Source: a virus. Taken from it: a stretch of 64,000 nt of DNA. Where the stretch lies: the IMG/VR virus record IMGVR_UViG_3300020378_001929, positions 1-64,000 of that record, one strand, 5' to 3'. The notes under the pieces were generated by a model, which did no database searches, had not been told where the DNA came from, and was given only the letters and a program-made list of their open reading frames with translations. Positions 1 through 64,000 of this stretch are shown here, piece by piece. The translations under genes and the position numbers were made by a program. The first letter of the stretch is position 1, and every line of letters begins with the position of its first letter.

Positions 1-1126
1 GATAAGCATTGAGGTCTTGACCCAATTCTGGGGACCACTTTGCCTTCAACTTCTTGGTCTGAGCGGTAACTGCAATGCTGTCAACCTTAATGTCAATCTC
101 AGCAATCTGGTTTGCTGTGACGCCGCTGGCAGTATTACCAGTTGAAGGAGTAGGCTCTTCAAGCTGCCATGCGTCTGCACCGACAACACCGCCGATGGCG
201 GAGGAGTTAGCAATGATAGCGTCCTTCAAAGGAATAGTAAGCGTTCCACCACAAGCGGTTGTGATAGCTGCACCACCCTTATCATGAACTACAATAACCA
301 AGCGCTTATCTGTTGCGCTTTCGCTCACAACTCTTGTCAATCTTCTAACTAGTGTACCGTTACCCTGACCGGTCAGACCGCCAACAGCTTGAAGAAGCCC
401 TTCGTCGAGAACTCCGTTCTGCGTCGACGCGCCTTGAGAGAACTGACCACTGATAGAAGAAGTCATCTGAAGAACAGAAACAGTTCCGCCTTCGGCAAGA
501 ATGTCAGCATCATAACGAATTGCTTTTTTCTGTGCGTCTGTCATTGTTGCAACATCCTGGCTAGTAACCGCTGCGCCACCAAGGGCGGCTAGAACATTGC
601 TCGATAGCGCTGCAAGCTGATGAACTCTCAAAGATCCGGATGGAGCGGCTGCTCCAGCGCCGAAGTCATAGTGTCCGCCTGCTCCAGTAGCATCGGTTTC
701 CCCCGAGAGGTTTACACCACCGGTCAACTCGCGACCGACGACGTTTCCACCGTATACAGATGCTCCAGCTGCGGCGCCGTTACGGGCGGCTTCGTGCGTA
801 AAGTCAAGGAAGAAGATGAGACCACTTGGGAGACTCATCGGCTGAACCGAGACAAGATCGTTTGCAATCAATCCACCGAATACACGACGAACGATTGGAA
901 ATGCAACTGCAGCGAAACCTTCGACATCGCCAGCAGCCATAGATGAAGCCTCACGGAGAAGCTCCTTAGCCTGGTTTTCAAGCAAGACGGCCATTCCTTG
1001 CTTCTGCTGTCCTTCGTTAAGTCCCTCAAGAAGACCGGTCTGCTCCCACTTGTTAAGTAGAGCTTCGCCTTCCTTCTGGACATTACGAGTGACAACACCT
1101 TCAGTTAATTTCTGTAAAACAGACAT
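1..1126 (-). CDS. 23: Major capsid protein, T4 gp23-like (3' end outside window)
   Basis: Hexameric major head protein of T4-type phages, assembled on the scaffold and matured by the prohead protease. The reading frame is open from an ATG at 1126 to the window edge (375 complete codons). It shows gp23 hallmarks: an N-terminal helical propeptide (residues 1-59), the block VRRVFGGLIANDLVSVQPMS followed by LPSGLIFFLDF, and near the edge LKAKWSPELGQDLNAYH, matching the gp23 segment where T4 reads like LKANYTMELAQDL. A T4-style (L/I)xE maturation site, LRE59|A60, lies where T4 gp23 is cut after E65 (inference). GGAGG eight bases ahead of the ATG fixes the start. It follows the scaffold gene by 21 nt, the usual T4 order 21-22-23. 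The C-terminal part is not in this window. Confidence 0.95.
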   Translation of the reverse strand, partial: MSVLQKLTEGVVTRNVQKEGEALLNKWEQTGLLEGLNEGQQKQGMAVLLENQAKELLREASSMAAGDVEGFAAVAFPIVRRVFGGLIANDLVSVQPMSLPSGLIFFLDFTHEAARNGAAAGASVYGGNVVGRELTGGVNLSGETDATGAGGHYDFGAGAAAPSGSLRVHQLAALSSNVLAALGGAAVTSQDVATMTDAQKKAIRYDADILAEGGTVSVLQMTSSISGQFSQGASTQNGVLDEGLLQAVGGLTGQGNGTLVRRLTRVVSESATDKRLVIVVHDKGGAAITTACGGTLTIPLKDAIIANSSAIGGVVGADAWQLEEPTPSTGNTASGVTANQIAEIDIKVDSIAVTAQTKKLKAKWSPELGQDLNAY

Positions 1127-1147
1127 TATATAATACCTCCAAAAATG

Positions 1148-2377
1148 TTATTTATTTGTTTTTATTCCTGCCAACCTTTGCAATCTATTGAATGCCGGAT
1201 TGACAGCTTTTTCTTTTTGCTCGTTTCGAGCGCCAACAAGCAACGTTGATCGTCTTGATACCGCCTCACTAAGACTACCCATCTTCTTCTCTGCAGGTGA
1301 TGAAGTGACAGTCTCTTGAAGAGTATCAAATATAATCTTCGCTTCTTGTACAGTCGTGGCTTTCGAAATGGACTCGACAAGTTTTTCTTTTTGTCGCTCA
1401 TTCAGGGAGGCATTCTCTAAAGCCCGATTAATATACAACAACTTCGCGTTGGAGACATTCGTGGTTTCCAACTTTTCTTGCAAAGTTTCAAGTGTTGTAG
1501 TGTATTTTTCTATCTGTGCCTTCAGTTTAGTGGCAACAGTTCCTAGAGTTTTGTTTTCTTTCTGTAAGGCTGCCACTGTTTTGCGCAGCTCTTCGTTCTC
1601 TTCTTTTACTTTTGAGTCTTGTTCACGGGCGAGGAGCATTTGCTCATACTCTCTCATAAGGGATTCTGGCGTTCCTGCCCAGCCTGACTTTTGTGGTTCA
1701 AAATCAACACGAACAGCCTCTTCTAGATCTTCAAGGTCGAGGTCTTCATCTAAGTCAATTTCGTCTAAAAGCATCTCTGCTATCATATCTGCCGAAAATT
1801 CAGTATCGATATCAGCGTCCGGGGTGTCAGAAGCGTCAAGTTCTGCGTCATCACCAAAATCTGTATCAATTCCAAGATCCATATCGTCCTCGTCGTCAGT
1901 AATGTCGATACTTAGCTCCTCATCAGAAAGCTCATCGTCGCCACCGAAGACACCACCCTCGTCTTCATCCGGAAGGTCTGCTCTCAAGGAGTCAAGCTTA
2001 ATATCAACAATCTCGTCTTCTGGGTCTCCTAGATCTGGACTGAACGCGTCTGGTACCTGCCCTACTGTGCTGTCTCTAAATTCTTCTGCAGCTGCAGTAT
2101 CTTGATCTACTTCGGGATCTTCAGTTGCGGTTTCTATAGGGTCTGGAGTGTCGAGCATGTCTGCTGGCTCCCCCATACCGGGGTCATCGAGTTCCTCTGG
2201 TTCGTCTTCGGATCCGATTCCCAAATCTTCCGGGAAGTCGTCCTGCTCCAAAAGAGTGCTTACGGCAGATTTAACTTCTTCGGAATATTTTTCTATTACA
2301 AGGTTTTCTGCATTCTTCAGCGCTGCTTCTTTTAGCGCCTTAGCATCGATAATCGCTCTTTCTAGTAGGCTTGACAT
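1148..2377 (-). CDS. 22: Prohead core scaffold protein, gp22-like
   Basis: Acidic, helical 409-residue protein placed directly upstream of the major capsid gene, as scaffold gp22 is in T4. Residues 1-50 form an amphipathic helix. About residues 50-220 are extremely rich in Asp and Glu, and about 240-310 form a coiled coil (repeated LRKTVAALQKE-type heptads). A C-terminal conserved-looking segment ends with NPAFNRLQRLAGI, resembling the end of marine T4-like gp22 proteins. T4 gp22 is about 270 residues, so the acidic region is an expansion. The role is the temporary internal core of the prohead, degraded by gp21. The start is supported by TAGGAG upstream. The leader contains a putative late promoter and a 14-bp palindrome. 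Function is assigned from position and composition; sequence identity to gp22 is only regional. Confidence 0.75.
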   Translation of the reverse strand: MSSLLERAIIDAKALKEAALKNAENLVIEKYSEEVKSAVSTLLEQDDFPEDLGIGSEDEPEELDDPGMGEPADMLDTPDPIETATEDPEVDQDTAAAEEFRDSTVGQVPDAFSPDLGDPEDEIVDIKLDSLRADLPDEDEGGVFGGDDELSDEELSIDITDDEDDMDLGIDTDFGDDAELDASDTPDADIDTEFSADMIAEMLLDEIDLDEDLDLEDLEEAVRVDFEPQKSGWAGTPESLMREYEQMLLAREQDSKVKEENEELRKTVAALQKENKTLGTVATKLKAQIEKYTTTLETLQEKLETTNVSNAKLLYINRALENASLNERQKEKLVESISKATTVQEAKIIFDTLQETVTSSPAEKKMGSLSEAVSRRSTLLVGARNEQKEKAVNPAFNRLQRLAGIKTNK

Positions 2378-2393
2378 TTAATTTAACTCCTAA

Positions 2394-2407
2394 AATAGTA
2401 TACTATT
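2394..2407. promoter_or_regulatory. 14-bp perfect palindrome in the scaffold gene leader
   Basis: AATAGTATACTATT is its own reverse complement and lies 17-30 nt ahead of the scaffold start codon, just upstream of TAGGAG. Read on the minus strand it runs into ACTATTTTA, an imperfect copy of the late promoter 9-mer. It could be a second, weaker promoter or an operator/mRNA hairpin; the sequence alone does not decide. Confidence 0.35.
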
Positions 2408-2432
2408 ACACAAATAAGAAAAGTTTCTCCCA

Positions 2433-2441
2433 ATAAATAGT
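2433..2441 (-). promoter_or_regulatory. Putative late promoter element ahead of scaffold/capsid genes
   Basis: Minus-strand ACTATTTAT (context TACTATTTATTGGG), 56 nt before the scaffold ATG. It is one of five intergenic copies of this 9-mer, all in gene orientation. By analogy with T4, where gp55 sigma reads a single extended -10 box, I infer this is the late promoter core. No -35 box was seen. Confidence 0.55.
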
Positions 2442-2480
2442 ATTTTATTTTAGTAAAGGGAAGGAAAAATTTTGAGACTA

Positions 2481-2963
2481 TTAGAAGGTGCTAAACCCAA
2501 CTCTAACAATATGATCGGCTGCTACATCGTCAGCATTGCCTACGTAGTTATATAAAAGTATTTTATCTACACCAAAGATTTCAAACACTTCTTGCTTACT
2601 TGAATTGTTTGTTACAACTGGTCCGACCACATAAGCCTGAGAGGCTCCCGTCTTATCAATGGAAGTTAAGGTCGTCCAAATACCGAAAGCATGCGAGTAA
2701 CCCAAAACACCAATCTGTATAGCTTTGTTGCCTCGGGCAACGGTTGTTGAATCTACCAGGATGTGCAGATATCTTTGATTTTCTGTTGTCAGTCCTTTAG
2801 TTGATGGTTCAGAAGCTCTATCCCAGTTGTTACCATTAGCAAGGGTGTTGGCATGGGTTAAGATATAGTTCTCATTGCCTACAAGGTTTTCAGAAAAAGC
2901 TACTTCTCCAGCATTTTTTGGTTGGCGGGTTCTGCCCCAGCTTGTAAATTTAAATTGAGACAT
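2481..2963 (-). CDS. Tandem paralogue 3 of a small head-region structural protein
   Basis: A 160-residue protein of unrecognised family, the most divergent of three adjacent paralogues. It keeps the shared N-terminal TSWGRTR(Q/S)PKN block, the TTENQRYLHILVD block (STENQR.(L/M)HL in the others), an aromatic G(Y/F)SHA(F/L)G.W block near residue 90, an EIFGVDKILLYN block near residue 128, and a final STF. The small beta-rich look, the position between prohead protease and scaffold, and the tandem copy number suggest a capsid decoration or fibre-type virion protein (inference). It ends about 100 nt before the scaffold gene; the gap holds the promoter and palindrome described separately. Confidence 0.7.
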   Translation of the reverse strand: MSQFKFTSWGRTRQPKNAGEVAFSENLVGNENYILTHANTLANGNNWDRASEPSTKGLTTENQRYLHILVDSTTVARGNKAIQIGVLGYSHAFGIWTTLTSIDKTGASQAYVVGPVVTNNSSKQEVFEIFGVDKILLYNYVGNADDVAADHIVRVGFSTF

Positions 2964-2973
2964 TGTATATTAC

Positions 2974-3414
2974 CTAAAAAGTTGATGCTGCGGCGTAAAA
3001 AAAGTTAGTTGCATGAATCGCTGTATCAGTTACAAAATATACCCTATCTGTTCCATAGATCTCAAAGATCTTATATGTGCTGGCGTCGTTTGCTGAGATG
3101 GTAACTGCATTTCCTCTAGTGTCCGTTAGCGGCGACCATCTACCTAGTGCGTATGAGAAACCATAAACTGTCACTGTGGTGTTGCCTTGAGTAGTTTCAA
3201 TACTGGTGTCCAACAAAAGATGCAAGAATCTTTGATTTTCCGTTGAGTATCCATGAGATGAATCGGTCAAGTCTGCGCCGGCAAGGGCAGATGTTGGGAC
3301 AGTGAGGGTTGCACCAGCTGCACTAGTGCCAGCCCTGTGAGATGACAGGATATTCTTTGGGGATCTTGTTCTTCCCCAGCTGGTGTTTTTAAAAACCTTT
3401 GGATCATGTGCCAT
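2974..3414 (-). CDS. Tandem paralogue 2 of a small head-region structural protein
   Basis: A 146-residue protein. Its first 17 residues are the same as in the gene at 3443-3898 apart from one Arg/Lys change (MAHDPKVFKNTSWG(R/K)TR), and 45 bp spanning the start are identical at DNA level in both. Downstream blocks STENQRFLHLLLD, YGFSYALGRWSPL, FEIYGTDRVYFV and the terminal STF align with both neighbours, while the intervening segments differ in length and sequence. This pattern fits a duplicated beta-structured virion protein with conserved core strands and variable loops. No catalytic motif or signal peptide is visible. It lies 10 nt upstream of the next paralogue. Confidence 0.72.
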   Translation of the reverse strand: MAHDPKVFKNTSWGRTRSPKNILSSHRAGTSAAGATLTVPTSALAGADLTDSSHGYSTENQRFLHLLLDTSIETTQGNTTVTVYGFSYALGRWSPLTDTRGNAVTISANDASTYKIFEIYGTDRVYFVTDTAIHATNFFYAAASTF

Positions 3415-3418
3415 TTTG
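3374..3418. repeat. 45-bp perfect direct repeat, copy 1
   Basis: Covers the first 13 codons and 4 nt of the leader of the 146-residue paralogue. It is identical base for base to 3858-3902, which covers the same place in the neighbouring paralogue. Contains the 12-bp palindrome GTTTTTAAAAAC. Confidence 0.9.
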
Positions 3419-3442
3419 TTTCTCCGTTATAATTCTAATTAG

Positions 3443-3898
3443 TTAAAAAGTATTAAATCCTAAATAAACCTTATCATTTGTTGCATCAAAACTGCCGCCG
3501 TGTTGCACATATATGCGATCAATACCTGCTATCTCTAATACATATTTTGTACATTGAGGACTATCTTGGCTATGTTGCAACTGATGTTGGTTGCTGTCTC
3601 CGTTAATCCAAATATTTTGGAACCCTGATCCGTGCCTGGTTAATCTTCCCCATCGACCCATGGCGTGGCTATAGCCCCAGATAGTGAACGCAGAGTTATT
3701 ATCTGTGGCTCCGGGAAAACCATTGACTGCTAAGTGCATATATCTTTGGTTCTCTGTTGAGTACCCCAGCGTTTTGTCTGTCGCGGTGGGAACGGCGGCG
3801 CTGGTGGTTATTTGTGCTCCTTGGGTGGCGGTAGAATTCTTTATGCCCCTAGTTTTGCCCCAGCTGGTGTTTTTAAAAACCTTTGGATCATGTGCCAT
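3443..3898 (-). CDS. Tandem paralogue 1 of a small head-region structural protein
   Basis: A 151-residue protein, first of three paralogues in transcription order. It begins 12 nt after the bS21-like gene stop. It shares MAHDPKVFKNTSWG with paralogue 2 and the blocks YSTENQRYMHLAVN, GYSHAMGRWGRL, LEIAGIDRIYVQ and final NTF with both others. It has an inserted Gln/Asn/His-rich loop around residues 105-120. The family is not recognised. The location in the head cluster makes a minor capsid or decoration protein the likeliest role, but a host-contact function of the variable loops is also possible (inference). Confidence 0.72.
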   Translation of the reverse strand: MAHDPKVFKNTSWGKTRGIKNSTATQGAQITTSAAVPTATDKTLGYSTENQRYMHLAVNGFPGATDNNSAFTIWGYSHAMGRWGRLTRHGSGFQNIWINGDSNQHQLQHSQDSPQCTKYVLEIAGIDRIYVQHGGSFDATNDKVYLGFNTF

Positions 3899-3902
3899 TT
3901 TG
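3858..3902. repeat. 45-bp perfect direct repeat, copy 2
   Basis: Identical to 3374-3418, spaced 484 bp apart. It spans the start codon of the 151-residue paralogue. The identity of both coding and leader bases indicates recent duplication or gene conversion. Confidence 0.9.
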
Positions 3903-3910
3903 CTGCTCCG

Positions 3911-4150
3911 TCACCTATACTCTTTTTCAAGACGGCGTTTTTCCTTTTCGTTAGCAATCTTGATTAATCTCTTTTTTTCTAACTTCTTCATGCGCCTTTT
4001 TACAGAGCGTTTAGTGAAGTACCTTCTTTCCCTAACCTCTTCTAGGACTCCGCTCTTCTTTACTTTTCTAGTAAACTTCTTAATAGCTTTTTCAATATTT
4101 TGTTGATCTGTAACTTTTACTTCAACATGAACTGGAGTTCTTCGTCCCAT
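3911..4150 (-). CDS. rpsU: Ribosomal protein bS21 homologue
   Basis: A 79-residue, very basic protein. After a short N-terminal extension it has the bS21 signature: a beta strand (VHVEVKV), NIEKAIKKFTRKVKKSGVLEEVRER (E. coli bS21 reads [22 protein letters not shown] at this place), then (R/E)YFTKRSVKRRMKKL and a Lys/Arg-rich helix. bS21 sits on the 30S platform near the anti-Shine-Dalgarno end and affects initiation. Phage-borne bS21 is known from marine phages such as pelagiphage HTVC008M. Here the gene lies in the head operon between prohead protease and scaffold, preceded by AAGGAAT. It probably enters host ribosomes late in infection (inference). Confidence 0.87.
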   Translation of the reverse strand: MGRRTPVHVEVKVTDQQNIEKAIKKFTRKVKKSGVLEEVRERRYFTKRSVKRRMKKLEKKRLIKIANEKEKRRLEKEYR

Positions 4151-4176
4151 GATACCTTATTCCTTTTATCCTTATC

Positions 4177-4602
4177 TTATTTTAATTGGTTCCATTTATT
4201 GCCTGCTAGCCCAAGAAGACCAGATATGTCTACTCCTGAGTCGTTAGGATCTTTTCCTGCCAGTGGACCGTGTGCAGTTGTCTTGCCTGGGGTGCCTGCT
4301 GATGTCAGCGGTTCCGTTCCTTCGAAAATTTTTGACATTTTGTCGTTACCAATTGCGTCGAGCATCTTGCGCTTAGTTTCGAGCAATTGTTTTCTTTTAT
4401 TCTCTTGCTGTTCCGCGGCTAGGTTTTGTGCGGGTATTTGAGAGTCAGGAATAGTACTAGCTTGTTTCGATTCTGCTATCACGCTTTGCGCCTTTGTGAT
4501 GCCGAAGGCAACTTCAGCAATTATTTCTGACAGTACGCCTTCTTCAAACAATGTTTCTTTGACGCATTCCTTTATTATCTTTTTTAGTTCTGAGCGTTTC
4601 AT
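4177..4602 (-). CDS. Unknown protein after prohead protease; possible prohead core protein
   Basis: A 141-residue protein whose ATG directly abuts the TAA stop of the prohead protease gene, so the two are translationally coupled. The N-terminus (MKRSELKKIIKECVKETLFEEG) is a charged amphipathic helix resembling that of the 57-residue protein at 15905. The middle is Gln/Lys/Glu-rich helical (residues 60-95), and the C-terminus is Gly/Pro-rich with LLGLAGNKW near the end. In T4, small core proteins gp67 and gp68 sit beside gp21, and the placement suggests a similar internal prohead role (inference). No homologous motif to those proteins is visible. Confidence 0.65.
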   Translation of the reverse strand: MKRSELKKIIKECVKETLFEEGVLSEIIAEVAFGITKAQSVIAESKQASTIPDSQIPAQNLAAEQQENKRKQLLETKRKMLDAIGNDKMSKIFEGTEPLTSAGTPGKTTAHGPLAGKDPNDSGVDISGLLGLAGNKWNQLK

Positions 4603-5208
4603 TTATTTCTCGAATTTGTGTAAAATGCTGTTTAGGGCTCTGTCGATTCGGTCCCCATGGGTAAAGATATTTGGGCGCTCCTTTGCTTCCGTAAGGTTCA
4701 TAAACGCGTTTGGTGTTGAAGGGTCTGATACCATATCAAAACAAATCAGTTGAAAGTCGTCTTGAACCATATTGATGCCGTTTTTTTCCTGGAGTGACCC
4801 TAGTCCTCTGGAGGATATGCCAAGCTGGACGCCGGACTCCACAAGTCCTTGCAGTATCTTTCCAGAAGGTGTAGGTAAGACTTTCATTTTACCATAACAC
4901 TTTGGTCCATCCATCCAGATTTCTGTGATTAGATGAGAGGCATTATTTAAATTAACTATAGGAGAATCTGGATGATCCAACTCACCAAGAGCGCGGTTTG
5001 AGCTAACTAACCTCTTGTAGTTGTTAACTTCCCTGACCAACACTTCCTCTGTATACATTCTGCCATTGCCATTCTTGACTCCGGCTTCTTGCATCAAGCC
5101 AGATAAAATACAGCCACCTTCGGCGACAAACTTTTTCTCTGCTTCTGTTAGGAGATCTTGACAAACACCTCCGTCACAAAGTTGATAATATTCTCTTATA
5201 AGTTTCAT
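4603..5208 (-). CDS. 21: Prohead core protease, T4 gp21-like
   Basis: Serine protease that cleaves scaffold, capsid and other head proteins during prohead maturation. At 201 residues it is close to T4 gp21 (212). It shows NGNGRMYTEEVLVREV (residues 46-61), ALGELDHPD with the candidate catalytic His79, and LGISSRGLGSL with candidate nucleophile Ser132/Ser133, matching the His and Ser positions of T4 gp21 (His85, Ser140) and the herpesvirus-type assemblin fold family. The start has GAGGAG seven bases upstream. The gene follows the portal block and precedes head genes, as in T4. The 110-nt leader upstream holds a GC-rich hairpin and a possible 21-codon ORF. Confidence 0.9.
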   Translation of the reverse strand: MKLIREYYQLCDGGVCQDLLTEAEKKFVAEGGCILSGLMQEAGVKNGNGRMYTEEVLVREVNNYKRLVSSNRALGELDHPDSPIVNLNNASHLITEIWMDGPKCYGKMKVLPTPSGKILQGLVESGVQLGISSRGLGSLQEKNGINMVQDDFQLICFDMVSDPSTPNAFMNLTEAKERPNIFTHGDRIDRALNSILHKFEK

Positions 5209-5222
5209 ACTTCTCCTCGAAT

Positions 5223-5237
5223 GCGGGGGTCACCCGC
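5223..5237. promoter_or_regulatory. GC-rich hairpin in the protease leader
   Basis: On the minus strand GCGGG-TGACC-CCCGC forms a 5-bp all-GC stem with a 5-nt loop, ending just upstream of the GAGGAG ribosome site of the protease gene. It has no U-tract, so it does not look like an intrinsic terminator. A translation-control or RNA-processing hairpin is possible. Confidence 0.35.
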
Positions 5238-5242
5238 GTCAC

Positions 5243-5308
5243 CTACGAACCTTTGCAACAGTTTGCGACAGGGCGGAGGTACCATCTTATGTTGTTAAAG
5301 TTGTTCAT
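5243..5308 (-). CDS. Possible 21-residue leader peptide ORF
   Basis: ATG at 5308 is preceded by AAGGAT at suitable distance and the frame runs 21 codons (MNNFNNIRWYLRPVANCCKGS) to TAG. It fills most of the 110-nt gap between the 98-residue membrane protein and the prohead protease, the widest gap in the cluster. There is no family, and such a short ORF can arise by chance. A ribosome site plus a hairpin downstream makes a leader peptide worth recording. Confidence 0.25.
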   Translation of the reverse strand: MNNFNNIRWYLRPVANCCKGS

Positions 5309-5318
5309 CGTTAAATCC

Positions 5319-5615
5319 TTATCTGTTTTCTATCTTTATTCCGTCATCATCGAAAACAGCATCAAACACATAGCTTGATAATGATCCGATACAACCAGCA
5401 ACCAATGCTGTGACTAAAGAATAATCAAAATTAAATAGTTCTGTATATTTGTTTACGGACCACAAAAATATACCTGACCAAAAGCCTGTGCACATAGAGC
5501 ACGAGAAAAGCTGACCCAACCAGCCGTGCACCGGACGTAAATTTTCAAGGATTTTGCCGTAAACTAGAATTTGGGTCAAACCTGCGCAAGAAAGGCAAAA
5601 ATAAACTAAACTCAT
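5319..5615 (-). CDS. Small integral membrane protein, unknown
   Basis: A 98-residue protein with two or three likely transmembrane segments: residues 4-22, about 34-53 containing the CSMCTGFW motif, and about 65-85 (LVTALVAGCIGSLSSYVF). The CxxCTGFW(S/A)G pattern recalls DUF1360-like phage and bacterial membrane proteins (motif recall, not verified). The ATG overlaps the end of the upstream gene by 4 nt (ATGA), so it is coupled to it. It lies in the head operon between portal-associated genes and the protease. A role is not evident; it has no lysis partner nearby. Confidence 0.7.
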   Translation of the reverse strand: MSLVYFCLSCAGLTQILVYGKILENLRPVHGWLGQLFSCSMCTGFWSGIFLWSVNKYTELFNFDYSLVTALVAGCIGSLSSYVFDAVFDDDGIKIENR

Positions 5616-6166
5616 TCTTCCTCTTGTTCTTGCTTCTCTTTGTGTTCACGAACCAAAGAATAATTATACATGAACCCATATGGGCGAATGCCAGGGTGGA
5701 GGGATCCCTTTTTTGCTGACTGGGGGACGTCACCAAGATCTGTGGAGTCATCATCATCCGGGCGGAGGAGATAATCCAAACGATCATCATTAAATGATTT
5801 TGAAGATCTGAAAAATGGTTTTTCCTCATTGATATATTCGTCAAGAGCATAAAGAAATGCCTGCACGTTGTCGACACCAGGGATTTTTGATTCCATTATA
5901 TTCGCTTCTAAGGCACCGTAGACATTGCCACCTCTAATGCTTGCACGGTCGACGACTCCCCGTTTCGCCAAGAACTCAAACATTCTAGATTGTGCTTGGT
6001 ATACTTTGTCGCTTGTTTGGGCTTTTGGAAAGGCAATGCATTTGCTGTTGGCGCCCAATACAATGTCTAGGTCTTCGTGATCAAATATCATTATATCTCC
6101 ATTCAGGCTGCGGCGAGCCCTTAAGGATATAACCGGATCTCTCTGTATATCAACCTTTATTGTCAT
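5612..6166 (-). CDS. Unknown head-cluster protein (184 aa)
   Basis: A soluble 184-residue protein with no recognised domain. The N-terminal third is beta-rich (TIKVDIQRDP, NGDIMIFDHEDLDIVL), the middle is helical (QAQSRMFEFLAKRGVV, NVQAFLYALDEYINEE), and the C-terminus is acidic and ends EKQEQEEE. It overlaps the upstream 278-residue protein by 17 nt and is in the portal-to-protease interval, where T4 keeps small head proteins. A structural or head-assembly function is inferred from location only. Confidence 0.7.
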   Translation of the reverse strand: MTIKVDIQRDPVISLRARRSLNGDIMIFDHEDLDIVLGANSKCIAFPKAQTSDKVYQAQSRMFEFLAKRGVVDRASIRGGNVYGALEANIMESKIPGVDNVQAFLYALDEYINEEKPFFRSSKSFNDDRLDYLLRPDDDDSTDLGDVPQSAKKGSLHPGIRPYGFMYNYSLVREHKEKQEQEEE

Positions 6167-6986
6167 CTTTCTCTATCTCTTCTATTAATTCTTGGGTTTT
6201 TAAAACAATTTCTACAAGTTCGGTGTCTACATCTTTATCTTTGTACGACTCTAGTATGGAATATACCTTGTTCAACTTGTCGCTTAATGATGGATCTTGT
6301 TTTATCATATCTCTCTCGAAACATAATTTAACTTTCTTCTTCAACATCCCAAGCTCTTCATTTAGAAAATATTTAAATTCTATGCCATTATCTGAAAATG
6401 ATGAGATATACTTCTCAAGTAGTGTCTTCTGATTTTCGTTCAATGCGTCAGAGTATTCTTCATTGAACTTGTTGATAAATGTACCATATACTATGTTATC
6501 AATTGGCTGCTGGTTCTCTTGTATGGTCTGAGCTGATGCTGACATTTGATCTACTATATTTTCTTCCAGCAACACCCTATCTCTTACTGGTAGGGTTTCT
6601 TGGAAAATTGAATATACCGTTGCTAAGTTTTTGTAGTTTGGGACAAAAGTTTGAAAAATTTTGTTTGACAATGTCTTATTAATTTTGTTAATAAGAGCAG
6701 ATTGCTCTTGAAACACCGCCCTCTTATCAAGATCAAAATATCTTTGCTTCGCCTCTAGAACTATTCTTTCGGCTAGCCTCTTTTCAATATGTCTAGTCTC
6801 GTAGACACTCTTGTAAAGGTCCAGCTCCTTGTTGAGTTCTGTGCCTTTTGCGAAGTGTTCTTTCATAATTGAAACAATTTTGTTTTGTTTGTTTTTATTG
6901 TTTTTGACAATCGACTTTGTTAACTCTCTAACTAACGCTTCATAAACAAATGCTGTGTTTCTTTTTTTGTTATGCTTCAGTCTCAT
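6150..6986 (-). CDS. Unknown helical protein next to portal (278 aa)
   Basis: A highly charged, almost entirely alpha-helical protein with a Lys/Asn-rich N-terminus (RLKHNKKRNTAFVYEALVREL) and a Glu-rich C-terminal helix. No catalytic motif is visible. Two ATGs are possible, 6995 and 6986; I chose 6986 because GAGGG sits 9 nt upstream of it, whereas the same GAGGG abuts the first ATG. The gene overlaps the portal coding end by 17 nt. Its position suggests a neck, portal-associated or assembly-chaperone protein (inference). Confidence 0.72.
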   Translation of the reverse strand: MRLKHNKKRNTAFVYEALVRELTKSIVKNNKNKQNKIVSIMKEHFAKGTELNKELDLYKSVYETRHIEKRLAERIVLEAKQRYFDLDKRAVFQEQSALINKINKTLSNKIFQTFVPNYKNLATVYSIFQETLPVRDRVLLEENIVDQMSASAQTIQENQQPIDNIVYGTFINKFNEEYSDALNENQKTLLEKYISSFSDNGIEFKYFLNEELGMLKKKVKLCFERDMIKQDPSLSDKLNKVYSILESYKDKDVDTELVEIVLKTQELIEEIEKDDNKG

Positions 6987-9024
6987 CACTATCATCCCTC
7001 TGTTCCAAATTTAAGTTATCAAACAAAACTTTTAACTGATTTTGGTTTTCTAATAATCTTTTTTCTTCCTCTTTAGAGTAAATAGTCATCTTGCTCTCGT
7101 AAACACCCGTGCCGCGGACGAGAGAGGACAATTCTGAAGCTCCGGGAAAATTCTTTCTACTTGTGCCAAATTCTGGGGCGGTGGCGCGGTTCATATTTTT
7201 CTTTCTTGGTCCAGATGATTTTCGGCGATCGCCAGAAGCAGAGTTCATTCTTGGCTCATACCAGCCATGGGATTTAGCAGTGGTTGTTTTTGTTTTTCCA
7301 CCTTCTCTCTTTGTTGTCTTGCCTGTGTCATCTCTTTTTCCAGGAGGTGCTGCCAATAGATCACCTTCTTCGCCGCCACCGCCGGCTTCGGGTTCAGTAC
7401 CGCCTAGATCTGCGGCGCCACCCAAATCGGCGCCGAAGTCATCTCCTCCTGGGGGACCTGCAAGATCTGGCTCGTCACCGACTGTACCTAGACCACCGGG
7501 CTCACCGGTGTCGCCACCCCCTAATTCACCGCCCGGGGCGGTTGCGGCAGCTTGCTCAGCTTCTGCGGCTGTTTCTAGGGCTGCCTCAAATCGACGGTCA
7601 TAAAACATTTCGCGACGGTTTCTAATAAACTCTTCATCAGACATTCCAAACAAAGTTTTTGCCAGCCACTGCTTAGAGAAAAACCCCTCCGTTGCTGATG
7701 AGGCTATATCAAATTTGGTTTTCCAGTGTTCTAGTTCTTGCATTTCTGCAATTTTTGATGGATTATTTAAGTTAACCTTGAACCCAACTAAGTCCTCATC
7801 GCGGTAACCAAGGGTGTAAAGATGTATGATTCCAATCTTTTCTAATTCTGTGATTACAGAGCGCTGCAAGCGCTGAACAGTTCTGGCAAATCTAATATCT
7901 TTTTGTGCGAGAGTTGTCTTGTCTTCCACTGCTTTTTCAGAATCAGAAGAAAGATATGCAGCTGGAATCTTTAGGGCTGAAAACAACTTGTCTCTCAAGT
8001 ACTTTACATCTTCGATATCACCCGTATGCTTGCCGCCACTTAGAGGTTCGATCTTTGTGCCACTAGTTCCTCCGCGAACAGGAATAAAAAAGTCTTCTTC
8101 AACAGAGAGTGGGTTATATCGTAAATCGACTCTGCCAGTATCAGGGTCGACCACCTGGTTTCTCTTCATTTGGGTCATTGCTTTTTGCATATATTGTTCT
8201 ATATCTTGCGGAGGGATTCCTCCAACATCGATATAGAAAACGCGGCGGTCAGGTGAGCGTACAATACGGTACGCCATCATAGCGTCTTCTAGAAGTGTTA
8301 ACTGGCGCCAGATGCGGCGCGCCGGCTCTAGTACAGACGTGCCGTAAGGATTATATTTGTCGTTCCCCAAAACTCTAAAATGACCAATTTGCCAATTTTC
8401 GAAAGTTAATCCTGCAGTATTCCACTGGTATTGTACATAATTGGGGTTTTTCTTGTCTTCGCCTTCCAGTCTCTCAACCTCTGCGGTGGGAAGACCGATA
8501 ACACTAGTAATTCCAATTTTCTCATCTAGGTCAAGATATAAGAAAAAATCCCCATACTTACACATGGCGCGGCACCAGGTAAAGAGATTATACTCAATGT
8601 TCAGGATATCATAATATAGAGAGTGCAGAATTAGTTTTATTTCTTCGTTGTCACACTTGATATCGATAACTTGCTGAAGTGTACTGTGTGTTGTCATTTC
8701 ATCTGCGTATATATCTAAAGCTGAAGCTATCTCAGGGGTATACTCCATTTGATCAAAATCAACATACCTCTCTGTTCTTGCTTGGCTAGCCATAGCTTGA
8801 GCCTGCAGGCTGTCATAGGGGTTATATGCCGTCTTCTTGAAGTCTTTGCCACTTGCAGAGGTGAACCTCGAAGAATATTTATCTAGATCTATTCTTCGAA
8901 GTCTGTGATTCGTTTGAGTCCTATATCCTGCAAGGGGACCAGAGAGGAGTCTCGTCAGGCGGCGAAACAATAAACTTTGCGGGTTTCTTGTGTTGTTCTT
9001 GTTGCTTTTTGTTTTTTTTGCCAT
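6970..9024 (-). CDS. 20: Portal vertex protein, T4 gp20-like
   Basis: Dodecameric head portal through which DNA is packaged and to which the neck attaches. The core is clearly gp20-like: MEYTPEIASALDIYADEMTT near residue 95, FTWCRAMCKYGDFFLYLD, AYRIVRSPDRRVFYIDVG near residue 255, then VRGGTSGTKIEPLSGG and KYLRDKLFSALKIPAAYL. At 684 residues it exceeds T4 gp20 (524). The excess is a C-terminal Gly/Asp/Pro low-complexity stretch (about residues 490-570) and a basic Ser/Thr/Lys tail (about 570-640). It begins 3 nt after the terminase stop and overlaps the next gene. The conserved core makes the call firm; the function of the tail is unknown. Confidence 0.93.
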   Translation of the reverse strand: MAKKTKSNKNNTRNPQSLLFRRLTRLLSGPLAGYRTQTNHRLRRIDLDKYSSRFTSASGKDFKKTAYNPYDSLQAQAMASQARTERYVDFDQMEYTPEIASALDIYADEMTTHSTLQQVIDIKCDNEEIKLILHSLYYDILNIEYNLFTWCRAMCKYGDFFLYLDLDEKIGITSVIGLPTAEVERLEGEDKKNPNYVQYQWNTAGLTFENWQIGHFRVLGNDKYNPYGTSVLEPARRIWRQLTLLEDAMMAYRIVRSPDRRVFYIDVGGIPPQDIEQYMQKAMTQMKRNQVVDPDTGRVDLRYNPLSVEEDFFIPVRGGTSGTKIEPLSGGKHTGDIEDVKYLRDKLFSALKIPAAYLSSDSEKAVEDKTTLAQKDIRFARTVQRLQRSVITELEKIGIIHLYTLGYRDEDLVGFKVNLNNPSKIAEMQELEHWKTKFDIASSATEGFFSKQWLAKTLFGMSDEEFIRNRREMFYDRRFEAALETAAEAEQAAATAPGGELGGGDTGEPGGLGTVGDEPDLAGPPGGDDFGADLGGAADLGGTEPEAGGGGEEGDLLAAPPGKRDDTGKTTKREGGKTKTTTAKSHGWYEPRMNSASGDRRKSSGPRKKNMNRATAPEFGTSRKNFPGASELSSLVRGTGVYESKMTIYSKEEEKRLLENQNQLKVLFDNLNLEQRDDSDETEA

Positions 9025-9027
9025 ATC

Positions 9028-10614
9028 TTATCCTTTAAATAACCAAGGAAACTGCTCAATATTATTAGCATGCTTCTTAGCGCTGTCTTGGAGTTTCATA
9101 TTTGTAACTCCGATCATGCCATTTATTCTAGTGTCTAACTCATTACTAGTCTTAGTTATAGCACCAAGAAAAGCCTTGTTGTACTCAAAGTCTCTTTGAC
9201 TAGATGCTAGAGCAGTGTCTCGAACCCAACACCCAACGGCGCATGCCATAATGAGGTCGTCATTATAGGACCTCATTGCTTCTGCTCTTCCATGGTTCCA
9301 AATAAACGTTTTCATCTCAGACAAAAGTCTTGTTGAATATATCTTAATTAGGTTGTTTCTTATGAATTCTTCCATCTTTGCAACAATCAGTGGTCTAGTC
9401 TTTGAAGTCATGGTAAACCCAGCAACAGCATTCGACATATTTTCTGCCTGGTACTCCTCTACAAACTCATGTGTAGACTTTACAGAATAATATAAATTAG
9501 GATATGCCGATTCTTTTAATTTATCCAAGACCGCGAAGCCGACGGTGTTGTTTTCCACTACCATCAAACACTTACCATATTCTAACCCAATATCATATAA
9601 AATTTTAGAAAAAATATCAGGAGTACATTTGCCTCTATATTCTGCAACTACCTCCATAGTCCTCGTCTTGAAAACTAGGGCTGTTGAATAATCTTTTCCG
9701 TCACCGCGGGCAACGTCGGCGGAGATAAAATAATCTTCCGATGCTTGATAATTCTCCCAAATCCACAAGTTTCTATCAAACCCCGTTCTATATTTCGGCT
9801 CAGCTACCATATTCAAATAAACTTCCAGATCTTCCGCGGCGAATACAGTCTCTCCAGACATGTTAAAATTACATTCAAGCTCTTGTGCAATTTCCCTGCG
9901 GGACATGTTTCTTGTCTCTTTCTCAAACCACTGCTCGTCGCGGTCGGGGTGGACGTCCCAAGGCAACACTGTTGGGTGAAAATCATTTGAGCTAGTTTCA
10001 GATTCTGTATATACCTTGTGAAACCAATTACCCACGCCGTTAGGCGTTGATAGAGCTATACATCGCCCACCGGTTGAAAGGGTAGGATAAAGACCCATCC
10101 ACAACTCCTCTAGTCCCTCTACGTGTGCTGCCTCGTCAATAACCAACAAAGACAAAGCTTCTGAACGACCTGCGTCGCCTGACGTGCTCGATGCTTTGAT
10201 TTGTGAACCATTTGAAAGGACAAAGCTTGTCCTGTTGTCAATGTCGACTTTAGAAATAGTAAGCCATGGTGGTAGGTTTTTTATTATTGCTTTAACTTTC
10301 TTGACCAGGTTCGCTGCAGTGCTAAACTTAGTCGCAATAACCAAAACGTTCTTCTCCCTATGGAACATCATCATCCAGGCTACGTATGCAGCTGTTATGG
10401 TAGATATACCCAACTGCCTAGCCTTTAGGATCACATTGAACCTATAGTCTTCAAAGTCTTTAAGCAGATCTTTTTGGAAGTCGTAAAGATGAAAGGGTAT
10501 CAACCCTCTTTGTGGGTGAGTGATCTTTGCGTAAGTGTTGATAAAATAGTCTGGCGTCTTTCCGCATTTGACTATTTCTCTCATTATTTCCTTCTTCGAT
10601 AAGGAAAAGGTCAT
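9028..10614 (-). CDS. 17: Terminase large subunit, T4 gp17-like
   Basis: DNA-packaging ATPase and headful nuclease that docks on the portal. At 528 residues it is slightly shorter than T4 gp17 (610). The N-terminal ATPase has an adenine-binding region (HLYDFQKDLL, residues 42-51), a Walker A-like KARQLGIST (64-72), Walker B LLVIDEAAHVE (156-166) and a coupling motif region ALSTPNGVGNWFHK. The C-terminal RNase H-fold nuclease is marked by ADVARGDGKDYSTALVF (about 298-314), CLMVVENNTVG and YNDDLIMACAVG, giving the acidic triad. The start is 1 nt after the upstream stop. No separate small-terminase gene is recognised nearby, though the preceding unknown gene is a candidate by position. Confidence 0.95.
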   Translation of the reverse strand: MTFSLSKKEIMREIVKCGKTPDYFINTYAKITHPQRGLIPFHLYDFQKDLLKDFEDYRFNVILKARQLGISTITAAYVAWMMMFHREKNVLVIATKFSTAANLVKKVKAIIKNLPPWLTISKVDIDNRTSFVLSNGSQIKASSTSGDAGRSEALSLLVIDEAAHVEGLEELWMGLYPTLSTGGRCIALSTPNGVGNWFHKVYTESETSSNDFHPTVLPWDVHPDRDEQWFEKETRNMSRREIAQELECNFNMSGETVFAAEDLEVYLNMVAEPKYRTGFDRNLWIWENYQASEDYFISADVARGDGKDYSTALVFKTRTMEVVAEYRGKCTPDIFSKILYDIGLEYGKCLMVVENNTVGFAVLDKLKESAYPNLYYSVKSTHEFVEEYQAENMSNAVAGFTMTSKTRPLIVAKMEEFIRNNLIKIYSTRLLSEMKTFIWNHGRAEAMRSYNDDLIMACAVGCWVRDTALASSQRDFEYNKAFLGAITKTSNELDTRINGMIGVTNMKLQDSAKKHANNIEQFPWLFKG

Positions 10615-10615
10615 A

Positions 10616-11149
10616 CTAGCTCTTTATTTTTTCATTTGACGGGCGTTTACCGCCGATGCCGCTCAGTGCTACCATTTTCTTGAACTCAGGCTCTACTTCT
10701 CTTCCATCTGTATAGGAATCGTTAGGTTCGGCATCTGTGCCACCAATCTTATAACACTTGTGAACCTTTACGCTGCAGCGGATACGAGAAATATATTCTA
10801 CAAGAACATCAACTTCGCTTGGGTCAGAAAGACTCAGGGCACTTTTCTTTATTTTTTTATATTCCTTCTGTATGAAGGATTTTATGTTTTCAACCATTGA
10901 TTCCATCTCCCCCTCAAATCCATTTGAATGGACTTCCTTGAGTGGAATCTCTGCATGATACTTGATGTGGAGACGGTCACCGGAAACTGAAGCACCAAAG
11001 CCATCCATAATTCGGTGGTCAATGAGAGGGTTTCCCTCTTCTCTTCGTAAGCCAATTTTTATAGGCTCTCCGCTTTCGTCTAGTGCGCCGTCGTAAGTGT
11101 TTGATAGTACCTGAGAGATACAGTCGATAATTTCTAAAGTTGTTGCCAT
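10616..11149 (-). CDS. Unknown protein preceding terminase (177 aa)
   Basis: First gene behind the tandem late promoter elements, ending 1 nt before the terminase start. The 177 residues show an N-terminal helix (TLEIIDCISQVLSNTYDGA), a beta-rich middle (GASVSGDRLHIKYHAEIPLKEVH), a Lys-rich helix (FIQKEYKKIKK) and a polar tail. No domain is recognised. Position directly before the large terminase would suit a small terminase or a neck/completion protein, but the sequence lacks an obvious helix-turn-helix or coiled coil, so the function stays open. GAGGG lies about 10 nt before the ATG. Confidence 0.7.
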   Translation of the reverse strand: MATTLEIIDCISQVLSNTYDGALDESGEPIKIGLRREEGNPLIDHRIMDGFGASVSGDRLHIKYHAEIPLKEVHSNGFEGEMESMVENIKSFIQKEYKKIKKSALSLSDPSEVDVLVEYISRIRCSVKVHKCYKIGGTDAEPNDSYTDGREVEPEFKKMVALSGIGGKRPSNEKIKS

Positions 11150-11168
11150 AAGTAAAAAACCCTCTATT

Positions 11169-11177
11169 ATAAATAGT
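11169..11177 (-). promoter_or_regulatory. Putative late promoter element (proximal of a pair), terminase block
   Basis: Minus-strand ACTATTTAT (context GAACTATTTATAATAG), 20 nt before the ATG at 11149 and 16 bp downstream of a second copy. The closeness to the start codon would give a very short leader. Confidence 0.5.
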
Positions 11178-11184
11178 TCGTAAT

Positions 11185-11193
11185 ATAAATAGT
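11185..11193 (-). promoter_or_regulatory. Putative late promoter element (distal of a pair), terminase block
   Basis: Minus-strand ACTATTTAT (context TAACTATTTATATTACG), 36 nt before the ATG at 11149, overlapping the stop codon of the upstream zinc-ribbon gene by one base. It is in tandem with the copy at 11169-11177 at 16-bp spacing. Confidence 0.5.
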
Positions 11194-11561
11194 TACTTCT
11201 TTGGTCTCCATCCCGTTTTCCATCGATCTAGTCTGCCCTCTACGTATTGTATATAACATTTAAAGCAGCATTCAAATTTAACCATGTACATGTTGTCGTG
11301 TGCCTTTACCGAATACTCGCCACAAACAGGACACGTCCGAGACTCGGAATCACCGGTGGTTTTATCTATAAGATCAAAACCCTCCTTGCTTGTTTTTTGC
11401 TTCTCGCGTGACTTATTTTCATGAAAATGCTTTAAACTTTCAAGATAAGCCTTCTCCTTTTCTTTACTCCAGCCGCTCTTTGGGTTTGCTATAGCTTCCT
11501 TGCCATACTTCTCTTTTATGGCTTTTTCATATTTTGCTATTTCGTTAAAATCTTTTTTCAT
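11193..11561 (-). CDS. Zinc-ribbon protein, unknown role
   Basis: A 122-residue protein whose N-terminal two thirds are charged and helical and whose C-terminus holds a four-cysteine zinc ribbon: CPVC then, after about 20 residues, CCFKC. It is followed by IQYVEGRLDRWKTGWRPKK. The start is placed at 11561 rather than an in-frame ATG 60 nt further up, because the longer form would run deep into the upstream membrane protein gene. At 11561 the ATG lies 1 nt after that gene's stop. I do not recognise the family; metal binding is inferred from the cysteines. It ends where the late promoter pair begins. Confidence 0.7.
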   Translation of the reverse strand: MKKDFNEIAKYEKAIKEKYGKEAIANPKSGWSKEKEKAYLESLKHFHENKSREKQKTSKEGFDLIDKTTGDSESRTCPVCGEYSVKAHDNMYMVKFECCFKCYIQYVEGRLDRWKTGWRPKK

Positions 11562-11562
11562 A

Positions 11563-12030
11563 TCAATTAAGTGTACTAAGGGCAACTGCATTGGCGATGG
11601 TCGAACCGACGTAATAGACAATCAAAGTTGCTGCAATGCCGCCGCCGAACCACAAGTACCAGTAATCGTTTGGTCTGTCTAGAGCTATTTGTTCCAATTT
11701 CTGGTTCTCTACTTGAAGGGCTGCTATAGTTTTTTCGGAAAGCTCCTTATGATACTCCAAGTCTACAGCAAGTGAACCAATCCGCAAATCAAAATCTGCC
11801 TTTTGTTTCTCTAGTTCTTTAGAAATTTCAAGTTGACACCTTTCTTGTTCTGACTCTTTATCTGCGATTAATTTAGCTGCGGCAGGTATATTAAAACACC
11901 ATGCTTGAAAGGGTACTTTATCTCCCTTTTTCAACTTGGTAACTGTTGGCTCAGAGGCTACGCTTACTGTAGTAAAACTAATCAGTAACAGTAAAACCAA
12001 AAAGGCTTTCGATTTTTTCGCTAATTTCAT
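11563..12030 (-). CDS. Envelope protein with signal peptide, coiled coil and C-terminal TM; spanin-like candidate
   Basis: A 155-residue protein with a typical Sec signal peptide (MKLAKKSKAFLVLLLLISF..SVAS, likely cleaved after SVA). A short beta segment contains GDKVPFQAWCFNIPAAAKLI, then come a long coiled coil (about residues 55-115) and one C-terminal transmembrane helix (YWYLWFGGGIAATLIVYYVG). There is no lipobox cysteine after the signal, so it is not a classical o-spanin. The topology (exported coiled coil anchored at the C-terminus) and its start inside the upstream N-anchored coiled-coil gene resemble Rz/Rz1 spanin pairs that fuse the membranes during lysis. The lysis role is an inference from topology and neighbours. 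Confidence 0.72.
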   Translation of the reverse strand: MKLAKKSKAFLVLLLLISFTTVSVASEPTVTKLKKGDKVPFQAWCFNIPAAAKLIADKESEQERCQLEISKELEKQKADFDLRIGSLAVDLEYHKELSEKTIAALQVENQKLEQIALDRPNDYWYLWFGGGIAATLIVYYVGSTIANAVALSTLN

Positions 12031-12364
12031 CGGGGTTATTTTCCGCTCTCTTAATAATCTCTTTAACTTTCTTTTTTTCTTTTCTAGAAAGCTCTTTTTC
12101 TTTTATTGCATATTTCTTTTCTATTTTAGCAAGAGTTTCCTTATATTTTAAGATAAGTTCTTCTCTTTTTTGTATTTCTACATTTCTTGCATCTTGAAGT
12201 GCCTGTATTTGACTTTCGTACGATCTCTTTCTTGCGTTTAAGGTTTCAATAGCCGCTTGGTTGCTTTTTCGAGCAAAGATAAAAATACCGATTGACCATA
12301 TAGTCATGGCAAAAATCTTCCAATGCTTCTTTATAAAAAGCCAAGCTAGCCTTAGTTGAGTCAT
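11978..12364 (-). CDS. N-anchored coiled-coil protein; i-spanin (Rz)-like candidate
   Basis: A 128-residue protein with an N-terminal transmembrane helix (about residues 16-31, WKIFAMTIWSIGIFIFA), then almost continuous charged coiled coil with repeated EKK/KEKE. This is the architecture of inner-membrane spanins. Its ATG overlaps the upstream holin-like stop (ATGA), and the next gene begins 53 nt before its end in another frame, as Rz1 does within Rz. No endolysin is present in this window, so the lysis module would be incomplete or split. The call is from topology, not sequence similarity. Confidence 0.68.
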   Translation of the reverse strand: MTQLRLAWLFIKKHWKIFAMTIWSIGIFIFARKSNQAAIETLNARKRSYESQIQALQDARNVEIQKREELILKYKETLAKIEKKYAIKEKELSRKEKKKVKEIIKRAENNPDEISEKIESLFGFTVTD

Positions 12365-12567
12365 CGGTCAGAAGGTCCGTGCTTCCACTTAACCGCCATA
12401 TCCACAAGAGCTTGAGTGCCAATGTATGCTAATGTAATAGCGGTCCAATTATCACTAGTAACTGTCCCATATGCACAGAGACCTGTTGCTGTTAACCAGG
12501 CAAGGAACTTCCTTGATATAAACCTTTCTGTATACTTGTCAGCAAATGCTTTAATTTGTGCCACCAT
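12361..12567 (-). CDS. Small membrane protein, holin-like candidate
   Basis: A 68-residue protein with an amphipathic N-terminus (QIKAFADKYTERFISRKFLAW), two hydrophobic segments (about residues 23-35 and 43-58) and a short charged tail (VKWKHGPSDR). FISRKFLAWLTATGL followed by a two-segment layout is common among small phage holins. It begins behind CAGGAGG, 14 nt after the fused nuclease gene, and is coupled to two coiled-coil envelope proteins. Holin function would be to permeabilise the inner membrane at lysis; this is inferred from size, topology and neighbours. Confidence 0.6.
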   Translation of the reverse strand: MVAQIKAFADKYTERFISRKFLAWLTATGLCAYGTVTSDNWTAITLAYIGTQALVDMAVKWKHGPSDR

Positions 12568-12581
12568 AAATCCTCCTGTTA

Positions 12582-15500
12582 TTATAGATTGACGTGTGCG
12601 TATCCGGATTTCTTTTCTATATTAATCTGCATATCAACACAATCTTTTAAACTATCTAAGTGCGAAATAAGAAGCACTGTTTTAAAGTAACCTTTTACCA
12701 TGTCCAGTATGCGAACAAAGCCTTCCATGTTCTCTTCATCTAGTGCCGTACCTGGTTCATCTAATATAAATAGATCAGACTTCGGCAAACTTGACACAGT
12801 TAAAAACGCTAGTCGGATCGCCATGCTTGCAATCGTCTTCTCTGCGCCAGAACCCATTTCTAATGGTCTTGGATCGTGACTTGGGTGCTTAATAAAAATA
12901 TCAAGTTTGTCTTCGTTATTAGAAATAAATACTTCAAATTCTACAATGTTGGTAAGAATTTTTGAAATTTCTTGATTTATGTAAGGCAATCTTTCTTTGA
13001 TGATCTCATAGGAAACACCGTTTGGATGACAACAAACCATAAAAAGATGATATGCGGCGAAATCTTGCTCTAGTTGCTGAAACTCTCTGTGTTGTTGTTG
13101 AGTGTGTAGCAGCTTTTGTTCTGATGAGCCGTGCCTCTTGTGGAGTTGCATTATTTTCTGATCGCAAGTCGTTAGTTCTGATTCTTTATCTGAGATTTGC
13201 TTCTTCAAATTTTCTTTGTCTTTTAGGAGCTGCTTAAGGTTTTCGATAGCCTCTCTGTTTTCTTCGTATTCTGTTGCTTTAGTTTTCAAGCTGTCAAGCT
13301 CAACCTGCTCTTTAAATAAAAGACTATCAGCTCGCTCAATAATCAAATTACTAGTTGTTATAGAATTGGCGAGATCATCTCTTTTCCTAACTAACAAATC
13401 ATGCTTCTTTATATACTCATCTACTTTTACCTGCTCTTTGTGTGAATGCATCTTGCCAACATCGTTAATTTTGTTAGAAACTAGGGATATTTCCAAAGTC
13501 TTTTCTTCAACAGTTTCATTAATCAACGGAACACAACTAACACATAGTTTATCTTGCTCGGTGACCAGCAAAGTTTTTTGCTCTGACAAAGTTTTTAAAA
13601 GTAAGATTAAATTCTGTAATTCTTCATTAACCCTTTTGAACGATTCTTTCTTTTTCTTATACTTTTCAACTTCAAAATCTTCTAAAAATTTTTCGATTTT
13701 TTCATATTTAATTTTGCTCTCATCAAGGTTTTGTTGAGCTAGTATCTTTTTTTTATTTATCTGTAAGATAGACCTTTCTTTTTCAGTTATTTTTTTAGCT
13801 GTCATGACAGGGTCAATAACTTCAGCTGGAACTGATTCTATCTTGTCTTGCAAATCGTTCAGCTCTCTCGCCAAAAGAGACAGGTCTTCTTTTAACGTAT
13901 TGCAAATTGCCTTGTTTCTCTCAATTGCCAACTCACCCTTGACAATTTCTTCTTTGATATTTTTGATGTCTGTATCAAAATCAATACCCTCTAGGCGTCG
14001 TAGAGATGCTTTTATATCAGCAGAAGCTTCTTTAGCCATCTTAAACTTCTTGTCGAAGATCTCAAGATCCAAAAACTTTGCAAGAAACTCTTTTCTTTTT
14101 GTTGACCCTTCATTGATAAAAGACAGGGAATCTAGTTGAGATGCCATGGAGGTTGCTAAAAAATCCGGGAGAGTGCCAAAATACTTCCTCACATTCTTAT
14201 CAGTGTCTTGCCTGGAGGTGCCATTTAATCCTGTGTGGTTTCCTATCGTATCCTGTGAATAGAACTCCAGGTCAGTTGTCGCTTCTTGGGTTTCCACTCC
14301 CTTAAGTCTCTTGATATACTTATTTGACCTTCTTTCGATGATATAATCTGTATCATCAACTTTAATTGTTGCTGTTGCTGTGCACTCATCCTTATTTTGG
14401 TTTATGATGTTTAAATTCTTGCGAATAGATTTAGAAGTAGAATTGTACATAGAGTACAGCAAAGTGTCTACGATAGAAGATTTGCCCGAATAATTCTTTC
14501 CGAAAATACCCACAATGCCTTCTAACTTCGTGAAATCAATAGTGTTCCCTTCGCCATAATTGAAGAGGTTGTCCCACTCTAACTTCTGAAGGGACCAGTT
14601 GACATTTCTCATCACATCTTCATTTTCTTCAATTTGCTTATTAAACTCTTTGTTTAACTCATAGACCCTTTCTAGCACTTCTTCTGTCGCTTCATATTCT
14701 TTCAAATATTCAGCCATTAAAGTCTCCTGAGTTTTAATGTCTCGCAAGTCCTGTTTCTCTAAACCCGCAGGAGCTGCAACTTTGATTTGTTTTCCAGCTG
14801 CTCTATTAAGGTAGGTTACTGACTCTGGATTGTATTTATACTTTACAATGTCTACTGCCTTTCTTACCTTATCCAAGGAAACATTGCTTTCTGACACTAT
14901 TCTAAGGCGGGCGCCTTCTGGTGGTTTTGTTCTTGGTAGGTTTCCCTTCTCACTTAAAGTTAGAGTGATAAAAGGTTTTGGATTATTAAATGTGATAAGC
15001 TTATTAGTAAAAATATCTTTACTTTCAATATCCCATAGTAAATAGCCCTTGTCTAGTGATTCTCCGAAGTTCTGCTGAACTGTTGAGCCGGCATACCATA
15101 TCCGACCTTCCTTATCTAGTTTCTGTGTTTTATGAATATCTCCAAGGAAAGCAAAGTCAAAATCTTCAAAAATTTCTATGCTGTGATCTCCTCCTAGGGT
15201 CCAGTTCTGATCTGTCTTAGATTTGTCAATTGCGCCATGGTACAGAGCTATGTTGACTAGGCTCTGGTCTGTTGGGCTGACCCAATTCTCCTCATCGAAC
15301 ACAGATAAAACATTTAAGCAAAACTTATCATCTATTTTGATCTCGCCGGCGTTTTTGAGTAAAATAAGGTTAGGGTCATCTATAGCTTTAGCGATTGGGG
15401 AGAGGGCATCTTGCCTTGAGCCATTACGCAAATTGCCGTCGTGGTTTCCTAAAATAATATAGGTTGGAGCAATTGCAGCAAGACTTTGAAAAAAGTCCCG

Positions 15501-15680
15501 GCACATATCGACAAATTCTGGTGAAATTTGTGTTTTTGTGTGAGCTATATCTCCGCAGTGGATAATGTAATCCACCTTTTCTTCTTTTAGTGATTTGTAA
15601 AGTTGACTGAATACTTCTTTGTATTCAAAGTGATATTTTAAATTCCGGATGTGAGTATCCGCAATATGCGCAAATCGCAT
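12582..15680 (-). CDS. Single-chain Mre11-Rad50 (SbcD-SbcC; T4 gp47-gp46) fusion
   Basis: Recombination nuclease complex normally made from two proteins, here one 1032-residue ORF. Residues 1-240 are the Mre11/SbcD phosphoesterase: IADTH (D8, H10), HCGD (D44), LGNHD (N79, H80, D81), YHGA (H148) and LGDIHK (D181, H183). About 240-350 form a capping/linker region. From 365 it is Rad50/SbcC: Walker A GKNYSGKSS (394-402), two long coiled-coil arms, a CVSC zinc hook (C713, C716) at the expected midpoint, the signature region EMGSGAEKTIASMAIRLA, and Walker B FILDEP (D974, E975) with a downstream ISH switch His. T4 gp47 and gp46 resect DNA ends for recombination-dependent replication. GGAGG precedes the ATG and a sigma70-like promoter lies upstream. 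Confidence 0.95.
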   Translation of the reverse strand: MRFAHIADTHIRNLKYHFEYKEVFSQLYKSLKEEKVDYIIHCGDIAHTKTQISPEFVDMCRDFFQSLAAIAPTYIILGNHDGNLRNGSRQDALSPIAKAIDDPNLILLKNAGEIKIDDKFCLNVLSVFDEENWVSPTDQSLVNIALYHGAIDKSKTDQNWTLGGDHSIEIFEDFDFAFLGDIHKTQKLDKEGRIWYAGSTVQQNFGESLDKGYLLWDIESKDIFTNKLITFNNPKPFITLTLSEKGNLPRTKPPEGARLRIVSESNVSLDKVRKAVDIVKYKYNPESVTYLNRAAGKQIKVAAPAGLEKQDLRDIKTQETLMAEYLKEYEATEEVLERVYELNKEFNKQIEENEDVMRNVNWSLQKLEWDNLFNYGEGNTIDFTKLEGIVGIFGKNYSGKSSIVDTLLYSMYNSTSKSIRKNLNIINQNKDECTATATIKVDDTDYIIERRSNKYIKRLKGVETQEATTDLEFYSQDTIGNHTGLNGTSRQDTDKNVRKYFGTLPDFLATSMASQLDSLSFINEGSTKRKEFLAKFLDLEIFDKKFKMAKEASADIKASLRRLEGIDFDTDIKNIKEEIVKGELAIERNKAICNTLKEDLSLLARELNDLQDKIESVPAEVIDPVMTAKKITEKERSILQINKKKILAQQNLDESKIKYEKIEKFLEDFEVEKYKKKKESFKRVNEELQNLILLLKTLSEQKTLLVTEQDKLCVSCVPLINETVEEKTLEISLVSNKINDVGKMHSHKEQVKVDEYIKKHDLLVRKRDDLANSITTSNLIIERADSLLFKEQVELDSLKTKATEYEENREAIENLKQLLKDKENLKKQISDKESELTTCDQKIMQLHKRHGSSEQKLLHTQQQHREFQQLEQDFAAYHLFMVCCHPNGVSYEIIKERLPYINQEISKILTNIVEFEVFISNNEDKLDIFIKHPSHDPRPLEMGSGAEKTIASMAIRLAFLTVSSLPKSDLFILDEPGTALDEENMEGFVRILDMVKGYFKTVLLISHLDSLKDCVDMQINIEKKSGYAHVNL

Positions 15681-15706
15681 ATAACCTCCGCTTAGTGTTT
15701 TCCTAT

Positions 15707-15735
15707 ATTATATACAGTTTATAAGCGGGAGTCAA
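15707..15735 (-). promoter_or_regulatory. Sigma70-like promoter for the Mre11-Rad50 fusion gene
   Basis: Minus strand TTGACT (15735-15730), a 17-nt spacer, then TATAAT (15712-15707), with the ATG 27 nt downstream of the -10 box. Spacing and hexamers match host vegetative promoters (one mismatch in -35). The -35 box overlaps the stop of the 57-residue gene. Confidence 0.7.
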
Positions 15736-15905
15736 GATATTTTTTTTAAACCAAAAACTTTAAGTTGCTCTACTGACAACTTTTCTAAGATGATAGTAAA
15801 CGCCTGTTTTTCAGACTCTGTCAAAGCATCAATATCTCCGGTCTCTGCAAGATGGTGCATCTCTTCTTTGATGATTTCTTTTAGTCTTCTTTTTGTAATT
15901 TGCAT
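15732..15905 (-). CDS. 57-residue protein with LKEIIKEE N-terminal helix
   Basis: A small gene between primase and the nuclease fusion. The ATG at 15905 is preceded by TAGGAG, and it ends TGA at 15732. The protein begins MQITKRRLKEIIKEEMHHL and is wholly helical, with a basic C-terminus (VFGLKKIS). Its first 20 residues resemble those of the 141-residue protein after the prohead protease (RSELKKIIKE). It fills an otherwise empty 230-nt gap and has a good ribosome site, so it is likely real. The function is unknown; the repeated N-terminal helix may be a targeting or docking tag (inference). Confidence 0.68.
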   Translation of the reverse strand: MQITKRRLKEIIKEEMHHLAETGDIDALTESEKQAFTIILEKLSVEQLKVFGLKKIS

Positions 15906-15914
15906 TTTAGGCTC

Positions 15915-16841
15915 CTAAAAATCAAGTTTATAATGTAAATAGTCCAAATCTGTTATAAAGTCTGCATTTTGTTTTCGCGATAGAAACTCATCTCTCGGCA
16001 TCTCGGCAAGGTCGGCATATGGCTTCACAGGGATGCTCTTACTGGCGACTCCATACTCTCTAAACTTTTTTGCTATTCCAAGTTCTTTTACTTTCGCGTC
16101 CTCATCCAAAGCAAGGTATACTTGAGTTTTATTACGGCATATTTTTTCAAATAACTTGTGGTTCTCTCTAAGGGTTGACCCTAGTACAGGTATACAATTA
16201 TCGTGACGAACAGCATCAAAGGCGCCTTCGACAATGACGATATCGTCATCCCAGTTGATGGACAGGTCATTGAAAACTATGTTCTTGCTTGCTTTAGGGT
16301 TTTTGTATTTCATCCAGTCATCCACAAACGACCTAGCTACAAAATAATTTAATTTTCCAGACTTATTAAAAGAGGGTATGATAATCCTTCCTTGATATTC
16401 TCCGAAATCACAATATCCTATCTTCCACTTTAAAATATCAAGATCTGAAATATCTCTAGAGTAGAGATACTCCAAAGCGCGCGTTTTGTCTCCTGATTTT
16501 TGCCCTGTCAAAGTCTTAAATTCTCTTGGCAACTCTACGACCTGCTCTATATCCTCTGGTGTCTCTTGAAAAATGAATTCATATTGAGACAAGTCAAGCT
16601 CCTCTGCAACACCGGTCCACTGCACATAATGTTCCGGGGCGTACTTGCTAATCAAATAAGATATTTTATTTCCTGAAAAGTTGCAAACCCAGCACTTAAA
16701 TGCGTTTTTATCAACGTTAATAGACATCTTAAGTTTGTCGTGATTGCACTTGGGACATTTGAATAAAGTTTCTGTTCCCGTATTCCAGCATCTACCGAAG
16801 GCATCTTTAAGTATCTGAAGCTTTTCTGACAATTTTATCAC
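15915..16841 (-). CDS. DNA primase, zinc-ribbon plus TOPRIM (DnaG/gp61-type)
   Basis: Synthesises RNA primers for lagging-strand replication with a phage helicase not in this window. In 308 residues, an N-terminal zinc ribbon has CPKC (C29, C32) and CWVC (C50, C53). The linker and core contain LEYLYSRDISDLDILKWKIGYC and GRIIIPSFNKSGKLNYFVAR, typical of DnaG-like primases. The TOPRIM fold shows IVIVEGAFDAV (E205) and LALDEDAK (D246, D248). It is short compared with bacterial DnaG (about 580) but near phage primase size. It overlaps the RuvC-like gene by 35 nt and is followed 9 nt later by a small gene, indicating one operon. Confidence 0.9.
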   Translation of the reverse strand: MIKLSEKLQILKDAFGRCWNTGTETLFKCPKCNHDKLKMSINVDKNAFKCWVCNFSGNKISYLISKYAPEHYVQWTGVAEELDLSQYEFIFQETPEDIEQVVELPREFKTLTGQKSGDKTRALEYLYSRDISDLDILKWKIGYCDFGEYQGRIIIPSFNKSGKLNYFVARSFVDDWMKYKNPKASKNIVFNDLSINWDDDIVIVEGAFDAVRHDNCIPVLGSTLRENHKLFEKICRNKTQVYLALDEDAKVKELGIAKKFREYGVASKSIPVKPYADLAEMPRDEFLSRKQNADFITDLDYLHYKLDF

Positions 16842-17358
16842 CCGCTAACGCTATAATTATACTGTCACACATATCCAGCATTCCTGGCTTTGGATTTCCG
16901 TGTTTTGTATATTCTATCTTAATTTGCGGATAATTGTCAAGAACAAACTGAAGGACTTTTTCTTTTGCATTGTCTCCCCTTTTTATACCGACTCCGGCAG
17001 ATTTACGTGCCGATGATGCCGCAAGCATCTCAGGAGAGATTCCGAAAAGCTCATAACACTGCCAAGAAACGATGCCATTATATCGAGATAGCGTTGACAA
17101 GGTCTTTGCCGAAGAGAATCCCGACCTAAATGACTGTAGGGATTGCTCTATAAAAATATCTGTAATTTGGTATGAACTCTTTATATCTTGCAACTCTCTC
17201 TTTAAGAGGGCTGCTTTTTCATACAACGAAGGAAACTTTCGCTTGTTTCTAGTGTCCCAAATAAAATTTTTGCTTATTTTACCGTCTATAATAATTGTAG
17301 CGCCAGTTATAGATGTCGAGACATCAAGACCCAGCACACTCTTTGTCGAGGTGTTCAA
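16807..17358 (-). CDS. RuvC-like Holliday junction resolvase / RNase H-fold nuclease
   Basis: A 183-residue protein with the RNase H/RuvC fold acidic residues: VLGLDVSTSITG (D12), FIEQSL (E71) and MLDMCDSIIIALAG (D162, D165). Length matches bacterial RuvC (about 173). It would cut branched DNA before packaging, the task that endonuclease VII (gp49) has in T4. A basic loop GVGIKRGDNAKEKV near 122-135 may touch DNA. It overlaps the J-domain gene upstream and the primase gene downstream, 35 nt each, so the three are tightly co-translated. It could alternatively be another RNase H-fold nuclease; the active-site pattern favours RuvC. Confidence 0.85.
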   Translation of the reverse strand: MNTSTKSVLGLDVSTSITGATIIIDGKISKNFIWDTRNKRKFPSLYEKAALLKRELQDIKSSYQITDIFIEQSLQSFRSGFSSAKTLSTLSRYNGIVSWQCYELFGISPEMLAASSARKSAGVGIKRGDNAKEKVLQFVLDNYPQIKIEYTKHGNPKPGMLDMCDSIIIALAGDKIVRKASDT

Positions 17359-17971
17359 TCCAACTCTCCATTAGGCTTTTTTTCTTTTTATCATCGCCGT
17401 GGAACCAGGACCAAACATAAGAATTTTCAATATCTCTTATTTTACCTTCAAGAGAGCTGTTGGTGCTTTTCATAATCTCTATTTGCTCTTTCGTGGGCGC
17501 AGGAGGTTCGATATCTAGTTCCTCAGCTACTTGCACTATAGCATAATAGTCGTCTTCTTGTAAAGCATTTCTTGCTTTTTCAAACAAAGAAGTTTTATAT
17601 TTTCTTTCAAACTCCGAACTTCTCGCGAGCTTGTCAGGGTGTACTTCTCTAGCTATTTTTTTGAAGAGCTGTTTAAGGTTTGTGTTTTTTTCCTCTTTTT
17701 TAAATTCTTGATCTGGGCTGGAATCTTCAAACTCTTCGGAAACTTGGTCTTGCTTGTTGTCGGATCTCCCAGAAGTTATATTTTCCTCTTCAATGATAGG
17801 GCTATCTTTTTGGTTTTCACCGGTGAGTGTTCGATCATAGCCCATGTGATCGGCGAGAGCGCGCATGAATTCCATATAAGCCTTCTGGAAAATATCCTCT
17901 GATAATTTCAAAGACTCTTTCAGGTACCTTGTCCTCATCATGATGAGTCTATATTTTCCTGAAATTTCCAC
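17324..17971 (-). CDS. J-domain (DnaJ-like) protein
   Basis: A 215-residue protein. About residues 98-150 form a J-domain: LKQLFKKIAREVHPDKLA with the HPD tripeptide at 111-113 that stimulates Hsp70 (DnaK) ATPase, followed by the helix KTSLFEKARNALQEDDYYAIV. The N-terminal 95 residues are variable and acidic (EEENITSGRSDNK). The C-terminus has a coiled coil and a WSWFHGDDKKKKSLMESW tail. There is no Gly/Phe or zinc-finger region, so it is a class III J-protein. It probably recruits host DnaK to a phage step such as replication complex or tail assembly (inference). It starts 2 nt after a structural gene. Confidence 0.85.
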   Translation of the reverse strand: MEISGKYRLIMMRTRYLKESLKLSEDIFQKAYMEFMRALADHMGYDRTLTGENQKDSPIIEEENITSGRSDNKQDQVSEEFEDSSPDQEFKKEEKNTNLKQLFKKIAREVHPDKLARSSEFERKYKTSLFEKARNALQEDDYYAIVQVAEELDIEPPAPTKEQIEIMKSTNSSLEGKIRDIENSYVWSWFHGDDKKKKSLMESWIEHLDKECAGS

Positions 17972-17973
17972 TT

Positions 17974-19179
17974 TTAAAAATCTATCCTCATTTTGATCAT
18001 ATAATCTCGGTCGGGCGTCTTTTTTATTGGGTTTGCAAGAGTAGCAATAGCAATCAAGTTTTTAAACTCATCATAGATACCAACCTTTGAAATATAGGTC
18101 GTGTTTTTAAATGGTGCGTCGAAGTTAGCAAAGTCACAAGTAGTGATATTTTTAATCTTCCTTTTTCCCTCCGAATAAACCCCGCTCCCAGTAAGAAGAG
18201 ATTCTGATTCTTTTTCATAAAACGTTGGGTTACTTGAAAAGTTGTATTTACCTTTTTCTGCGAAAGCAAACATCGTCAGTGTTGGTATTTTGTTCGTTCC
18301 TTTAAACTTCACTTCGCAGGAAGAATCCCCTACGGCGCCGCTGTTGATTGCTGTGCCAGTTGTTGTAATGCCTGTTCCAAAAGATTTCCAGGTCATAGGG
18401 GTTGCTGAATTTGAAAAGAACTTGCTGGTGTAATTTCCCCCACTGATGTCCCAGGATCCTGTCAGTATAAATATTCCCTGCTCGTATATCGCCAACCCTG
18501 CGACATAGCCAGTGTTCGAACCTGTGGTTTGATACAGTACCCCATCCTTGTTCGTATCTTTTAATTGCCCAACAAGTGTGCCAGTCACATAGTAGTTTAG
18601 TTCTATTGATCCTTTGTCTATTCCGGAGCCGTAAAAAATTCCCGGTACGCAGATCATGTTTACTTCTTTTGTTCCCAAGTCGCCGTAAGTAAACTGTGCC
18701 CCTATACGGTCTCTACTTTCTATAACATTTCTTAGAGATCGAATATATTTTTTGTTTGACGCAGCAGTCGCTGCTGACCCGATGTTGCTAAACCCGTGAT
18801 TGCTAAATTCTGTTCCAGATGGAACGAATATCCTTCTTAAGCCGGCTGTCATCGGATAACTTTGCGTTATTTGCGCGCCGTTTGCGAACTGCGTCTGGTC
18901 GTCAAATTGAGAAGTCGATACTGTCCTGTTTGCATATCTGGTCGTATCCTTCGATATAAAAGAATACGCCAAGGAATTTGATGGTCTATTGATGTTTAAC
19001 TCATGAAGGCTTATCTCGCCCTTCTGAGTAATATGAGTGACTTTGTTTGAAAAGTCGCCGGTCAACAGCATGTCATTATTTACGTAGACAGAGCCACTAT
19101 AAACCAAAAAACTATACTCTGGTTTGGTGACCAGGGTACTGTATATTAAGTCCTGTCCTCCAAACTTTCTGTATGTCAT
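17974..19179 (-). CDS. Structural/appendage protein, paralogue of the 351-aa protein at 19183
   Basis: A 401-residue beta-rich protein, last gene of the structural run before DNA-metabolism genes. Its C-terminal half aligns by eye with the upstream neighbour: ILTGSWDIS against VLTSS, KYNFSSNPTFYEKE against EFNYSSNPTYLKSS, and YISKVGIYDEFKNLIAIATLANPI.K.P.....IKMRIDF against YVTTVGLYSADNELLAVAKLSEPLRKDP.....LRVRLDY. The shared C-terminal module is probably a virion-attachment or oligomerisation domain, with differing N-terminal parts (residues 1-200) as functional heads. The family is not named; tail fibre or whisker-type protein is an inference. Confidence 0.75.
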   Translation of the reverse strand: MTYRKFGGQDLIYSTLVTKPEYSFLVYSGSVYVNNDMLLTGDFSNKVTHITQKGEISLHELNINRPSNSLAYSFISKDTTRYANRTVSTSQFDDQTQFANGAQITQSYPMTAGLRRIFVPSGTEFSNHGFSNIGSAATAASNKKYIRSLRNVIESRDRIGAQFTYGDLGTKEVNMICVPGIFYGSGIDKGSIELNYYVTGTLVGQLKDTNKDGVLYQTTGSNTGYVAGLAIYEQGIFILTGSWDISGGNYTSKFFSNSATPMTWKSFGTGITTTGTAINSGAVGDSSCEVKFKGTNKIPTLTMFAFAEKGKYNFSSNPTFYEKESESLLTGSGVYSEGKRKIKNITTCDFANFDAPFKNTTYISKVGIYDEFKNLIAIATLANPIKKTPDRDYMIKMRIDF

Positions 19180-19182
19180 TTT

Positions 19183-20238
19183 TCAATAATCCAGTCTGAC
19201 CCTTAATGTCAGTTCGTTGGTGGGATCTTTTCTTAATGGCTCAGACAATTTGGCAACCGCCAACAATTCATTGTCTGCCGAATATAATCCAACTGTTGTA
19301 ACATATGACCGCGGGGGTGTCAACTCATTGTTGCCCTTTACTACAATCTTGCTGCTCTTAAGATAAGTCGGGTTAGAACTATAATTAAATTCATTGTGAT
19401 TAGCTCTACAAAAATATATTGTTGAATTAAGCTCAGTAGTGTTGTTGAATTGTATGTTTGTTATTCTGTGTAGCAGTGCATCGCTGGCTATATCTATGTT
19501 CGACCCTGTTGCTATATTTGCTAGGTTCCTACTTGTAAACAGTTTTGTGGTGCCGGTGGCTCCCATGCAAGAACTTGTTAAAACAATAACGCCGGCTTGG
19601 TAATAAATCAACCCGAAAGGATCGCCATAGCTGCCATCGCCGGCGCCAGGAGTGGATGATGTATATAAGAGTCCATATTCACCGGCGGGAGAATTTATTA
19701 AATAGCTGCTTTCGGCTCCTGAATCAGTCAAGGTGACGGTGGCGACATGCGATGCATTGCCGTATGCAGAACTGGTTCCGAGAGTCATGCTGAAGCTTCC
19801 TTTCTTTATCTCATCCTTAACCAGAAGACGAGAAAAGTTCATGAAGAAAGCAGACTTAAGTTTATCTGTTGTTGTGTTTGTAAAATTGCCATCCTTATCA
19901 AACATTCGGATGTTTCCATTGGTATCATACCCAACCAGCACTTGAGCCATCTGGTTATACATATTTAGCTTTTTAGCATTCTGATTACTGGAAGATCCCG
20001 AGTAGGAAGATGACATATGGTAACCAAAGGAAACATCAAATATGTGATTAGCTGAGGAGCTTTGATGTGGATAATCATATACAGACTTAAACATGCCATG
20101 AGAAAAAGTCTTAATATTGTTGTTGCCTGAATATGTTCCTGAAACGATTGAACCAGTAATTGGTATCACTTCGTGTAGAAGGGTTCTGGAACTGGTTCTG
20201 TCTGTTTCTGCAAATGGTTTGAAAAATGTGTTTGCCAT
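19183..20238 (-). CDS. Structural/appendage protein (351 aa), paralogue of the 401-aa protein
   Basis: A beta-rich 351-residue protein. The N-terminus (FAETDRTSSRTLLHEVIPIT then SIVSGTYSG..IKTFSHGMFKSVYDYP, residues 8-55) has a Ser/Gly-rich look typical of virion proteins. The C-terminal 110 residues form the module shared with the next gene (FNYSSNPTY...VGLYSADNELLAVAKLSEPLRKD...LRVRLDY). No enzymatic motif, signal peptide or membrane segment is seen. It begins 16 nt after the gene at 20255 and ends 3 nt before its paralogue. A baseplate- or fibre-associated role is inferred from position downstream of the wedge genes. Confidence 0.75.
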   Translation of the reverse strand: MANTFFKPFAETDRTSSRTLLHEVIPITGSIVSGTYSGNNNIKTFSHGMFKSVYDYPHQSSSANHIFDVSFGYHMSSSYSGSSSNQNAKKLNMYNQMAQVLVGYDTNGNIRMFDKDGNFTNTTTDKLKSAFFMNFSRLLVKDEIKKGSFSMTLGTSSAYGNASHVATVTLTDSGAESSYLINSPAGEYGLLYTSSTPGAGDGSYGDPFGLIYYQAGVIVLTSSCMGATGTTKLFTSRNLANIATGSNIDIASDALLHRITNIQFNNTTELNSTIYFCRANHNEFNYSSNPTYLKSSKIVVKGNNELTPPRSYVTTVGLYSADNELLAVAKLSEPLRKDPTNELTLRVRLDY

Positions 20239-20254
20239 CGTTATCTCCTAACTA

Positions 20255-21310
20255 CTAAATTTTCCTAATTAGTCTTACTGGTATATCTATTGAGTAACCG
20301 GTTGTCACTCCAACTATGTTTATAAGGGTATCTATGAATTTGTAAGCTGAGCCTGCCATTGTCTTTCCGGCGGCAAGGGTTACAGTTGTTGATCCTACAG
20401 ATCCTATCTCATCAAAAAGGGCTATACCATCACGTACGTGCATTGAAGCGCGGGGATATAATCTCAGAATAGAACCCAGAGGTCCGTCAAACATTTCGTA
20501 TTGGTCTGCGCGGACGACTGTTTCAGTGTTTCCAATTAAGTTTGCTCTCTTTTGCCTGTTTCCTGTTGTGAAGGACGTTGCATTAATTGCACTTCCAGGT
20601 TTTCCTTCTACACAAGAAGTGCCGTCGCCTAGAGCCACATAATAGGAAGCAATACCATCGTCGTCAACAAATTGATTCGGAAGTGCAGATGTGCCATTTC
20701 CGCTGGAGTTTAATTGATGCAGTGATATAAGTCTGTGATCAGCCTTTATCAAGTATGCAGTCTCAACTAGCTCATCTGAAAGCTCTTGCTTAAAGGATAT
20801 GCCATTTTCACTACTGTTAATACCCTGATCGATAACGACCTTATTTGTCGCATCACTCTTGACGTTGCTGTCTTGCCCTCTAAGAATACCTGTCGCCATC
20901 TTGTCAATTCGGCTAGCGCCGCCGGCACGTTCGGTGTTTTGATCCGCCAACAACATGAATCCCCCAGAGAAGCCCGAAGTACCGTCTTCTAGTTCTGTGT
21001 TGTTTCCAGAAAAGCTGTTAATTTTAAGAATTGGCATAAACAGCAAGTTGTTGCTGTTCATAGATATAAGCTTGCTTTTCATTAAAGAAGAATTGTTTGT
21101 AAAAGCCTCTAGAATTGGTGTTTGCATTACTTCTATGTCGTAAAATGCAGATCCGCTTGGGTGGCTTGCATTGAAGACACCATAATTTATCTCTTCGTCG
21201 CCAAAAGCGAACTTTGTTATTTTGAAATTACCCCTAGCCATTCGTTGACGACCGGCGTCTGTCAAGACAGCATCAAGAATAATATCTCCTGAGTTATCTA
21301 AAAAAGCCAT
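20255..21310 (-). CDS. Structural protein with LTDAGRxRMARGNF N-terminal domain (351 aa)
   Basis: Opens a new transcription block behind a putative late promoter. Residues 6-42 (GDIILDAVLTDAG.., RMARGNFKITKFAFGDEEINY) form a compact domain also found in altered form at the start of the 297-residue protein at 28911. The rest is beta-rich and Asn/Ser/Gly-rich, with MFDGPLGSILRLYPRAS and a C-terminal SIDIPVRLIRKI. The family is unnamed to me; I recall this N-terminal motif from large marine myophage structural proteins (unverified). GGAGTG about 7 nt upstream supports the start. Confidence 0.75.
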   Translation of the reverse strand: MAFLDNSGDIILDAVLTDAGRQRMARGNFKITKFAFGDEEINYGVFNASHPSGSAFYDIEVMQTPILEAFTNNSSLMKSKLISMNSNNLLFMPILKINSFSGNNTELEDGTSGFSGGFMLLADQNTERAGGASRIDKMATGILRGQDSNVKSDATNKVVIDQGINSSENGISFKQELSDELVETAYLIKADHRLISLHQLNSSGNGTSALPNQFVDDDGIASYYVALGDGTSCVEGKPGSAINATSFTTGNRQKRANLIGNTETVVRADQYEMFDGPLGSILRLYPRASMHVRDGIALFDEIGSVGSTTVTLAAGKTMAGSAYKFIDTLINIVGVTTGYSIDIPVRLIRKI

Positions 21311-21343
21311 TAATACACTCCTTTTTAATATGAAAAATCATTA

Positions 21344-21352
21344 ATAAATAGT
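21344..21352 (-). promoter_or_regulatory. Putative late promoter element ahead of the 351-aa structural gene
   Basis: Minus-strand ACTATTTAT (context AAATACTATTTATTAATG), 34 nt before the ATG at 21310, in the 75-nt gap after the 1114-residue gene. Confidence 0.55.
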
Positions 21353-21385
21353 ATTTTGTAGCAAATAATCCTTTTATTTTAAAAA

Positions 21386-24300
21386 TCATTCTTCCTTAAG
21401 TATTTGTACTTTATTCTGACTAAACACAATATTTAAATCTATCTTTTTTCCTGTTTTCTTAGAAGTGCACCTAATCTTGAATTTTTTGTCCCACAAGCTG
21501 TCTTCACCAGATGCCTTGCCAAGTGAGAGTTTGTCTATATCTGGTGCAGTCTTCTGAAAAGATTTTGTATCTACTTTTGTTCTTATTCCAAGATCTTCTC
21601 TTAATTTTTGTAGCGCAGTTTTTTTACCAGATGACGCGATATCTTCCAGAGCCAGATCAAAATTAACAACTTTTTGTTCTAAGTTTGGTGAAATTTTTAT
21701 TCGCCGAGAGAAAGATTTTTTAAATTCTGCAGGCTTTGGATACATTTCATATGGTTCCATATCCATTATGATACCGTTTTCATAACTAATCATCCTGACT
21801 CTGAACACCTCTGTTGGGTTGGACACCCCTCCTTTGTCGATGGTTCTAAAAGTATAGTAATAATTCTTATTTGGCTCGACCTTGTCAATTCTAAACAGTT
21901 TAGTTTTACCAACTGCCTCTGCTCTGACTATAGTTGCATCTGGTGCGTCAAAATCTGTATATTTTTCGGGCGCGTCGGGGATCCGGATCATTTCAAAATG
22001 CGTCGGTAGAGAATCTGATTTGTACATAACTCCAGACAACGGATCTGTTATAGCCTGATCGTTATACATTTCTGCAATTGACGAGAAGTCTTCTCCAAAG
22101 ATTGCGATTGGGCGCTCCATAACTTGCCCAAAAGAGTGTTGCACTAGTATTGAATATTGATCATCAATGCCTTGGTATGGCAAAAACGTAACTTGCGGTG
22201 TCATGGGCGGAAGATCAACTGTCGTAACTACTTTTTCAAAAAAGGGCGCCTTGATGATAGCCAATTTCTTATTTGACCACACTCTCATGTTAACTGGTTC
22301 GTTGCCCTCTGAGGAATCTGCGAACGCTCCGTTTGGTCCGGGCATTCTGGCATCCCAGTTAAAACTTTTATTTTGATAATATGCATACTCAGACCCAACA
22401 ACAAAGTTTATTGTAAAAACTTTATATCGATATTTCGTACCAGGTAAAATCTGAGTGTCTAAGAAATCAAATTTTTTGACCGAGTCGTTATCCATGAATA
22501 TAAACTCTTGCACTTTAACGTCAGCGTCTTGATTGTCAACATTTTTTACAACCCTGTATTTTTCAACATAGTAACCTAAAACTTCAGAATATGCTTTTCT
22601 GCCATTCAATATGTCTGCAAAACTTCTCTGTATGTCTGCATCTACTATCTGCTTCTCAAGCTGACCTAAGAATATTTGGCTCCTAATCAGCTCCTCTAGT
22701 TTTAATAAATTCTCTTTGTCCCACCCACTATAGAACAGCGGATATTCTTCTAGCTGTCTGGGCCAGTAAAGATCATGACTTCGACCATGAAGGTCTGCTA
22801 AATTTAATAGAAATTCCGGGTCTAATATCACATCTTCTGTTATATTGTGGGATTCTTTATCATTTTGGGTTCTATCTTGTGTTCGACCTAAGAAATTACC
22901 CCTGTCATCCATAGCATTGGGGTCTCTTCTTATAAGTTGGTCATCTAGAATTTTTCCAAAAATTTCTTGTGTGAATCTTCCTCTTGCAATCTCTTTTGTG
23001 GATTCGGACAACTTTGGGTTACTATCTGTCCAATATTCAGATGGATTCTCCTTGAATAGTTGCAGAAGCAAAATATCCATTTTGTTTCTCTGAAATGCTG
23101 CGTTTATAGGTCCGCCCTGCTTTGTATTTATTGAAATTTCTATGTAGTTAGTTAGGGACCCTTTGATGGACTTGTTTATTTCTTCTAGCATCTCAATCTT
23201 ATCACTTGGAAACTTTAATATTCGACTAGAATTATAAACGCTGTCACCCTCTACGAAAATATTGCCTGGGATTGGGGCTGAGACTGCTCCAGTGCCTAAA
23301 GGCGTATCACTTCGGGACTGCCCAAGTTCAGCTCCTGCTTGAGCAAGATTTTGATTAATTATCTGTTCGGACGCCGCGAGAGCTGGGTTGTTAAGGGTTG
23401 CAGAATAGATAGACTGCCTTGTTTGAGTATCTGCTTCATACCCCACAATAGTTCGTTGATTTAGTTCTACAAGTCCGTCCGGTAGATTCTCTATTAGTGT
23501 GTTACCAGAGTCAATACTCTTGTTAATCTGTTTTGCTTGATAGTATTCATAAACACTTGGAATAGCTAGCTCTGAAGTAAGTCCTAATCTTAATTCGTGA
23601 TTTCCAATTGTTGGTTTGATCGCAACACTATCAAATCTAGAAAAGAGGATCTGATTTAGCTCCTCTTCGTGATATGCTACGGGGGCGTCAAAAACAAAGT
23701 CTCTCAGAGCGTTTCTACCTAAATCCTCTCTAGTCCCATCTGACTCTACAAGTAAACCTGAAAACTTTATTGCGGGTGTTCGATAAAATCTCTTAAGTGG
23801 TTGCCCACCATTTTGTGCGCGAAGGAGAGGGTATGTTTTCGAGTGTCGACCTCTTACAAAAAAGTCCATCACTTTCCCAGTAGAGTTTAGAAAAAACTGC
23901 TTCATGCGATTTAATTGTTCAGCATTCCACTCGCACCTAATATATTCTACTGTATTGAATCCCTCAAAATTAAGTCTCTCAGGAGCATTATCATTTTCAG
24001 GCGCCGCGTGAGTAACTTTCCTGTAGAACTCCGGGTTAATTCTGAACATTGGCTTATCCGTAAAGGTACCTATTATTTCTGCAAGAGTGTCTCCATAGCT
24101 CCATGGACCAACTGTATAATTTTGTATTGATCTTTCATCTTCAGGGTCGAGTCTTGGATCGCCGAAGGGCTTACAGAACAATTGTTCCGATGACCTAAAT
24201 TTGGAGTGAAACCAAAAAGATTGCATTGTCAGCCTAAAATTATCTATTTGTTCTAAAACTTTCTCATCTTCTTTCCTTGCGAGGTATAAAGACGGGTGGC

Positions 24301-24730
24301 TAATCATAGCAAAACGCGGTACTGGATCACTTTCATCTGCGGGGGATTCTATGAACAGTGATTCGTTTATTGTTGTTAGGTCTCGGGTTGCGGACAGGTA
24401 TTGCGCATCTCGATTAGGCACCGGGACAACTAAGTCTTCAGATCTGGGTATTTCATCAGATTCCTGCAAAATAAAAGGAGTAATAGGTGGAAGCACAGGA
24501 GTTCCCTGTACGGCGTTGAAAACCGTCGCGAAGGGGTTGGCGCCTTCGGATCTTGGTGGTGGCGCAGGTGCAGGCTCCGGTGGGTTTCTTAAGCTGTCAG
24601 CATCAACACATTCATACACTCCATCTACTAGCGTGCGCACTTGACCGGGTGGGCAAACTGGTCCCACTGAACCAGTCGATGTTGCCGACCCTAAATCTAT
24701 ATCTGGTTCACATGGGTTTTTTACTGCCAT
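21386..24730 (-). CDS. Large baseplate/tail structural protein, unknown (1114 aa)
   Basis: The first 30-45 residues hold a small cysteine pattern (VCPPGQVRTLVDGVYECVDA) followed by a Pro/Ala-rich linker. Residues about 150-360 are mixed alpha/beta (SFWFHSKFRSSEQLFCKPFG, EYIRCEWNAEQLNRMKQFFLNSTGKVMDFFVRG). Two segments read like fibronectin-III strands: ILPGTKYRYKVFTINFVVGSEY (about 755) and VEPNKNYYYTFRTIDKGGVSNP (about 965). No enzyme motif is visible. It is flanked by unknown structural genes in the post-wedge block. Function is inferred only as a virion tail/baseplate component, possibly an adhesin arm. Confidence 0.75.
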   Translation of the reverse strand: MAVKNPCEPDIDLGSATSTGSVGPVCPPGQVRTLVDGVYECVDADSLRNPPEPAPAPPPRSEGANPFATVFNAVQGTPVLPPITPFILQESDEIPRSEDLVVPVPNRDAQYLSATRDLTTINESLFIESPADESDPVPRFAMISHPSLYLARKEDEKVLEQIDNFRLTMQSFWFHSKFRSSEQLFCKPFGDPRLDPEDERSIQNYTVGPWSYGDTLAEIIGTFTDKPMFRINPEFYRKVTHAAPENDNAPERLNFEGFNTVEYIRCEWNAEQLNRMKQFFLNSTGKVMDFFVRGRHSKTYPLLRAQNGGQPLKRFYRTPAIKFSGLLVESDGTREDLGRNALRDFVFDAPVAYHEEELNQILFSRFDSVAIKPTIGNHELRLGLTSELAIPSVYEYYQAKQINKSIDSGNTLIENLPDGLVELNQRTIVGYEADTQTRQSIYSATLNNPALAASEQIINQNLAQAGAELGQSRSDTPLGTGAVSAPIPGNIFVEGDSVYNSSRILKFPSDKIEMLEEINKSIKGSLTNYIEISINTKQGGPINAAFQRNKMDILLLQLFKENPSEYWTDSNPKLSESTKEIARGRFTQEIFGKILDDQLIRRDPNAMDDRGNFLGRTQDRTQNDKESHNITEDVILDPEFLLNLADLHGRSHDLYWPRQLEEYPLFYSGWDKENLLKLEELIRSQIFLGQLEKQIVDADIQRSFADILNGRKAYSEVLGYYVEKYRVVKNVDNQDADVKVQEFIFMDNDSVKKFDFLDTQILPGTKYRYKVFTINFVVGSEYAYYQNKSFNWDARMPGPNGAFADSSEGNEPVNMRVWSNKKLAIIKAPFFEKVVTTVDLPPMTPQVTFLPYQGIDDQYSILVQHSFGQVMERPIAIFGEDFSSIAEMYNDQAITDPLSGVMYKSDSLPTHFEMIRIPDAPEKYTDFDAPDATIVRAEAVGKTKLFRIDKVEPNKNYYYTFRTIDKGGVSNPTEVFRVRMISYENGIIMDMEPYEMYPKPAEFKKSFSRRIKISPNLEQKVVNFDLALEDIASSGKKTALQKLREDLGIRTKVDTKSFQKTAPDIDKLSLGKASGEDSLWDKKFKIRCTSKKTGKKIDLNIVFSQNKVQILKEE

Positions 24731-24754
24731 ATGCTTAGCCTCTCCGTTTTCATT

Positions 24755-27700
24755 TTAGTATCCTGATCCTCCTTTGGGTCCCGAACTTACACCAGTGGAT
24801 GGCGAAGACTGGATTTGAGGTCTCACACTAGTTTGCGATTGAACTCTTGGGCGAGATGAACTACTTCTACTGCGTCTGCCCGCGGGCTTATTTTCCTGAC
24901 TTGGCGATGATCTGACATTATTGACCGGTTGGGCGCCTTTTAGACTATTGGCTGTTGCTTCTTGGATCACAACGCCGAAGGGACCGGGAGTGTCAGACTT
25001 AATTATTACGCCTTGTTCATCGTAAGTAAATGTCTCGAACTGTTTACCTTCAAGTTCACCAACTGTATTACGCACGTCCATAGATCTACTTTCTCTGTTA
25101 CTAGCTAAGCTTGTTCTCGTGGTTGACCTTTCTTGATATGTGTTCGCCCTATAGCTAGCTGATTGAGTAGAGTTTCTTGCTGAGATTAAGCTCTTTATCG
25201 TATCATAAGCTTCTCCTAATGTACTAGAGTTTAACTCAATATCCCTATATTTGTTTTCCATCTGCTTGATAAATATTTCTTGATTTTCTGATGTTTCTAT
25301 TGTGTTTATGATTGAGTTTTGCAAATCTTTTGAGATAGGATCTAATCTTTCTTTGTCTTTATTGTCTGGCTCACCTTCAAAGCCTAGGTTTGTTGAGCTT
25401 AAAATTCCTTCTAGCGAGGTGCCGCCGACAGAGTTAAGTAGCTCGTTTAATTCGTTGATACTATTGAAAACTCCCTCTTTTGGATCTGGTGTTGTTGGCG
25501 GAGCAGTCCTAGATCTTTCAATCGCCGCCATAATACGGGCATGCGCGCGATTTAAGATTTCAGGATCGTTACTTCGCCCTGGGGATGTTTCCCATAAGTC
25601 TTGTGTTCGATATAACTTATCATCATTTACAATATAACCCTCTTCAGGATTTGAGGCTTCTTCTTTTGCTAAAATATCAGTGATGACATCTATAGTAAAT
25701 ATTCTAGATATCTGAGAACTCTCTTCGGATGCCGGCTCGAAAAGCACAGCATTCTTACTCAGCGCTGACATTTGTGAAGTTGTAACGCCAGAAACCATAA
25801 TTAAGCTATCTGGAAAGTTTATTCCTGACTTTATGCTCTTCTTTTTGTTTCCAAAATTCTGACCGTCGTAAGAAGAGGCGGTGTTGGCTGTGGACAATTT
25901 TTTCACTTTGTCATATAATTTAAAACACAAGTTTTCAAAAAACTCTAAACTCTCGACTGTTGTACTTTTTGGAAGCAAAGATTCAACTATGCTATCTATT
26001 TTTCTAAAATTACTAAATATTGATTCTGCTGTTATAAGATAGTATACCACACAGTAGGATCTGACGACCTTATTCACAACATTAAGATATTGACTTTGGG
26101 CTCGTTCTTTGAACTCTAAAGTAAAATCCTGTATAGAATGGTCGTAGTTTCCTCTCATCACTTCTGAAGATGGTGGAACGGTTGTCTTAAACTGATAACC
26201 ACTGTAAAATAATGAATTTTCCTGACTGATAAATGGTCTTTGTGCTTCTTTTACATACCCCGAGTATGCGTCAAGTCTTTTCTTAAAATCTTTTAGGTGC
26301 TTTTTAAGTGTCTTTAGTACCCCATCTTCCATTGTCAAGTCAACAACATATCTGTATTTTCCTGTATTATAGTTTTCAAATAGGTCATAATCATGCACTT
26401 CTATCAGAGATTTTCTTGGCAAAGGTCCCGAATTTCCACTAGATGGAGGTTGGAAGATTCTTGCCTTTTTGTTGCTAGCCTCTTTTATTATTCTTCCCCC
26501 GGAAACCTCTCTATCAGCGGTAGTGCGAATAATTTCTCTTTTTAGCTCAGTTTGGTCGTACCTTTCATACGCCGGTGATGACACTGAGTTATTTCCAAGT
26601 TGGCTATTAGTAACTCTTTCTCTGTTAACAACCAGCGCTCTTACCGTTGATGCGTCAGTAAAATCATTTAGTAGTCGCGCGCTGAATTCAGCTGATCCTC
26701 TTGATGTTTTATATTTTTCTCTGTGGGCGTCTATAAGATATCCAAACCTAGAATTTGTAGACACAATATCTAACACATCAATAAACATATGAGAGCCATG
26801 AAAGCTTCGACTATTGTTCACGCCAATCCAAGATTTTGGAGTGCCTGAAAGTGGGTTAAAATTATCCTTTTTTATTGATAATATTGCTCTTCTCTTAAGA
26901 TATTCAGAAGCTTGAGATTGGTTGTTATCTTGTGAAAATTCTATGATTTGACCGAGTTGAGCCTTCAATGATCTTAATATAGTGTCCCCAAAAGCTAACG
27001 GACCAGTGTCGGACACCGTTGGCTGAGCTGACATAAATGTATATCCCGAAAACGTATTTTTCTGAGTTAGTGGCTTTCCGTCGTGCCCGAGGGCGCGCTG
27101 AGTGAATTTTGATACAATCTTTGTATTTTTAACTTCTCTGACTTGTAATTTAGCTGCTTCAGACATTCTTTCTGCAAAAGCTGGTCCCGACATATACCCA
27201 ATATATCCATTTGGACCAGGAAAGTCTGAAGTGTGCTCGTGGACTGGTCCACTGTATCTGGCACCGTCGGGGGTAAAAAACGCCTTTCTTTTTGCAGGAA
27301 CGATAAAATCTTGATATGAAACATTTTCTTCATCTTTAATGAGACATTTTTCAAACAAAAGCGGTCCGGACAGTTTAGAAAAAGATGCAATTGCAGACTT
27401 GGGTAAGTCGAAGTCCTCATGTAGCCCTTCTAAATCTATTGATGCAAACGCCATTAGATTCAGTCCATCGATGTCGCTACTAAGGGGATCCCCATTAAAC
27501 GGAACCCTTATGTTAAAAGAGGTATTGTATCCTTCAGGATCGGCTAACGCTGTAGAATCTAAAGGCTCTGTGCCGTATTTTCTCTGTTTAGGATCTTTAT
27601 TAAAATCTTCTTCTTGAAATATTTCGTCTAACGAGACAGCTGCCCATCCAAAAAATTTGTACGGATTATAGCCCGGTCTGGTGGTAAAGCGAGCCCACCA

Positions 27701-28021
27701 CTGTAACTTGCCGCCTTCATCGCCAAGAGCATGATGCCACAATCTGTAAACATTCGCCATGCCGGCAGCTTGGCTTAAACTGGCTATTCGAGTTTCAGGG
27801 TAATAAAAATCAGCCATCCCGCTAGGAGACAATGGCGGAGAGGCAATGAAATAGTACTTTATGTATTGGCTAAATTCTGAGGATCCAATCCAGTTTGTGT
27901 AACTTAGATTTCTAGGTCTTTGCAAAACTGCTTGAATTTCCATATCTTTTTCCGATATTGCAACTTTTTTTATTGCAAACTTTGGAAGAAGTTCGGAATT
28001 CTGAACATAATAGTCTGTCAT
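24755..28021 (-). CDS. Large structural protein, unknown (1088 aa)
   Basis: A 1088-residue protein without recognised domains. The N-terminal region is aromatic-rich and beta-structured (YVQNSELLPKFAIKKVAISE, KLQWWARFTTRPGYNPYKFFGWAAVSLDEIF). The middle is helical with long charged stretches (about 560-730, including VDLTMEDGVLKTLKKHLKDFKKRL). The last 130 residues are low-complexity Ser/Arg/Pro/Gln ending SSGPKGGSGY, which looks disordered. Its ATG overlaps the upstream 297-residue gene stop by 4 nt (ATGA), so the two are likely partners. Virion structural role by location only. Confidence 0.75.
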   Translation of the reverse strand: MTDYYVQNSELLPKFAIKKVAISEKDMEIQAVLQRPRNLSYTNWIGSSEFSQYIKYYFIASPPLSPSGMADFYYPETRIASLSQAAGMANVYRLWHHALGDEGGKLQWWARFTTRPGYNPYKFFGWAAVSLDEIFQEEDFNKDPKQRKYGTEPLDSTALADPEGYNTSFNIRVPFNGDPLSSDIDGLNLMAFASIDLEGLHEDFDLPKSAIASFSKLSGPLLFEKCLIKDEENVSYQDFIVPAKRKAFFTPDGARYSGPVHEHTSDFPGPNGYIGYMSGPAFAERMSEAAKLQVREVKNTKIVSKFTQRALGHDGKPLTQKNTFSGYTFMSAQPTVSDTGPLAFGDTILRSLKAQLGQIIEFSQDNNQSQASEYLKRRAILSIKKDNFNPLSGTPKSWIGVNNSRSFHGSHMFIDVLDIVSTNSRFGYLIDAHREKYKTSRGSAEFSARLLNDFTDASTVRALVVNRERVTNSQLGNNSVSSPAYERYDQTELKREIIRTTADREVSGGRIIKEASNKKARIFQPPSSGNSGPLPRKSLIEVHDYDLFENYNTGKYRYVVDLTMEDGVLKTLKKHLKDFKKRLDAYSGYVKEAQRPFISQENSLFYSGYQFKTTVPPSSEVMRGNYDHSIQDFTLEFKERAQSQYLNVVNKVVRSYCVVYYLITAESIFSNFRKIDSIVESLLPKSTTVESLEFFENLCFKLYDKVKKLSTANTASSYDGQNFGNKKKSIKSGINFPDSLIMVSGVTTSQMSALSKNAVLFEPASEESSQISRIFTIDVITDILAKEEASNPEEGYIVNDDKLYRTQDLWETSPGRSNDPEILNRAHARIMAAIERSRTAPPTTPDPKEGVFNSINELNELLNSVGGTSLEGILSSTNLGFEGEPDNKDKERLDPISKDLQNSIINTIETSENQEIFIKQMENKYRDIELNSSTLGEAYDTIKSLISARNSTQSASYRANTYQERSTTRTSLASNRESRSMDVRNTVGELEGKQFETFTYDEQGVIIKSDTPGPFGVVIQEATANSLKGAQPVNNVRSSPSQENKPAGRRSRSSSSRPRVQSQTSVRPQIQSSPSTGVSSGPKGGSGY

Positions 28022-28911
28022 TTGTTGTCTCCGTAAGTAGGAGTCGTGGGACCGGGTTCAGATCGGGGTTCTGGTAGACGCTCTGCGGCTGCAGCGTTTT
28101 TAGCAAGGGTCATATTAGTATTTTCGTTTATAACTTCTTCGTCTATTTCATCATCAACGACTATCTTAATATATTTAGAAACCTCTTCCTCAGTCTCAAG
28201 TCGAACCCACTTTCCATCATCCTTCTCTTTGAAAATTTCTATGTCGAAGTTTTCCAGTAGGTCGTCTACCTCCAGCTCTTCAAGATCTATAAGGACATCC
28301 TGCTCGTTGTGCGCTATAGAGGTTTTATCTAAAAATTCTATTTTTTTAGCCATCAGGTCCATATAGTATTCTCTTTCGAGAATCTCGTCAGGGACTTCTA
28401 CCTGTTTTCTTCTATCTTCTAGTAATTCGTGGGATGCAGAAAAATTTAATTGGGGAATTGGTAAAGCAATCCCTTCAACTGTAGTTGTTTGCTTCGGATT
28501 CTTAATCTCTGAATCTTCTGCTTTTACTCTAAAAGTTGGCGATTCTTTTTCATTTACCCTGCTGTGTTGTAGAGGGTACTTCAGGATCCTGCCTTGTAGA
28601 AACGGATCTTGTCTTCTTTTGATTTCTGGAAAAGTCTTTACTGATCCTGAGTTTATTAAATTTTGATTCTCTTCAAACCTTTTTTCGATTGGTATCACAA
28701 GATATTGGGTCTTTAGCCTCTGAGCTTCTTCTATTCTCTCGGTTGAGCGTTTTTGGGTTTCCTTTATCCCGGCGAATTCAGAATTATAAATTATGTCATC
28801 GTCAAAAAAACAATAATACACAGGCTTGAAAAACCCTCTCGCTAAAAGGTTTTTTCCAAATTGAGTTAATTTTATGTCTATTACATCCTGTTTTTTATCA
28901 AAAAATGACAC
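28018..28911 (-). CDS. Structural protein sharing an N-terminal domain with the gene at 20255 (297 aa)
   Basis: Residues 8-45 (QDVIDIKLTQFGKNLLARG.FK..YYCFFDDDIIYN) match the pattern of the 351-residue protein at 21310 (DIILDAVLTDAG...MARG.FKITKFAFGDEEINY): IxLT..G...ARG.F, then F.D..I.Y. The rest is charged and helical, with acidic stretches near 205-265 (DVLIDLEELEVDDLLENF, EEEVSKYIKIVVDDEIDEEV). Stop and start codons overlap with the downstream 1088-residue gene. The conserved N-terminal domain may dock these proteins to a common baseplate partner (inference). Confidence 0.75.
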   Translation of the reverse strand: MSFFDKKQDVIDIKLTQFGKNLLARGFFKPVYYCFFDDDIIYNSEFAGIKETQKRSTERIEEAQRLKTQYLVIPIEKRFEENQNLINSGSVKTFPEIKRRQDPFLQGRILKYPLQHSRVNEKESPTFRVKAEDSEIKNPKQTTTVEGIALPIPQLNFSASHELLEDRRKQVEVPDEILEREYYMDLMAKKIEFLDKTSIAHNEQDVLIDLEELEVDDLLENFDIEIFKEKDDGKWVRLETEEEVSKYIKIVVDDEIDEEVINENTNMTLAKNAAAAERLPEPRSEPGPTTPTYGDNK

Positions 28912-28932
28912 TGGGTGACCTCAACTTATAGA

Positions 28933-31900
28933 TTAATCGTAATTATAGCTATCGATTTTGGCTTCTAGCTTAATTAGTTCCACAAAAGAAAAGTAATCGT
29001 ATGGCCAGTTGTAATGAACTAAGCGTTTCCCAGTGCTTGTTTTGCCTGGGAGGGCGTCTGGAAAAGTCCCCTTTGTCACCGCAGGGCGGCTAGCCCTAAG
29101 ATACTCTAGTCTTTCTAGGTTTTGTGACCGCGGATCAATAGACCTTCTTCTTATTGTTTCCAAATTGTCGATACCTCTTTGCTTGACTTTAAAAACAATC
29201 CATCTAGTCTTGTTTTCTTCATCAGGAGAAAACAAGTTTCTTGGCTCAGAGACGGGAGATAGATTCTCTCCTGTCAAGTTTGCTGTTTCTAGGTAGTGGC
29301 TTACAAATGAAATATCGTTGTGGCTCCTGAGTCGACCTTCTAGGGCTCTGTTTGAGTTTGATTTTCTTGCAATCGCAGAACTATTCAGAGATTTGGGGTA
29401 AAGGTTCTGCCAAATATTGCTTAAATCTTCTGCATCGAAAGATGCATGGAATTGAAAAAAGTACATCATAAATGGGTCTTGTACCCTTGCGTTTTCTGGT
29501 ACATTTATAAAATCAAACTGAGGTGGGAGTATGAACTCTTCCATCATAAATAGTTGATATTCTATTGCGTCTAGTGGTCCACTGTTGAATGGGGTTTTCA
29601 TTCTACCGTCAAGTGTTGCGCGGAATTCATTATAATCTTCTAAGGTCAGGATCCTATCCGTTAAAACATCAGTCTCCTTTGTGATTTTCATGTTTCTCAC
29701 ATTGTCACTTGCCTTGTTGTACATATCTTCATTAAATTTGATAAATTCAACTCTATTATCTAAATCTTCACGCAAAACATATGGTATAGCCACTATTGCT
29801 TCTTTGACAACCTTCCTATCTTCAACTGTACCAACTTTATCTCTGTACTTTTTTGCTAACTTTAGATTAGCTGCAGATGGTTCTTCTTGGTCATTGAACC
29901 CTAATCTTGCGGCGAGACCAGGGGTGTTGGCGCCAATGGGGACGTCTATTATTGAAAGGTAGTATCCTTTTTTATCCGACTCTTTTAATAATTGTCCTTT
30001 TTGATGCCACATTCCAGTAGAACCAGTCAAAAAGCTGCCGGGAGTAGTTCCTTCTCTGGGTGCGCCAACTCCGTCATAGTACCTATCCCATTGGCGTTCT
30101 TTCCATGGGGATCCAGATACTTGGACTGTCGTACTATTTGCTAAGTCATAAGCTGTTGCTTTTACTGACTTAAAATCTAAAACTGGACTTTCCCATTTTG
30201 TTTGTATTACCCATCTCTCTCTTAAGTTGTTGGGATCCAAAGGCACCACATTCAAGGCACCATCGCCATCGGCGCCGTGTCCCCTGATTTGATCAAAGTT
30301 GTCTGTTCTTAGGGCTGCTATCATACCAAGATTCAGGGAAGCAGAAAGCGACATTGCGTGGTGATAATTTGTGTTGCTATGAGTGCCAGTTTTGGGATCA
30401 GGAACATCGGCATTGCTAGCCTCTTCAACAAAATTATAATATGCATACGAACTAGAGTTCATGACCTCTCTAACTGTATAATCTTTTGTAACAGTAGGGG
30501 AAAAGGTCACTTCAACATACGGTGCGCTGTTTGCGTCCAAAAACGAAGGCACATAGGGCATATACCCATGAGTGTTGGAAACTTTCGTTGTTGTCTTGGT
30601 AAAACCTGCAGATCCCGTTGATTGAAACGGCGTGAACACATCGGATGTTGCGTTTGAATATATATGCCCTTGATATGATGAAGTTATGTGCGAACTGTTC
30701 TTTTCACCATAGGCATTTGACCCAAAGAAAGCCACCCCATGATCGTTTGATACTGTTGACGTACCAGAACCGCCCTTACAATTCACAAACACCCCAACGT
30801 TAGAGGTTGCGCCGATGAGGGTAGTCATTGCGTTCGACGGCATGACGTTGTCGAGATAAGCCTGAGTTGATGAGATGTTGGTAGATTCTTTATAGTCTAA
30901 ATTTGTAGAACCAGATATCACCAGAGTGCTGCCGTCTATATGAACCTTGTTCGTTCCAGATGTTGAAAACCCTAAACCAAGCACAGAGCTTGTTAGGAGT
31001 GTTCTGATTGTTGCCATGACCTCTGCCGCAGATGGCGCTTTAAGTCCGGCGCCGGCATCTTCTTGCACCCTAATGGCTGCAAAATTGTTTGCCACTGTTG
31101 GGTATGGGAAATTTTGGTTGCCAGAGATGTTCCGGAAAGCAACTGCTGTTCCGAGGTTGGCTGTACCTTGCGCGCTCGTGACGCCGAATCGGTTTGCTCG
31201 CGAAGTTGCTGGGACTGTTACCAGACCTTGCAGGGCTCTTTCGATATAATTTTCAATACTGTTATCTGCATCATCAACCCAAGAATAAAAACCAGAAGCA
31301 CTATGATAAAGCATTATTTCAATATTGTCATCTGGACCTTGGATAAAGATTCTAGGATTTCTTGTGTAGTGTCCAGCAGTCGACCCGGTCAAAGTGTAAC
31401 CGGCATTTGAATTACTTGATCCAGATGGATGCCGCATTGTTAACTTGATGTGCGCTGGAATTCCAACGGGGTTACCTTGATACTTGGTTATGGCAACACC
31501 GGTGCCATCGCTACCTGCTTCCGCTACGGGTGGACCGAAGGCTGAGTGCCTGTCATACATCATGGTATCAACGTTTTCCAAGTAAATTCTCATCTTGTAA
31601 TCGTTTCCAGAAGTAAACGTTTGTTTTCCTGGTTTTGAGACCTTTGTTGTCAAATCCCCATCCTTAAGGAAAAAGTTTACAGTCTCTGCGGCAAAGTTTT
31701 GCATTGCCAAAGTATAGGGAGCCAGCTGGGATGTCAAGCTTCCTTCATTGTTTACAAAGAGCGAACCTATGTCTTTCTTTGCAAGAGTATTAAAAGATCC
31801 GAATAGTGCTGGTCTCTCAATAATTTTATTAAACTGTTGATTTCCATAAATAAGACTAGCACTTGGGTGAGGTTCGTTGTCATAAATTCTAACGTTAAAC

Positions 31901-34900
31901 AAGGAGCTTGGACTCAACATTTCCTCAAACTCTATTCTCTTGGACACATGCCCTCGAAGTCGGGGGATACCGTAAACGGTGCTGGATCCACCAAGCCCGC
32001 CACGATTGGTCAAGTTAATTACAGATGCAGTAAAAGGCAAAGGCGCTTTAAGGGAACCTGTGTTATCTCTAAGAATTAGTTTCTTGTCCATACCATCTTG
32101 CGCGAGAGGATGTGTTCCGCCAACTTGATGGGTGCTTGTGCCGGCACTGCTGTCGCCAGTTTGACCAATCTCTGCTTCGGCATTCAACATTAACCATGGC
32201 ACACTTGAGCCGAAGTCTGTATTGAAGACTATTTGCGAGTTCCCTTTGTAGTTCGCCATTATATCATTGTTTGACGCGTGATACTGTCCGACATCGGAGA
32301 AAGCAGCGTGGATATTTTGGATTGATCCATAGTCAGTACCATCGTTTCTAGGGAGTCCCCTGTAAACCCCACCAAACGCACCGGAAAAAATAGGATAATC
32401 TGTGGCAAGACCTGCCTTAATTGAGTTAAATAATATACCAGGTCCAAATAAAGGTTTCGTAACCTGGTATCTGGATGCGTTGGCTCGAAGTTTTATAAAC
32501 CTTTTCTGCTCTGTGGAGCTTAATCCGCCTTCATCTAGCTGAGATATATCTATCACATTATCATTTGTAACAACAACATCATCGGGTAGATAATTCTCAT
32601 AAAACAATTCTGCTATTTGCACGGTTCTTTCTGCAGGATAAAAGCCTTTATAAGGCAAGAACTTAGTAACTGCTTGACATCTAAAGTTTATCCTAGCATG
32701 TTCAAGGTTGTTTTCTTTGTCTTGGCGATCTCCGCTGACCTCTTCATCGTATATCTGGAAATACTTAAGAAAATCTGAATTAGAGTATGTCTTAAAAAAG
32801 TTACCGCCGTCGGTAACATTATTGGAAGAACTCAAGTATACGGCTCCAGTCAATATCAAGAAATCATCTCCAATGTTTGGGTACTCTCTTTTAGACTGTA
32901 CAATATCGTCAACAAATTCACTGATTCTAAACTCTGGCACGAGGGAGTGATCTTGTCCTAATATCCTGGTTTCTGCTGCATAGTCAGAATAAGAATCATA
33001 GAAAGGTCCCAGCGTTCCACTTGCTGCTTCCCACTTTGCTTCGCCGGCGAGATAAATAAAATTTCCGTAGGACTGCGGGACTCTTCTGTTATAAATAACA
33101 GAATGTGGAGGTGTACCATATAAGTTATTCATTCCTAGAGGAAATGTACTGTAATCGTTTTGGAGAATGCCCTCCCCTCTTGTTCCCTGCTTTCCTGTAC
33201 TAGAAGTTAAATAAATTGTGTCGCGCGTCATAAAAGATACTCTTATGTCTACTGGTGTTGACCCAAAATCTCTTCTAGAGTCTAGCGGCCATGTCGAAGA
33301 CGTTATGTGCAGGATGCCGCGGTGGGGGTTAAAGCTCCCAGTATGCTGCATAAGAACCAGGAGAGCATCTTTGCCAGCGAATGAGTTTTGCGGACTTTTT
33401 AGCTTTTTATCTTCAAATTCTGGGAATAACCTTAAAGTAGTACCGGCGTTGGATCCGCCGATGATTGACCCTGCTGCAGTTCTCGTTGTTGCCCTTTCAG
33501 GTCGAGTGATAGAAATAAGTTTAGCGCCGAAAATATCGTGAGTTACATTTCCTGATAGAATTAAGTGTCGGGTGTCTCTATCTGAGTTCCATGGAAAATA
33601 CTTAAACTTTGTTCTTTCTCTTGCAAATTGACTATAAGTGTTTACCTCTCGGGGGTAAATTGTTTCCTTATAGTTTATTTCTAGCATTTTTTGCTGAACT
33701 TGATAAGAATCAAGTAAGTTATAAGCGTAATCAAAAGTTCCATGCGTACGCTTTTCTTTGAACTGTATGTCCTTAATAAAATCTGAATTTGCAAAACTTG
33801 TAATATCGTTCGGCGCGGTGTTGGTGCTGATAGTGCCGGCTGATTTCAATATCTCTGGAATTGGCATTGACAGATCTTTGAAGTATTGTAATTTTCCAAA
33901 CCAACTTAACTCGCGCTGGCGTTGAGATAAGCGCGGGTAGAACTCTTTGTCTCTGGAGGAGTTTACAAATTCTCTTGGATCTCTAGGGTCGCGACCAAGC
34001 GTAAACTTTTCATCCTTATTTAGGGTGCGGTTTGGTATTCGTTTTGACCCCAAGATTATACGAATTGGATTGAACTTTCCAGTTGCAACAGGGTCAACAT
34101 AATTTTTGACCACTCTGCTTGCATTATAAGCTGGCTTTGAGTCCAAAAACCTAGCCCTCTCGTACGGATCAATAATATTGGCATGCGAGCTGGCTGCAAT
34201 ATTCATCGATGGTGCAACTTCTGACCTTACCAGGTAAGACGGAGAGGTTATTGCCCTTTTCGGGAAAGCCAAGAACGTTCTAGATATCGTATTGGTTTTC
34301 CGGTGAGCGCGGGCTATTGGATGGTTGCCTGTTCTAATTTGTTTCCAGGATGGCCATCCATACGGACCTTGTCGATGAACTATGATGCTGTTTAATAAAG
34401 ACTTCTCTCCAGCATACTTATCTTCACCTCCAGAGTGAAATGGAGGGTTTATTAATTCCTCACCAGCTAGACCGTTCATGAAAAATTGATTTAAATAATT
34501 AGCACTTAGGCGAGACATGTCTCCTGTGACATTTGTTATCTCAAGGGATCCATACCCCACTGTATTAGTGGAAGAGGAGATTGGTTCATAAATAGCAGCG
34601 TTTAATCCAACAAAATCAATAGCTCTTGTTTGCGAGGGATTTGCTGACTGTTCACGCGCTAACCCATAAAACATATTATTCTGATATGCGTAATATACCA
34701 CTTCACTAGCGCTTAAAAATTGTATCGATTTTGCACTGGCGCTAGTATAAGTGTGCTGATGTCCTAAACCTGCGTTCCTGCTTACAAAATCAGACTTTGT
34801 ATTGACTGCGCTTGCCGTGATCCAAGAATAGTGAAAATCATTTTGTGGTATCGGATGCTGCACGAAAAAGTTATCTGCTTTTTCCACTAACGACGCTTTG

Positions 34901-37900
34901 CCCCCAGATGATCCCAAAGAATAGTTTCGATTAGTTACGTGAACAGACTGTTGCGCTTTGCCGAACTGCGTTACAATAAAGTTGCCCGGGTTTTTGACGC
35001 TTAAAACAATGCTCCAGGTGTCTCTCGAAGCGAGCCCTGATGTCGTACCCTGATTAAAGCGATGATGAAATGAAAGCGTTGTAAAATTGCTGGCTTTGGA
35101 GTCGCCGTGGTGGTCAACAGATGCTGAAAGATGGTTCCGGAAACCCTCCGCAGACAGTGCAGTATTCGGGTGGTCGAAAAGTGTCTTTATCACTTCGGCT
35201 TGCATTCCGGTGAGCGAGTACCCGTCCGGTGTGGTATCGAAATTGCTTCCGCCACTTGTGAAGTTTGACGCCGCGGCGCCAACGGCCAATTCCTTTGGTG
35301 AGCCAGTGCCGAAATCTATAGCTATTGTATCCCCTATTTCAAGCGGTTGAAACATAATTATGCTTGCTGGAGTATAGTAAGTTCCTCCTGATCTTTGTCC
35401 GCCGCGGAGAGATTTTTCTTTGTGAAGTCTATTGAGGACTGCTCTTGTTGATAGATTTCTATAGTTTAGACCGTTATAGACCGAATATTCTTCTGACTCT
35501 TTATCTCGACCATAGACCCCTTGTGTTTCTGGACCACCAGGAGACGAAAACCTGTTAACAAATACATGCTTTGCTGTGCCCCTGGATGGCACTGTATAAT
35601 CAATTATACCGGCTCTAAGTTGTGTTCCTGTTGTGACAACGCTTCCACTATCCTTTACATAGGCATTGTTCAGGCTTCTACCAGACGTTTGAACAATGTC
35701 GTAGTCTTCCCTGTAGTTGCCCATTGCGATAGGTGAGATGCCAGTATTTTCTTTTATGTTTCGTATATTTACTGGACCTTTGACTCCCATACCGCGTGGA
35801 GTATATGACCGCGGACCGGTGGATTGCTTCATTGTAAAAACAGTACTTGACGCCGACAATATGTAGGCTTCTGGTCTGTCTTTGTCCGCTGTTCCAAATT
35901 TCACTCTTCTGTGTGGCATGCCACCGACAAATTCTCTAGTAAAAACCCCTTGCATAACACCATAATCATCATCATGATTATTTGTTAGGGTTAATTTGTC
36001 CTTAAAATTAGAAAAGTCTGTACCAACAGAGGAGCTGTACAAAGTAAATGGGAAAATCATATCGGCATCTGCGTCTAAATACCCATCTGTACCTGCCGTG
36101 TTAGCAATAGCTGTATATATATCTTCATGCTGAGGGTCTATAACATCATTGCAATTCTTGAACTCATAAATGTCTGATTTGTTTACAGTTATTTCTCCAC
36201 CAGAAGCGATTATTGGTTTGTGCAAAAATTTATTTTTTGACGCGTTTCGATTTGATCCCATATCTAAAGTTCTAAGATGATCACCAACAAAGTTATATGG
36301 CCTAGATAATCTTCTAAGTACGTATGTAGATCCGGCGGCAGAACTTACTACTGTGTTTATCCTTTGTCTTATCTGCTCTCTGTCAGGGTTTACATTATCC
36401 GACACTGATAAAACCTTGTCTCTTTCTGCTCTTTCCTGCCACCATAGACAATTTTTCGGATGATCTTGGAAAGTTGTTACTACCGTGTTTGTTCCTCCGG
36501 CGAATGCTGCCGAGATTGAGGCACTCGAAAAAGTATGTTGATGAGTTGTATCTTGTAACTGCGCTGACAAATGATTAGTCAACGAGTTGCTGCCTCCTCC
36601 GGAATCATAATCTACACTAATACTTGCAGCCGAGTGGAGACCTGTGAAAAATACCGTTCGAACGGTGCCGCCGGCGCTTGCAGTCAAGCTTTGGAGGTTG
36701 GTCCCATCAGTTCCGTTTACTGCGGCGATTATACGATCTCTCATAGTGGTGACTTCATTTGGAGGCACTGTACCAATTGGAATCTCTCTATCATCCGAAG
36801 GCGGATAAGTTGAGTTACCAGTAAATGTTAATGTTCGACTGAGTCCTCCGTCGGAAACAAGTATTGAGCTGCTAATAAACTGTGATCTATTTGAGAAAGC
36901 AGATGTATTCAAAGTAAAAAACTTTTTCTGCCTTCTTGTTGCAGCGGTTATTGTAGTATTACCTGCGGTGCCAGCCGTTGCTTGAGTCAACGTTACAGTA
37001 TTTGTTCCAGCAGAATGATCAAGAACGATTTTACTGTTGGAAGAACCAGCGTTATGTCCCGTGGCACCGTTGATGGCAGTGACCAAATTAGCATAGGTGG
37101 TATCAACGTTTCCTCCATTAATTGATACTGCTATGTTCCCACCTGCAACCGTGCCGCCGCCGGCGGCAGAATTAAATTCATAAGTCTTGCTGGTCCCGTC
37201 TGTGGAAATTATAGTTAATGTATCCCCGTCTTCAGGATTTCCAGTGTATACTATTGATCCGGATGCAGCAGTCTGAGTTGATGTTGATGATGTAAGGAGC
37301 GGGGCATGACCATGCTCCCAATCATATAGAAGCTCGTTTACACCTAATATTTGCCCAACAAGCTTTGGATCCTTGTACTCAAATTGAGGTGCTTGATGCT
37401 TGTACTTATTTCTTTCAAATACGTGGCTCTCTACTACATCCTCTAAGTTTAAATTCATATTCGAAGTCGCTGGTTGCAACTGTCGAAGAAGATTTGCGAG
37501 AGAAGAGTCTATCCATTTATAGTATTCGATAAAACTTTCAAGATCTATCTTGTTTTCTACTCTAGCGAAGAATCTATCTCTCAGTTTCTCCAGTGTCTTA
37601 TATTCTTGGCGATATTTGTATACTGGCTCACCTATCAGATTGTTAAAGGCGGTGGCGCCAGCTAACATGTTAAGCATCTCTTTAGATATGACTTGGTACA
37701 TGCTTTTTTCATATGTATGCAAGTATGACATTGGCTTACTGTCTAGAGTAAAAGAGTCAACCTCTCTATCTTTAATTTCTATTTTGGACTCTGCCTCAAG
37801 GTTATCCACATTTAGATATCGAACATTTGGTATATATTCCTGTCTAATGGACCCTTCTTGGTGCTGCAAGTTGTGAGTCACTGCTGGGTATTTGTACCCT

Positions 37901-40782
37901 GTGATTGGTCCATATTTTGTTATATTTTCTGCAGAACCTGAAGAAAAGTCATAAAAATAACTTGTACTTGCATTTAACTTATTTACGTTGTCAAACTGCC
38001 AGTTTAAAACTAGAGCGTCAGACCTGAGCCTTGAGGCGCCGTCGTTGTCTTTCTTTCTGAAAAGAGGATTTGTTCTTCCTAAGTTTTCTATGCTCTGGGC
38101 GTGCTGCTCCATTTCTGACTTCTCTAATAAGTCGTCCCACACACTAAAAGAAAGAAACTTGCAATCACTGGTATTTCTAACAGTACCAGTGATGTTTTGT
38201 CGCGATGCGCCAAGGAAAGCGCTCTTGTTCCTTGACATTATTTTTTCATAATTAGCCTGACTAATGGAGGACGTAATGTGAAATTCCGACGTCTTGACAT
38301 CTATGTCGTATCTATAGCCAATAAAATCAACTTTATACTCGCGGGTAGTCTTGCCATCAGAAGATGTCAATTGCGATAAATTGTCTTCTGTGAACCTAAC
38401 TGCTAAATACCACGGAGTATTTTCATAAACGTGATTAAAGTACTCTGTCTTTATTATGGGAAAAGTTCCCTTTGAAGAACTAAGTTGAAAATAACAACCT
38501 GAATTTAAAATATCTGACTTTATTGTCCTTACAACAAATCCAGAATAATTGTCAGATGTAATTACCAGATTGGCGCCGCTGACTTCGTTCATTCCAAAGA
38601 CCGAACTTGTTATTGCTGTTTTTGAGTGATCTAATATTGTGGGAAATAACACCTTTCCCTCGATCGTGAATGAAGGCTGACTTGATTTGCCTTGTATATA
38701 GTTTCTCTCGTCTGATGCGCTGTTAGATGCTGTCTGAAGCAACGTGACTGAGTTGTTGGATCCCGTGAAGGCAAAAGATTTTACTGTCGCGGCTTCATAA
38801 ATTGGTCTATTTGATATTACCTTTTCAACGTTTTGTCCATAAATATTTGGCGAAATAAGGTTTTCGTCAACGCCAAAGCACCTTATGAGATTTCTAAAAG
38901 ATTCTTTTGTACCCTTTTGTTTGAAAATATAAGCTATGTTTGCATGCACAGAGTTCAAGATTTTATTCTTTATGTTCTCTGCCTTTGAGTGTATTAAGTT
39001 CTGCGAAATGTTTGTATTTGGATCTGCAATGTCAAATTTTAGATTGTAAAAATACTCATTTAAATCTGTCTTATTTACAATGGGGCTTTCAGTTACACCA
39101 AAGCCCTTACCAAGAAGATTTTGTACTGAAAAATTCTCTTCTCCAAACATTCTTGCATACGAAACATCGAAATCCTTACTGCAGCCCAAGAGGTTATAAA
39201 ATGAACTATTACCTGAATAATCTGACGATCCCCTGGCGTACACAAAGTCTTTGTATTGCGTAAACCCTATCTTTGGTATGCCATCTATCATCATCTTGAT
39301 TGAGTCAAATTGTTGACCTATACTCTGTAATAAAATAGAAAAATCACTTTCTATGTTGCTTGATCCAGCATTAGTTTCAAAAGCCCATTGAGGAACACTT
39401 CTGAACAGGGATGAGTGATTATTGTGGTCGTATGCTTTACCAATTTTTAAAAGGTCCTCTTCTGCTGCGACGACGCGGGGTGAGGCGAAATCTATTATTG
39501 GGTCACCTAGTTCTCTTTGACTAGTCACCGTTGCGTTTGTTATTGCTGATTCTGACGTCCGGCTGTTGGTGGACGAAAATCCAATTATCTCTCCATTATT
39601 TATTCTACCAGAGCTGTCTAGAACTATTTTATCTCTGATTTCATCGTTTCTCAGTCCTTCATTGAATTTGTAATAAACCCCCAAAAGACTATTGATGTTT
39701 TCTTGATCAGTTGCCCCGTTGACAGGAAAATCGTAATAGTTGCCAATCTCTTCTGCCGTTCTTTTTGTTTTCCAAAATCTAAACTCATCGATAGATCCAC
39801 TTAATTTTCCGTAACCTAATCCACCATTTGAGTCTTTTTGGGTCCTCATAGCTCCGATGCTGGCGTTATAGTAACCTTCAACTGCTCCAAAGGTGGCTGT
39901 GGAGACTGACACCCTATTATTGAAGTTGCCGTCTATATACAACTCTATTTCTAAGTTTGATCCAGTGTGAAAAGCTGTAACCGCATAGTGGTGGAAGGCG
40001 CCATCGGCGATTGTTTCTTTTGTAATGTCGGCGCCGATGTTTGTTCTGTTGGCGCCTGCCGTTCCGGACATGTAAGTTACATAAAATGGTGACCCGGCTG
40101 AGCTTCCTGAAAGCTCTATTAGAAACCTACCATATGATGAGGCACCCTCAGAAGCATGAGTGGTGTGCGAGTCAAAAATTATTTCGCTCTCTGTGAGAGA
40201 GTGACTAATAAAGCTGTTCTTTTTGAGCCAAAACTCCACAGTATTTCCAGCAGAAGGGTCTAATTTTAAACTGCTCTCTCTTCCCGAATCAGAATCGATA
40301 ACTGTACCCACATAGGGTCCACCTGAAAACTTTATGTATTCTGGATTACTTGATAGTCCGTACTTTCCAGAAGTGGCAGCTGCGGTGCCCCAACCGCCTT
40401 TTGAAAAATTTACATGCCCTACCTCTAAAGGAAACTCATGTTGCAGTATAGCCAAATCTATAGCAGATGCGCTAAGTGCCCAGTGGATCTTTTCTAGAGC
40501 AGACCCATCGTATGGATAAAAATTTGTTATGTAATTAAAGGCGTTTTTAAAATATTTCTCTGCGCTTCCATAGAAACACCAAGTAGAGGGATCCCTAACA
40601 TCAATCGCGGGTATCACCCTGTCTGCTAATTTTTGATAAGCTATGGCATAATCCGGGGACTCTACCACATCATTGTATCTTTCAGCTGACGGTGATGCTA
40701 CTCCCACTTTTCGGGGGTCATAAAATGCTTTACTTTTTTCCTCTTCGGACATTTGAGGAAGAAATATTTTGTCTTTTTTCAT
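28933..40782 (-). CDS. Giant structural protein with LamG/ConA-like domains (3949 aa)
   Basis: One uninterrupted 3949-codon ORF. About residues 160-355 read as a LamG/concanavalin-like jelly roll: NTVEFWLKK, GAFHHYAVTAFHTGSNLEIELYIDG, then SIDEFRFWKTKRTAEEI. About 695-900 look like a second, degenerate one. Around 1180-1280 a Ser/Gly/Thr-rich module with LTQATAGTAGNTTIT resembles a module in the adjacent 611-residue protein. The remainder is beta-rich, Asn/Ser/Tyr-rich and fibre-like; the C-terminal 300 residues are helical and charged (YNKASDNVRNMKITKETDVL). No transmembrane, signal or protease motif was noticed. Overlap with the 611-residue gene (ATGA) and nearness to gp6 and gp25 suggest a baseplate-attached arm, tailspike or gp7-like wedge extension (inference). 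Confidence 0.85.
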   Translation of the reverse strand: MKKDKIFLPQMSEEEKSKAFYDPRKVGVASPSAERYNDVVESPDYAIAYQKLADRVIPAIDVRDPSTWCFYGSAEKYFKNAFNYITNFYPYDGSALEKIHWALSASAIDLAILQHEFPLEVGHVNFSKGGWGTAAATSGKYGLSSNPEYIKFSGGPYVGTVIDSDSGRESSLKLDPSAGNTVEFWLKKNSFISHSLTESEIIFDSHTTHASEGASSYGRFLIELSGSSAGSPFYVTYMSGTAGANRTNIGADITKETIADGAFHHYAVTAFHTGSNLEIELYIDGNFNNRVSVSTATFGAVEGYYNASIGAMRTQKDSNGGLGYGKLSGSIDEFRFWKTKRTAEEIGNYYDFPVNGATDQENINSLLGVYYKFNEGLRNDEIRDKIVLDSSGRINNGEIIGFSSTNSRTSESAITNATVTSQRELGDPIIDFASPRVVAAEEDLLKIGKAYDHNNHSSLFRSVPQWAFETNAGSSNIESDFSILLQSIGQQFDSIKMMIDGIPKIGFTQYKDFVYARGSSDYSGNSSFYNLLGCSKDFDVSYARMFGEENFSVQNLLGKGFGVTESPIVNKTDLNEYFYNLKFDIADPNTNISQNLIHSKAENIKNKILNSVHANIAYIFKQKGTKESFRNLIRCFGVDENLISPNIYGQNVEKVISNRPIYEAATVKSFAFTGSNNSVTLLQTASNSASDERNYIQGKSSQPSFTIEGKVLFPTILDHSKTAITSSVFGMNEVSGANLVITSDNYSGFVVRTIKSDILNSGCYFQLSSSKGTFPIIKTEYFNHVYENTPWYLAVRFTEDNLSQLTSSDGKTTREYKVDFIGYRYDIDVKTSEFHITSSISQANYEKIMSRNKSAFLGASRQNITGTVRNTSDCKFLSFSVWDDLLEKSEMEQHAQSIENLGRTNPLFRKKDNDGASRLRSDALVLNWQFDNVNKLNASTSYFYDFSSGSAENITKYGPITGYKYPAVTHNLQHQEGSIRQEYIPNVRYLNVDNLEAESKIEIKDREVDSFTLDSKPMSYLHTYEKSMYQVISKEMLNMLAGATAFNNLIGEPVYKYRQEYKTLEKLRDRFFARVENKIDLESFIEYYKWIDSSLANLLRQLQPATSNMNLNLEDVVESHVFERNKYKHQAPQFEYKDPKLVGQILGVNELLYDWEHGHAPLLTSSTSTQTAASGSIVYTGNPEDGDTLTIISTDGTSKTYEFNSAAGGGTVAGGNIAVSINGGNVDTTYANLVTAINGATGHNAGSSNSKIVLDHSAGTNTVTLTQATAGTAGNTTITAATRRQKKFFTLNTSAFSNRSQFISSSILVSDGGLSRTLTFTGNSTYPPSDDREIPIGTVPPNEVTTMRDRIIAAVNGTDGTNLQSLTASAGGTVRTVFFTGLHSAASISVDYDSGGGSNSLTNHLSAQLQDTTHQHTFSSASISAAFAGGTNTVVTTFQDHPKNCLWWQERAERDKVLSVSDNVNPDREQIRQRINTVVSSAAGSTYVLRRLSRPYNFVGDHLRTLDMGSNRNASKNKFLHKPIIASGGEITVNKSDIYEFKNCNDVIDPQHEDIYTAIANTAGTDGYLDADADMIFPFTLYSSSVGTDFSNFKDKLTLTNNHDDDYGVMQGVFTREFVGGMPHRRVKFGTADKDRPEAYILSASSTVFTMKQSTGPRSYTPRGMGVKGPVNIRNIKENTGISPIAMGNYREDYDIVQTSGRSLNNAYVKDSGSVVTTGTQLRAGIIDYTVPSRGTAKHVFVNRFSSPGGPETQGVYGRDKESEEYSVYNGLNYRNLSTRAVLNRLHKEKSLRGGQRSGGTYYTPASIIMFQPLEIGDTIAIDFGTGSPKELAVGAAASNFTSGGSNFDTTPDGYSLTGMQAEVIKTLFDHPNTALSAEGFRNHLSASVDHHGDSKASNFTTLSFHHRFNQGTTSGLASRDTWSIVLSVKNPGNFIVTQFGKAQQSVHVTNRNYSLGSSGGKASLVEKADNFFVQHPIPQNDFHYSWITASAVNTKSDFVSRNAGLGHQHTYTSASAKSIQFLSASEVVYYAYQNNMFYGLAREQSANPSQTRAIDFVGLNAAIYEPISSSTNTVGYGSLEITNVTGDMSRLSANYLNQFFMNGLAGEELINPPFHSGGEDKYAGEKSLLNSIIVHRQGPYGWPSWKQIRTGNHPIARAHRKTNTISRTFLAFPKRAITSPSYLVRSEVAPSMNIAASSHANIIDPYERARFLDSKPAYNASRVVKNYVDPVATGKFNPIRIILGSKRIPNRTLNKDEKFTLGRDPRDPREFVNSSRDKEFYPRLSQRQRELSWFGKLQYFKDLSMPIPEILKSAGTISTNTAPNDITSFANSDFIKDIQFKEKRTHGTFDYAYNLLDSYQVQQKMLEINYKETIYPREVNTYSQFARERTKFKYFPWNSDRDTRHLILSGNVTHDIFGAKLISITRPERATTRTAAGSIIGGSNAGTTLRLFPEFEDKKLKSPQNSFAGKDALLVLMQHTGSFNPHRGILHITSSTWPLDSRRDFGSTPVDIRVSFMTRDTIYLTSSTGKQGTRGEGILQNDYSTFPLGMNNLYGTPPHSVIYNRRVPQSYGNFIYLAGEAKWEAASGTLGPFYDSYSDYAAETRILGQDHSLVPEFRISEFVDDIVQSKREYPNIGDDFLILTGAVYLSSSNNVTDGGNFFKTYSNSDFLKYFQIYDEEVSGDRQDKENNLEHARINFRCQAVTKFLPYKGFYPAERTVQIAELFYENYLPDDVVVTNDNVIDISQLDEGGLSSTEQKRFIKLRANASRYQVTKPLFGPGILFNSIKAGLATDYPIFSGAFGGVYRGLPRNDGTDYGSIQNIHAAFSDVGQYHASNNDIMANYKGNSQIVFNTDFGSSVPWLMLNAEAEIGQTGDSSAGTSTHQVGGTHPLAQDGMDKKLILRDNTGSLKAPLPFTASVINLTNRGGLGGSSTVYGIPRLRGHVSKRIEFEEMLSPSSLFNVRIYDNEPHPSASLIYGNQQFNKIIERPALFGSFNTLAKKDIGSLFVNNEGSLTSQLAPYTLAMQNFAAETVNFFLKDGDLTTKVSKPGKQTFTSGNDYKMRIYLENVDTMMYDRHSAFGPPVAEAGSDGTGVAITKYQGNPVGIPAHIKLTMRHPSGSSNSNAGYTLTGSTAGHYTRNPRIFIQGPDDNIEIMLYHSASGFYSWVDDADNSIENYIERALQGLVTVPATSRANRFGVTSAQGTANLGTAVAFRNISGNQNFPYPTVANNFAAIRVQEDAGAGLKAPSAAEVMATIRTLLTSSVLGLGFSTSGTNKVHIDGSTLVISGSTNLDYKESTNISSTQAYLDNVMPSNAMTTLIGATSNVGVFVNCKGGSGTSTVSNDHGVAFFGSNAYGEKNSSHITSSYQGHIYSNATSDVFTPFQSTGSAGFTKTTTKVSNTHGYMPYVPSFLDANSAPYVEVTFSPTVTKDYTVREVMNSSSYAYYNFVEEASNADVPDPKTGTHSNTNYHHAMSLSASLNLGMIAALRTDNFDQIRGHGADGDGALNVVPLDPNNLRERWVIQTKWESPVLDFKSVKATAYDLANSTTVQVSGSPWKERQWDRYYDGVGAPREGTTPGSFLTGSTGMWHQKGQLLKESDKKGYYLSIIDVPIGANTPGLAARLGFNDQEEPSAANLKLAKKYRDKVGTVEDRKVVKEAIVAIPYVLREDLDNRVEFIKFNEDMYNKASDNVRNMKITKETDVLTDRILTLEDYNEFRATLDGRMKTPFNSGPLDAIEYQLFMMEEFILPPQFDFINVPENARVQDPFMMYFFQFHASFDAEDLSNIWQNLYPKSLNSSAIARKSNSNRALEGRLRSHNDISFVSHYLETANLTGENLSPVSEPRNLFSPDEENKTRWIVFKVKQRGIDNLETIRRRSIDPRSQNLERLEYLRASRPAVTKGTFPDALPGKTSTGKRLVHYNWPYDYFSFVELIKLEAKIDSYNYD

Positions 40783-42614
40783 GGATCAACTCTAAATCTA
40801 AATTTTTCAGGCTGCTCTATATAATTAGAACCATCTTTAAAAACAAGTGATATTTCATATGCGTTATTTGGTTCTAATAAAGCCATATCTAAGTCAAAAA
40901 AGGACCCGCTTGAATCATAAGAAAGTAAAGAGAAGTTTGGAGTACTTCCTGTAGAATAAGGGATTACCTCATAGTTGTTTGATACTTTTATAATTCTATA
41001 ATACATATCTCTTATAAGATTAACTGGTGCCGTTCTTGAAGCGACTGTGTATATATTTGGCTGCCAATTTTTATCCCTAGTGTACACCCTTAAGGTTGTT
41101 TTTTCTGTCTTAAGGTACGAGTCTTTTAAGTTTGTAATAGAAACTTTATAATTTGGAACCTTAAAATAATTGTTCGCGCTTTCGGTACTCACCGTAAAAC
41201 CTGGACCTGAGTACAGGGTTGTCAATCCGTCGGCGCCGCTTGAGCGAGACCAAGTGTCATACAAAAAGGTTTCTGACCCATTGTACGCAAACGGCGCCTT
41301 GTAGACTCCGGTACTTTGTTTGCTGGCGGTAATAAAGGTTGCTGCTGTAGTAACAACTCCTCCGGCGACAGGAAGAGTTTCCGCTGTACCGCCGGTCGAT
41401 GCTGTAAACAATTGCACAACTAGACCAGATCCTGTGTTTGGGATGTCGACAAGAGTGCCGCGGCGGTAATTATATAGATAGATGTTGTTTATGTTATCGG
41501 CAGCAGGGGCTAGGCTACTGGATTTTATTACATAACTTCTATCATCTTTGATTGAGGTATCCCATTGTGCTTCGATTTTGGGCTTTAGAAAAAACTCATG
41601 AGAACTTCTAGAATAAAACTTCTTTGTGTAGTATGACCTTTCTTTCGATCCGTTCTCATAATCCTCTCGAAGTTTAAGGACCAGTCCATAATTTTTCAAA
41701 CCTGTGCCTGAAATGAACTGACCTATTGAAGCCGTTGTTGCTGGCATACTTGAACTAATAATGGTATTACCTTGTATTCCCCCTAGAGATTGTGTCAATG
41801 TTAGTAGGGCGCTGGCATTTTTAGTTGTTATTTTGCTGCCGAAGTCGGAAGATAGGCGATTATGCAAGGCGCCTGCAGTACCTGCTGCGGTACCGCTTAG
41901 TTCTAAGAAGACTGAATTTCCCACGGAATAAGTTGAAGATGTTATAAACGTATAGGTCATTTTTTTGCCTTCATGCGAGTGGAGACTAAGAACTTGATTT
42001 TCTGATGGGTTGAATAAAAAGTTTATACTTGCTGTTGCTGCAGTGGCGGCAGAATTTTCGCTTATAAGCCATTCTTCCACCCATGGGGTTATATCAATGT
42101 CAACATCTTCTGTGCCGGATTCAAAAGACTGAGTATACTCATAGGGGACTGTTCCAGCACTAATATAACTTGAACTTGCAAAATTGGATCCTGTTGTATT
42201 CCATAACACTCCAGTACTAGCAGAAACCCAATTACTAGCTTCAAGATCCATATAGTTTTCCATATCAAGACCGTCTCCCTCTGACCAGTTCATGACTAGT
42301 GGGTTTATGGATACTACAAAATTTTCTGGTGTGGTTTGTCCATGGGGAGTGTTTGAAAGTTTGAGTTTAAACTTTACAGAACCAGAAGATGGTATAATCC
42401 CGCTGACTCTGTCAGAGTTTATATCTGATATTGGAAACTGCATAAGCACGCGGGTTTGCTCCAAGGAGCTTGAACTTGCTTGTCCAAAAACAGAAAACAA
42501 TTCTAATACGTCTGAGGCTCCCATGTTAGCCTTTGTTGATCTTGCAGTTAAGTTTTCTCTTAGTGCGTTTGCAATTGTGTTGTCTTTATTCGATGTATAT
42601 CTTTTAATGCTCAT
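40779..42614 (-). CDS. Baseplate-region structural protein with DNRLRE-like N-terminus (611 aa)
   Basis: A beta-rich protein directly after gp6 (1-nt overlap). Residues 1-200 (DNTIANAL.., NMGASDVLELFSVFGQ, TRVLMQFPISDI, SGSVKFKLKLSNT, VSINPLVMNWSEGDGLDMENY, ...DIDITPWVEEWL) follow the pattern of DNRLRE/CBM96-like domains found in surface and fibre proteins. Residues about 205-290 contain a module with LSLHSHEGKKMTYTF and LTLTQSLGGIQGNTIIS, related to one in the giant 3949-residue neighbour. The C-terminal third has Ig-like strand patterns (AYEISLVFKDGSNYIEQPEKFRFRVD). Likely a baseplate-attached or fibre-connector protein (inference). Confidence 0.75.
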   Translation of the reverse strand: MSIKRYTSNKDNTIANALRENLTARSTKANMGASDVLELFSVFGQASSSSLEQTRVLMQFPISDINSDRVSGIIPSSGSVKFKLKLSNTPHGQTTPENFVVSINPLVMNWSEGDGLDMENYMDLEASNWVSASTGVLWNTTGSNFASSSYISAGTVPYEYTQSFESGTEDVDIDITPWVEEWLISENSAATAATASINFLFNPSENQVLSLHSHEGKKMTYTFITSSTYSVGNSVFLELSGTAAGTAGALHNRLSSDFGSKITTKNASALLTLTQSLGGIQGNTIISSSMPATTASIGQFISGTGLKNYGLVLKLREDYENGSKERSYYTKKFYSRSSHEFFLKPKIEAQWDTSIKDDRSYVIKSSSLAPAADNINNIYLYNYRRGTLVDIPNTGSGLVVQLFTASTGGTAETLPVAGGVVTTAATFITASKQSTGVYKAPFAYNGSETFLYDTWSRSSGADGLTTLYSGPGFTVSTESANNYFKVPNYKVSITNLKDSYLKTEKTTLRVYTRDKNWQPNIYTVASRTAPVNLIRDMYYRIIKVSNNYEVIPYSTGSTPNFSLLSYDSSGSFFDLDMALLEPNNAYEISLVFKDGSNYIEQPEKFRFRVDP

Positions 42615-44434
42615 TATGTTATAACAGTCCCCTTTATATCATCTATGTATTTTATTTCCCAAATTGCGTTCTGGGGGATGTAGACGAAGGTGTTGTCCGG
42701 TGAGGTGTTTGATTTGACATCATATTTAAGGTCTGTATACTTTCCTCCGGACAATGATTGGATTTTTATCCCGTCTTTAAGTGGTATATTTGCCACTTCA
42801 GGAATAGATTGAATTATTCTCATAATTTCTGTCATGTATAAAGGCTCCCCAATCTCTGGTGGAATAGTTGTAAGTTCCTCGAAAAGGGTTTGCTTTATTT
42901 TTGACATAACTGTCTGTGCGTTTGAATTTTGTTTCAATGCAACTTTAAAATCTATGTTAAAATTGATTATATTTGCATCAAATATATCTATACTATCTGA
43001 TATCATCCTAACTGAATCTATCCACGTTTTTACATTTTGTTTTAGAATATTTGTTGGTTTCTGGAGTTTTCCGTCAGCTCCCTCTGCAATTAAAAACAAA
43101 TTTAAGTTTCTTCGAAAGTCGTTGGTATCTCTCATAATACCGGCGCGCTTTATACCTCCATATATTGGAGGCATGTCGTAGACAGCAGAAATATAATCCT
43201 CTTTTGTCACTGCTCTACCTTGGGCTCCAAAGGATCCCATATATCTTCTCTTCAACTCCTCTGTTGTGGGTATAGATATACTACCATTTATTGGCTCGTC
43301 ATTAAGCACCTGTACATTGTTTCTGATAAAATTAACTTTTTGTGATTCTAGGTTTTGCTCATTGTCAAAGGAGATTAATGGTTCCAGTACTTGGTTGATT
43401 GTTCCAACAGCCGCATTTGTGTTGATGGCAGTGTTTCGGCGATAGACTATTGTCAGTGTCGTGTTTTGAGGAGCCACGCCAAGCTTGTTGTTGGAGTACA
43501 TCCTAGACGGATCAGACTTTGCTACGGAAGAGTCATAACGCTTGCCAGTGAATTTCATGACTCTTTTGGTGGGTTCTGCAAAAGAATTCGTTGTGTTCTC
43601 CTCGTCTGATCCGTGTCCAAATTGTATATAAGTTCTGTTTATTGATTTTTCGACTATAAACCTTCTTGGAACTGGAGTTTGTTTCATTATTGCGGGAACC
43701 ATTGGGTCCCTCTTTTGTGGATCTAAAATGGGTTTATAGATTTTGTCAGTTGGTAATGAATCTACCTGAAAATACTCGTTACCGTTCGAATCAGTAACAC
43801 TTAAAATTTCTGTTAAATTTTCATCAGGTATTTCTATTTTCAAAAACCTAACAAAATTGCCAACATCAACGGTGAAAGTTCTTTCTTCTCCTGAAACAAC
43901 TGGTACTATTGCCTCCATGGCGTAATATGCGACCTTGGATCCATCGTCTGTCATATTGTACCCTATTATTCGGGATGTATCTGCAGTAAACACAACTGGT
44001 TTCATAGATGTGAAAACGGCGCCTCCGGAGGATTTAAATTTGGTTCCAGCATTTAAAACTGATTTATATGCATTGTCTATTGTTACCCCGAGAGAGTTGG
44101 CGGGGCTCAATATCTGCACTTTAACATTCCCAACAGAGTCGAAGTTTAAAGAGGGCTTGGCGCCCATGGCTTGAATCAGCTGGAGTGCAATTTCTGGGTC
44201 TTTGGTGTAAGGTAAGATTGATTCATTTGCGTTATGGTCTATATAGTAGTGCAGCTGATCACCCACATAAGACACCAAGTCAAACATTAACGACCCAAAA
44301 GAAGAATCCTTGAAATCTTTATATGAATTTGGATAATGTCTTTTAGCATATTGAACTAGTTGTTCTTTTATCTCATTGAATGAAGCTTTTGTGTAGTCAA
44401 CTTCTCTGATTCTTTTGTTTCTATTGGTTTGCAT
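42614..44434 (-). CDS. 6: Baseplate wedge protein, T4 gp6-like
   Basis: A 606-residue protein (T4 gp6 is 660). The N-terminal signature is DYTKASFNEIKEQLVQYAKRHYPNSYKDFKDSSFGSLMFDLVSYVGDQLHYYIDHNANESIL, i.e. the gp6/baseplate J pattern in which T4-type members read FDEIK..L..(Y/F)...(S/D)..DF..S..S.L.DLLAY. It is followed by a beta-rich core, GSFGAQGRAVTKEDYISAVYDMPPIYGGIKRAGI (about residues 400-435) and a helical C-terminus with LYMTEIMRIIQSIPEVANI. gp6 dimers form the inner ring of the baseplate that links wedges and expands at contraction. It lies just after gp25, its physical partner in T4. Confidence 0.88.
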   Translation of the reverse strand: MQTNRNKRIREVDYTKASFNEIKEQLVQYAKRHYPNSYKDFKDSSFGSLMFDLVSYVGDQLHYYIDHNANESILPYTKDPEIALQLIQAMGAKPSLNFDSVGNVKVQILSPANSLGVTIDNAYKSVLNAGTKFKSSGGAVFTSMKPVVFTADTSRIIGYNMTDDGSKVAYYAMEAIVPVVSGEERTFTVDVGNFVRFLKIEIPDENLTEILSVTDSNGNEYFQVDSLPTDKIYKPILDPQKRDPMVPAIMKQTPVPRRFIVEKSINRTYIQFGHGSDEENTTNSFAEPTKRVMKFTGKRYDSSVAKSDPSRMYSNNKLGVAPQNTTLTIVYRRNTAINTNAAVGTINQVLEPLISFDNEQNLESQKVNFIRNNVQVLNDEPINGSISIPTTEELKRRYMGSFGAQGRAVTKEDYISAVYDMPPIYGGIKRAGIMRDTNDFRRNLNLFLIAEGADGKLQKPTNILKQNVKTWIDSVRMISDSIDIFDANIINFNIDFKVALKQNSNAQTVMSKIKQTLFEELTTIPPEIGEPLYMTEIMRIIQSIPEVANIPLKDGIKIQSLSGGKYTDLKYDVKSNTSPDNTFVYIPQNAIWEIKYIDDIKGTVIT

Positions 44435-44470
44435 ATAAAATTTCTCTCTATTAATTTAAATATTTTTAAT

Positions 44471-44944
44471 TTAAGAAAGTCCCCCAAGTTTGGAAGATGT
44501 GCCGACAAAATCAGACAACCCTCTCACAAAAAATTTAGACAGGATAGTATCAAACGCAAACTCCAACTGATCATTTAGTCCTAGATCTGTGATGACGTAC
44601 TTTATCTTCAATATGGAAACGTGGCTATCTTTTTGGTCATCTGTACTTTCGAATGTGGCATCCACCAAGGAAATGTTTGGCAAATATTTTCTTAGTTGAT
44701 TCTGTATGTTTGTTTTTATTTCTGATAGTTTAGCAGATCCAGGAGTCTCAAAAAGGTATGTAGCTAATCCAACTCCGAGATCTGGATTCATAGGCCATTC
44801 CCCGGGGATTGTCTGGAGAAGAAAAATGAAATCCTGCCTTAACGATGCTGATGCATCGAGAATAGGGTCGTATGGTCCAAACGTGTCGTCCAGCCTCAAA
44901 GGCCACTTCGGTTGTAATGGTGATTTATATCTTAATATGGACAT
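44471..44944 (-). CDS. 25: Baseplate wedge protein gp25 (GPW/gp25 family)
   Basis: A 157-residue protein (T4 gp25 is 132). It has the family features: an N-terminal region ending FGPYDPILDASASLRQDFIFLLQTIPGEWPMNPDLGVGLATYLFE (residues 23-67), containing the LL.T.PGE..M.P..G..L..YLFE core, then EIKTNIQNQLRKYLPNISLVDATFE. gp25 helps nucleate the tail sheath on the baseplate and binds gp6 and gp53. It is the first gene after a putative late promoter and 42 nt downstream of the 3992-codon giant gene. Confidence 0.92.
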   Translation of the reverse strand: MSILRYKSPLQPKWPLRLDDTFGPYDPILDASASLRQDFIFLLQTIPGEWPMNPDLGVGLATYLFETPGSAKLSEIKTNIQNQLRKYLPNISLVDATFESTDDQKDSHVSILKIKYVITDLGLNDQLEFAFDTILSKFFVRGLSDFVGTSSKLGGLS

Positions 44945-44959
44945 TTTTTGAACCTCAGA

Positions 44960-44968
44960 ATAAATAGT
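44960..44968 (-). promoter_or_regulatory. Putative late promoter element ahead of gp25
   Basis: Minus-strand ACTATTTAT (context CTCACTATTTATTCTGAGG), 16 nt before the gp25 ATG, in the 42-nt gap after the giant gene. Confidence 0.52.
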
Positions 44969-44986
44969 GAGTTCAACAATAATTTA

Positions 44987-47900
44987 TTAATCATCTTGCT
45001 CACCAGGATCTGGAAACGTCCCAAATGGCGAAGCTGAATTTTCGTCATCACAATTTGAGATATTTGCATTGGATGGAGCATCTTGTTGTTCATCAAGAGT
45101 GCAGGATCTGAATCTTTTATCTCCAGCAAGCTCTGGAGTTGATAGTGCCAAAACAGTAAATGGAGTCAAGCTATGTCCATATCTTTGTAGGTTCCATGGT
45201 GAGTTTTCTGACGGCCATGATTCTTCGACGTCGCGACAAGGGATTGATAAACTGAAGTTTCCATCTACAATCGATACAGGTCCCTTTATAATATATCCCG
45301 TAAGACGTTCAATGGCGCGACCGAGAGGCTTATAATCAAAACTGGAGAATAATTTTGCTACCCCATATGGCACATCTACTATTGGTCCTACCAATATTGA
45401 AGAGTATTTGCCGTCTTTCGTTCCGGATCTGGGCGCTGTTCCGTGGAGACCGGCTGTCATGTTTCGCCGGCGAACGGTTGGTCCATATTGCAAACCTTCC
45501 ATCGTTAACTTATTTATATCGCAATTGTTGTAGTGACCTTTCATTTCTTTGTAAGCAGGATCAACAACGTTTGCAATTCCCCTAAAAAACAGAGACGGGA
45601 ACTGCAGGAATAACTGCTTAAGCAGTTCTTTAAACTGTTTTGTAAAATCTGCAGGAAAAGGAAAATCAAAACAATCTATCGCGTTTAGGTCCGATGAGTT
45701 GCTATTCATTATCTGTTTTAAGAACTCGGCTTTGCTTAGATTGTTAACTGCCTCTATCCCTTGTTTTTGGTTTATTCCAGCGATGCTCAATAAAGCCGCG
45801 AGACTTGCTTTTGGAGTATCAATAAAATTCGACAAATCACCGTAACTGGAAAACGCGGAAGTTATAAACGCTGTGGAGACGGCTTGGTATCTCTTTACCG
45901 GATATATGTATTGAAACAATTGTTTCGCTTCCGGTGATTCGATTAGTTGCTCTGTCATCCAGGGCTGAAGGCGTTTATAACTTTCCCTGAAGGCGTTTAA
46001 ATCTATGCAGTCATTCACTCCCTCGCCAAAATCACTGATTACTTTTTTATATTCTGCAATTGGTACTGAAAAATACTTGTTTTGTTCCCCTTCCATCAGA
46101 AAACTTCTATATTCTTCTGACACTTCTTGGATTGGACTTTCTTTATCTAGTAAAAATCTATTGTATCTACCTTCTTCACTGTCGTCATCTGCTGACAAAT
46201 GTAAAACACTATTAGAGACTAGTCTTGCTATTTGCGTGAGCTTAGAAGATCCCATAATATCTTTTACAACTTGACTATTTATAATCCCAATTGATACAAA
46301 ATTATCTCCAAATAGTCGGTTATTGATACCTGTGTAACCTTCAAATGCTGTTGTCCAGTCTTCTTTTAATTTTCTTACAGTCGCAGCATGATTTCGAAGA
46401 ACGTTGTCTTTGGTCCGGACCAGATTTGATATGTCATTACAATATATCCTAGGCATTAGATAGTTGTAATAATCTTTTATCGTTTCGAAGCTTCGTACTC
46501 GGAGAGTCTCATTTCGTCGGATTCTGTCGTTTAGAAACTTCAACTTTGCAGCGTCATTGATTCCAACATTAAAAATATTTTCGAACATGCGCTCGTCAAA
46601 GAAGATCAAATAATCTTCTACTTTCCCGTTCCAAATTCTGTAGTTTCTTGGAGATACAAAAGAGAAAGGTCCAGTACTTTTAGCTATCTTAGATATGGTG
46701 GTAGAATTTCCGAGAGGTCCTATTCCCAGGTCTGATTCTTCTAATTCCCTTCTGGAATCTATCATCAACCCTTCTATGTGATATGAACTAAGAGCATCTC
46801 TGAATAATGCACTGTATATTTCCGGGATGTCTTCTCTTCCCCAAAAGTCGGGATTTAATAACTTATCCAATATAAGATTGTTGTATTGTCCTTGCCGTGG
46901 GGCATTTGCATTTCCTAACTCATAATTTGGATCATAAAATTCATGATAAAATTCATTTGCTTGTTCAATGATAAAGTCTAGTGAAGTAGGGACCCTATCC
47001 AGCGTGTTTCGATCTAGTAAATTCTCGTTATTCAGGTACTCACTTTTTAACCTGTTCCAATATTCAAGCGGTGAACGTCCGTCTTCCCTGACTCCGGTGA
47101 CCATATTCCGGCGGTTTTCTCCTAAAGTAACAATGGAGTCCAAATTCGATGCCGCGCGTACGCCGTGACGTCGAGAGAAATATCCACCGGACGGAGCGAC
47201 CCATTTAGCGGGGCGCCCGCCTGAATTGTTGTACCTAAACAGAAAATCTGTAGAGGGGAATTCTTGGACGGCGCGCGCAAAGGATATTTCTGGCTTTCTG
47301 CAAACTAAGGCGGCGATGAACCAAAGGCATGCTGCTGCCCAGTCTGCCTGGTAACTGTCGCCTGACCGATTATAATCATTTCTTGTAAAAGATCTGTCAC
47401 GGTTTGGTATAAACAGTGTCCCACCCTCACGGTAAGGCTCGTCCGCGGTGATTCGTCGATTGAAGCTTCCGCCGGAGAAACCTGCTACTTGACTCGAAAA
47501 ATTATAAGACGACACCATCCAAAGCAGTCCCAGTAGCTGCTGAGGAGAATAAGGATCTGCAGGCCCTGCATACTCTTTAAGATACCTAATAAATCGCTTA
47601 ACTACAGAAAGGCGATAGGGCGCCTCGATGCGGTGTGAATTATCTCTTGTTGCCTCGGATTTTAAAGTAAAAGATGACTGGTATATTGCTAAATCACAAA
47701 GTCTCGTGACAAAATGGTCTACGAAATCTATAGCTTCCAAAAGCAATTCGACGTTGATGTTGAGTCCTTGATAATTATTTTTAAATACCTGTACACCTTC
47801 AAAATTAAAGCTTGGCCAATAATTTTCATTCTCGTATGTATCTGGGTTAATATTTTCATAAAATAGCGCATTATTCTCTGGGTCTTTTTTCAATATACTT

Positions 47901-50900
47901 AATATAGTGTTTGTGTTTTGAGTGTTGTAAAAGCCATCCATATCAAATAAAATATCTGGGGCTCCTTGAATTAATGGTCCGCCGCGGTTTGTTATACCAA
48001 GAGGCTCTCCATCTGGAAAGTGCGAGTCGATTAACACTCTTTGTACACATGATTTTATAAAGTTTGAAAGATCTACAAGACTAAAGGTATTATCTGCATA
48101 AAACAGTGAAGCTCCGGCGTTCTTAAAATTGAAAGTCTCTAGGGTATTATAATTAACCAAAGACTCTCCTAGCCCGTCTGATATTAGCCCTTCTTGTTGC
48201 GATGGAGTAAAATGATCTGTTCCGAAGTAGTTCCAATTTCTTAAGTCAGTCACTTGTAATGGTTGATAGGTTTCTGCTCCATTTGAAAGATACGGATTTC
48301 CTTCTGTCGCAATTGAGCTAATATCGTTTTCTACCCCAGGACGAAGAGTCACAAAGCCTGGTTGCCTGTGTATCTCATCAAAATTATTTCCGCTCTTAAA
48401 CCCGTCGACACCTTGGGTGCCACTATCGTACGAGCCTCTATTTTTCCGAGGGAGAGTCGCAGATGCCCATCTGGTGAATGCGTATCCATATCGAGTTGCG
48501 ACGGTGTCATAAGTTGGGTCATTGCGATTGGCACTGCCGCCGATTCGGTGAACATTTTCATGAAAATAATAACTTGTTGACAGCGGGTATTTTTGAGTAC
48601 TACCGCCTGCCATTGGGCGAGGAGAGGTGCGAGAGAGGTGTCCCCAAAGTGTGTTTCTTTGTCTGCCTTTCAAGTACCAATTAAAAATATTAGACAAGTT
48701 GTGAATCACTCTTAGCGTTCCAACCTTAGACCTGGATTGTCCTCTAAAGATCCCTTCTTCGCGGGTCGCATAAAACAGGTTTACAGACTGCATATGATGT
48801 CTATAGTCTCTTCTTGTGTCTTCAAAGTATTTCTCTTTTGACGAAAATGATGACTGCGGAGTAAAAACTGGTCCTAGCTGAAAGTCTGCTTCGCGAGTTA
48901 AAAGCTGCCCTCTATCAAGAAATAAATCATCTAGTTCTTGTACTGAGTTATAAGATGCTTTTTTTGTCTCGTTTTCAAAAACTCTAGAATAAATCCTTTC
49001 TATCGATGAGTAGTAAGAGCTTCCACCTAATTCATAATTTGATTCGTTTCGTACTCCAGAACCGTGAGATCGCGTGAAATCTGTTGAGAATTCTGGGACG
49101 TCCCCGTAAAGTTCTTTAAGCCTTTCCATATTTTCTGTCTCGCCAACAACCAGTCTTCTAGATCTTGCCCTTTGTATAAAATACACGTACTCATTGACGA
49201 TCTCTCTCAATGCTTCGTGAAGTTTTTCCATATTTTCAGTGAAGCCATCACCGGGCAACTTGTTTATGTTCCTTATGTACTCCGGTGGTACCACCTTGCA
49301 ATAGACTCTTTCTGGAAGGTTGTCTCCTGTGAATATCTTAGTTATGAGGACGCGTATCGGGATCTTGTACATGTTTGGGGGTAACAAGTCTTCTCCAGAA
49401 GGAGGGATCCCGCTTTCTATATCAGACACTGAATGGTTAATCACCAATCTCTTAGACTGCTGCCTTGCCTCCTCTATTTCTTCTCCATCGAGTCTATCTA
49501 AATTTAGAAAACTAGCGTTGAGAGACGACTGTTTTTCATCAATTAACCAAAACTTTGTCATCTCCCTATTTGTATGAGGGTCAATCCCCATGGGGCGGGC
49601 AAGATAAACATCAGCCGGACCTTCTTGATCTGACTCTCTAAGGTAAAAAACTCTTCCATATTGAGTTAGTTTAGGATCAGCTGTTCCCTTATTTTGGTCC
49701 AAGAAAGCGTTTCGGAACGCTCCAGGCTGATACAAACTATCAATGACTGTCTCCAGGTTATCAAAAGAGTTTTTTAATCTAGGAGACAAATTTGGATCAA
49801 AGTTTAAAACTGCAGGGTCGAAAGTTTCGCCTATCGTAAACGATCCGTGCAAGCCAGCTATTATTGAAGCCGAGTCACTAAACTCAAATACTGTCTCTAC
49901 CCAGGTCTCTTCTTGTCCGTTTTCAAACCTATCTTTTATCCTTTCGAACTCAGTTTCGTTTTCAACAATGCCGATTGGATTTTCAAATATAACAGTTGGG
50001 ACTGAATCCGACCTGTATTTATGAGTCAAAATATCATTACTTTGTCTCTCAGGGGTTTCTTCGATATCCTCGATGGACATCCCTCTGCCATAGTCATAGC
50101 GGCTTTGCATGTTTGTTGCGGCGATAGCTCTAGGTTGCAATGGCTTCTCTTGGGGGTCATCGTCAAGATAAGTAGTTGTAGTTGGCAAACTAAAATTGGG
50201 TTGTTCACCTGATGTGTTTGAGACTCCTATCCTTGAAAAATCTAAAACTTTGTCCATAAATCGACCATCATTTGGAGCTTGATATACATTATATCCCTGG
50301 CTTTCTAGCCATAAAAAGTCCTCTCCATTAGATGGAAGCACATAATACTTGTTTTCGTCTTCTCTTGTTTTCGCGATGTAGTTGGTAAAATTGTTGTAAT
50401 ATGAATTAACAAGCGACCCGTTTGGTTCAAAAAACTCATCAGCATAGCCCAAGTCATTTGCAAAATCTTGAAAATTAATTACTGAGTCTGCGTACACCTT
50501 TCCATTTAGCAAGGTGGAATTGTTGTGAGAAACTATATCTTGTGTAAATTTTATTATTCTTCTCTTTTTCGTTATAAAGCGTGTTGGTGTTCGGCGTATT
50601 GTTTCAGGAAAACCTTCTGCTTCCTCAAGCTGAGTGTTTTTTAATTCACCTCCTGGAGCGTCGGGATCTTCGTCATAGTGCATTAATCCTCGATAGTGTA
50701 ATGCGATCTTTTTAAGATCATCTGAGTTTAGAGAACCGTTGAGACCATCTATAAAGTCGTCGATATGGTATATCTCATGCTCAGTGTTTAAATCTGAAGA
50801 CGATTCAGCACTGGCTCCAAGAGCGAATGGGTTATCTTCATCTCGGGGTGGGATTTCAGGTCGCACTGTAAAGGTGTAATCAAGAGGATTCACTGGGTCT

Positions 50901-53900
50901 AGGTTTGTTCTGTTAAACGCATCTCCGATGTTTAGCAAATCTTCAAATCGAGTTGAATTATTCGCGGTGCGAGCAAGTACGGATCGGTTTATTGCAAGGT
51001 CAGCCGAAGCATTAACTATTCCCGACACCAGGGCGCCGCCCGGAAGAATTAGGTTCTCTATTCTAGCTAGTGGTCCTTCAGCTTCAATGCAGTGTTCGAT
51101 GTGGAAGAATGGGTGATTTCCATTCAGGAGATTCTGTGCGTAAGTTGCTGGGTCTCTGACCGTACTATAATCATCTTCCTCTGTTATAATTTGTGAAGTT
51201 TCCAACAAGGGGTGGCGCCAGTATATTTTATCCGTCGCGATTCTTGCGTCTTCGGCAACGTTCGCCTCTTCTATTCGAGTAGTGCCATCAGGATCAAGGA
51301 TAACCCGGGTACCAACAGTTCTTATATTATAGGGATTGCTATCGCCGGCGACGGATGCAATAAACCTAGAAACCTCGACTTGAGGGATGAAATATTTTAT
51401 AAACCAATTATAATAGTCTGCGCGAGTCTCGTTTTGATATATCTTTTTTGATATTCCCTGAACCTTTAACATCTGCTTTTGCACGATGTCTTTTAGTGCA
51501 AACAGAGGTTGATTTATCCCTGTTATTCTTGAGGCTGTAGATTTCCAATCTTTGCTTAGAGAAGGGTGTCTATTTATTTCTTTTTCTACGAACCGAAAAA
51601 AGAAGTCCTTAGTAAAAGGTTCGTCAGCGATGCTCTCCATGTCCCACACTGAGTATGCCACTGCTCCCTTGAGCACTAACTCAACTATACATATCCTTAT
51701 GAATCCTATCAAGCAAACGTTTTGCACCGCTTTTTGTATAGGTCCTATATCATCGAAGTCTATGTTATATGGATCATTTTCTGGTTTTGCTAATTCTCTA
51801 TTTATTTGATTATCTAGCTCGTCTGTTACTATTTTTTCAAAAGCCAAAATTCCAAATTGAGAGATGTTGTATCTATTTCTATAACACTGGGATCCATCGG
51901 CTAGTATGTCCACATGAGCGTCGCCTGAGACTCGCGCGTTTAAACCAGGGTAGTATCCCTCTTCATCAAAGAGTCTAGAATTACTCAAAGAAAAGAATAT
52001 TTGTTCAAAAATTCCTTCGGAAAATCTCTTGCTTTCCGTCTCATAAACATGGTTTGATAGAAAATTATCCAAATATCCATTTAATATCTCTCTTTTTTCT
52101 AAGTGCCGCTGCTCACCTCGATTGACACCCTGGTAAGGTCCATATATTTTTTCTACCTTTCTTTTTACATTTTTCCACAGTGTGCGAGCATACAATTCTT
52201 TCCTAGTATAAATGCCAGGTGGTATATCTGATAAGCCAGATTCGTAAATTTCTTGATTTTGTCTCTGTTCTTCTGTTAAGGTTTCGACATCTAAACCCGG
52301 TCCAGGGATCTTGTCACAATACTCAAACGTCTGTTCTCTTTCAAATAACCCACCGGGAGTAATAACTATAGTATATGGATCAAATTTATTTGTAGCAGAA
52401 GTACTCTTAAACTCGTTGAGGCTTACAGAAGTGGAAATTCCTCTTTGTGGCATCCTCAAGGTCAGCACTTCTCTACTTGTATCAGCATTGTTAGAGACTC
52501 TATTTACCGTAACAACTTCTTGACCCAAAGAAGATGGGGAGTTTGCTGTTGACCTCTCTCTCTGATTTTCGAATGAGGCATTCAAGACATCCTTTATTTG
52601 TTTTAAATAAGTTCTTCCGCTTATTGGTCTTGAGATGCTTTCTACCTTAGATTGTAGGCTAGCTTGCAAAAAAGCAATTCTAGATTGTATTCTGTCATTT
52701 ATAAATGCAAGTCTGGCTCCGGCGGCATCGATACCGTTGCCTTCAGAGTACTCTGATAGCTTATATGCCGGCACAAAAGAAAAATCTTTTAAATGCGAGT
52801 TTTCGGATCCGAGACTTCTTTTCATGGTATTAAGAGATATTACGCCTGTTTCGCGCAGATCTTCTGGGAAATTTTCAACTCCTGAGTCTTCAGACTCATA
52901 GTAAAACAGATTCTCGCTAAAACCTACTGGCTTTAAAAAAATCATAGATGGATCAATGCTAGACAGTTGTCGAGAGTTCTCTATTGCGACAAAGTTAGAC
53001 GCTATTCCAGATCCGGGGGGCTTGGTTACGCTTCCAAAGAAGGGTGGGACGTAATAGGCCGGATATGTTGCTCCTTGTATTTTTCTCACTTCATACACTT
53101 GATATAACGCATTAAGTTGCGCCGTCAGCTTTTCTAAAACAGTGCCATCGGCAAACTCGCCTATCATTGCATATATTTTTAAATTTTGCAGTATTGTCTG
53201 AGCTTCAATAACTGAACGTTCATCATATTCTGGATCTCCGGGGACTGGCATACGAGTGTCCTGAATGTATAAAGAAGGTCCAAAATTCATCAACGAACTC
53301 ACGTAGCTGACATGAGCAGGGGTAAATATCGATTTTGCTGTTTCCACAACCTGTGATGACAGCGCTGGAGGAAGATTGTTCATTAGCGCATCAGGGTTTC
53401 CAAAGTCTAAAATTTTAGGAAGAACCCCGTTTAGCCCCTCTCTCCCCAGGACCTCAAGAGCCTTAGCGTGGTCAATTAGATTCTTGTTGGCTAAGTCTAC
53501 GGCTCTCTCTATCTCTTCGTCGGAAGCTTCGTTTGCCAGCATTTGTCTTCTGATTTGTGAAAGCAAGTCCGATGTTTCTTCGCAAGAAGAAGATCTAATA
53601 GTCGTAGTAGACCTATTTAGGTTTTCACAAAACTCTTCAGGAAGGAACAAGGAAATTGTTTGAAAAAATTGCCTTAAAGCATCCTCAGTGTCAACTTCTT
53701 GGATCCCCAACCTTGCAGCCAAAGATAATATCATGTTCATTGTCGGCGCGTCAATTGGTCCGCCTTGTAGAATGCGACAGAATTCTTCACCAGTCAAGAA
53801 GAGTCCCATCTCGTCTATAAGTTGCTTTGATTTTTCAACATTATCTGAACTTAGAGATAAATCCATCATCCCTTCAACTAATGCCTTCTTTATATCTCCA

Positions 53901-56900
53901 GTCGCCTCAGATGCCGATCCATAGAGTTGGTCTCTAAGTTGTTCTTCACAAAAAGGAAAATTAAGTATGTCGATCAGGGCTTTAGCGAAAGCGCACAAAA
54001 ATTGCGTGAGTATTTTCATGAAAATTTCTTTTAAATTCTCGATCATATCCATCCACCAACCAAAGATCCGGATATCAATTGGGATATCAAAATTAAGATC
54101 TGGGATAGTAAAATTAAAGTTTGGCAACTTTAAGCATTTAACTAGATCACATAAAAGATTAAAAGGATTGATTCTATTGCCAAACGTTTCAAAAAATTGT
54201 TTTATCGTTATACATTGTTTACCGTATACCGCCAGATACTCGTCAACACCGAATTTAACATCAAGTTGAGAATCTAAATTGTTCAGTTTTTTGAACTCTT
54301 TCCATCTTTCGATTGGGTTTTCTATATTATTGGTGACCCATCTATTAATTGGATTAAATTCTCCATCTGATGTTCCGGAGACACCTACCGTATGTTTAAC
54401 AATGTAAGCCAACCCAGGCTTACCAAATCCGATGTCTTCACATGCTGGAAGGTTTGAAAAAATATTTCCAGCTGCCATTGAATCAACCTGTGCCAGATAT
54501 CCGACTGTTCTTGAGTTTTTCAACGAAGGAACGCTTTGAACCAACTTTTTTGTTGAGACTTTCTTTCCGCCGAAAGATGCAGATATAATCTTTAGACCCT
54601 TATTATCTTTTGACGTACCGAACCGAAAATGTATACTAGAAGTCGTACCCAAAAATCCAGACATCGACATGTTGCCGGAGGTGTCGGAGCCGAAATCAAA
54701 TGATGATGAGGCTGCACCGGTGTTCGTCTGCTTTGTTATAAAAGATCTTAGTTCAGGTATGATTGCCCTGAGTCTGGATGCTTCTGTGTTCCCGTTGAAA
54801 TTTATTGGTGTTATGGACACTCCATCATCTTGAGCATTTTTAAAGGCTTTTTGTAATTTTTCCGCCGCTTGTTCAATGTCACTTGTTAGGTCATCCCAAG
54901 TTATTTTTAACTCTGATAGGTCTGATAGTTTAGGGTTTGAGACTCCGGCGATCTCATTCCTAGCAAAGACTCCGTCTTGACCGGAGTCCATCAACTCAGT
55001 AAGGGTATTTATTGCTTGTGTTGTTGATGCGTAAGATCCGTCGCCTCCAAAGTTTATCTCAGCGTTTCCAAAAACCCCTAGGTCAACTGTTGTTCTTTCT
55101 AATTTATTCTTGTTATTGTATTCTTCTATTACACTCTCTCTTATGGATCGAGCGATTTCTCGTTTTCTTCTCGCTGCGAGGGCTCGATATTCTTGGTATC
55201 TCCTCTCTTGCTGCTCTTTGCTAAGTTGCTCACCCTCACAAGAAATTTTTGAATTTATTGAGTCCCTTAGAGATGAGTCTTGTTCATTTAAGTTGTTCGA
55301 TGTTTCAGCTTCAGATAACAATTCTGCTGTGGCTTCATTGGTAGGAACAAAGGTGCCTGTTGTTATCAGATCTAGTTTCTGCCTATTTATAATAAACTTT
55401 GCTCTATAGAAATCACCCGGGCGCAACGAGGGAGTACGAAACTCTACAAACTTTATTAGTGGCGGACCAAACTCTTCTCTTTCTATGATTTTATAATTTT
55501 GTGCGCGCAGGAATAAGTTAACAGAAAGATTTTCATCTTGAATTTTGGTGTCTGTAGTTAAAGCAAAGTGTGTTTGTGGACCATATGAGCCGTCATGATT
55601 CGGTGGTTCTGGAAATGTATTCGGACCGTAGATTTGCGAGAAATTTGCAGACTCAGGATTAAGAATCCAAACGTCGGGTTTATTGTAAAACTGCAGAACT
55701 TGAGTTAGTGCTAGGTCTTCTAATTCTGATACTATCGAAGTGTAATTTTCTAGCTCTTCCTCAGTTGGGTCGGCACCAAGTACAGGTGGCAATTCTTGAA
55801 GGGTGTAGTTGGTCTTATAAAAGTATCCTATTCTTCTTAAGTCCACCTCAAATGGATCTGGGTCTATTAGGGGATCTGGTTCGAAAGCTCTGTGAAGAGC
55901 ATCAGTATAATCGGAATCAGTCATCAGAGTAGACTCTTGGGGACGAGGATCAACTCGGCTTACCTCTACAAAAGCATCATAAAGCGGACTCTGAGTATCC
56001 TCTGGTATTATTCTATATTTTAAGGCTCCGAAATAAGACGACCTTATAACATACTCTTCATTGGCTTCGGTTTCTGAAAAATTTACTTCTTCTCTTGAGG
56101 AGACCTGCTCCTTGTATCTCTCTAGAAATTGACTCCCTTTGAAACTATCCCCCCTATAATCTGGTCGTTCTCTATGGATATATATTCTCGGCTCAAGCAA
56201 ATCTGGTGTGTGTGGATCAACCTTTTGGGCTAAGAGACCTCTCATAAAAGAGTCCCACAATCCCCACAACACAATATCGTAGGCACCTTCTTGGTCTGAA
56301 AAAACTCTAGGATCGTGATGGTATGCCCTGTTTCCAACTCTTGTTCTAGGTCTCCAGCCGTGGAGAACCGCTAAAGTTGCCTCTCCTAAAGTACCAAACT
56401 CCAAGTCGAACATCCGGACTATTAAATTTATTTGAGTTGATATATATTCACTGTTCAAATACTCGTCAACGCGATGAGCACCTTCGGCAGGGAGTCTTGG
56501 GATTTGACCAAATGCTGTCAAGCCTATAGCAAAACTATTCTCATCTTGTGAACCAGCTCGGAAATCACGAAGCTCTGATGCGAACGAGCGCTCTTTAACT
56601 TTGTTTAATTCTTCAAAAGTTTGGTTTACGGAAAATTTTGTAAACAAATAGCAAAGTATGTAAAACTGATTATCTAATTGAAACTTGGTTAGATGGGTTC
56701 TCATATTTTCATCGAAAGTTGCCGCTTCGATTTGTGAGAGCTTTGTTCCCTCTATACAATCAAACCACCCATCTGTTGAATCTAGATCTGAACTTCTGTC
56801 ATTTTCATCTATGAGCGACTCATAAGGCACTATGGAGCCAAGTGCCTTTTTAACAATTAAAATATCCCTACCAATGTCACCAACTTTTCGTGGACCAAAG

Positions 56901-56965
56901 TCCACTTTATCAGAGTTGTTTTCACTTTCATTTCGAATCTCTAATTTGTATGTACGTATAGCCAT
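44987..56965 (-). CDS. Giant baseplate-region protein, unknown (3992 aa)
   Basis: One uninterrupted 3992-codon ORF between a hub-like gene and gp25. The N-terminus holds two weak peptidoglycan-binding-like patterns: residues about 25-97 (GDIGRDILIVKKALG...DGWFD....HLTKFQLDN) and about 440-480 ending DGSYGPQTHFAL. Residues about 950-1010 are strongly hydrophobic/amphipathic (PDLNFDIPIDIRIFGWWMDM, then FMKILTQFLCAFAKALIDIL). The middle is rich in Asn, Asp, Tyr and Arg, and the last 150 residues include FPSLFFRGIANVVDP and an acidic tail DPGEQDD. No enzyme motif is certain. Size and place suggest a tape-measure-like, hub-extension or cell-contacting baseplate protein (inference); long coiled coils, usual in tape measures, were not noticed. 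Confidence 0.85.
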   Translation of the reverse strand: MAIRTYKLEIRNESENNSDKVDFGPRKVGDIGRDILIVKKALGSIVPYESLIDENDRSSDLDSTDGWFDCIEGTKLSQIEAATFDENMRTHLTKFQLDNQFYILCYLFTKFSVNQTFEELNKVKERSFASELRDFRAGSQDENSFAIGLTAFGQIPRLPAEGAHRVDEYLNSEYISTQINLIVRMFDLEFGTLGEATLAVLHGWRPRTRVGNRAYHHDPRVFSDQEGAYDIVLWGLWDSFMRGLLAQKVDPHTPDLLEPRIYIHRERPDYRGDSFKGSQFLERYKEQVSSREEVNFSETEANEEYVIRSSYFGALKYRIIPEDTQSPLYDAFVEVSRVDPRPQESTLMTDSDYTDALHRAFEPDPLIDPDPFEVDLRRIGYFYKTNYTLQELPPVLGADPTEEELENYTSIVSELEDLALTQVLQFYNKPDVWILNPESANFSQIYGPNTFPEPPNHDGSYGPQTHFALTTDTKIQDENLSVNLFLRAQNYKIIEREEFGPPLIKFVEFRTPSLRPGDFYRAKFIINRQKLDLITTGTFVPTNEATAELLSEAETSNNLNEQDSSLRDSINSKISCEGEQLSKEQQERRYQEYRALAARRKREIARSIRESVIEEYNNKNKLERTTVDLGVFGNAEINFGGDGSYASTTQAINTLTELMDSGQDGVFARNEIAGVSNPKLSDLSELKITWDDLTSDIEQAAEKLQKAFKNAQDDGVSITPINFNGNTEASRLRAIIPELRSFITKQTNTGAASSSFDFGSDTSGNMSMSGFLGTTSSIHFRFGTSKDNKGLKIISASFGGKKVSTKKLVQSVPSLKNSRTVGYLAQVDSMAAGNIFSNLPACEDIGFGKPGLAYIVKHTVGVSGTSDGEFNPINRWVTNNIENPIERWKEFKKLNNLDSQLDVKFGVDEYLAVYGKQCITIKQFFETFGNRINPFNLLCDLVKCLKLPNFNFTIPDLNFDIPIDIRIFGWWMDMIENLKEIFMKILTQFLCAFAKALIDILNFPFCEEQLRDQLYGSASEATGDIKKALVEGMMDLSLSSDNVEKSKQLIDEMGLFLTGEEFCRILQGGPIDAPTMNMILSLAARLGIQEVDTEDALRQFFQTISLFLPEEFCENLNRSTTTIRSSSCEETSDLLSQIRRQMLANEASDEEIERAVDLANKNLIDHAKALEVLGREGLNGVLPKILDFGNPDALMNNLPPALSSQVVETAKSIFTPAHVSYVSSLMNFGPSLYIQDTRMPVPGDPEYDERSVIEAQTILQNLKIYAMIGEFADGTVLEKLTAQLNALYQVYEVRKIQGATYPAYYVPPFFGSVTKPPGSGIASNFVAIENSRQLSSIDPSMIFLKPVGFSENLFYYESEDSGVENFPEDLRETGVISLNTMKRSLGSENSHLKDFSFVPAYKLSEYSEGNGIDAAGARLAFINDRIQSRIAFLQASLQSKVESISRPISGRTYLKQIKDVLNASFENQRERSTANSPSSLGQEVVTVNRVSNNADTSREVLTLRMPQRGISTSVSLNEFKSTSATNKFDPYTIVITPGGLFEREQTFEYCDKIPGPGLDVETLTEEQRQNQEIYESGLSDIPPGIYTRKELYARTLWKNVKRKVEKIYGPYQGVNRGEQRHLEKREILNGYLDNFLSNHVYETESKRFSEGIFEQIFFSLSNSRLFDEEGYYPGLNARVSGDAHVDILADGSQCYRNRYNISQFGILAFEKIVTDELDNQINRELAKPENDPYNIDFDDIGPIQKAVQNVCLIGFIRICIVELVLKGAVAYSVWDMESIADEPFTKDFFFRFVEKEINRHPSLSKDWKSTASRITGINQPLFALKDIVQKQMLKVQGISKKIYQNETRADYYNWFIKYFIPQVEVSRFIASVAGDSNPYNIRTVGTRVILDPDGTTRIEEANVAEDARIATDKIYWRHPLLETSQIITEEDDYSTVRDPATYAQNLLNGNHPFFHIEHCIEAEGPLARIENLILPGGALVSGIVNASADLAINRSVLARTANNSTRFEDLLNIGDAFNRTNLDPVNPLDYTFTVRPEIPPRDEDNPFALGASAESSSDLNTEHEIYHIDDFIDGLNGSLNSDDLKKIALHYRGLMHYDEDPDAPGGELKNTQLEEAEGFPETIRRTPTRFITKKRRIIKFTQDIVSHNNSTLLNGKVYADSVINFQDFANDLGYADEFFEPNGSLVNSYYNNFTNYIAKTREDENKYYVLPSNGEDFLWLESQGYNVYQAPNDGRFMDKVLDFSRIGVSNTSGEQPNFSLPTTTTYLDDDPQEKPLQPRAIAATNMQSRYDYGRGMSIEDIEETPERQSNDILTHKYRSDSVPTVIFENPIGIVENETEFERIKDRFENGQEETWVETVFEFSDSASIIAGLHGSFTIGETFDPAVLNFDPNLSPRLKNSFDNLETVIDSLYQPGAFRNAFLDQNKGTADPKLTQYGRVFYLRESDQEGPADVYLARPMGIDPHTNREMTKFWLIDEKQSSLNASFLNLDRLDGEEIEEARQQSKRLVINHSVSDIESGIPPSGEDLLPPNMYKIPIRVLITKIFTGDNLPERVYCKVVPPEYIRNINKLPGDGFTENMEKLHEALREIVNEYVYFIQRARSRRLVVGETENMERLKELYGDVPEFSTDFTRSHGSGVRNESNYELGGSSYYSSIERIYSRVFENETKKASYNSVQELDDLFLDRGQLLTREADFQLGPVFTPQSSFSSKEKYFEDTRRDYRHHMQSVNLFYATREEGIFRGQSRSKVGTLRVIHNLSNIFNWYLKGRQRNTLWGHLSRTSPRPMAGGSTQKYPLSTSYYFHENVHRIGGSANRNDPTYDTVATRYGYAFTRWASATLPRKNRGSYDSGTQGVDGFKSGNNFDEIHRQPGFVTLRPGVENDISSIATEGNPYLSNGAETYQPLQVTDLRNWNYFGTDHFTPSQQEGLISDGLGESLVNYNTLETFNFKNAGASLFYADNTFSLVDLSNFIKSCVQRVLIDSHFPDGEPLGITNRGGPLIQGAPDILFDMDGFYNTQNTNTILSILKKDPENNALFYENINPDTYENENYWPSFNFEGVQVFKNNYQGLNINVELLLEAIDFVDHFVTRLCDLAIYQSSFTLKSEATRDNSHRIEAPYRLSVVKRFIRYLKEYAGPADPYSPQQLLGLLWMVSSYNFSSQVAGFSGGSFNRRITADEPYREGGTLFIPNRDRSFTRNDYNRSGDSYQADWAAACLWFIAALVCRKPEISFARAVQEFPSTDFLFRYNNSGGRPAKWVAPSGGYFSRRHGVRAASNLDSIVTLGENRRNMVTGVREDGRSPLEYWNRLKSEYLNNENLLDRNTLDRVPTSLDFIIEQANEFYHEFYDPNYELGNANAPRQGQYNNLILDKLLNPDFWGREDIPEIYSALFRDALSSYHIEGLMIDSRRELEESDLGIGPLGNSTTISKIAKSTGPFSFVSPRNYRIWNGKVEDYLIFFDERMFENIFNVGINDAAKLKFLNDRIRRNETLRVRSFETIKDYYNYLMPRIYCNDISNLVRTKDNVLRNHAATVRKLKEDWTTAFEGYTGINNRLFGDNFVSIGIINSQVVKDIMGSSKLTQIARLVSNSVLHLSADDDSEEGRYNRFLLDKESPIQEVSEEYRSFLMEGEQNKYFSVPIAEYKKVISDFGEGVNDCIDLNAFRESYKRLQPWMTEQLIESPEAKQLFQYIYPVKRYQAVSTAFITSAFSSYGDLSNFIDTPKASLAALLSIAGINQKQGIEAVNNLSKAEFLKQIMNSNSSDLNAIDCFDFPFPADFTKQFKELLKQLFLQFPSLFFRGIANVVDPAYKEMKGHYNNCDINKLTMEGLQYGPTVRRRNMTAGLHGTAPRSGTKDGKYSSILVGPIVDVPYGVAKLFSSFDYKPLGRAIERLTGYIIKGPVSIVDGNFSLSIPCRDVEESWPSENSPWNLQRYGHSLTPFTVLALSTPELAGDKRFRSCTLDEQQDAPSNANISNCDDENSASPFGTFPDPGEQDD

Positions 56966-56974
56966 TTTTTATTT

Positions 56975-58441
56975 TTAATTAACAGTGTTATGTTTGCTGT
57001 TAATATATTTTCTACTCCCATCTGTAAGATACTTAGTAATTCTTTGAAAATTATTTATATCGACATAGAGTCCATCAAATCGATTGTTTACAGAGCCTAA
57101 AGTTGTTAAAATAGTTTGCCATGTGGTACCAGGATCTCTAATGCTGATTGCGTTTGGTACTGGTAACATATCGAATCCAAAACCTATCGCAGTATTAAAG
57201 TCAGTCTGAGTTTTGACGAAAGTATCCAGGCGCCGGTTTAATTGTTCAACCAATTTCAAAATCATAGATAAGCACTCTACAAGATTATTGCCCAACACCA
57301 TTGGGTGCTGCGGCAGTTGTTTTGCGTTTCTGTCTTGTCCATTTTCGGCTATCAAATGTATGCCGGCTGAGGTTCCAATATTATTTCCTTGAGAGTTCAC
57401 CTTTTCGTGTGGACCTCCTGTTACTATTTTTATATCGTGACGTGAATGAAGGCGAACTTTATCGGCTTTCAACATTATACCACTGGTGGGCACAACAGCA
57501 TTTGAGGGCTCCTGTCCTGTGTAAATTCTCTCTGTAATGTTAAAGTTTTTATCAATCAAGGTCATCTGGCTAATGTATATTCTGGCTGCATCCATAACAT
57601 GTCCCGGGTGCATGCCTCCGTTAAGTCTAACAGATTTCAACTCGGGCGGATTGCTCGTGTTAAAGCTTTGAAAAACTTTTATTGGTTCTGCTCCTATTTT
57701 ATCCAAAGGGAATGGTGCCATGCGTCCGACTACTATGTCGATTGCGCCGGCGCCTTGGTGATCTGCAAAACGTGAAACAACATTTGAATTCGTAATATCT
57801 TTAGAAAATTTCAGGGCTCGTTGTGGGGTAAAGTCTCTGCCAAAAATGATAGCCGTGTTGTTTCTTCCTCCGGGATGATTTCTATTTGGTATAGTTAGAG
57901 TGCCTGGAATTGGTACAAAATCTGGTACTGGTTCCCCTAGGGCGTGCTCGCCTGTTCCGTCTAGCAAGACTCTTCTGTAAGATGGACCCACTTCAGGAAA
58001 AGGCATGTGATTGCGTGGGATACCTTTTTTCATTATCTTTTGAGTGGGCTCATCAGGCTTAGTTAAGTCAGGATTTCTGCTCGATAAAGTATCTTCTCCG
58101 GTGGCAGGAAAGCTCAGCATTGGTGAGTCCGGCAAACCTCTCCTTTGCAGCATTTGGTCTGGTCTTATCTTCTCGGGGTTACCTACCATACTATCTATTT
58201 CTGATATATTTGCAGCTGTTAGTCCGACGTTTGACCTATTGTTAAATGAGTCTTTTAAAGATTTTGACATCTTTTTTGTCAGTGCTGCTACTAGTCTAGC
58301 TTCGCTATTAAACCCCTCTGTGGGTATGGTTGTAGAGTATTCAATATTATCAATCTCAATAGAAAATTTAGCATATTTGTTATCTTTATCTATTGCGTAT
58401 GCCGGAGATCTTGTTACTTTCATGTTTTTGCTATTTGACAT
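56975..58441 (-). CDS. Baseplate hub/spike-type structural protein, tentative (488 aa)
   Basis: A 488-residue protein. Residues 1-130 are polar and partly disordered. About residues 220-400 contain beta-helix/OB-like pieces: AGAIDIVVGRMAP, AARIYISQMTLIDKNFNI, SGIMLKADKVRLHSRHDIKIVTGG, GTSAGIHLIAENG. A helical segment follows (VLGNNLVECLSMILKLVEQLNRRLDTFVKTQ). The run of KADKVRLHSRHDIKIVTGG resembles the repetitive strands of gp5/VgrG-like spike proteins. It lies 9 nt before the 3992-codon giant gene. A hub or spike component is my best guess, at low certainty; it lacks a visible lysozyme domain like that of T4 gp5. Confidence 0.65.
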   Translation of the reverse strand: MSNSKNMKVTRSPAYAIDKDNKYAKFSIEIDNIEYSTTIPTEGFNSEARLVAALTKKMSKSLKDSFNNRSNVGLTAANISEIDSMVGNPEKIRPDQMLQRRGLPDSPMLSFPATGEDTLSSRNPDLTKPDEPTQKIMKKGIPRNHMPFPEVGPSYRRVLLDGTGEHALGEPVPDFVPIPGTLTIPNRNHPGGRNNTAIIFGRDFTPQRALKFSKDITNSNVVSRFADHQGAGAIDIVVGRMAPFPLDKIGAEPIKVFQSFNTSNPPELKSVRLNGGMHPGHVMDAARIYISQMTLIDKNFNITERIYTGQEPSNAVVPTSGIMLKADKVRLHSRHDIKIVTGGPHEKVNSQGNNIGTSAGIHLIAENGQDRNAKQLPQHPMVLGNNLVECLSMILKLVEQLNRRLDTFVKTQTDFNTAIGFGFDMLPVPNAISIRDPGTTWQTILTTLGSVNNRFDGLYVDINNFQRITKYLTDGSRKYINSKHNTVN

Positions 58442-58444
58442 CTT

Positions 58445-59089
58445 TTATAAAACCTCCTTAATTATGCAATGTGAAAAATCAAAATTATATGGAAATTGCA
58501 CTTCTACTATACTCTGCAGAGATAGGGAACTTTTAGTTTTATCTTCGACGATGGCGTACGCCTTTGGGTATCTTCTAATCTGTTCTATGTCTTTTTTGGA
58601 TAGAATTAACGTTCTATTCTCCTCTCTCAGAACAGATTCTTCTTGGTTTCCAACAAGTTGATTGGCGGCGGCGGCTGCACCGTGATTGGGCTTGAATTTC
58701 TTGGTTCTCTGTTTCATGCCTTCAAAGTATTTTTGTGTATCCAATGGCTGAGGGAGGGTTGCGCAGAGTTCTTGTATATAAACTATAGCTTCTACAATCG
58801 AAAGGCTAGCTAGCTTGTCTTTATCCAGCCCTTGAGCGTCTGGAGAGACTCTAGTGCAGTATTCTACAAAGACTGGGTCGTGAAGATCTGAAAACTCCTT
58901 ATATGTTCTTATTGTTTTATATAAAACTATCCCTTTGAATATCACATTAGTGTGAGGCTTGTGGTTCTCTCCTTTAACGTGTTTATAGAGCATTGTGTCC
59001 ATCGCATCCTCTTTTTTGCCGGAGCCGGGATGCTGTCCAACTGGTTTTTGTTCTGCAATTTTTGGTGCGACAAGCTCATCAAATGACAT
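58445..59089 (-). CDS. Unknown phage protein (214 aa), baseplate region
   Basis: A 214-residue protein with no recognised domain. It has a polar N-terminus (APKIAEQKPVGQHPGSGKKEDAMD), a central helical/beta part (VIFKGIVLYKTIRTYKEFSDLHDPVFVEYCTRVSP, SIVEAIVYIQELCATLPQP) and a C-terminal beta-rich region (SSLSLQSIVEVQFPYNFDFSH). It sits 3 nt upstream of the hub-like gene, with GGAGG before that gene inside this gene's end. A baseplate assembly role similar to gp53 or gp48 is conceivable from position, but nothing in the sequence shows it. Confidence 0.7.
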   Translation of the reverse strand: MSFDELVAPKIAEQKPVGQHPGSGKKEDAMDTMLYKHVKGENHKPHTNVIFKGIVLYKTIRTYKEFSDLHDPVFVEYCTRVSPDAQGLDKDKLASLSIVEAIVYIQELCATLPQPLDTQKYFEGMKQRTKKFKPNHGAAAAANQLVGNQEESVLREENRTLILSKKDIEQIRRYPKAYAIVEDKTKSSLSLQSIVEVQFPYNFDFSHCIIKEVL

Positions 59090-59097
59090 TTTAAAAA

Positions 59098-59394
59098 CTA
59101 TTCCTCTTTAACATCTTCGCTTATTAAATCAAAAAGCTCTTGTTTGTCTTCTTCGGTAATCTTTTGATTTACGTTGGTTTTTTTTTGCACAAGGGCAGCC
59201 AGCTTTACTAGTTGTTCGTTTGAGCGTTGCAGAGTCTCAAGATATTTCGCAGCGACAAGACCCACTTCTCGATGCCTATCATCTGAGGTTTGCATGTATT
59301 TCATCAGATTCATTAAAAGGGTTTTTGTGGCGGCGCGGTCTTCAGATATGTTGTTTTTCGCCTGCTCTATGAAATTTTCTACTTCTTTTGGCAT
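59098..59394 (-). CDS. Small helical phage protein, unknown (98 aa)
   Basis: A 98-residue helical protein: RAATKTLLMNLMKYMQTSDDRHREVGLVAAKYLETLQRSNEQLVKLAALVQKK, then an acidic C-terminal helix (EEDKQELFDLISEDVKEE). Heptad-like spacing suggests a helical bundle or coiled-coil partner. It lies between the sigma-factor gene and a baseplate-region gene. No Shine-Dalgarno sequence is evident in the 29-nt gap before its ATG, which is unusual here. The function is unknown. Confidence 0.7.
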   Translation of the reverse strand: MPKEVENFIEQAKNNISEDRAATKTLLMNLMKYMQTSDDRHREVGLVAAKYLETLQRSNEQLVKLAALVQKKTNVNQKITEEDKQELFDLISEDVKEE

Positions 59395-59423
59395 GTAGTA
59401 AATACTTTTTTTATCAAAATTTG

Positions 59424-60143
59424 CTAGTCTTTATCCCACTTGGTTTTAAAATTTCTATATTTTTCTCTTAATTTATTTAGATTATTGACTACCTGCTTCG
59501 TATTTAATCCTGTTAGCTCTCTCAAATACAGATAAACAGCTTTTTTATTGAAGATTTCTATATCATCAATGTTGTGCAAAAGGATTCTTACGGCATCGAG
59601 TACGGCTTTCTCATTTGCCTTCAAGTTTCCGTTATCCCAGCGCTCTAAATTTTCTAAAAGATTATTCCAATATTCCAACTCAATTCTTTGTTCTAGATAG
59701 TTTTCTGTGGGGTCTGTTGTCCCCAGGACGTCAGCACCACCTTTCTCTACCAGATTCTCAAAGGAAACTTCTTTTTTTACTTTTTTTGAATTCTGCTTTA
59801 CCTTGTGTATAAACCAGTTCTTAGTGACAACAGAGAAATATGAAAACGCCTTTGACCCTTTGTTAGGATCATATTTGTTAAGTATTGTTGTGAGCCAAAC
59901 TTTACAGTCTTCTCGTAGAGAGTCTATATTTGGCAAGATGTTGAACTTATAAGTAAAAATTATCTTGTTTACCATTTCACTGAATGCCGGTTGGATCAAT
60001 TCTTCATATAGCTGGGACTTTTCTTTGTAGGACGTCGTTTTGCAATAATCAATGATTGCTTGCTCGTGGACTTTCGTAAAATATAAATTTTTTGTACGCT
60101 TGCGTCGGCGTCGCGGTGGAGACGCTTTTTTTTCTTGGAGCAC
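59424..60143 (-). CDS. 55: Late-transcription sigma factor, T4 gp55-like
   Basis: A 239-residue protein (T4 gp55 is 185). The N-terminus is basic (PPRRRRKRTKNLYFT). The sigma region 2-like core reads YFTKVHEQAIIDYCKTTS...LYEELIQPAFSEMVNKIIFTYKF, then LREDCKVWLTTILNKYDPNKGSKAFSYFSVVTKNWFIHKVK. The D.(R/D)DC.....L.K(F/Y)DP.KG.AFSYF....KNW(F/Y)I string is characteristic of gp55 of T4-like phages. gp55 directs host RNA polymerase to late promoters with coactivators. In this window the likely target is the ACTATTTAT element. The C-terminal part (ELTGLNTKQVVNNLNKLREKYR) could contact DNA or the clamp. Confidence 0.88.
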   Translation of the reverse strand: MLQEKKASPPRRRRKRTKNLYFTKVHEQAIIDYCKTTSYKEKSQLYEELIQPAFSEMVNKIIFTYKFNILPNIDSLREDCKVWLTTILNKYDPNKGSKAFSYFSVVTKNWFIHKVKQNSKKVKKEVSFENLVEKGGADVLGTTDPTENYLEQRIELEYWNNLLENLERWDNGNLKANEKAVLDAVRILLHNIDDIEIFNKKAVYLYLRELTGLNTKQVVNNLNKLREKYRNFKTKWDKD

Positions 60144-60149
60144 TGTTCT

Positions 60150-60446
60150 TTATTCCTCTCTCTGTTCGATCTCAGGATCCTCGTCTGTCAGGAGAAAATC
60201 CATATTTTCGATATCACCCAATAAAGCTGTGCCATGATCTATCAAAGACTTTAGTGTCTGATCTCCATAAAACATTTCCATATCATGAACAGATTTGACA
60301 TGAGCGGTGTAGTTTAGTATTGTCTCATAAATTTCTGTCGCTTCTTCTTCTTTTGTCCTAATAATCCTGATTAACCATCTAGAATAAAACAGAAAGAGCA
60401 AATTAATCAAAACGCTAACAAAAAGCAGTAGTGTTTCTAATATCAT
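60150..60446 (-). CDS. Small membrane-anchored phage protein (98 aa)
   Basis: The N-terminal transmembrane helix (residues 2-22, ILETLLLFVSVLINLLFLFY) is followed by a cytoplasm-facing helical domain with VKSVHDMEMFYGDQTLKSLIDHGTALLGDIE and an acidic tail. The ATG overlaps the zinc-ribbon gene's stop by one base, and the sigma-factor ATG lies 6 nt downstream. The family is not named. Position beside the sigma factor may mean a shared regulatory step, but nothing shows this directly. Confidence 0.7.
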   Translation of the reverse strand: MILETLLLFVSVLINLLFLFYSRWLIRIIRTKEEEATEIYETILNYTAHVKSVHDMEMFYGDQTLKSLIDHGTALLGDIENMDFLLTDEDPEIEQREE

Positions 60447-60700
60447 TATTTGATTTCCTCAGATGCCAAGTCTTTTTTTTGCTTTTTCAGATCCTTTTTT
60501 GCATCTTCGATAAAATTATCAACGACTTTACCGACGCGTTGCTTAGCCTCTGTTGTCGACTTAAGTATGTTGAAGCTTGGGACCTTGGTAATTGTTTCTA
60601 TTCGCCTACACAAAATACACTCCCGTTGTTCAAAAAACATACCGTGAGTGATTTCAAATGTGTCATTGCAGGCAGAACATTTATATATGTACCTAGGCAT
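60446..60700 (-). CDS. FmdB-type zinc-ribbon protein (84 aa)
   Basis: Starts MPRYIYKCSACNDTFE and has two Cys pairs (C8, C11, C28, C31) in the spacing of the FmdB/CxxC zinc-ribbon family, followed by a Lys-rich helical tail (DNFIEDAKKDLKKQKKDL). FmdB-like proteins were first proposed as regulators, but their action is unclear. Here a role in transcription or protein contact is possible given the sigma factor two genes away (inference). The upstream gene ends at 60701, directly adjacent. Confidence 0.75.
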   Translation of the reverse strand: MPRYIYKCSACNDTFEITHGMFFEQRECILCRRIETITKVPSFNILKSTTEAKQRVGKVVDNFIEDAKKDLKKQKKDLASEEIK

Positions 60701-60928
60701 CTAGTCTGACCCAGTTGTTGCTTTTACCTCGGGTGGTGCATCGCTGTCATGTTTAGGTGTTACATCTGGAATCTTAAAATTTGGAGGATTATTAACAATA
60801 AGCTCCTCATTTTCTCCCGATACTTGGAAATTAAAGTCCTGCAGTACCGGGACTATATCGGTTTGCTCTAGTAAAGATTTCTGTAGTGCCATCATAATTG
60901 CACCTAAAGCTTGGTTAGATAATTTCAT
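60701..60928 (-). CDS. Small phage protein, unknown (75 aa)
   Basis: MKLSNQALGAIMMALQKSLLEQTDIVPVLQDFNFQVSGENEELIVNNPP, then a polar tail. The start at 60928 is preferred over in-frame ATGs at 60943 and 61009, because AAGGAG lies 7 nt upstream of 60928 and the longer versions would overlap the HAD gene in another frame. The helix plus short beta hairpin resembles small proteins I have seen in marine myophage genomes beside gp55-like genes (recollection, unverified). No function is assigned. Confidence 0.7.
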   Translation of the reverse strand: MKLSNQALGAIMMALQKSLLEQTDIVPVLQDFNFQVSGENEELIVNNPPNFKIPDVTPKHDSDAPPEVKATTGSD

Positions 60929-60929
60929 A

Positions 60930-61250
60930 TCATTCTCCTTCATTTTTTGTTGGGTTGTTTTCAAAATAAGCCTCAGAGTTATAAGACTTGTCACAAATAT
61001 AGATGTCAAAATGTGGTTTCCACATTTTTATTTCATGATACTTCACACCCCAATCATCGAGTTGATTCTTGGTAAGCTCTGTCCAGTCGATACCTGTGTT
61101 TGATCCACGAGCGGTCCAATAGATCACAGTGTTACCTTCATCATACAGCTTGTTAATATCCTCTATTCGGCTGGGGTATGGTTTTGCTATTTCATATTTG
61201 CCTTGCGTATTGCAGCAAATTGTCCCGTCAATGTCGACGTAATATATCAT
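60930..61250 (-). CDS. Small HAD-superfamily phosphatase
   Basis: A 106-residue HAD-like hydrolase with motif I DIDGT (D6, D8), motif II in VIYWTARG (about residue 44) and a late KPHFDIYICDKSYNSEAYF stretch carrying the acidic motif (D89-like). It has no cap domain. Last gene of the sugar module, coupled to the aldolase by an ATGA overlap. In nonulosonate pathways a phosphatase removes the 9-phosphate of the sugar acid (e.g. KDN-9-P phosphatase), and a similar step is plausible here (inference). It may also act on another sugar phosphate. Confidence 0.75.
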   Translation of the reverse strand: MIYYVDIDGTICCNTQGKYEIAKPYPSRIEDINKLYDEGNTVIYWTARGSNTGIDWTELTKNQLDDWGVKYHEIKMWKPHFDIYICDKSYNSEAYFENNPTKNEGE

Positions 61251-62026
61251 TTTCTCACCTCTATACTTTGTACTCTACTATCAAAAAAACTAGACTTTAC
61301 ACTATGAAAATGGTGCCTTCTCTTTAAGAGCATCTGTTCGTAAGATAAGGCTTCGCCAATAGATTTTTTAATATTTTCAACATTCTCTAACTTAAAGATA
61401 ACTGCCCTAGTTTCAAAAAAGTCTAAAAGTCCATTACTCCATAGTTCATAAATTAGCTTAGAACTATCTCTAGAGACGGTTCCTCCCATCTTGGTCTGCA
61501 AATTGTAGTCTTTAGCTACATTCAAAGTGTCTCTTACTACATTCATTACGCGGGTGTCGTTTACATTTGCCTTACTCAGTCCCAATGATTTTGATAAGTC
61601 TGACCTTCCAACAACAATCCCGCTTAAATTTTTGTGATGTTTTTTAATTATTTTCTTTGCATTCTTGCATGCTGTTTCTGTTTCCAGATTTACAAATAAC
61701 TTAGGCGAATAAGGTATTGCAAATAGAGAGCATCTCTCAGCGACAGAGTCTATAAACTTGGATACAGCGAAGTCAGATTCGACCATTGGGGCAACGATGC
61801 CGCGGATCCCCATTCTCAGGCAGGTTTCAATATCTCTGTTTGCCTCGCATCCACCTATTTTGACATAAACTTTTAGTTTTGTGTCCCCAGAAAGCAAAAT
61901 TAAATCATTAAGGTCGGCATCTGTCACCCCTTCGTCTTCAAATGATGCCTTAAGGGCATGGGCGCCATAATTTGAATTTAAATTTTTTAGTTTATTTGTA
62001 ATATTATTATTAAACATTCTGTTCAT
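61247..62026 (-). CDS. HpcH/HpaI-type aldolase/lyase, sugar module
   Basis: A 259-residue TIM-barrel-type protein. It shows GAHALKASFEDEGVTDADL, VYVKIGGCEANRDIETCLRMGIRGIVAPMVES (the KIGG.EA..D......G..GIVAPMVE pattern of HpcH/HpaI and CitE-type aldolases), LFVNLETETACKNAKKI (metal-binding Glu pair) and GIVVGRSDLSKSL. Enzymes of this type cleave or form C-C bonds with pyruvate or a related 2-oxoacid using Mg2+. In a NeuB/CMP-transferase cluster it may make or modify a 2-keto-3-deoxy sugar acid (inference). A second ATG at 62017 would cut the overlap with the upstream gene from 17 to 8 nt. Confidence 0.8.
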   Translation of the reverse strand: MNRMFNNNITNKLKNLNSNYGAHALKASFEDEGVTDADLNDLILLSGDTKLKVYVKIGGCEANRDIETCLRMGIRGIVAPMVESDFAVSKFIDSVAERCSLFAIPYSPKLFVNLETETACKNAKKIIKKHHKNLSGIVVGRSDLSKSLGLSKANVNDTRVMNVVRDTLNVAKDYNLQTKMGGTVSRDSSKLIYELWSNGLLDFFETRAVIFKLENVENIKKSIGEALSYEQMLLKRRHHFHSVKSSFFDSRVQSIEVRK

Positions 62027-62669
62027 CTTTTAGAAAAAGGAATTCAGCAAAATTAAAGTCTATCATATTATCTATATCTATGGATTCTTTTTCGCTAGTT
62101 TTTACAAAGAAAGGATTAATTCCTACAAAATTCCTGTTTTTTATCACATTTTCTCTAGAATTAACACAAACACCATAGGTAATTCTTAAAATTTCAGGTA
62201 AATCTTGACTATTTGGAGAATTTTGCAGGTCATAATTTAATGGCTTCTCGTTTAGCCACATATGGTGCTTCACTGGGTGCACTGTTGCAACAGAATCGCA
62301 GTTCTCTTTAAAATAAGAAGAAATAGATTCTTCTATAGTTTCTGGCGTGATGAAAGGACTAGTAGGTGGGGTGTAAACTAAAATTTCAGAATCTATCGAT
62401 TCTGCCAAATTTTTGAAGAATTCACTCCCAGTACACTTAGAACTAGCATAATAGTCTTCTCTCTTGTGAGTCTCCACGCTAAGGTTGGAAGCAATTTGTA
62501 GCGCTACGGGACAGTCAGAGGAAACAACTATTCTAGATAAATTTTTAATCTTTTTTAGAAAACTTATCTTCAACTCCAATAAAGAAGTGCCTCCAAATGG
62601 TCGCAGACCCTTGTTGGCAATTCTTACAGATCCGGCGCGTACCGGAATGATTGCCGCTATATCAGTCAT
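62010..62669 (-). CDS. CMP-sugar cytidylyltransferase (NeuA/KdsB-like)
   Basis: A 219-residue nucleotidyltransferase: AAIIPVRAGSVRIANKGLRPFGG (residues 4-26, the IP.R.GS..I..K.......G CTP-binding loop of CMP-Neu5Ac/CMP-NulO synthetases), RIVVSSD, and VYTPPTSPFITPETIEESI, where NeuA has QPTSP(L/F). It would activate a nonulosonic acid with CTP to give the CMP-sugar donor. Its start overlaps the second transferase gene by 8 nt. Length is near NeuA (about 220-230). The exact sugar cannot be read from sequence. Confidence 0.82.
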   Translation of the reverse strand: MTDIAAIIPVRAGSVRIANKGLRPFGGTSLLELKISFLKKIKNLSRIVVSSDCPVALQIASNLSVETHKREDYYASSKCTGSEFFKNLAESIDSEILVYTPPTSPFITPETIEESISSYFKENCDSVATVHPVKHHMWLNEKPLNYDLQNSPNSQDLPEILRITYGVCVNSRENVIKNRNFVGINPFFVKTSEKESIDIDNMIDFNFAEFLFLKDEQNV

Positions 62670-63366
62670 CAGCCTCTAGAGCCCTATACATCGCATCGTA
62701 AGCTTTGAACTGCCATTCATAATCAACATCGAAACACTCAACTTCTTCCACGGGAAAAAGTTCAATGTCCCCTTGCTTGTTAAAGTCTCCCATCCATATA
62801 CCATCATCGACGGTCTTCATCTCTGAAGCATACAAACAGTGGGCTGCCTCGTAAGTCAAGTCTACAACTTTAGTGTTTAAAGTTGGCTCACCTTCTGGCC
62901 ATGGAGTGATAAAGGTTCCTTCGGAGTTCCAAAAATAATTCTTTTTCTCCATAACAGCGAACAAGCCTCTTGAGTCTGTTTTGAGGTAATGATTTACAAA
63001 CTTGTCAATTGTGTCTACTTTCAAAAAAGGAACACAGGCATTAACTAATACAACATACTTGAAAGGCAGTTTATCCCACCACTCATACATATCGCGAATG
63101 TGAGACCCTTCTCCGCCGTCCCAGATTGCTGACTTTTCACTCCTGCGGAAGACATTAACTCCCAAAGACTCTCCAATGTCGACAAGCTCTTGCTCATGTA
63201 CAGATAAGAAGAAATTTTCTCTTGGAATAACCTTTGACTGCAATACTTTTTCACAAGTAATCTGCGTTAGGGTTTTGCCTGCGAAGGGGCGAATCATTTT
63301 CTTCGGGCAACGCTCAGAAGAAAGCCTAGCTTGTACGACGACTGCAACTTCATTTATCTTTTTCAA
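62662..63366 (-). CDS. Second cytidylyltransferase (SpsF/NeuA-like)
   Basis: A 234-residue protein with VAVVVQARLSSERCPKKMIRPFAGKTL (residues 7-33, the (I/V)(I/V)QAR..S.R.P.K...P..GK.L nucleotide-binding loop), RENFFLSVHEQELVDIGESLG, KYVVLVNACVPFLKVDTIDKFV (metal/acceptor loop) and a C-terminal FDVDYEWQFKAYDAMY. The CDVD/D-x-D-W(Q/E)F..A end is usual for CMP-sialate-type transferases. Two different transferases in one cluster suggest two activated sugars or a subfunctional pair. It is 2 nt downstream of the cupin gene. Confidence 0.8.
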   Translation of the reverse strand: MKKINEVAVVVQARLSSERCPKKMIRPFAGKTLTQITCEKVLQSKVIPRENFFLSVHEQELVDIGESLGVNVFRRSEKSAIWDGGEGSHIRDMYEWWDKLPFKYVVLVNACVPFLKVDTIDKFVNHYLKTDSRGLFAVMEKKNYFWNSEGTFITPWPEGEPTLNTKVVDLTYEAAHCLYASEMKTVDDGIWMGDFNKQGDIELFPVEEVECFDVDYEWQFKAYDAMYRALEADD

Positions 63367-63368
63367 AA

Positions 63369-63734
63369 TTAATCTCCCTTTTCTACCCTGTAACTATCTT
63401 CATCAAAATGCTCAGTTGAAAACTCAAAAAGCTCAGTGTCTTCTAGTGCAATCATTCTATGAATCTGACCAACTGGGACGTGCCATACGTCACCTTTTGT
63501 TAATATCACTGATTTAGCATTGTTAATATCTTTGTCTTTCTCTGACCAGAGAAGCTTAATCTTTCCAGATTGGATGTAAAAAGTTTCATCCTTTACCTTG
63601 TGAAAGTGCCAGGAACATTTCTTGCCTTTAAAGAAAAACAAAAGTTTTCCACAATATTGTTCCTTATTTACAACCCACTTTTCATAGCCCCAGCCTTTAG
63701 AGACGTATACGATATTGTCAGTTTGAAGAGACAC
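63369..63734 (-). CDS. Cupin-fold protein of the sugar module
   Basis: A 121-residue single cupin: motif 1 SWHFHKVKDETFYIQSGKI (H43, H45, E50), motif 2 GDVWHVPVGQIHRM (H92). These four residues bind a metal in mannose-6-phosphate isomerase type II and sugar-processing cupins. An N-terminal WGYEKWVVNKEQYCGKLLFF resembles the phosphomannose-isomerase cupin opening. Its ATG overlaps the NeuB-like gene by 17 nt. It probably isomerises or epimerises a sugar intermediate; the substrate is unknown. Confidence 0.8.
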   Translation of the reverse strand: MSLQTDNIVYVSKGWGYEKWVVNKEQYCGKLLFFFKGKKCSWHFHKVKDETFYIQSGKIKLLWSEKDKDINNAKSVILTKGDVWHVPVGQIHRMIALEDTELFEFSTEHFDEDSYRVEKGD

Positions 63735-64000
63735 TCTTTCCGCCTTCGAAGTACCTCAGTTTGTTTGCAACAGGTATTTCGTGTTGAAGGAATTCTTTTT
63801 GTCCAGTTCCCATCGTGTTTGTGACACTTCTCGACTCTCGAACTAGTCTTGTGAGTTCAGGAGATTCAATAGAGGCAGACTGATCTGACCCATACATATT
63901 TCTATCGAGAGTAATGTGTCTCTCCAGCGCGACTGCGCCGAGAGACACCGCCAACAGTGAAGGTAAGATTCCCTCTTCGTGACCACTGTACCCCACAGGG
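63718..64000 (-). CDS. neuB: NeuB-like N-acylneuraminate/nonulosonate synthase, C-terminal part (5' end outside window)
   Basis: Open frame from the window edge (first full codon visible encodes the VGYSGHE run) to a stop at 63718, 93 codons. VGYSGHEEGILPSLLAVSLGAVALERHITLDRNMYGSDQSASIESPEL is diagnostic of NeuB: GYS.H...G.....A..LGA...E.H.T.D.....G.DQ..S..P.EL. NeuB condenses PEP with a hexosamine-derived sugar to form sialic, legionaminic or pseudaminic acid. The remaining 30 residues end KLRYFEGGKSVSSN, so a C-terminal antifreeze-like (SAF) domain, present in many bacterial NeuB, is missing or very short here. The valine GTG could be mistaken for a start; the gene continues beyond the window. 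Confidence 0.88.
   Translation of the reverse strand, partial: PVGYSGHEEGILPSLLAVSLGAVALERHITLDRNMYGSDQSASIESPELTRLVRESRSVTNTMGTGQKEFLQHEIPVANKLRYFEGGKSVSSN

Follow-up and report, generated by a model that had tools for sequence, protein, structure and literature searches.

The locus at positions 12582 to 15680 of the viral DNA analyzed here (64,000 nucleotides in all, referred to below as the window) raises the question of whether a phage makes both the nuclease and the ATPase of the Mre11-Rad50 complex (SbcD-SbcC, gp47-gp46) as one chain and, if so, what that chain would do. We conclude with high confidence that the gene encodes a phage single-chain Mre11-Rad50 of the type of Mimivirus R555, which would form an M2R2-like dimer and carry out end resection for recombination-dependent replication. 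That a gp47/SbcD-like protein is joined in one chain to a gp46/SbcC-like one is well supported; the evidence for it, and for the steps beyond it, is taken up in turn.

One Minus-Strand Frame Matches Both Mre11 and Rad50

A frame of 1032 codons runs on the minus strand from an ATG at 15680 to a stop ending at 12582, with no internal stop, and the plus strand across the same positions is full of stops. These limits and the single uninterrupted frame are as the initial annotation had given them; it had not stated the strand, which is minus. Pfam profiles matched Metallophos in the N-terminal part (3.5e-14) and SMC_N in the C-terminal part (5.5e-14), while PHROG profiles matched SbcD-like phrog_100 over residues 1-359 (1.4e-37) and SbcC-like phrog_77 over residues 291-1027 (3e-51). 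Each half thus has independent profile matches well above chance level. NCBIfam profiles also matched both halves, and a PDB sequence search placed Mre11 and Rad50 chains on the expected halves. The gene and its parts are as follows.

12582-15680, minus strand: fused Mre11/SbcD - Rad50/SbcC single-chain gene, 1032 aa (open frame; Pfam, PHROG, NCBIfam, PDB sequence, and Foldseek matches)
14991-15680, minus strand: calcineurin-like nuclease core, residues 1-230, with D8, H10, D44, N79, H80, D81, H148, D181, and H183 (Pfam Metallophos, motif alignment, AF2 model)
14805-14972, minus strand: Mre11 capping domain, residues 237-292 (strand/helix pattern in the AF2 model; Foldseek match to Mre11 2q8u)
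14622-14738, minus strand: helix-loop-helix, Rad50-binding region of Mre11, residues 315-353 (AF2 helices 315-326 and 333-353; assigned by position and order)
14601-14621, minus strand: junction linker, residues 354-360 (unstructured between helix 333-353 and strand 361-370; codon constraint continuous over 295-365)
14061-14600, minus strand: Rad50 ATPase N-lobe, residues 361-540, with Walker A 394-402 and Q-loop Q515 (Pfam SMC_N/AAA_23, alignment)
13548-14063, minus strand: coiled coil, outgoing arm, residues 540-711 (AF2 helices)
13533-13544, minus strand: zinc hook CVSC, residues 713-716 (sequence)
12951-13511, minus strand: coiled coil, returning arm, residues 724-910 (AF2 helices)
12585-12950, minus strand: Rad50 ATPase C-lobe, residues 911-1032, with signature SGAEK 944-948, Walker B D974-E975, D-loop L980-D981, and H-switch H1007 (phmmer to P. 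furiosus Rad50, alignment)

A weak phrog_77 match at 11978-12364 (0.0031) was considered as a second SbcC-like gene and rejected, being read as a coiled-coil artefact. An Rfam search of the window gave no match.

The AlphaFold2 (AF2) model was built on an alignment of 33 phage sequences (the window and viral contigs only) and reached a pLDDT of 81.4 with a pTM of only 0.49, so that the relative placement of domains and the packing between them are unreliable in the model. Along the chain it orders nuclease, cap, two helices, a 7-residue link, and the Rad50 head (first strand at 361), and its best Foldseek matches were Mre11-Rad50 and SbcCD complexes. The capping domain and the C-terminal Rad50-binding helices are predicted at 237-292 and 315-353, respectively, by AF2 together with Foldseek matches to Mre11 structures. 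Because the two helices occupy the place of the Rad50-binding helix-loop-helix of Mre11, the linker comes to about 7 residues; a linker of 9-12 residues has been estimated to be enough to span the distance (Yoshida et al., 2011; PMC3175470). The CVSC motif sits between long helices in the model, as expected of a coiled coil with a CxxC hook.

The Frame Is Kept Intact in Most Relatives

We confirmed 347 relatives in IMG/VR, and the best 80 of the 347, which were read, carry the gene in one frame, up to the ends of their contigs; the sole internal stop among these 80 is a TGA at the conserved Ser199 in one relative (L026). In a second sample, picked by hook motif and with fused loci counted by tblastn, 84 of 93 loci were in one frame and 9 of 93 were broken; eight of these nine are interrupted within the nuclease domain, and L178, the remaining one, has a degenerate frame. 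The single frame is kept in relatives down to 26-31% identity that were assembled independently from many metagenomes. Differences from close relatives concentrate at codon position 3 right across the junction: the window and its relative L002 differ over codons 295-365 at 4, 2, and 37 sites in codon positions 1, 2, and 3, respectively.

These counts bear directly on the reading that an error of assembly or sequencing created the frame by joining two normally separate genes. That reading draws on the usual arrangement in T4, cyanophages, Herelleviridae, and T5-like phages, where the two genes lie side by side. However, many independently assembled relatives share the one frame, and codon constraint is unbroken over the junction; together these exclude an assembly join, and we give the artefact practically no chance. 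The hidden frameshift for which the initial annotation had proposed a check is excluded by the same one-frame relatives.

One gene could also yield two products, a full-length chain plus a free Rad50 chain made by internal initiation, with altered stoichiometry. In the window an ATG at codon 322 is preceded by AGGAG, and in 37 of 75 relatives the region holds an in-frame start that comes with a stretch of 4-6 nt resembling a Shine-Dalgarno (SD) sequence. No SD-bearing start position is conserved in the family, however, the codon-357 ATG of the window has no SD, and on the minus strand the junction has no reported promoter-like site nearby. Initiation near codon 360, which had been named at the outset as a way to two mature chains, finds neither a conserved start nor a conserved ribosome site there among the relatives. 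With no internal start position conserved, a second product from within the gene appears unlikely, and we regard two chains at altered stoichiometry as quite improbable.

The single-chain reading also agrees with gene content in long relatives. As the record that contains the window is a fragment of 82.5 kb, the presence of second copies and of a recombinase was judged from relatives. Each of 11 relatives of 100-203 kb has one Metallophos and one SbcC-like match, both in the fused gene, and no separate second copy of gp46 or gp47 was found in these 11.

Phylogeny and the State of the Nuclease

We built a maximum likelihood (ML) tree on the nuclease and ATPase heads of enzymes of both kinds, fused and split. 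All 18 rows with an R555-type fusion fall into a single clade (99/98), which holds the window, contigs of marine and freshwater origin, Microcystis phage Mel-JY01, and two huge phages that are uncultured; the grouping with R555 itself rests on published features, since the R555 sequence was absent from the collections searched. For Listeria phage LMTA-57, the fused enzyme groups within Herelleviridae beside the split EFDG1 enzyme (99/94), so that phages must have gained such a fusion on at least two occasions. The fusion of Rhizobium TM61 forms a long branch and is unplaced.

The initial annotation had described full sets of phosphoesterase and Rad50 motifs. Every nuclease residue it cited (D8, H10, D44, N79-H80-D81, H148, and D181/H183) is found in the sequence and the motif alignment, as is every Rad50 position (Walker A G394-S402, CVSC 713-716, SGAEK 944-948, and D974-E975), and in the alignment the bipartite Rad50 head is complete, including Q515, the D-loop at 980-981, and the H-switch H1007. 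The word "full" needs qualification, as three motifs depart from the canonical form. All ligand positions of the calcineurin-type phosphoesterase motifs I-V are occupied, with two substitutions: the second motif is GDIAH (43-47), a GDxxH with H47 where GDxxD is expected, and the last is GDIH (180-183), where cellular enzymes have the canonical GHxH, so that D181 stands at the position held in P. furiosus Mre11 by the metal ligand His206. In the Rad50 signature, SGAEK replaces SGGE. Both nuclease substitutions are conserved across the R555-type fused clade, except that LR756501 is without the GDxxH.

With D181 where the second histidine of the metal site would be, the activity of the nuclease could be altered or weakened, although this Asp is conserved in the R555-type fused clade. 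Taken further, the two substitutions would suggest that one chain is made with a dead or altered nuclease and that the protein serves mainly as a DNA tether and clamp; Asp likewise replaces His206 in Mimivirus R555 (PMC3175470). Against this, the remaining ligands are invariant or nearly so in the fused clade, Asp is a plausible metal ligand, the nuclease is under strong purifying selection, and GDxH is present in a split T5-like phage enzyme too. A protein reduced mainly to tethering and clamping is unlikely on this evidence, and an ATP-gated nuclease remains the preferred reading.

Start, Promoter, and Gene Neighborhood

The following features lie upstream of the fused gene.

15684-15689, minus strand: Shine-Dalgarno GGAGGT of the only well-supported start
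15707-15735, minus strand: sigma-70-type promoter TTGACT-17-TATAAT, directly upstream of the gene (11/12 matches; site kept in nearly all marine relatives checked)
15915-16841, minus strand: DNA primase-like gene, upstream neighbor (phrog_47, 1.6e-38)
16807-17358, minus strand: RuvC-like resolvase gene, syntenic neighbor (phrog_159, 3.6e-5)

A promoter like TTGACA/T-17-TATAAT stands at about the same place in those marine relatives, with differing surrounding sequence. Among loci with at least 2.2 kb upstream (n = 110), the primase precedes the fusion in 109 and the RuvC-like gene is present in 81. Downstream of the fused gene, the window encodes a large terminase and a T4-type portal, the latter found in all seven records tested. 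A RecA/UvsX-type recombinase is encoded by 10 of the 11 relatives of 100-203 kb.

Elsewhere in the window, three consecutive genes at 2481-3898 (160, 146, and 151 aa) encode similar small proteins of the MAHDPKVFKNTSWGRTR... type and are probably tandem paralogues. Minus-strand frames of 3949 and 3992 codons at 28933-40782 and 44987-56965 jointly take up more than one third of the window.

Proposed Function

The ATP-gated end-resection and tethering role has its basis by homology in T4 gp46/47 and SbcCD. Translation from one start would give an N-terminal calcineurin-type nuclease and cap tethered to the Rad50 ATPase head by the Rad50-binding helices and the linker of about 7 residues. Two such chains would dimerize via their nuclease domains and via ATPase heads with ATP sandwiched between them, and their coiled coils would meet at the zinc hook, so that one gene product would make up an M2R2-like complex. 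The fusion would reasonably imply a 1:1 stoichiometry, with one nuclease per ATPase head. The complex would resect and tether DNA ends, on which the UvsX/RecA-like phage recombinase would start recombination-dependent replication and end repair, as with T4 gp46/47. ATP-gated end resection and end tethering that feed strand invasion by the phage recombinase are the most likely role on our analysis; we infer the dimer architecture, the nuclease activity, and the part played in replication or host DNA breakdown.

Probable Hook Exchange and Split Nuclease Genes

The hook at the tip of the coil varies within the family. Among 98 family proteins it is CxxC in 36 and PCGx5C in 60, the latter a non-standard form 13 residues longer; the CVSC of the window is of the CxxC type, and most relatives have PCGx5C. 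On a tree built without the tip (a quick tree with SH-aLRT values only), hook type changes at least five times. L004 and L011 are 99% identical over residues 1-200 and 36% identical in the hook region, which also carries a 13-residue indel. CxxC and PCGx5C alternate in close relatives with heads more than 90% identical (L011, L012, L004, L030, L033, L068, L119, and others). Exchange of hooks by recombination seems likely from these comparisons, with the caveat that coils diverge fast in any case.

In several relatives the nuclease is divided, always at one conserved site that lies between GDIHKxQ and YPGSxxQQN. A tail resembling EIDExDLxxYPGAEVIG is added to the first part, and the start of the second part is near MSKKIRIRTKKPW. 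An HNH-like ORF of about 305 aa lies at the split point in LR756508 and L237. Split-nuclease records are L083 (4665-5582), L237 (20-937), L144, L161, L165, L196, L204, L227, L247, and L121; apart from the two with the HNH-like ORF, the split relatives appear to be remnants with overlapping or closely spaced ORFs. Homing-endonuclease "genes in pieces" are known for the nrdA of phage Aeh1, and the split nuclease with its HNH-like ORF resembles that case.

We tentatively suggest, as a possibility that is less probable than its failure, that the hook is swapped as a cassette, which could act as a specificity tag against pairing with the Mre11-Rad50 of another phage or of the host, and that the nuclease has repeatedly been divided by an HNH-associated insertion at a single site, leaving two genes that overlap. 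If true, the family would hold a functional three-state series of separate genes, fused gene, and nuclease in pieces.

Comparison with Known Systems

The initial annotation supposed that such a fusion was not well described in phages, and this does not hold. Our literature search found one direct description of natural Mre11/Rad50 fusion proteins (PMC3175470), in which fusions were reported in Mimivirus R555, in Bacillus phage 0305phi8-36, and in five bacteria and six eukaryotes. R555 homologues that abound in viral fractions from the sea were argued there to belong to phages, and primase genes were noted on R555-like marine scaffolds (Yoshida et al., 2011). In the same work, R555 is described with His where GDxxD has its third Asp and with Asp at the place of His206 (PMC3175470). 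A search for other single-chain SbcDC proteins, as had been proposed, turned up the IMG/VR relatives and, among others, cultivated phages in which the fusion is deposited as one CDS (Mel-JY01, Listeria LMTA-57, and Rhizobium TM61). Our finding confirms and extends the 2011 description, the fusion as such being already known, and it leaves the known picture of Mre11-Rad50 function unchanged. Through T4-type portals, terminase, and the RuvC-primase-MR order, it firmly connects tailed phages with the R555-like sequences found in the environment in 2011, and it shows that the fused form is the usual one in a large group of phages from the sea and fresh water, shared by hundreds of ocean and lake phages. 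A compact single chain of 1032 aa with a short coil also offers a practical one-gene model for the mechanism and structure of Mre11-Rad50.

Other homes for the fusion were considered. For plasmids, tblastn gave partial or split matches only, and a bacterial home was rejected, as the 11 matches in collections of metagenome-assembled genomes (MAGs) were mostly on short contigs resembling binned phage DNA. Fused genes occur in bacterial and archaeal MAGs (L093, which is CP070664.1, L091, L092, L094, and L096) and are at most 54% identical to the protein of the marine phage; one belongs to a WOR-3 MAG whose record calls it a chromosome, and there the gene is cut by masked bases. These MAG-borne genes are likely binned or integrated phage DNA.

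Mimivirus R555 shares with the window gene the nuclease-ATPase order in one chain, the short linker, GDxxH and GDxH, an aquatic viral distribution, and neighboring phage primases; it differs in being a protein of 1351 aa from a giant virus of amoebae, whereas the product of the window gene has 1032 aa and its phage a T4-type portal. Microcystis phage Mel-JY01 (WWT39521) and its IMG/VR kin have a full-length fusion, 29% identical over the whole length, with a primase upstream and one small ORF between, as in the window. Mel-JY01 belongs to a separate subclade, however, and has a B-family DNA polymerase that was not found in the marine relatives searched. Listeria phage LMTA-57 (Pecentumvirus, AID17555) likewise has a single nuclease-ATPase chain, of 1009 aa, near a primase, but as an independent fusion within Herelleviridae. 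T4 gp46/gp47 and the cyanophage homologues are the same enzyme pair, with likely the same role in recombination-dependent replication; they differ in being two genes with small ORFs between, with canonical GHxH and an SEGEK signature, where the window has a single gene and its 100-203 kb relatives no second copy. E. coli SbcCD has the same succession of nuclease, cap, ATPase, coiled coil, and hook, and its solved complexes are among the top fold matches of our model, but it consists of two separate subunits with canonical motifs and longer coils (SbcC, 1048 aa).
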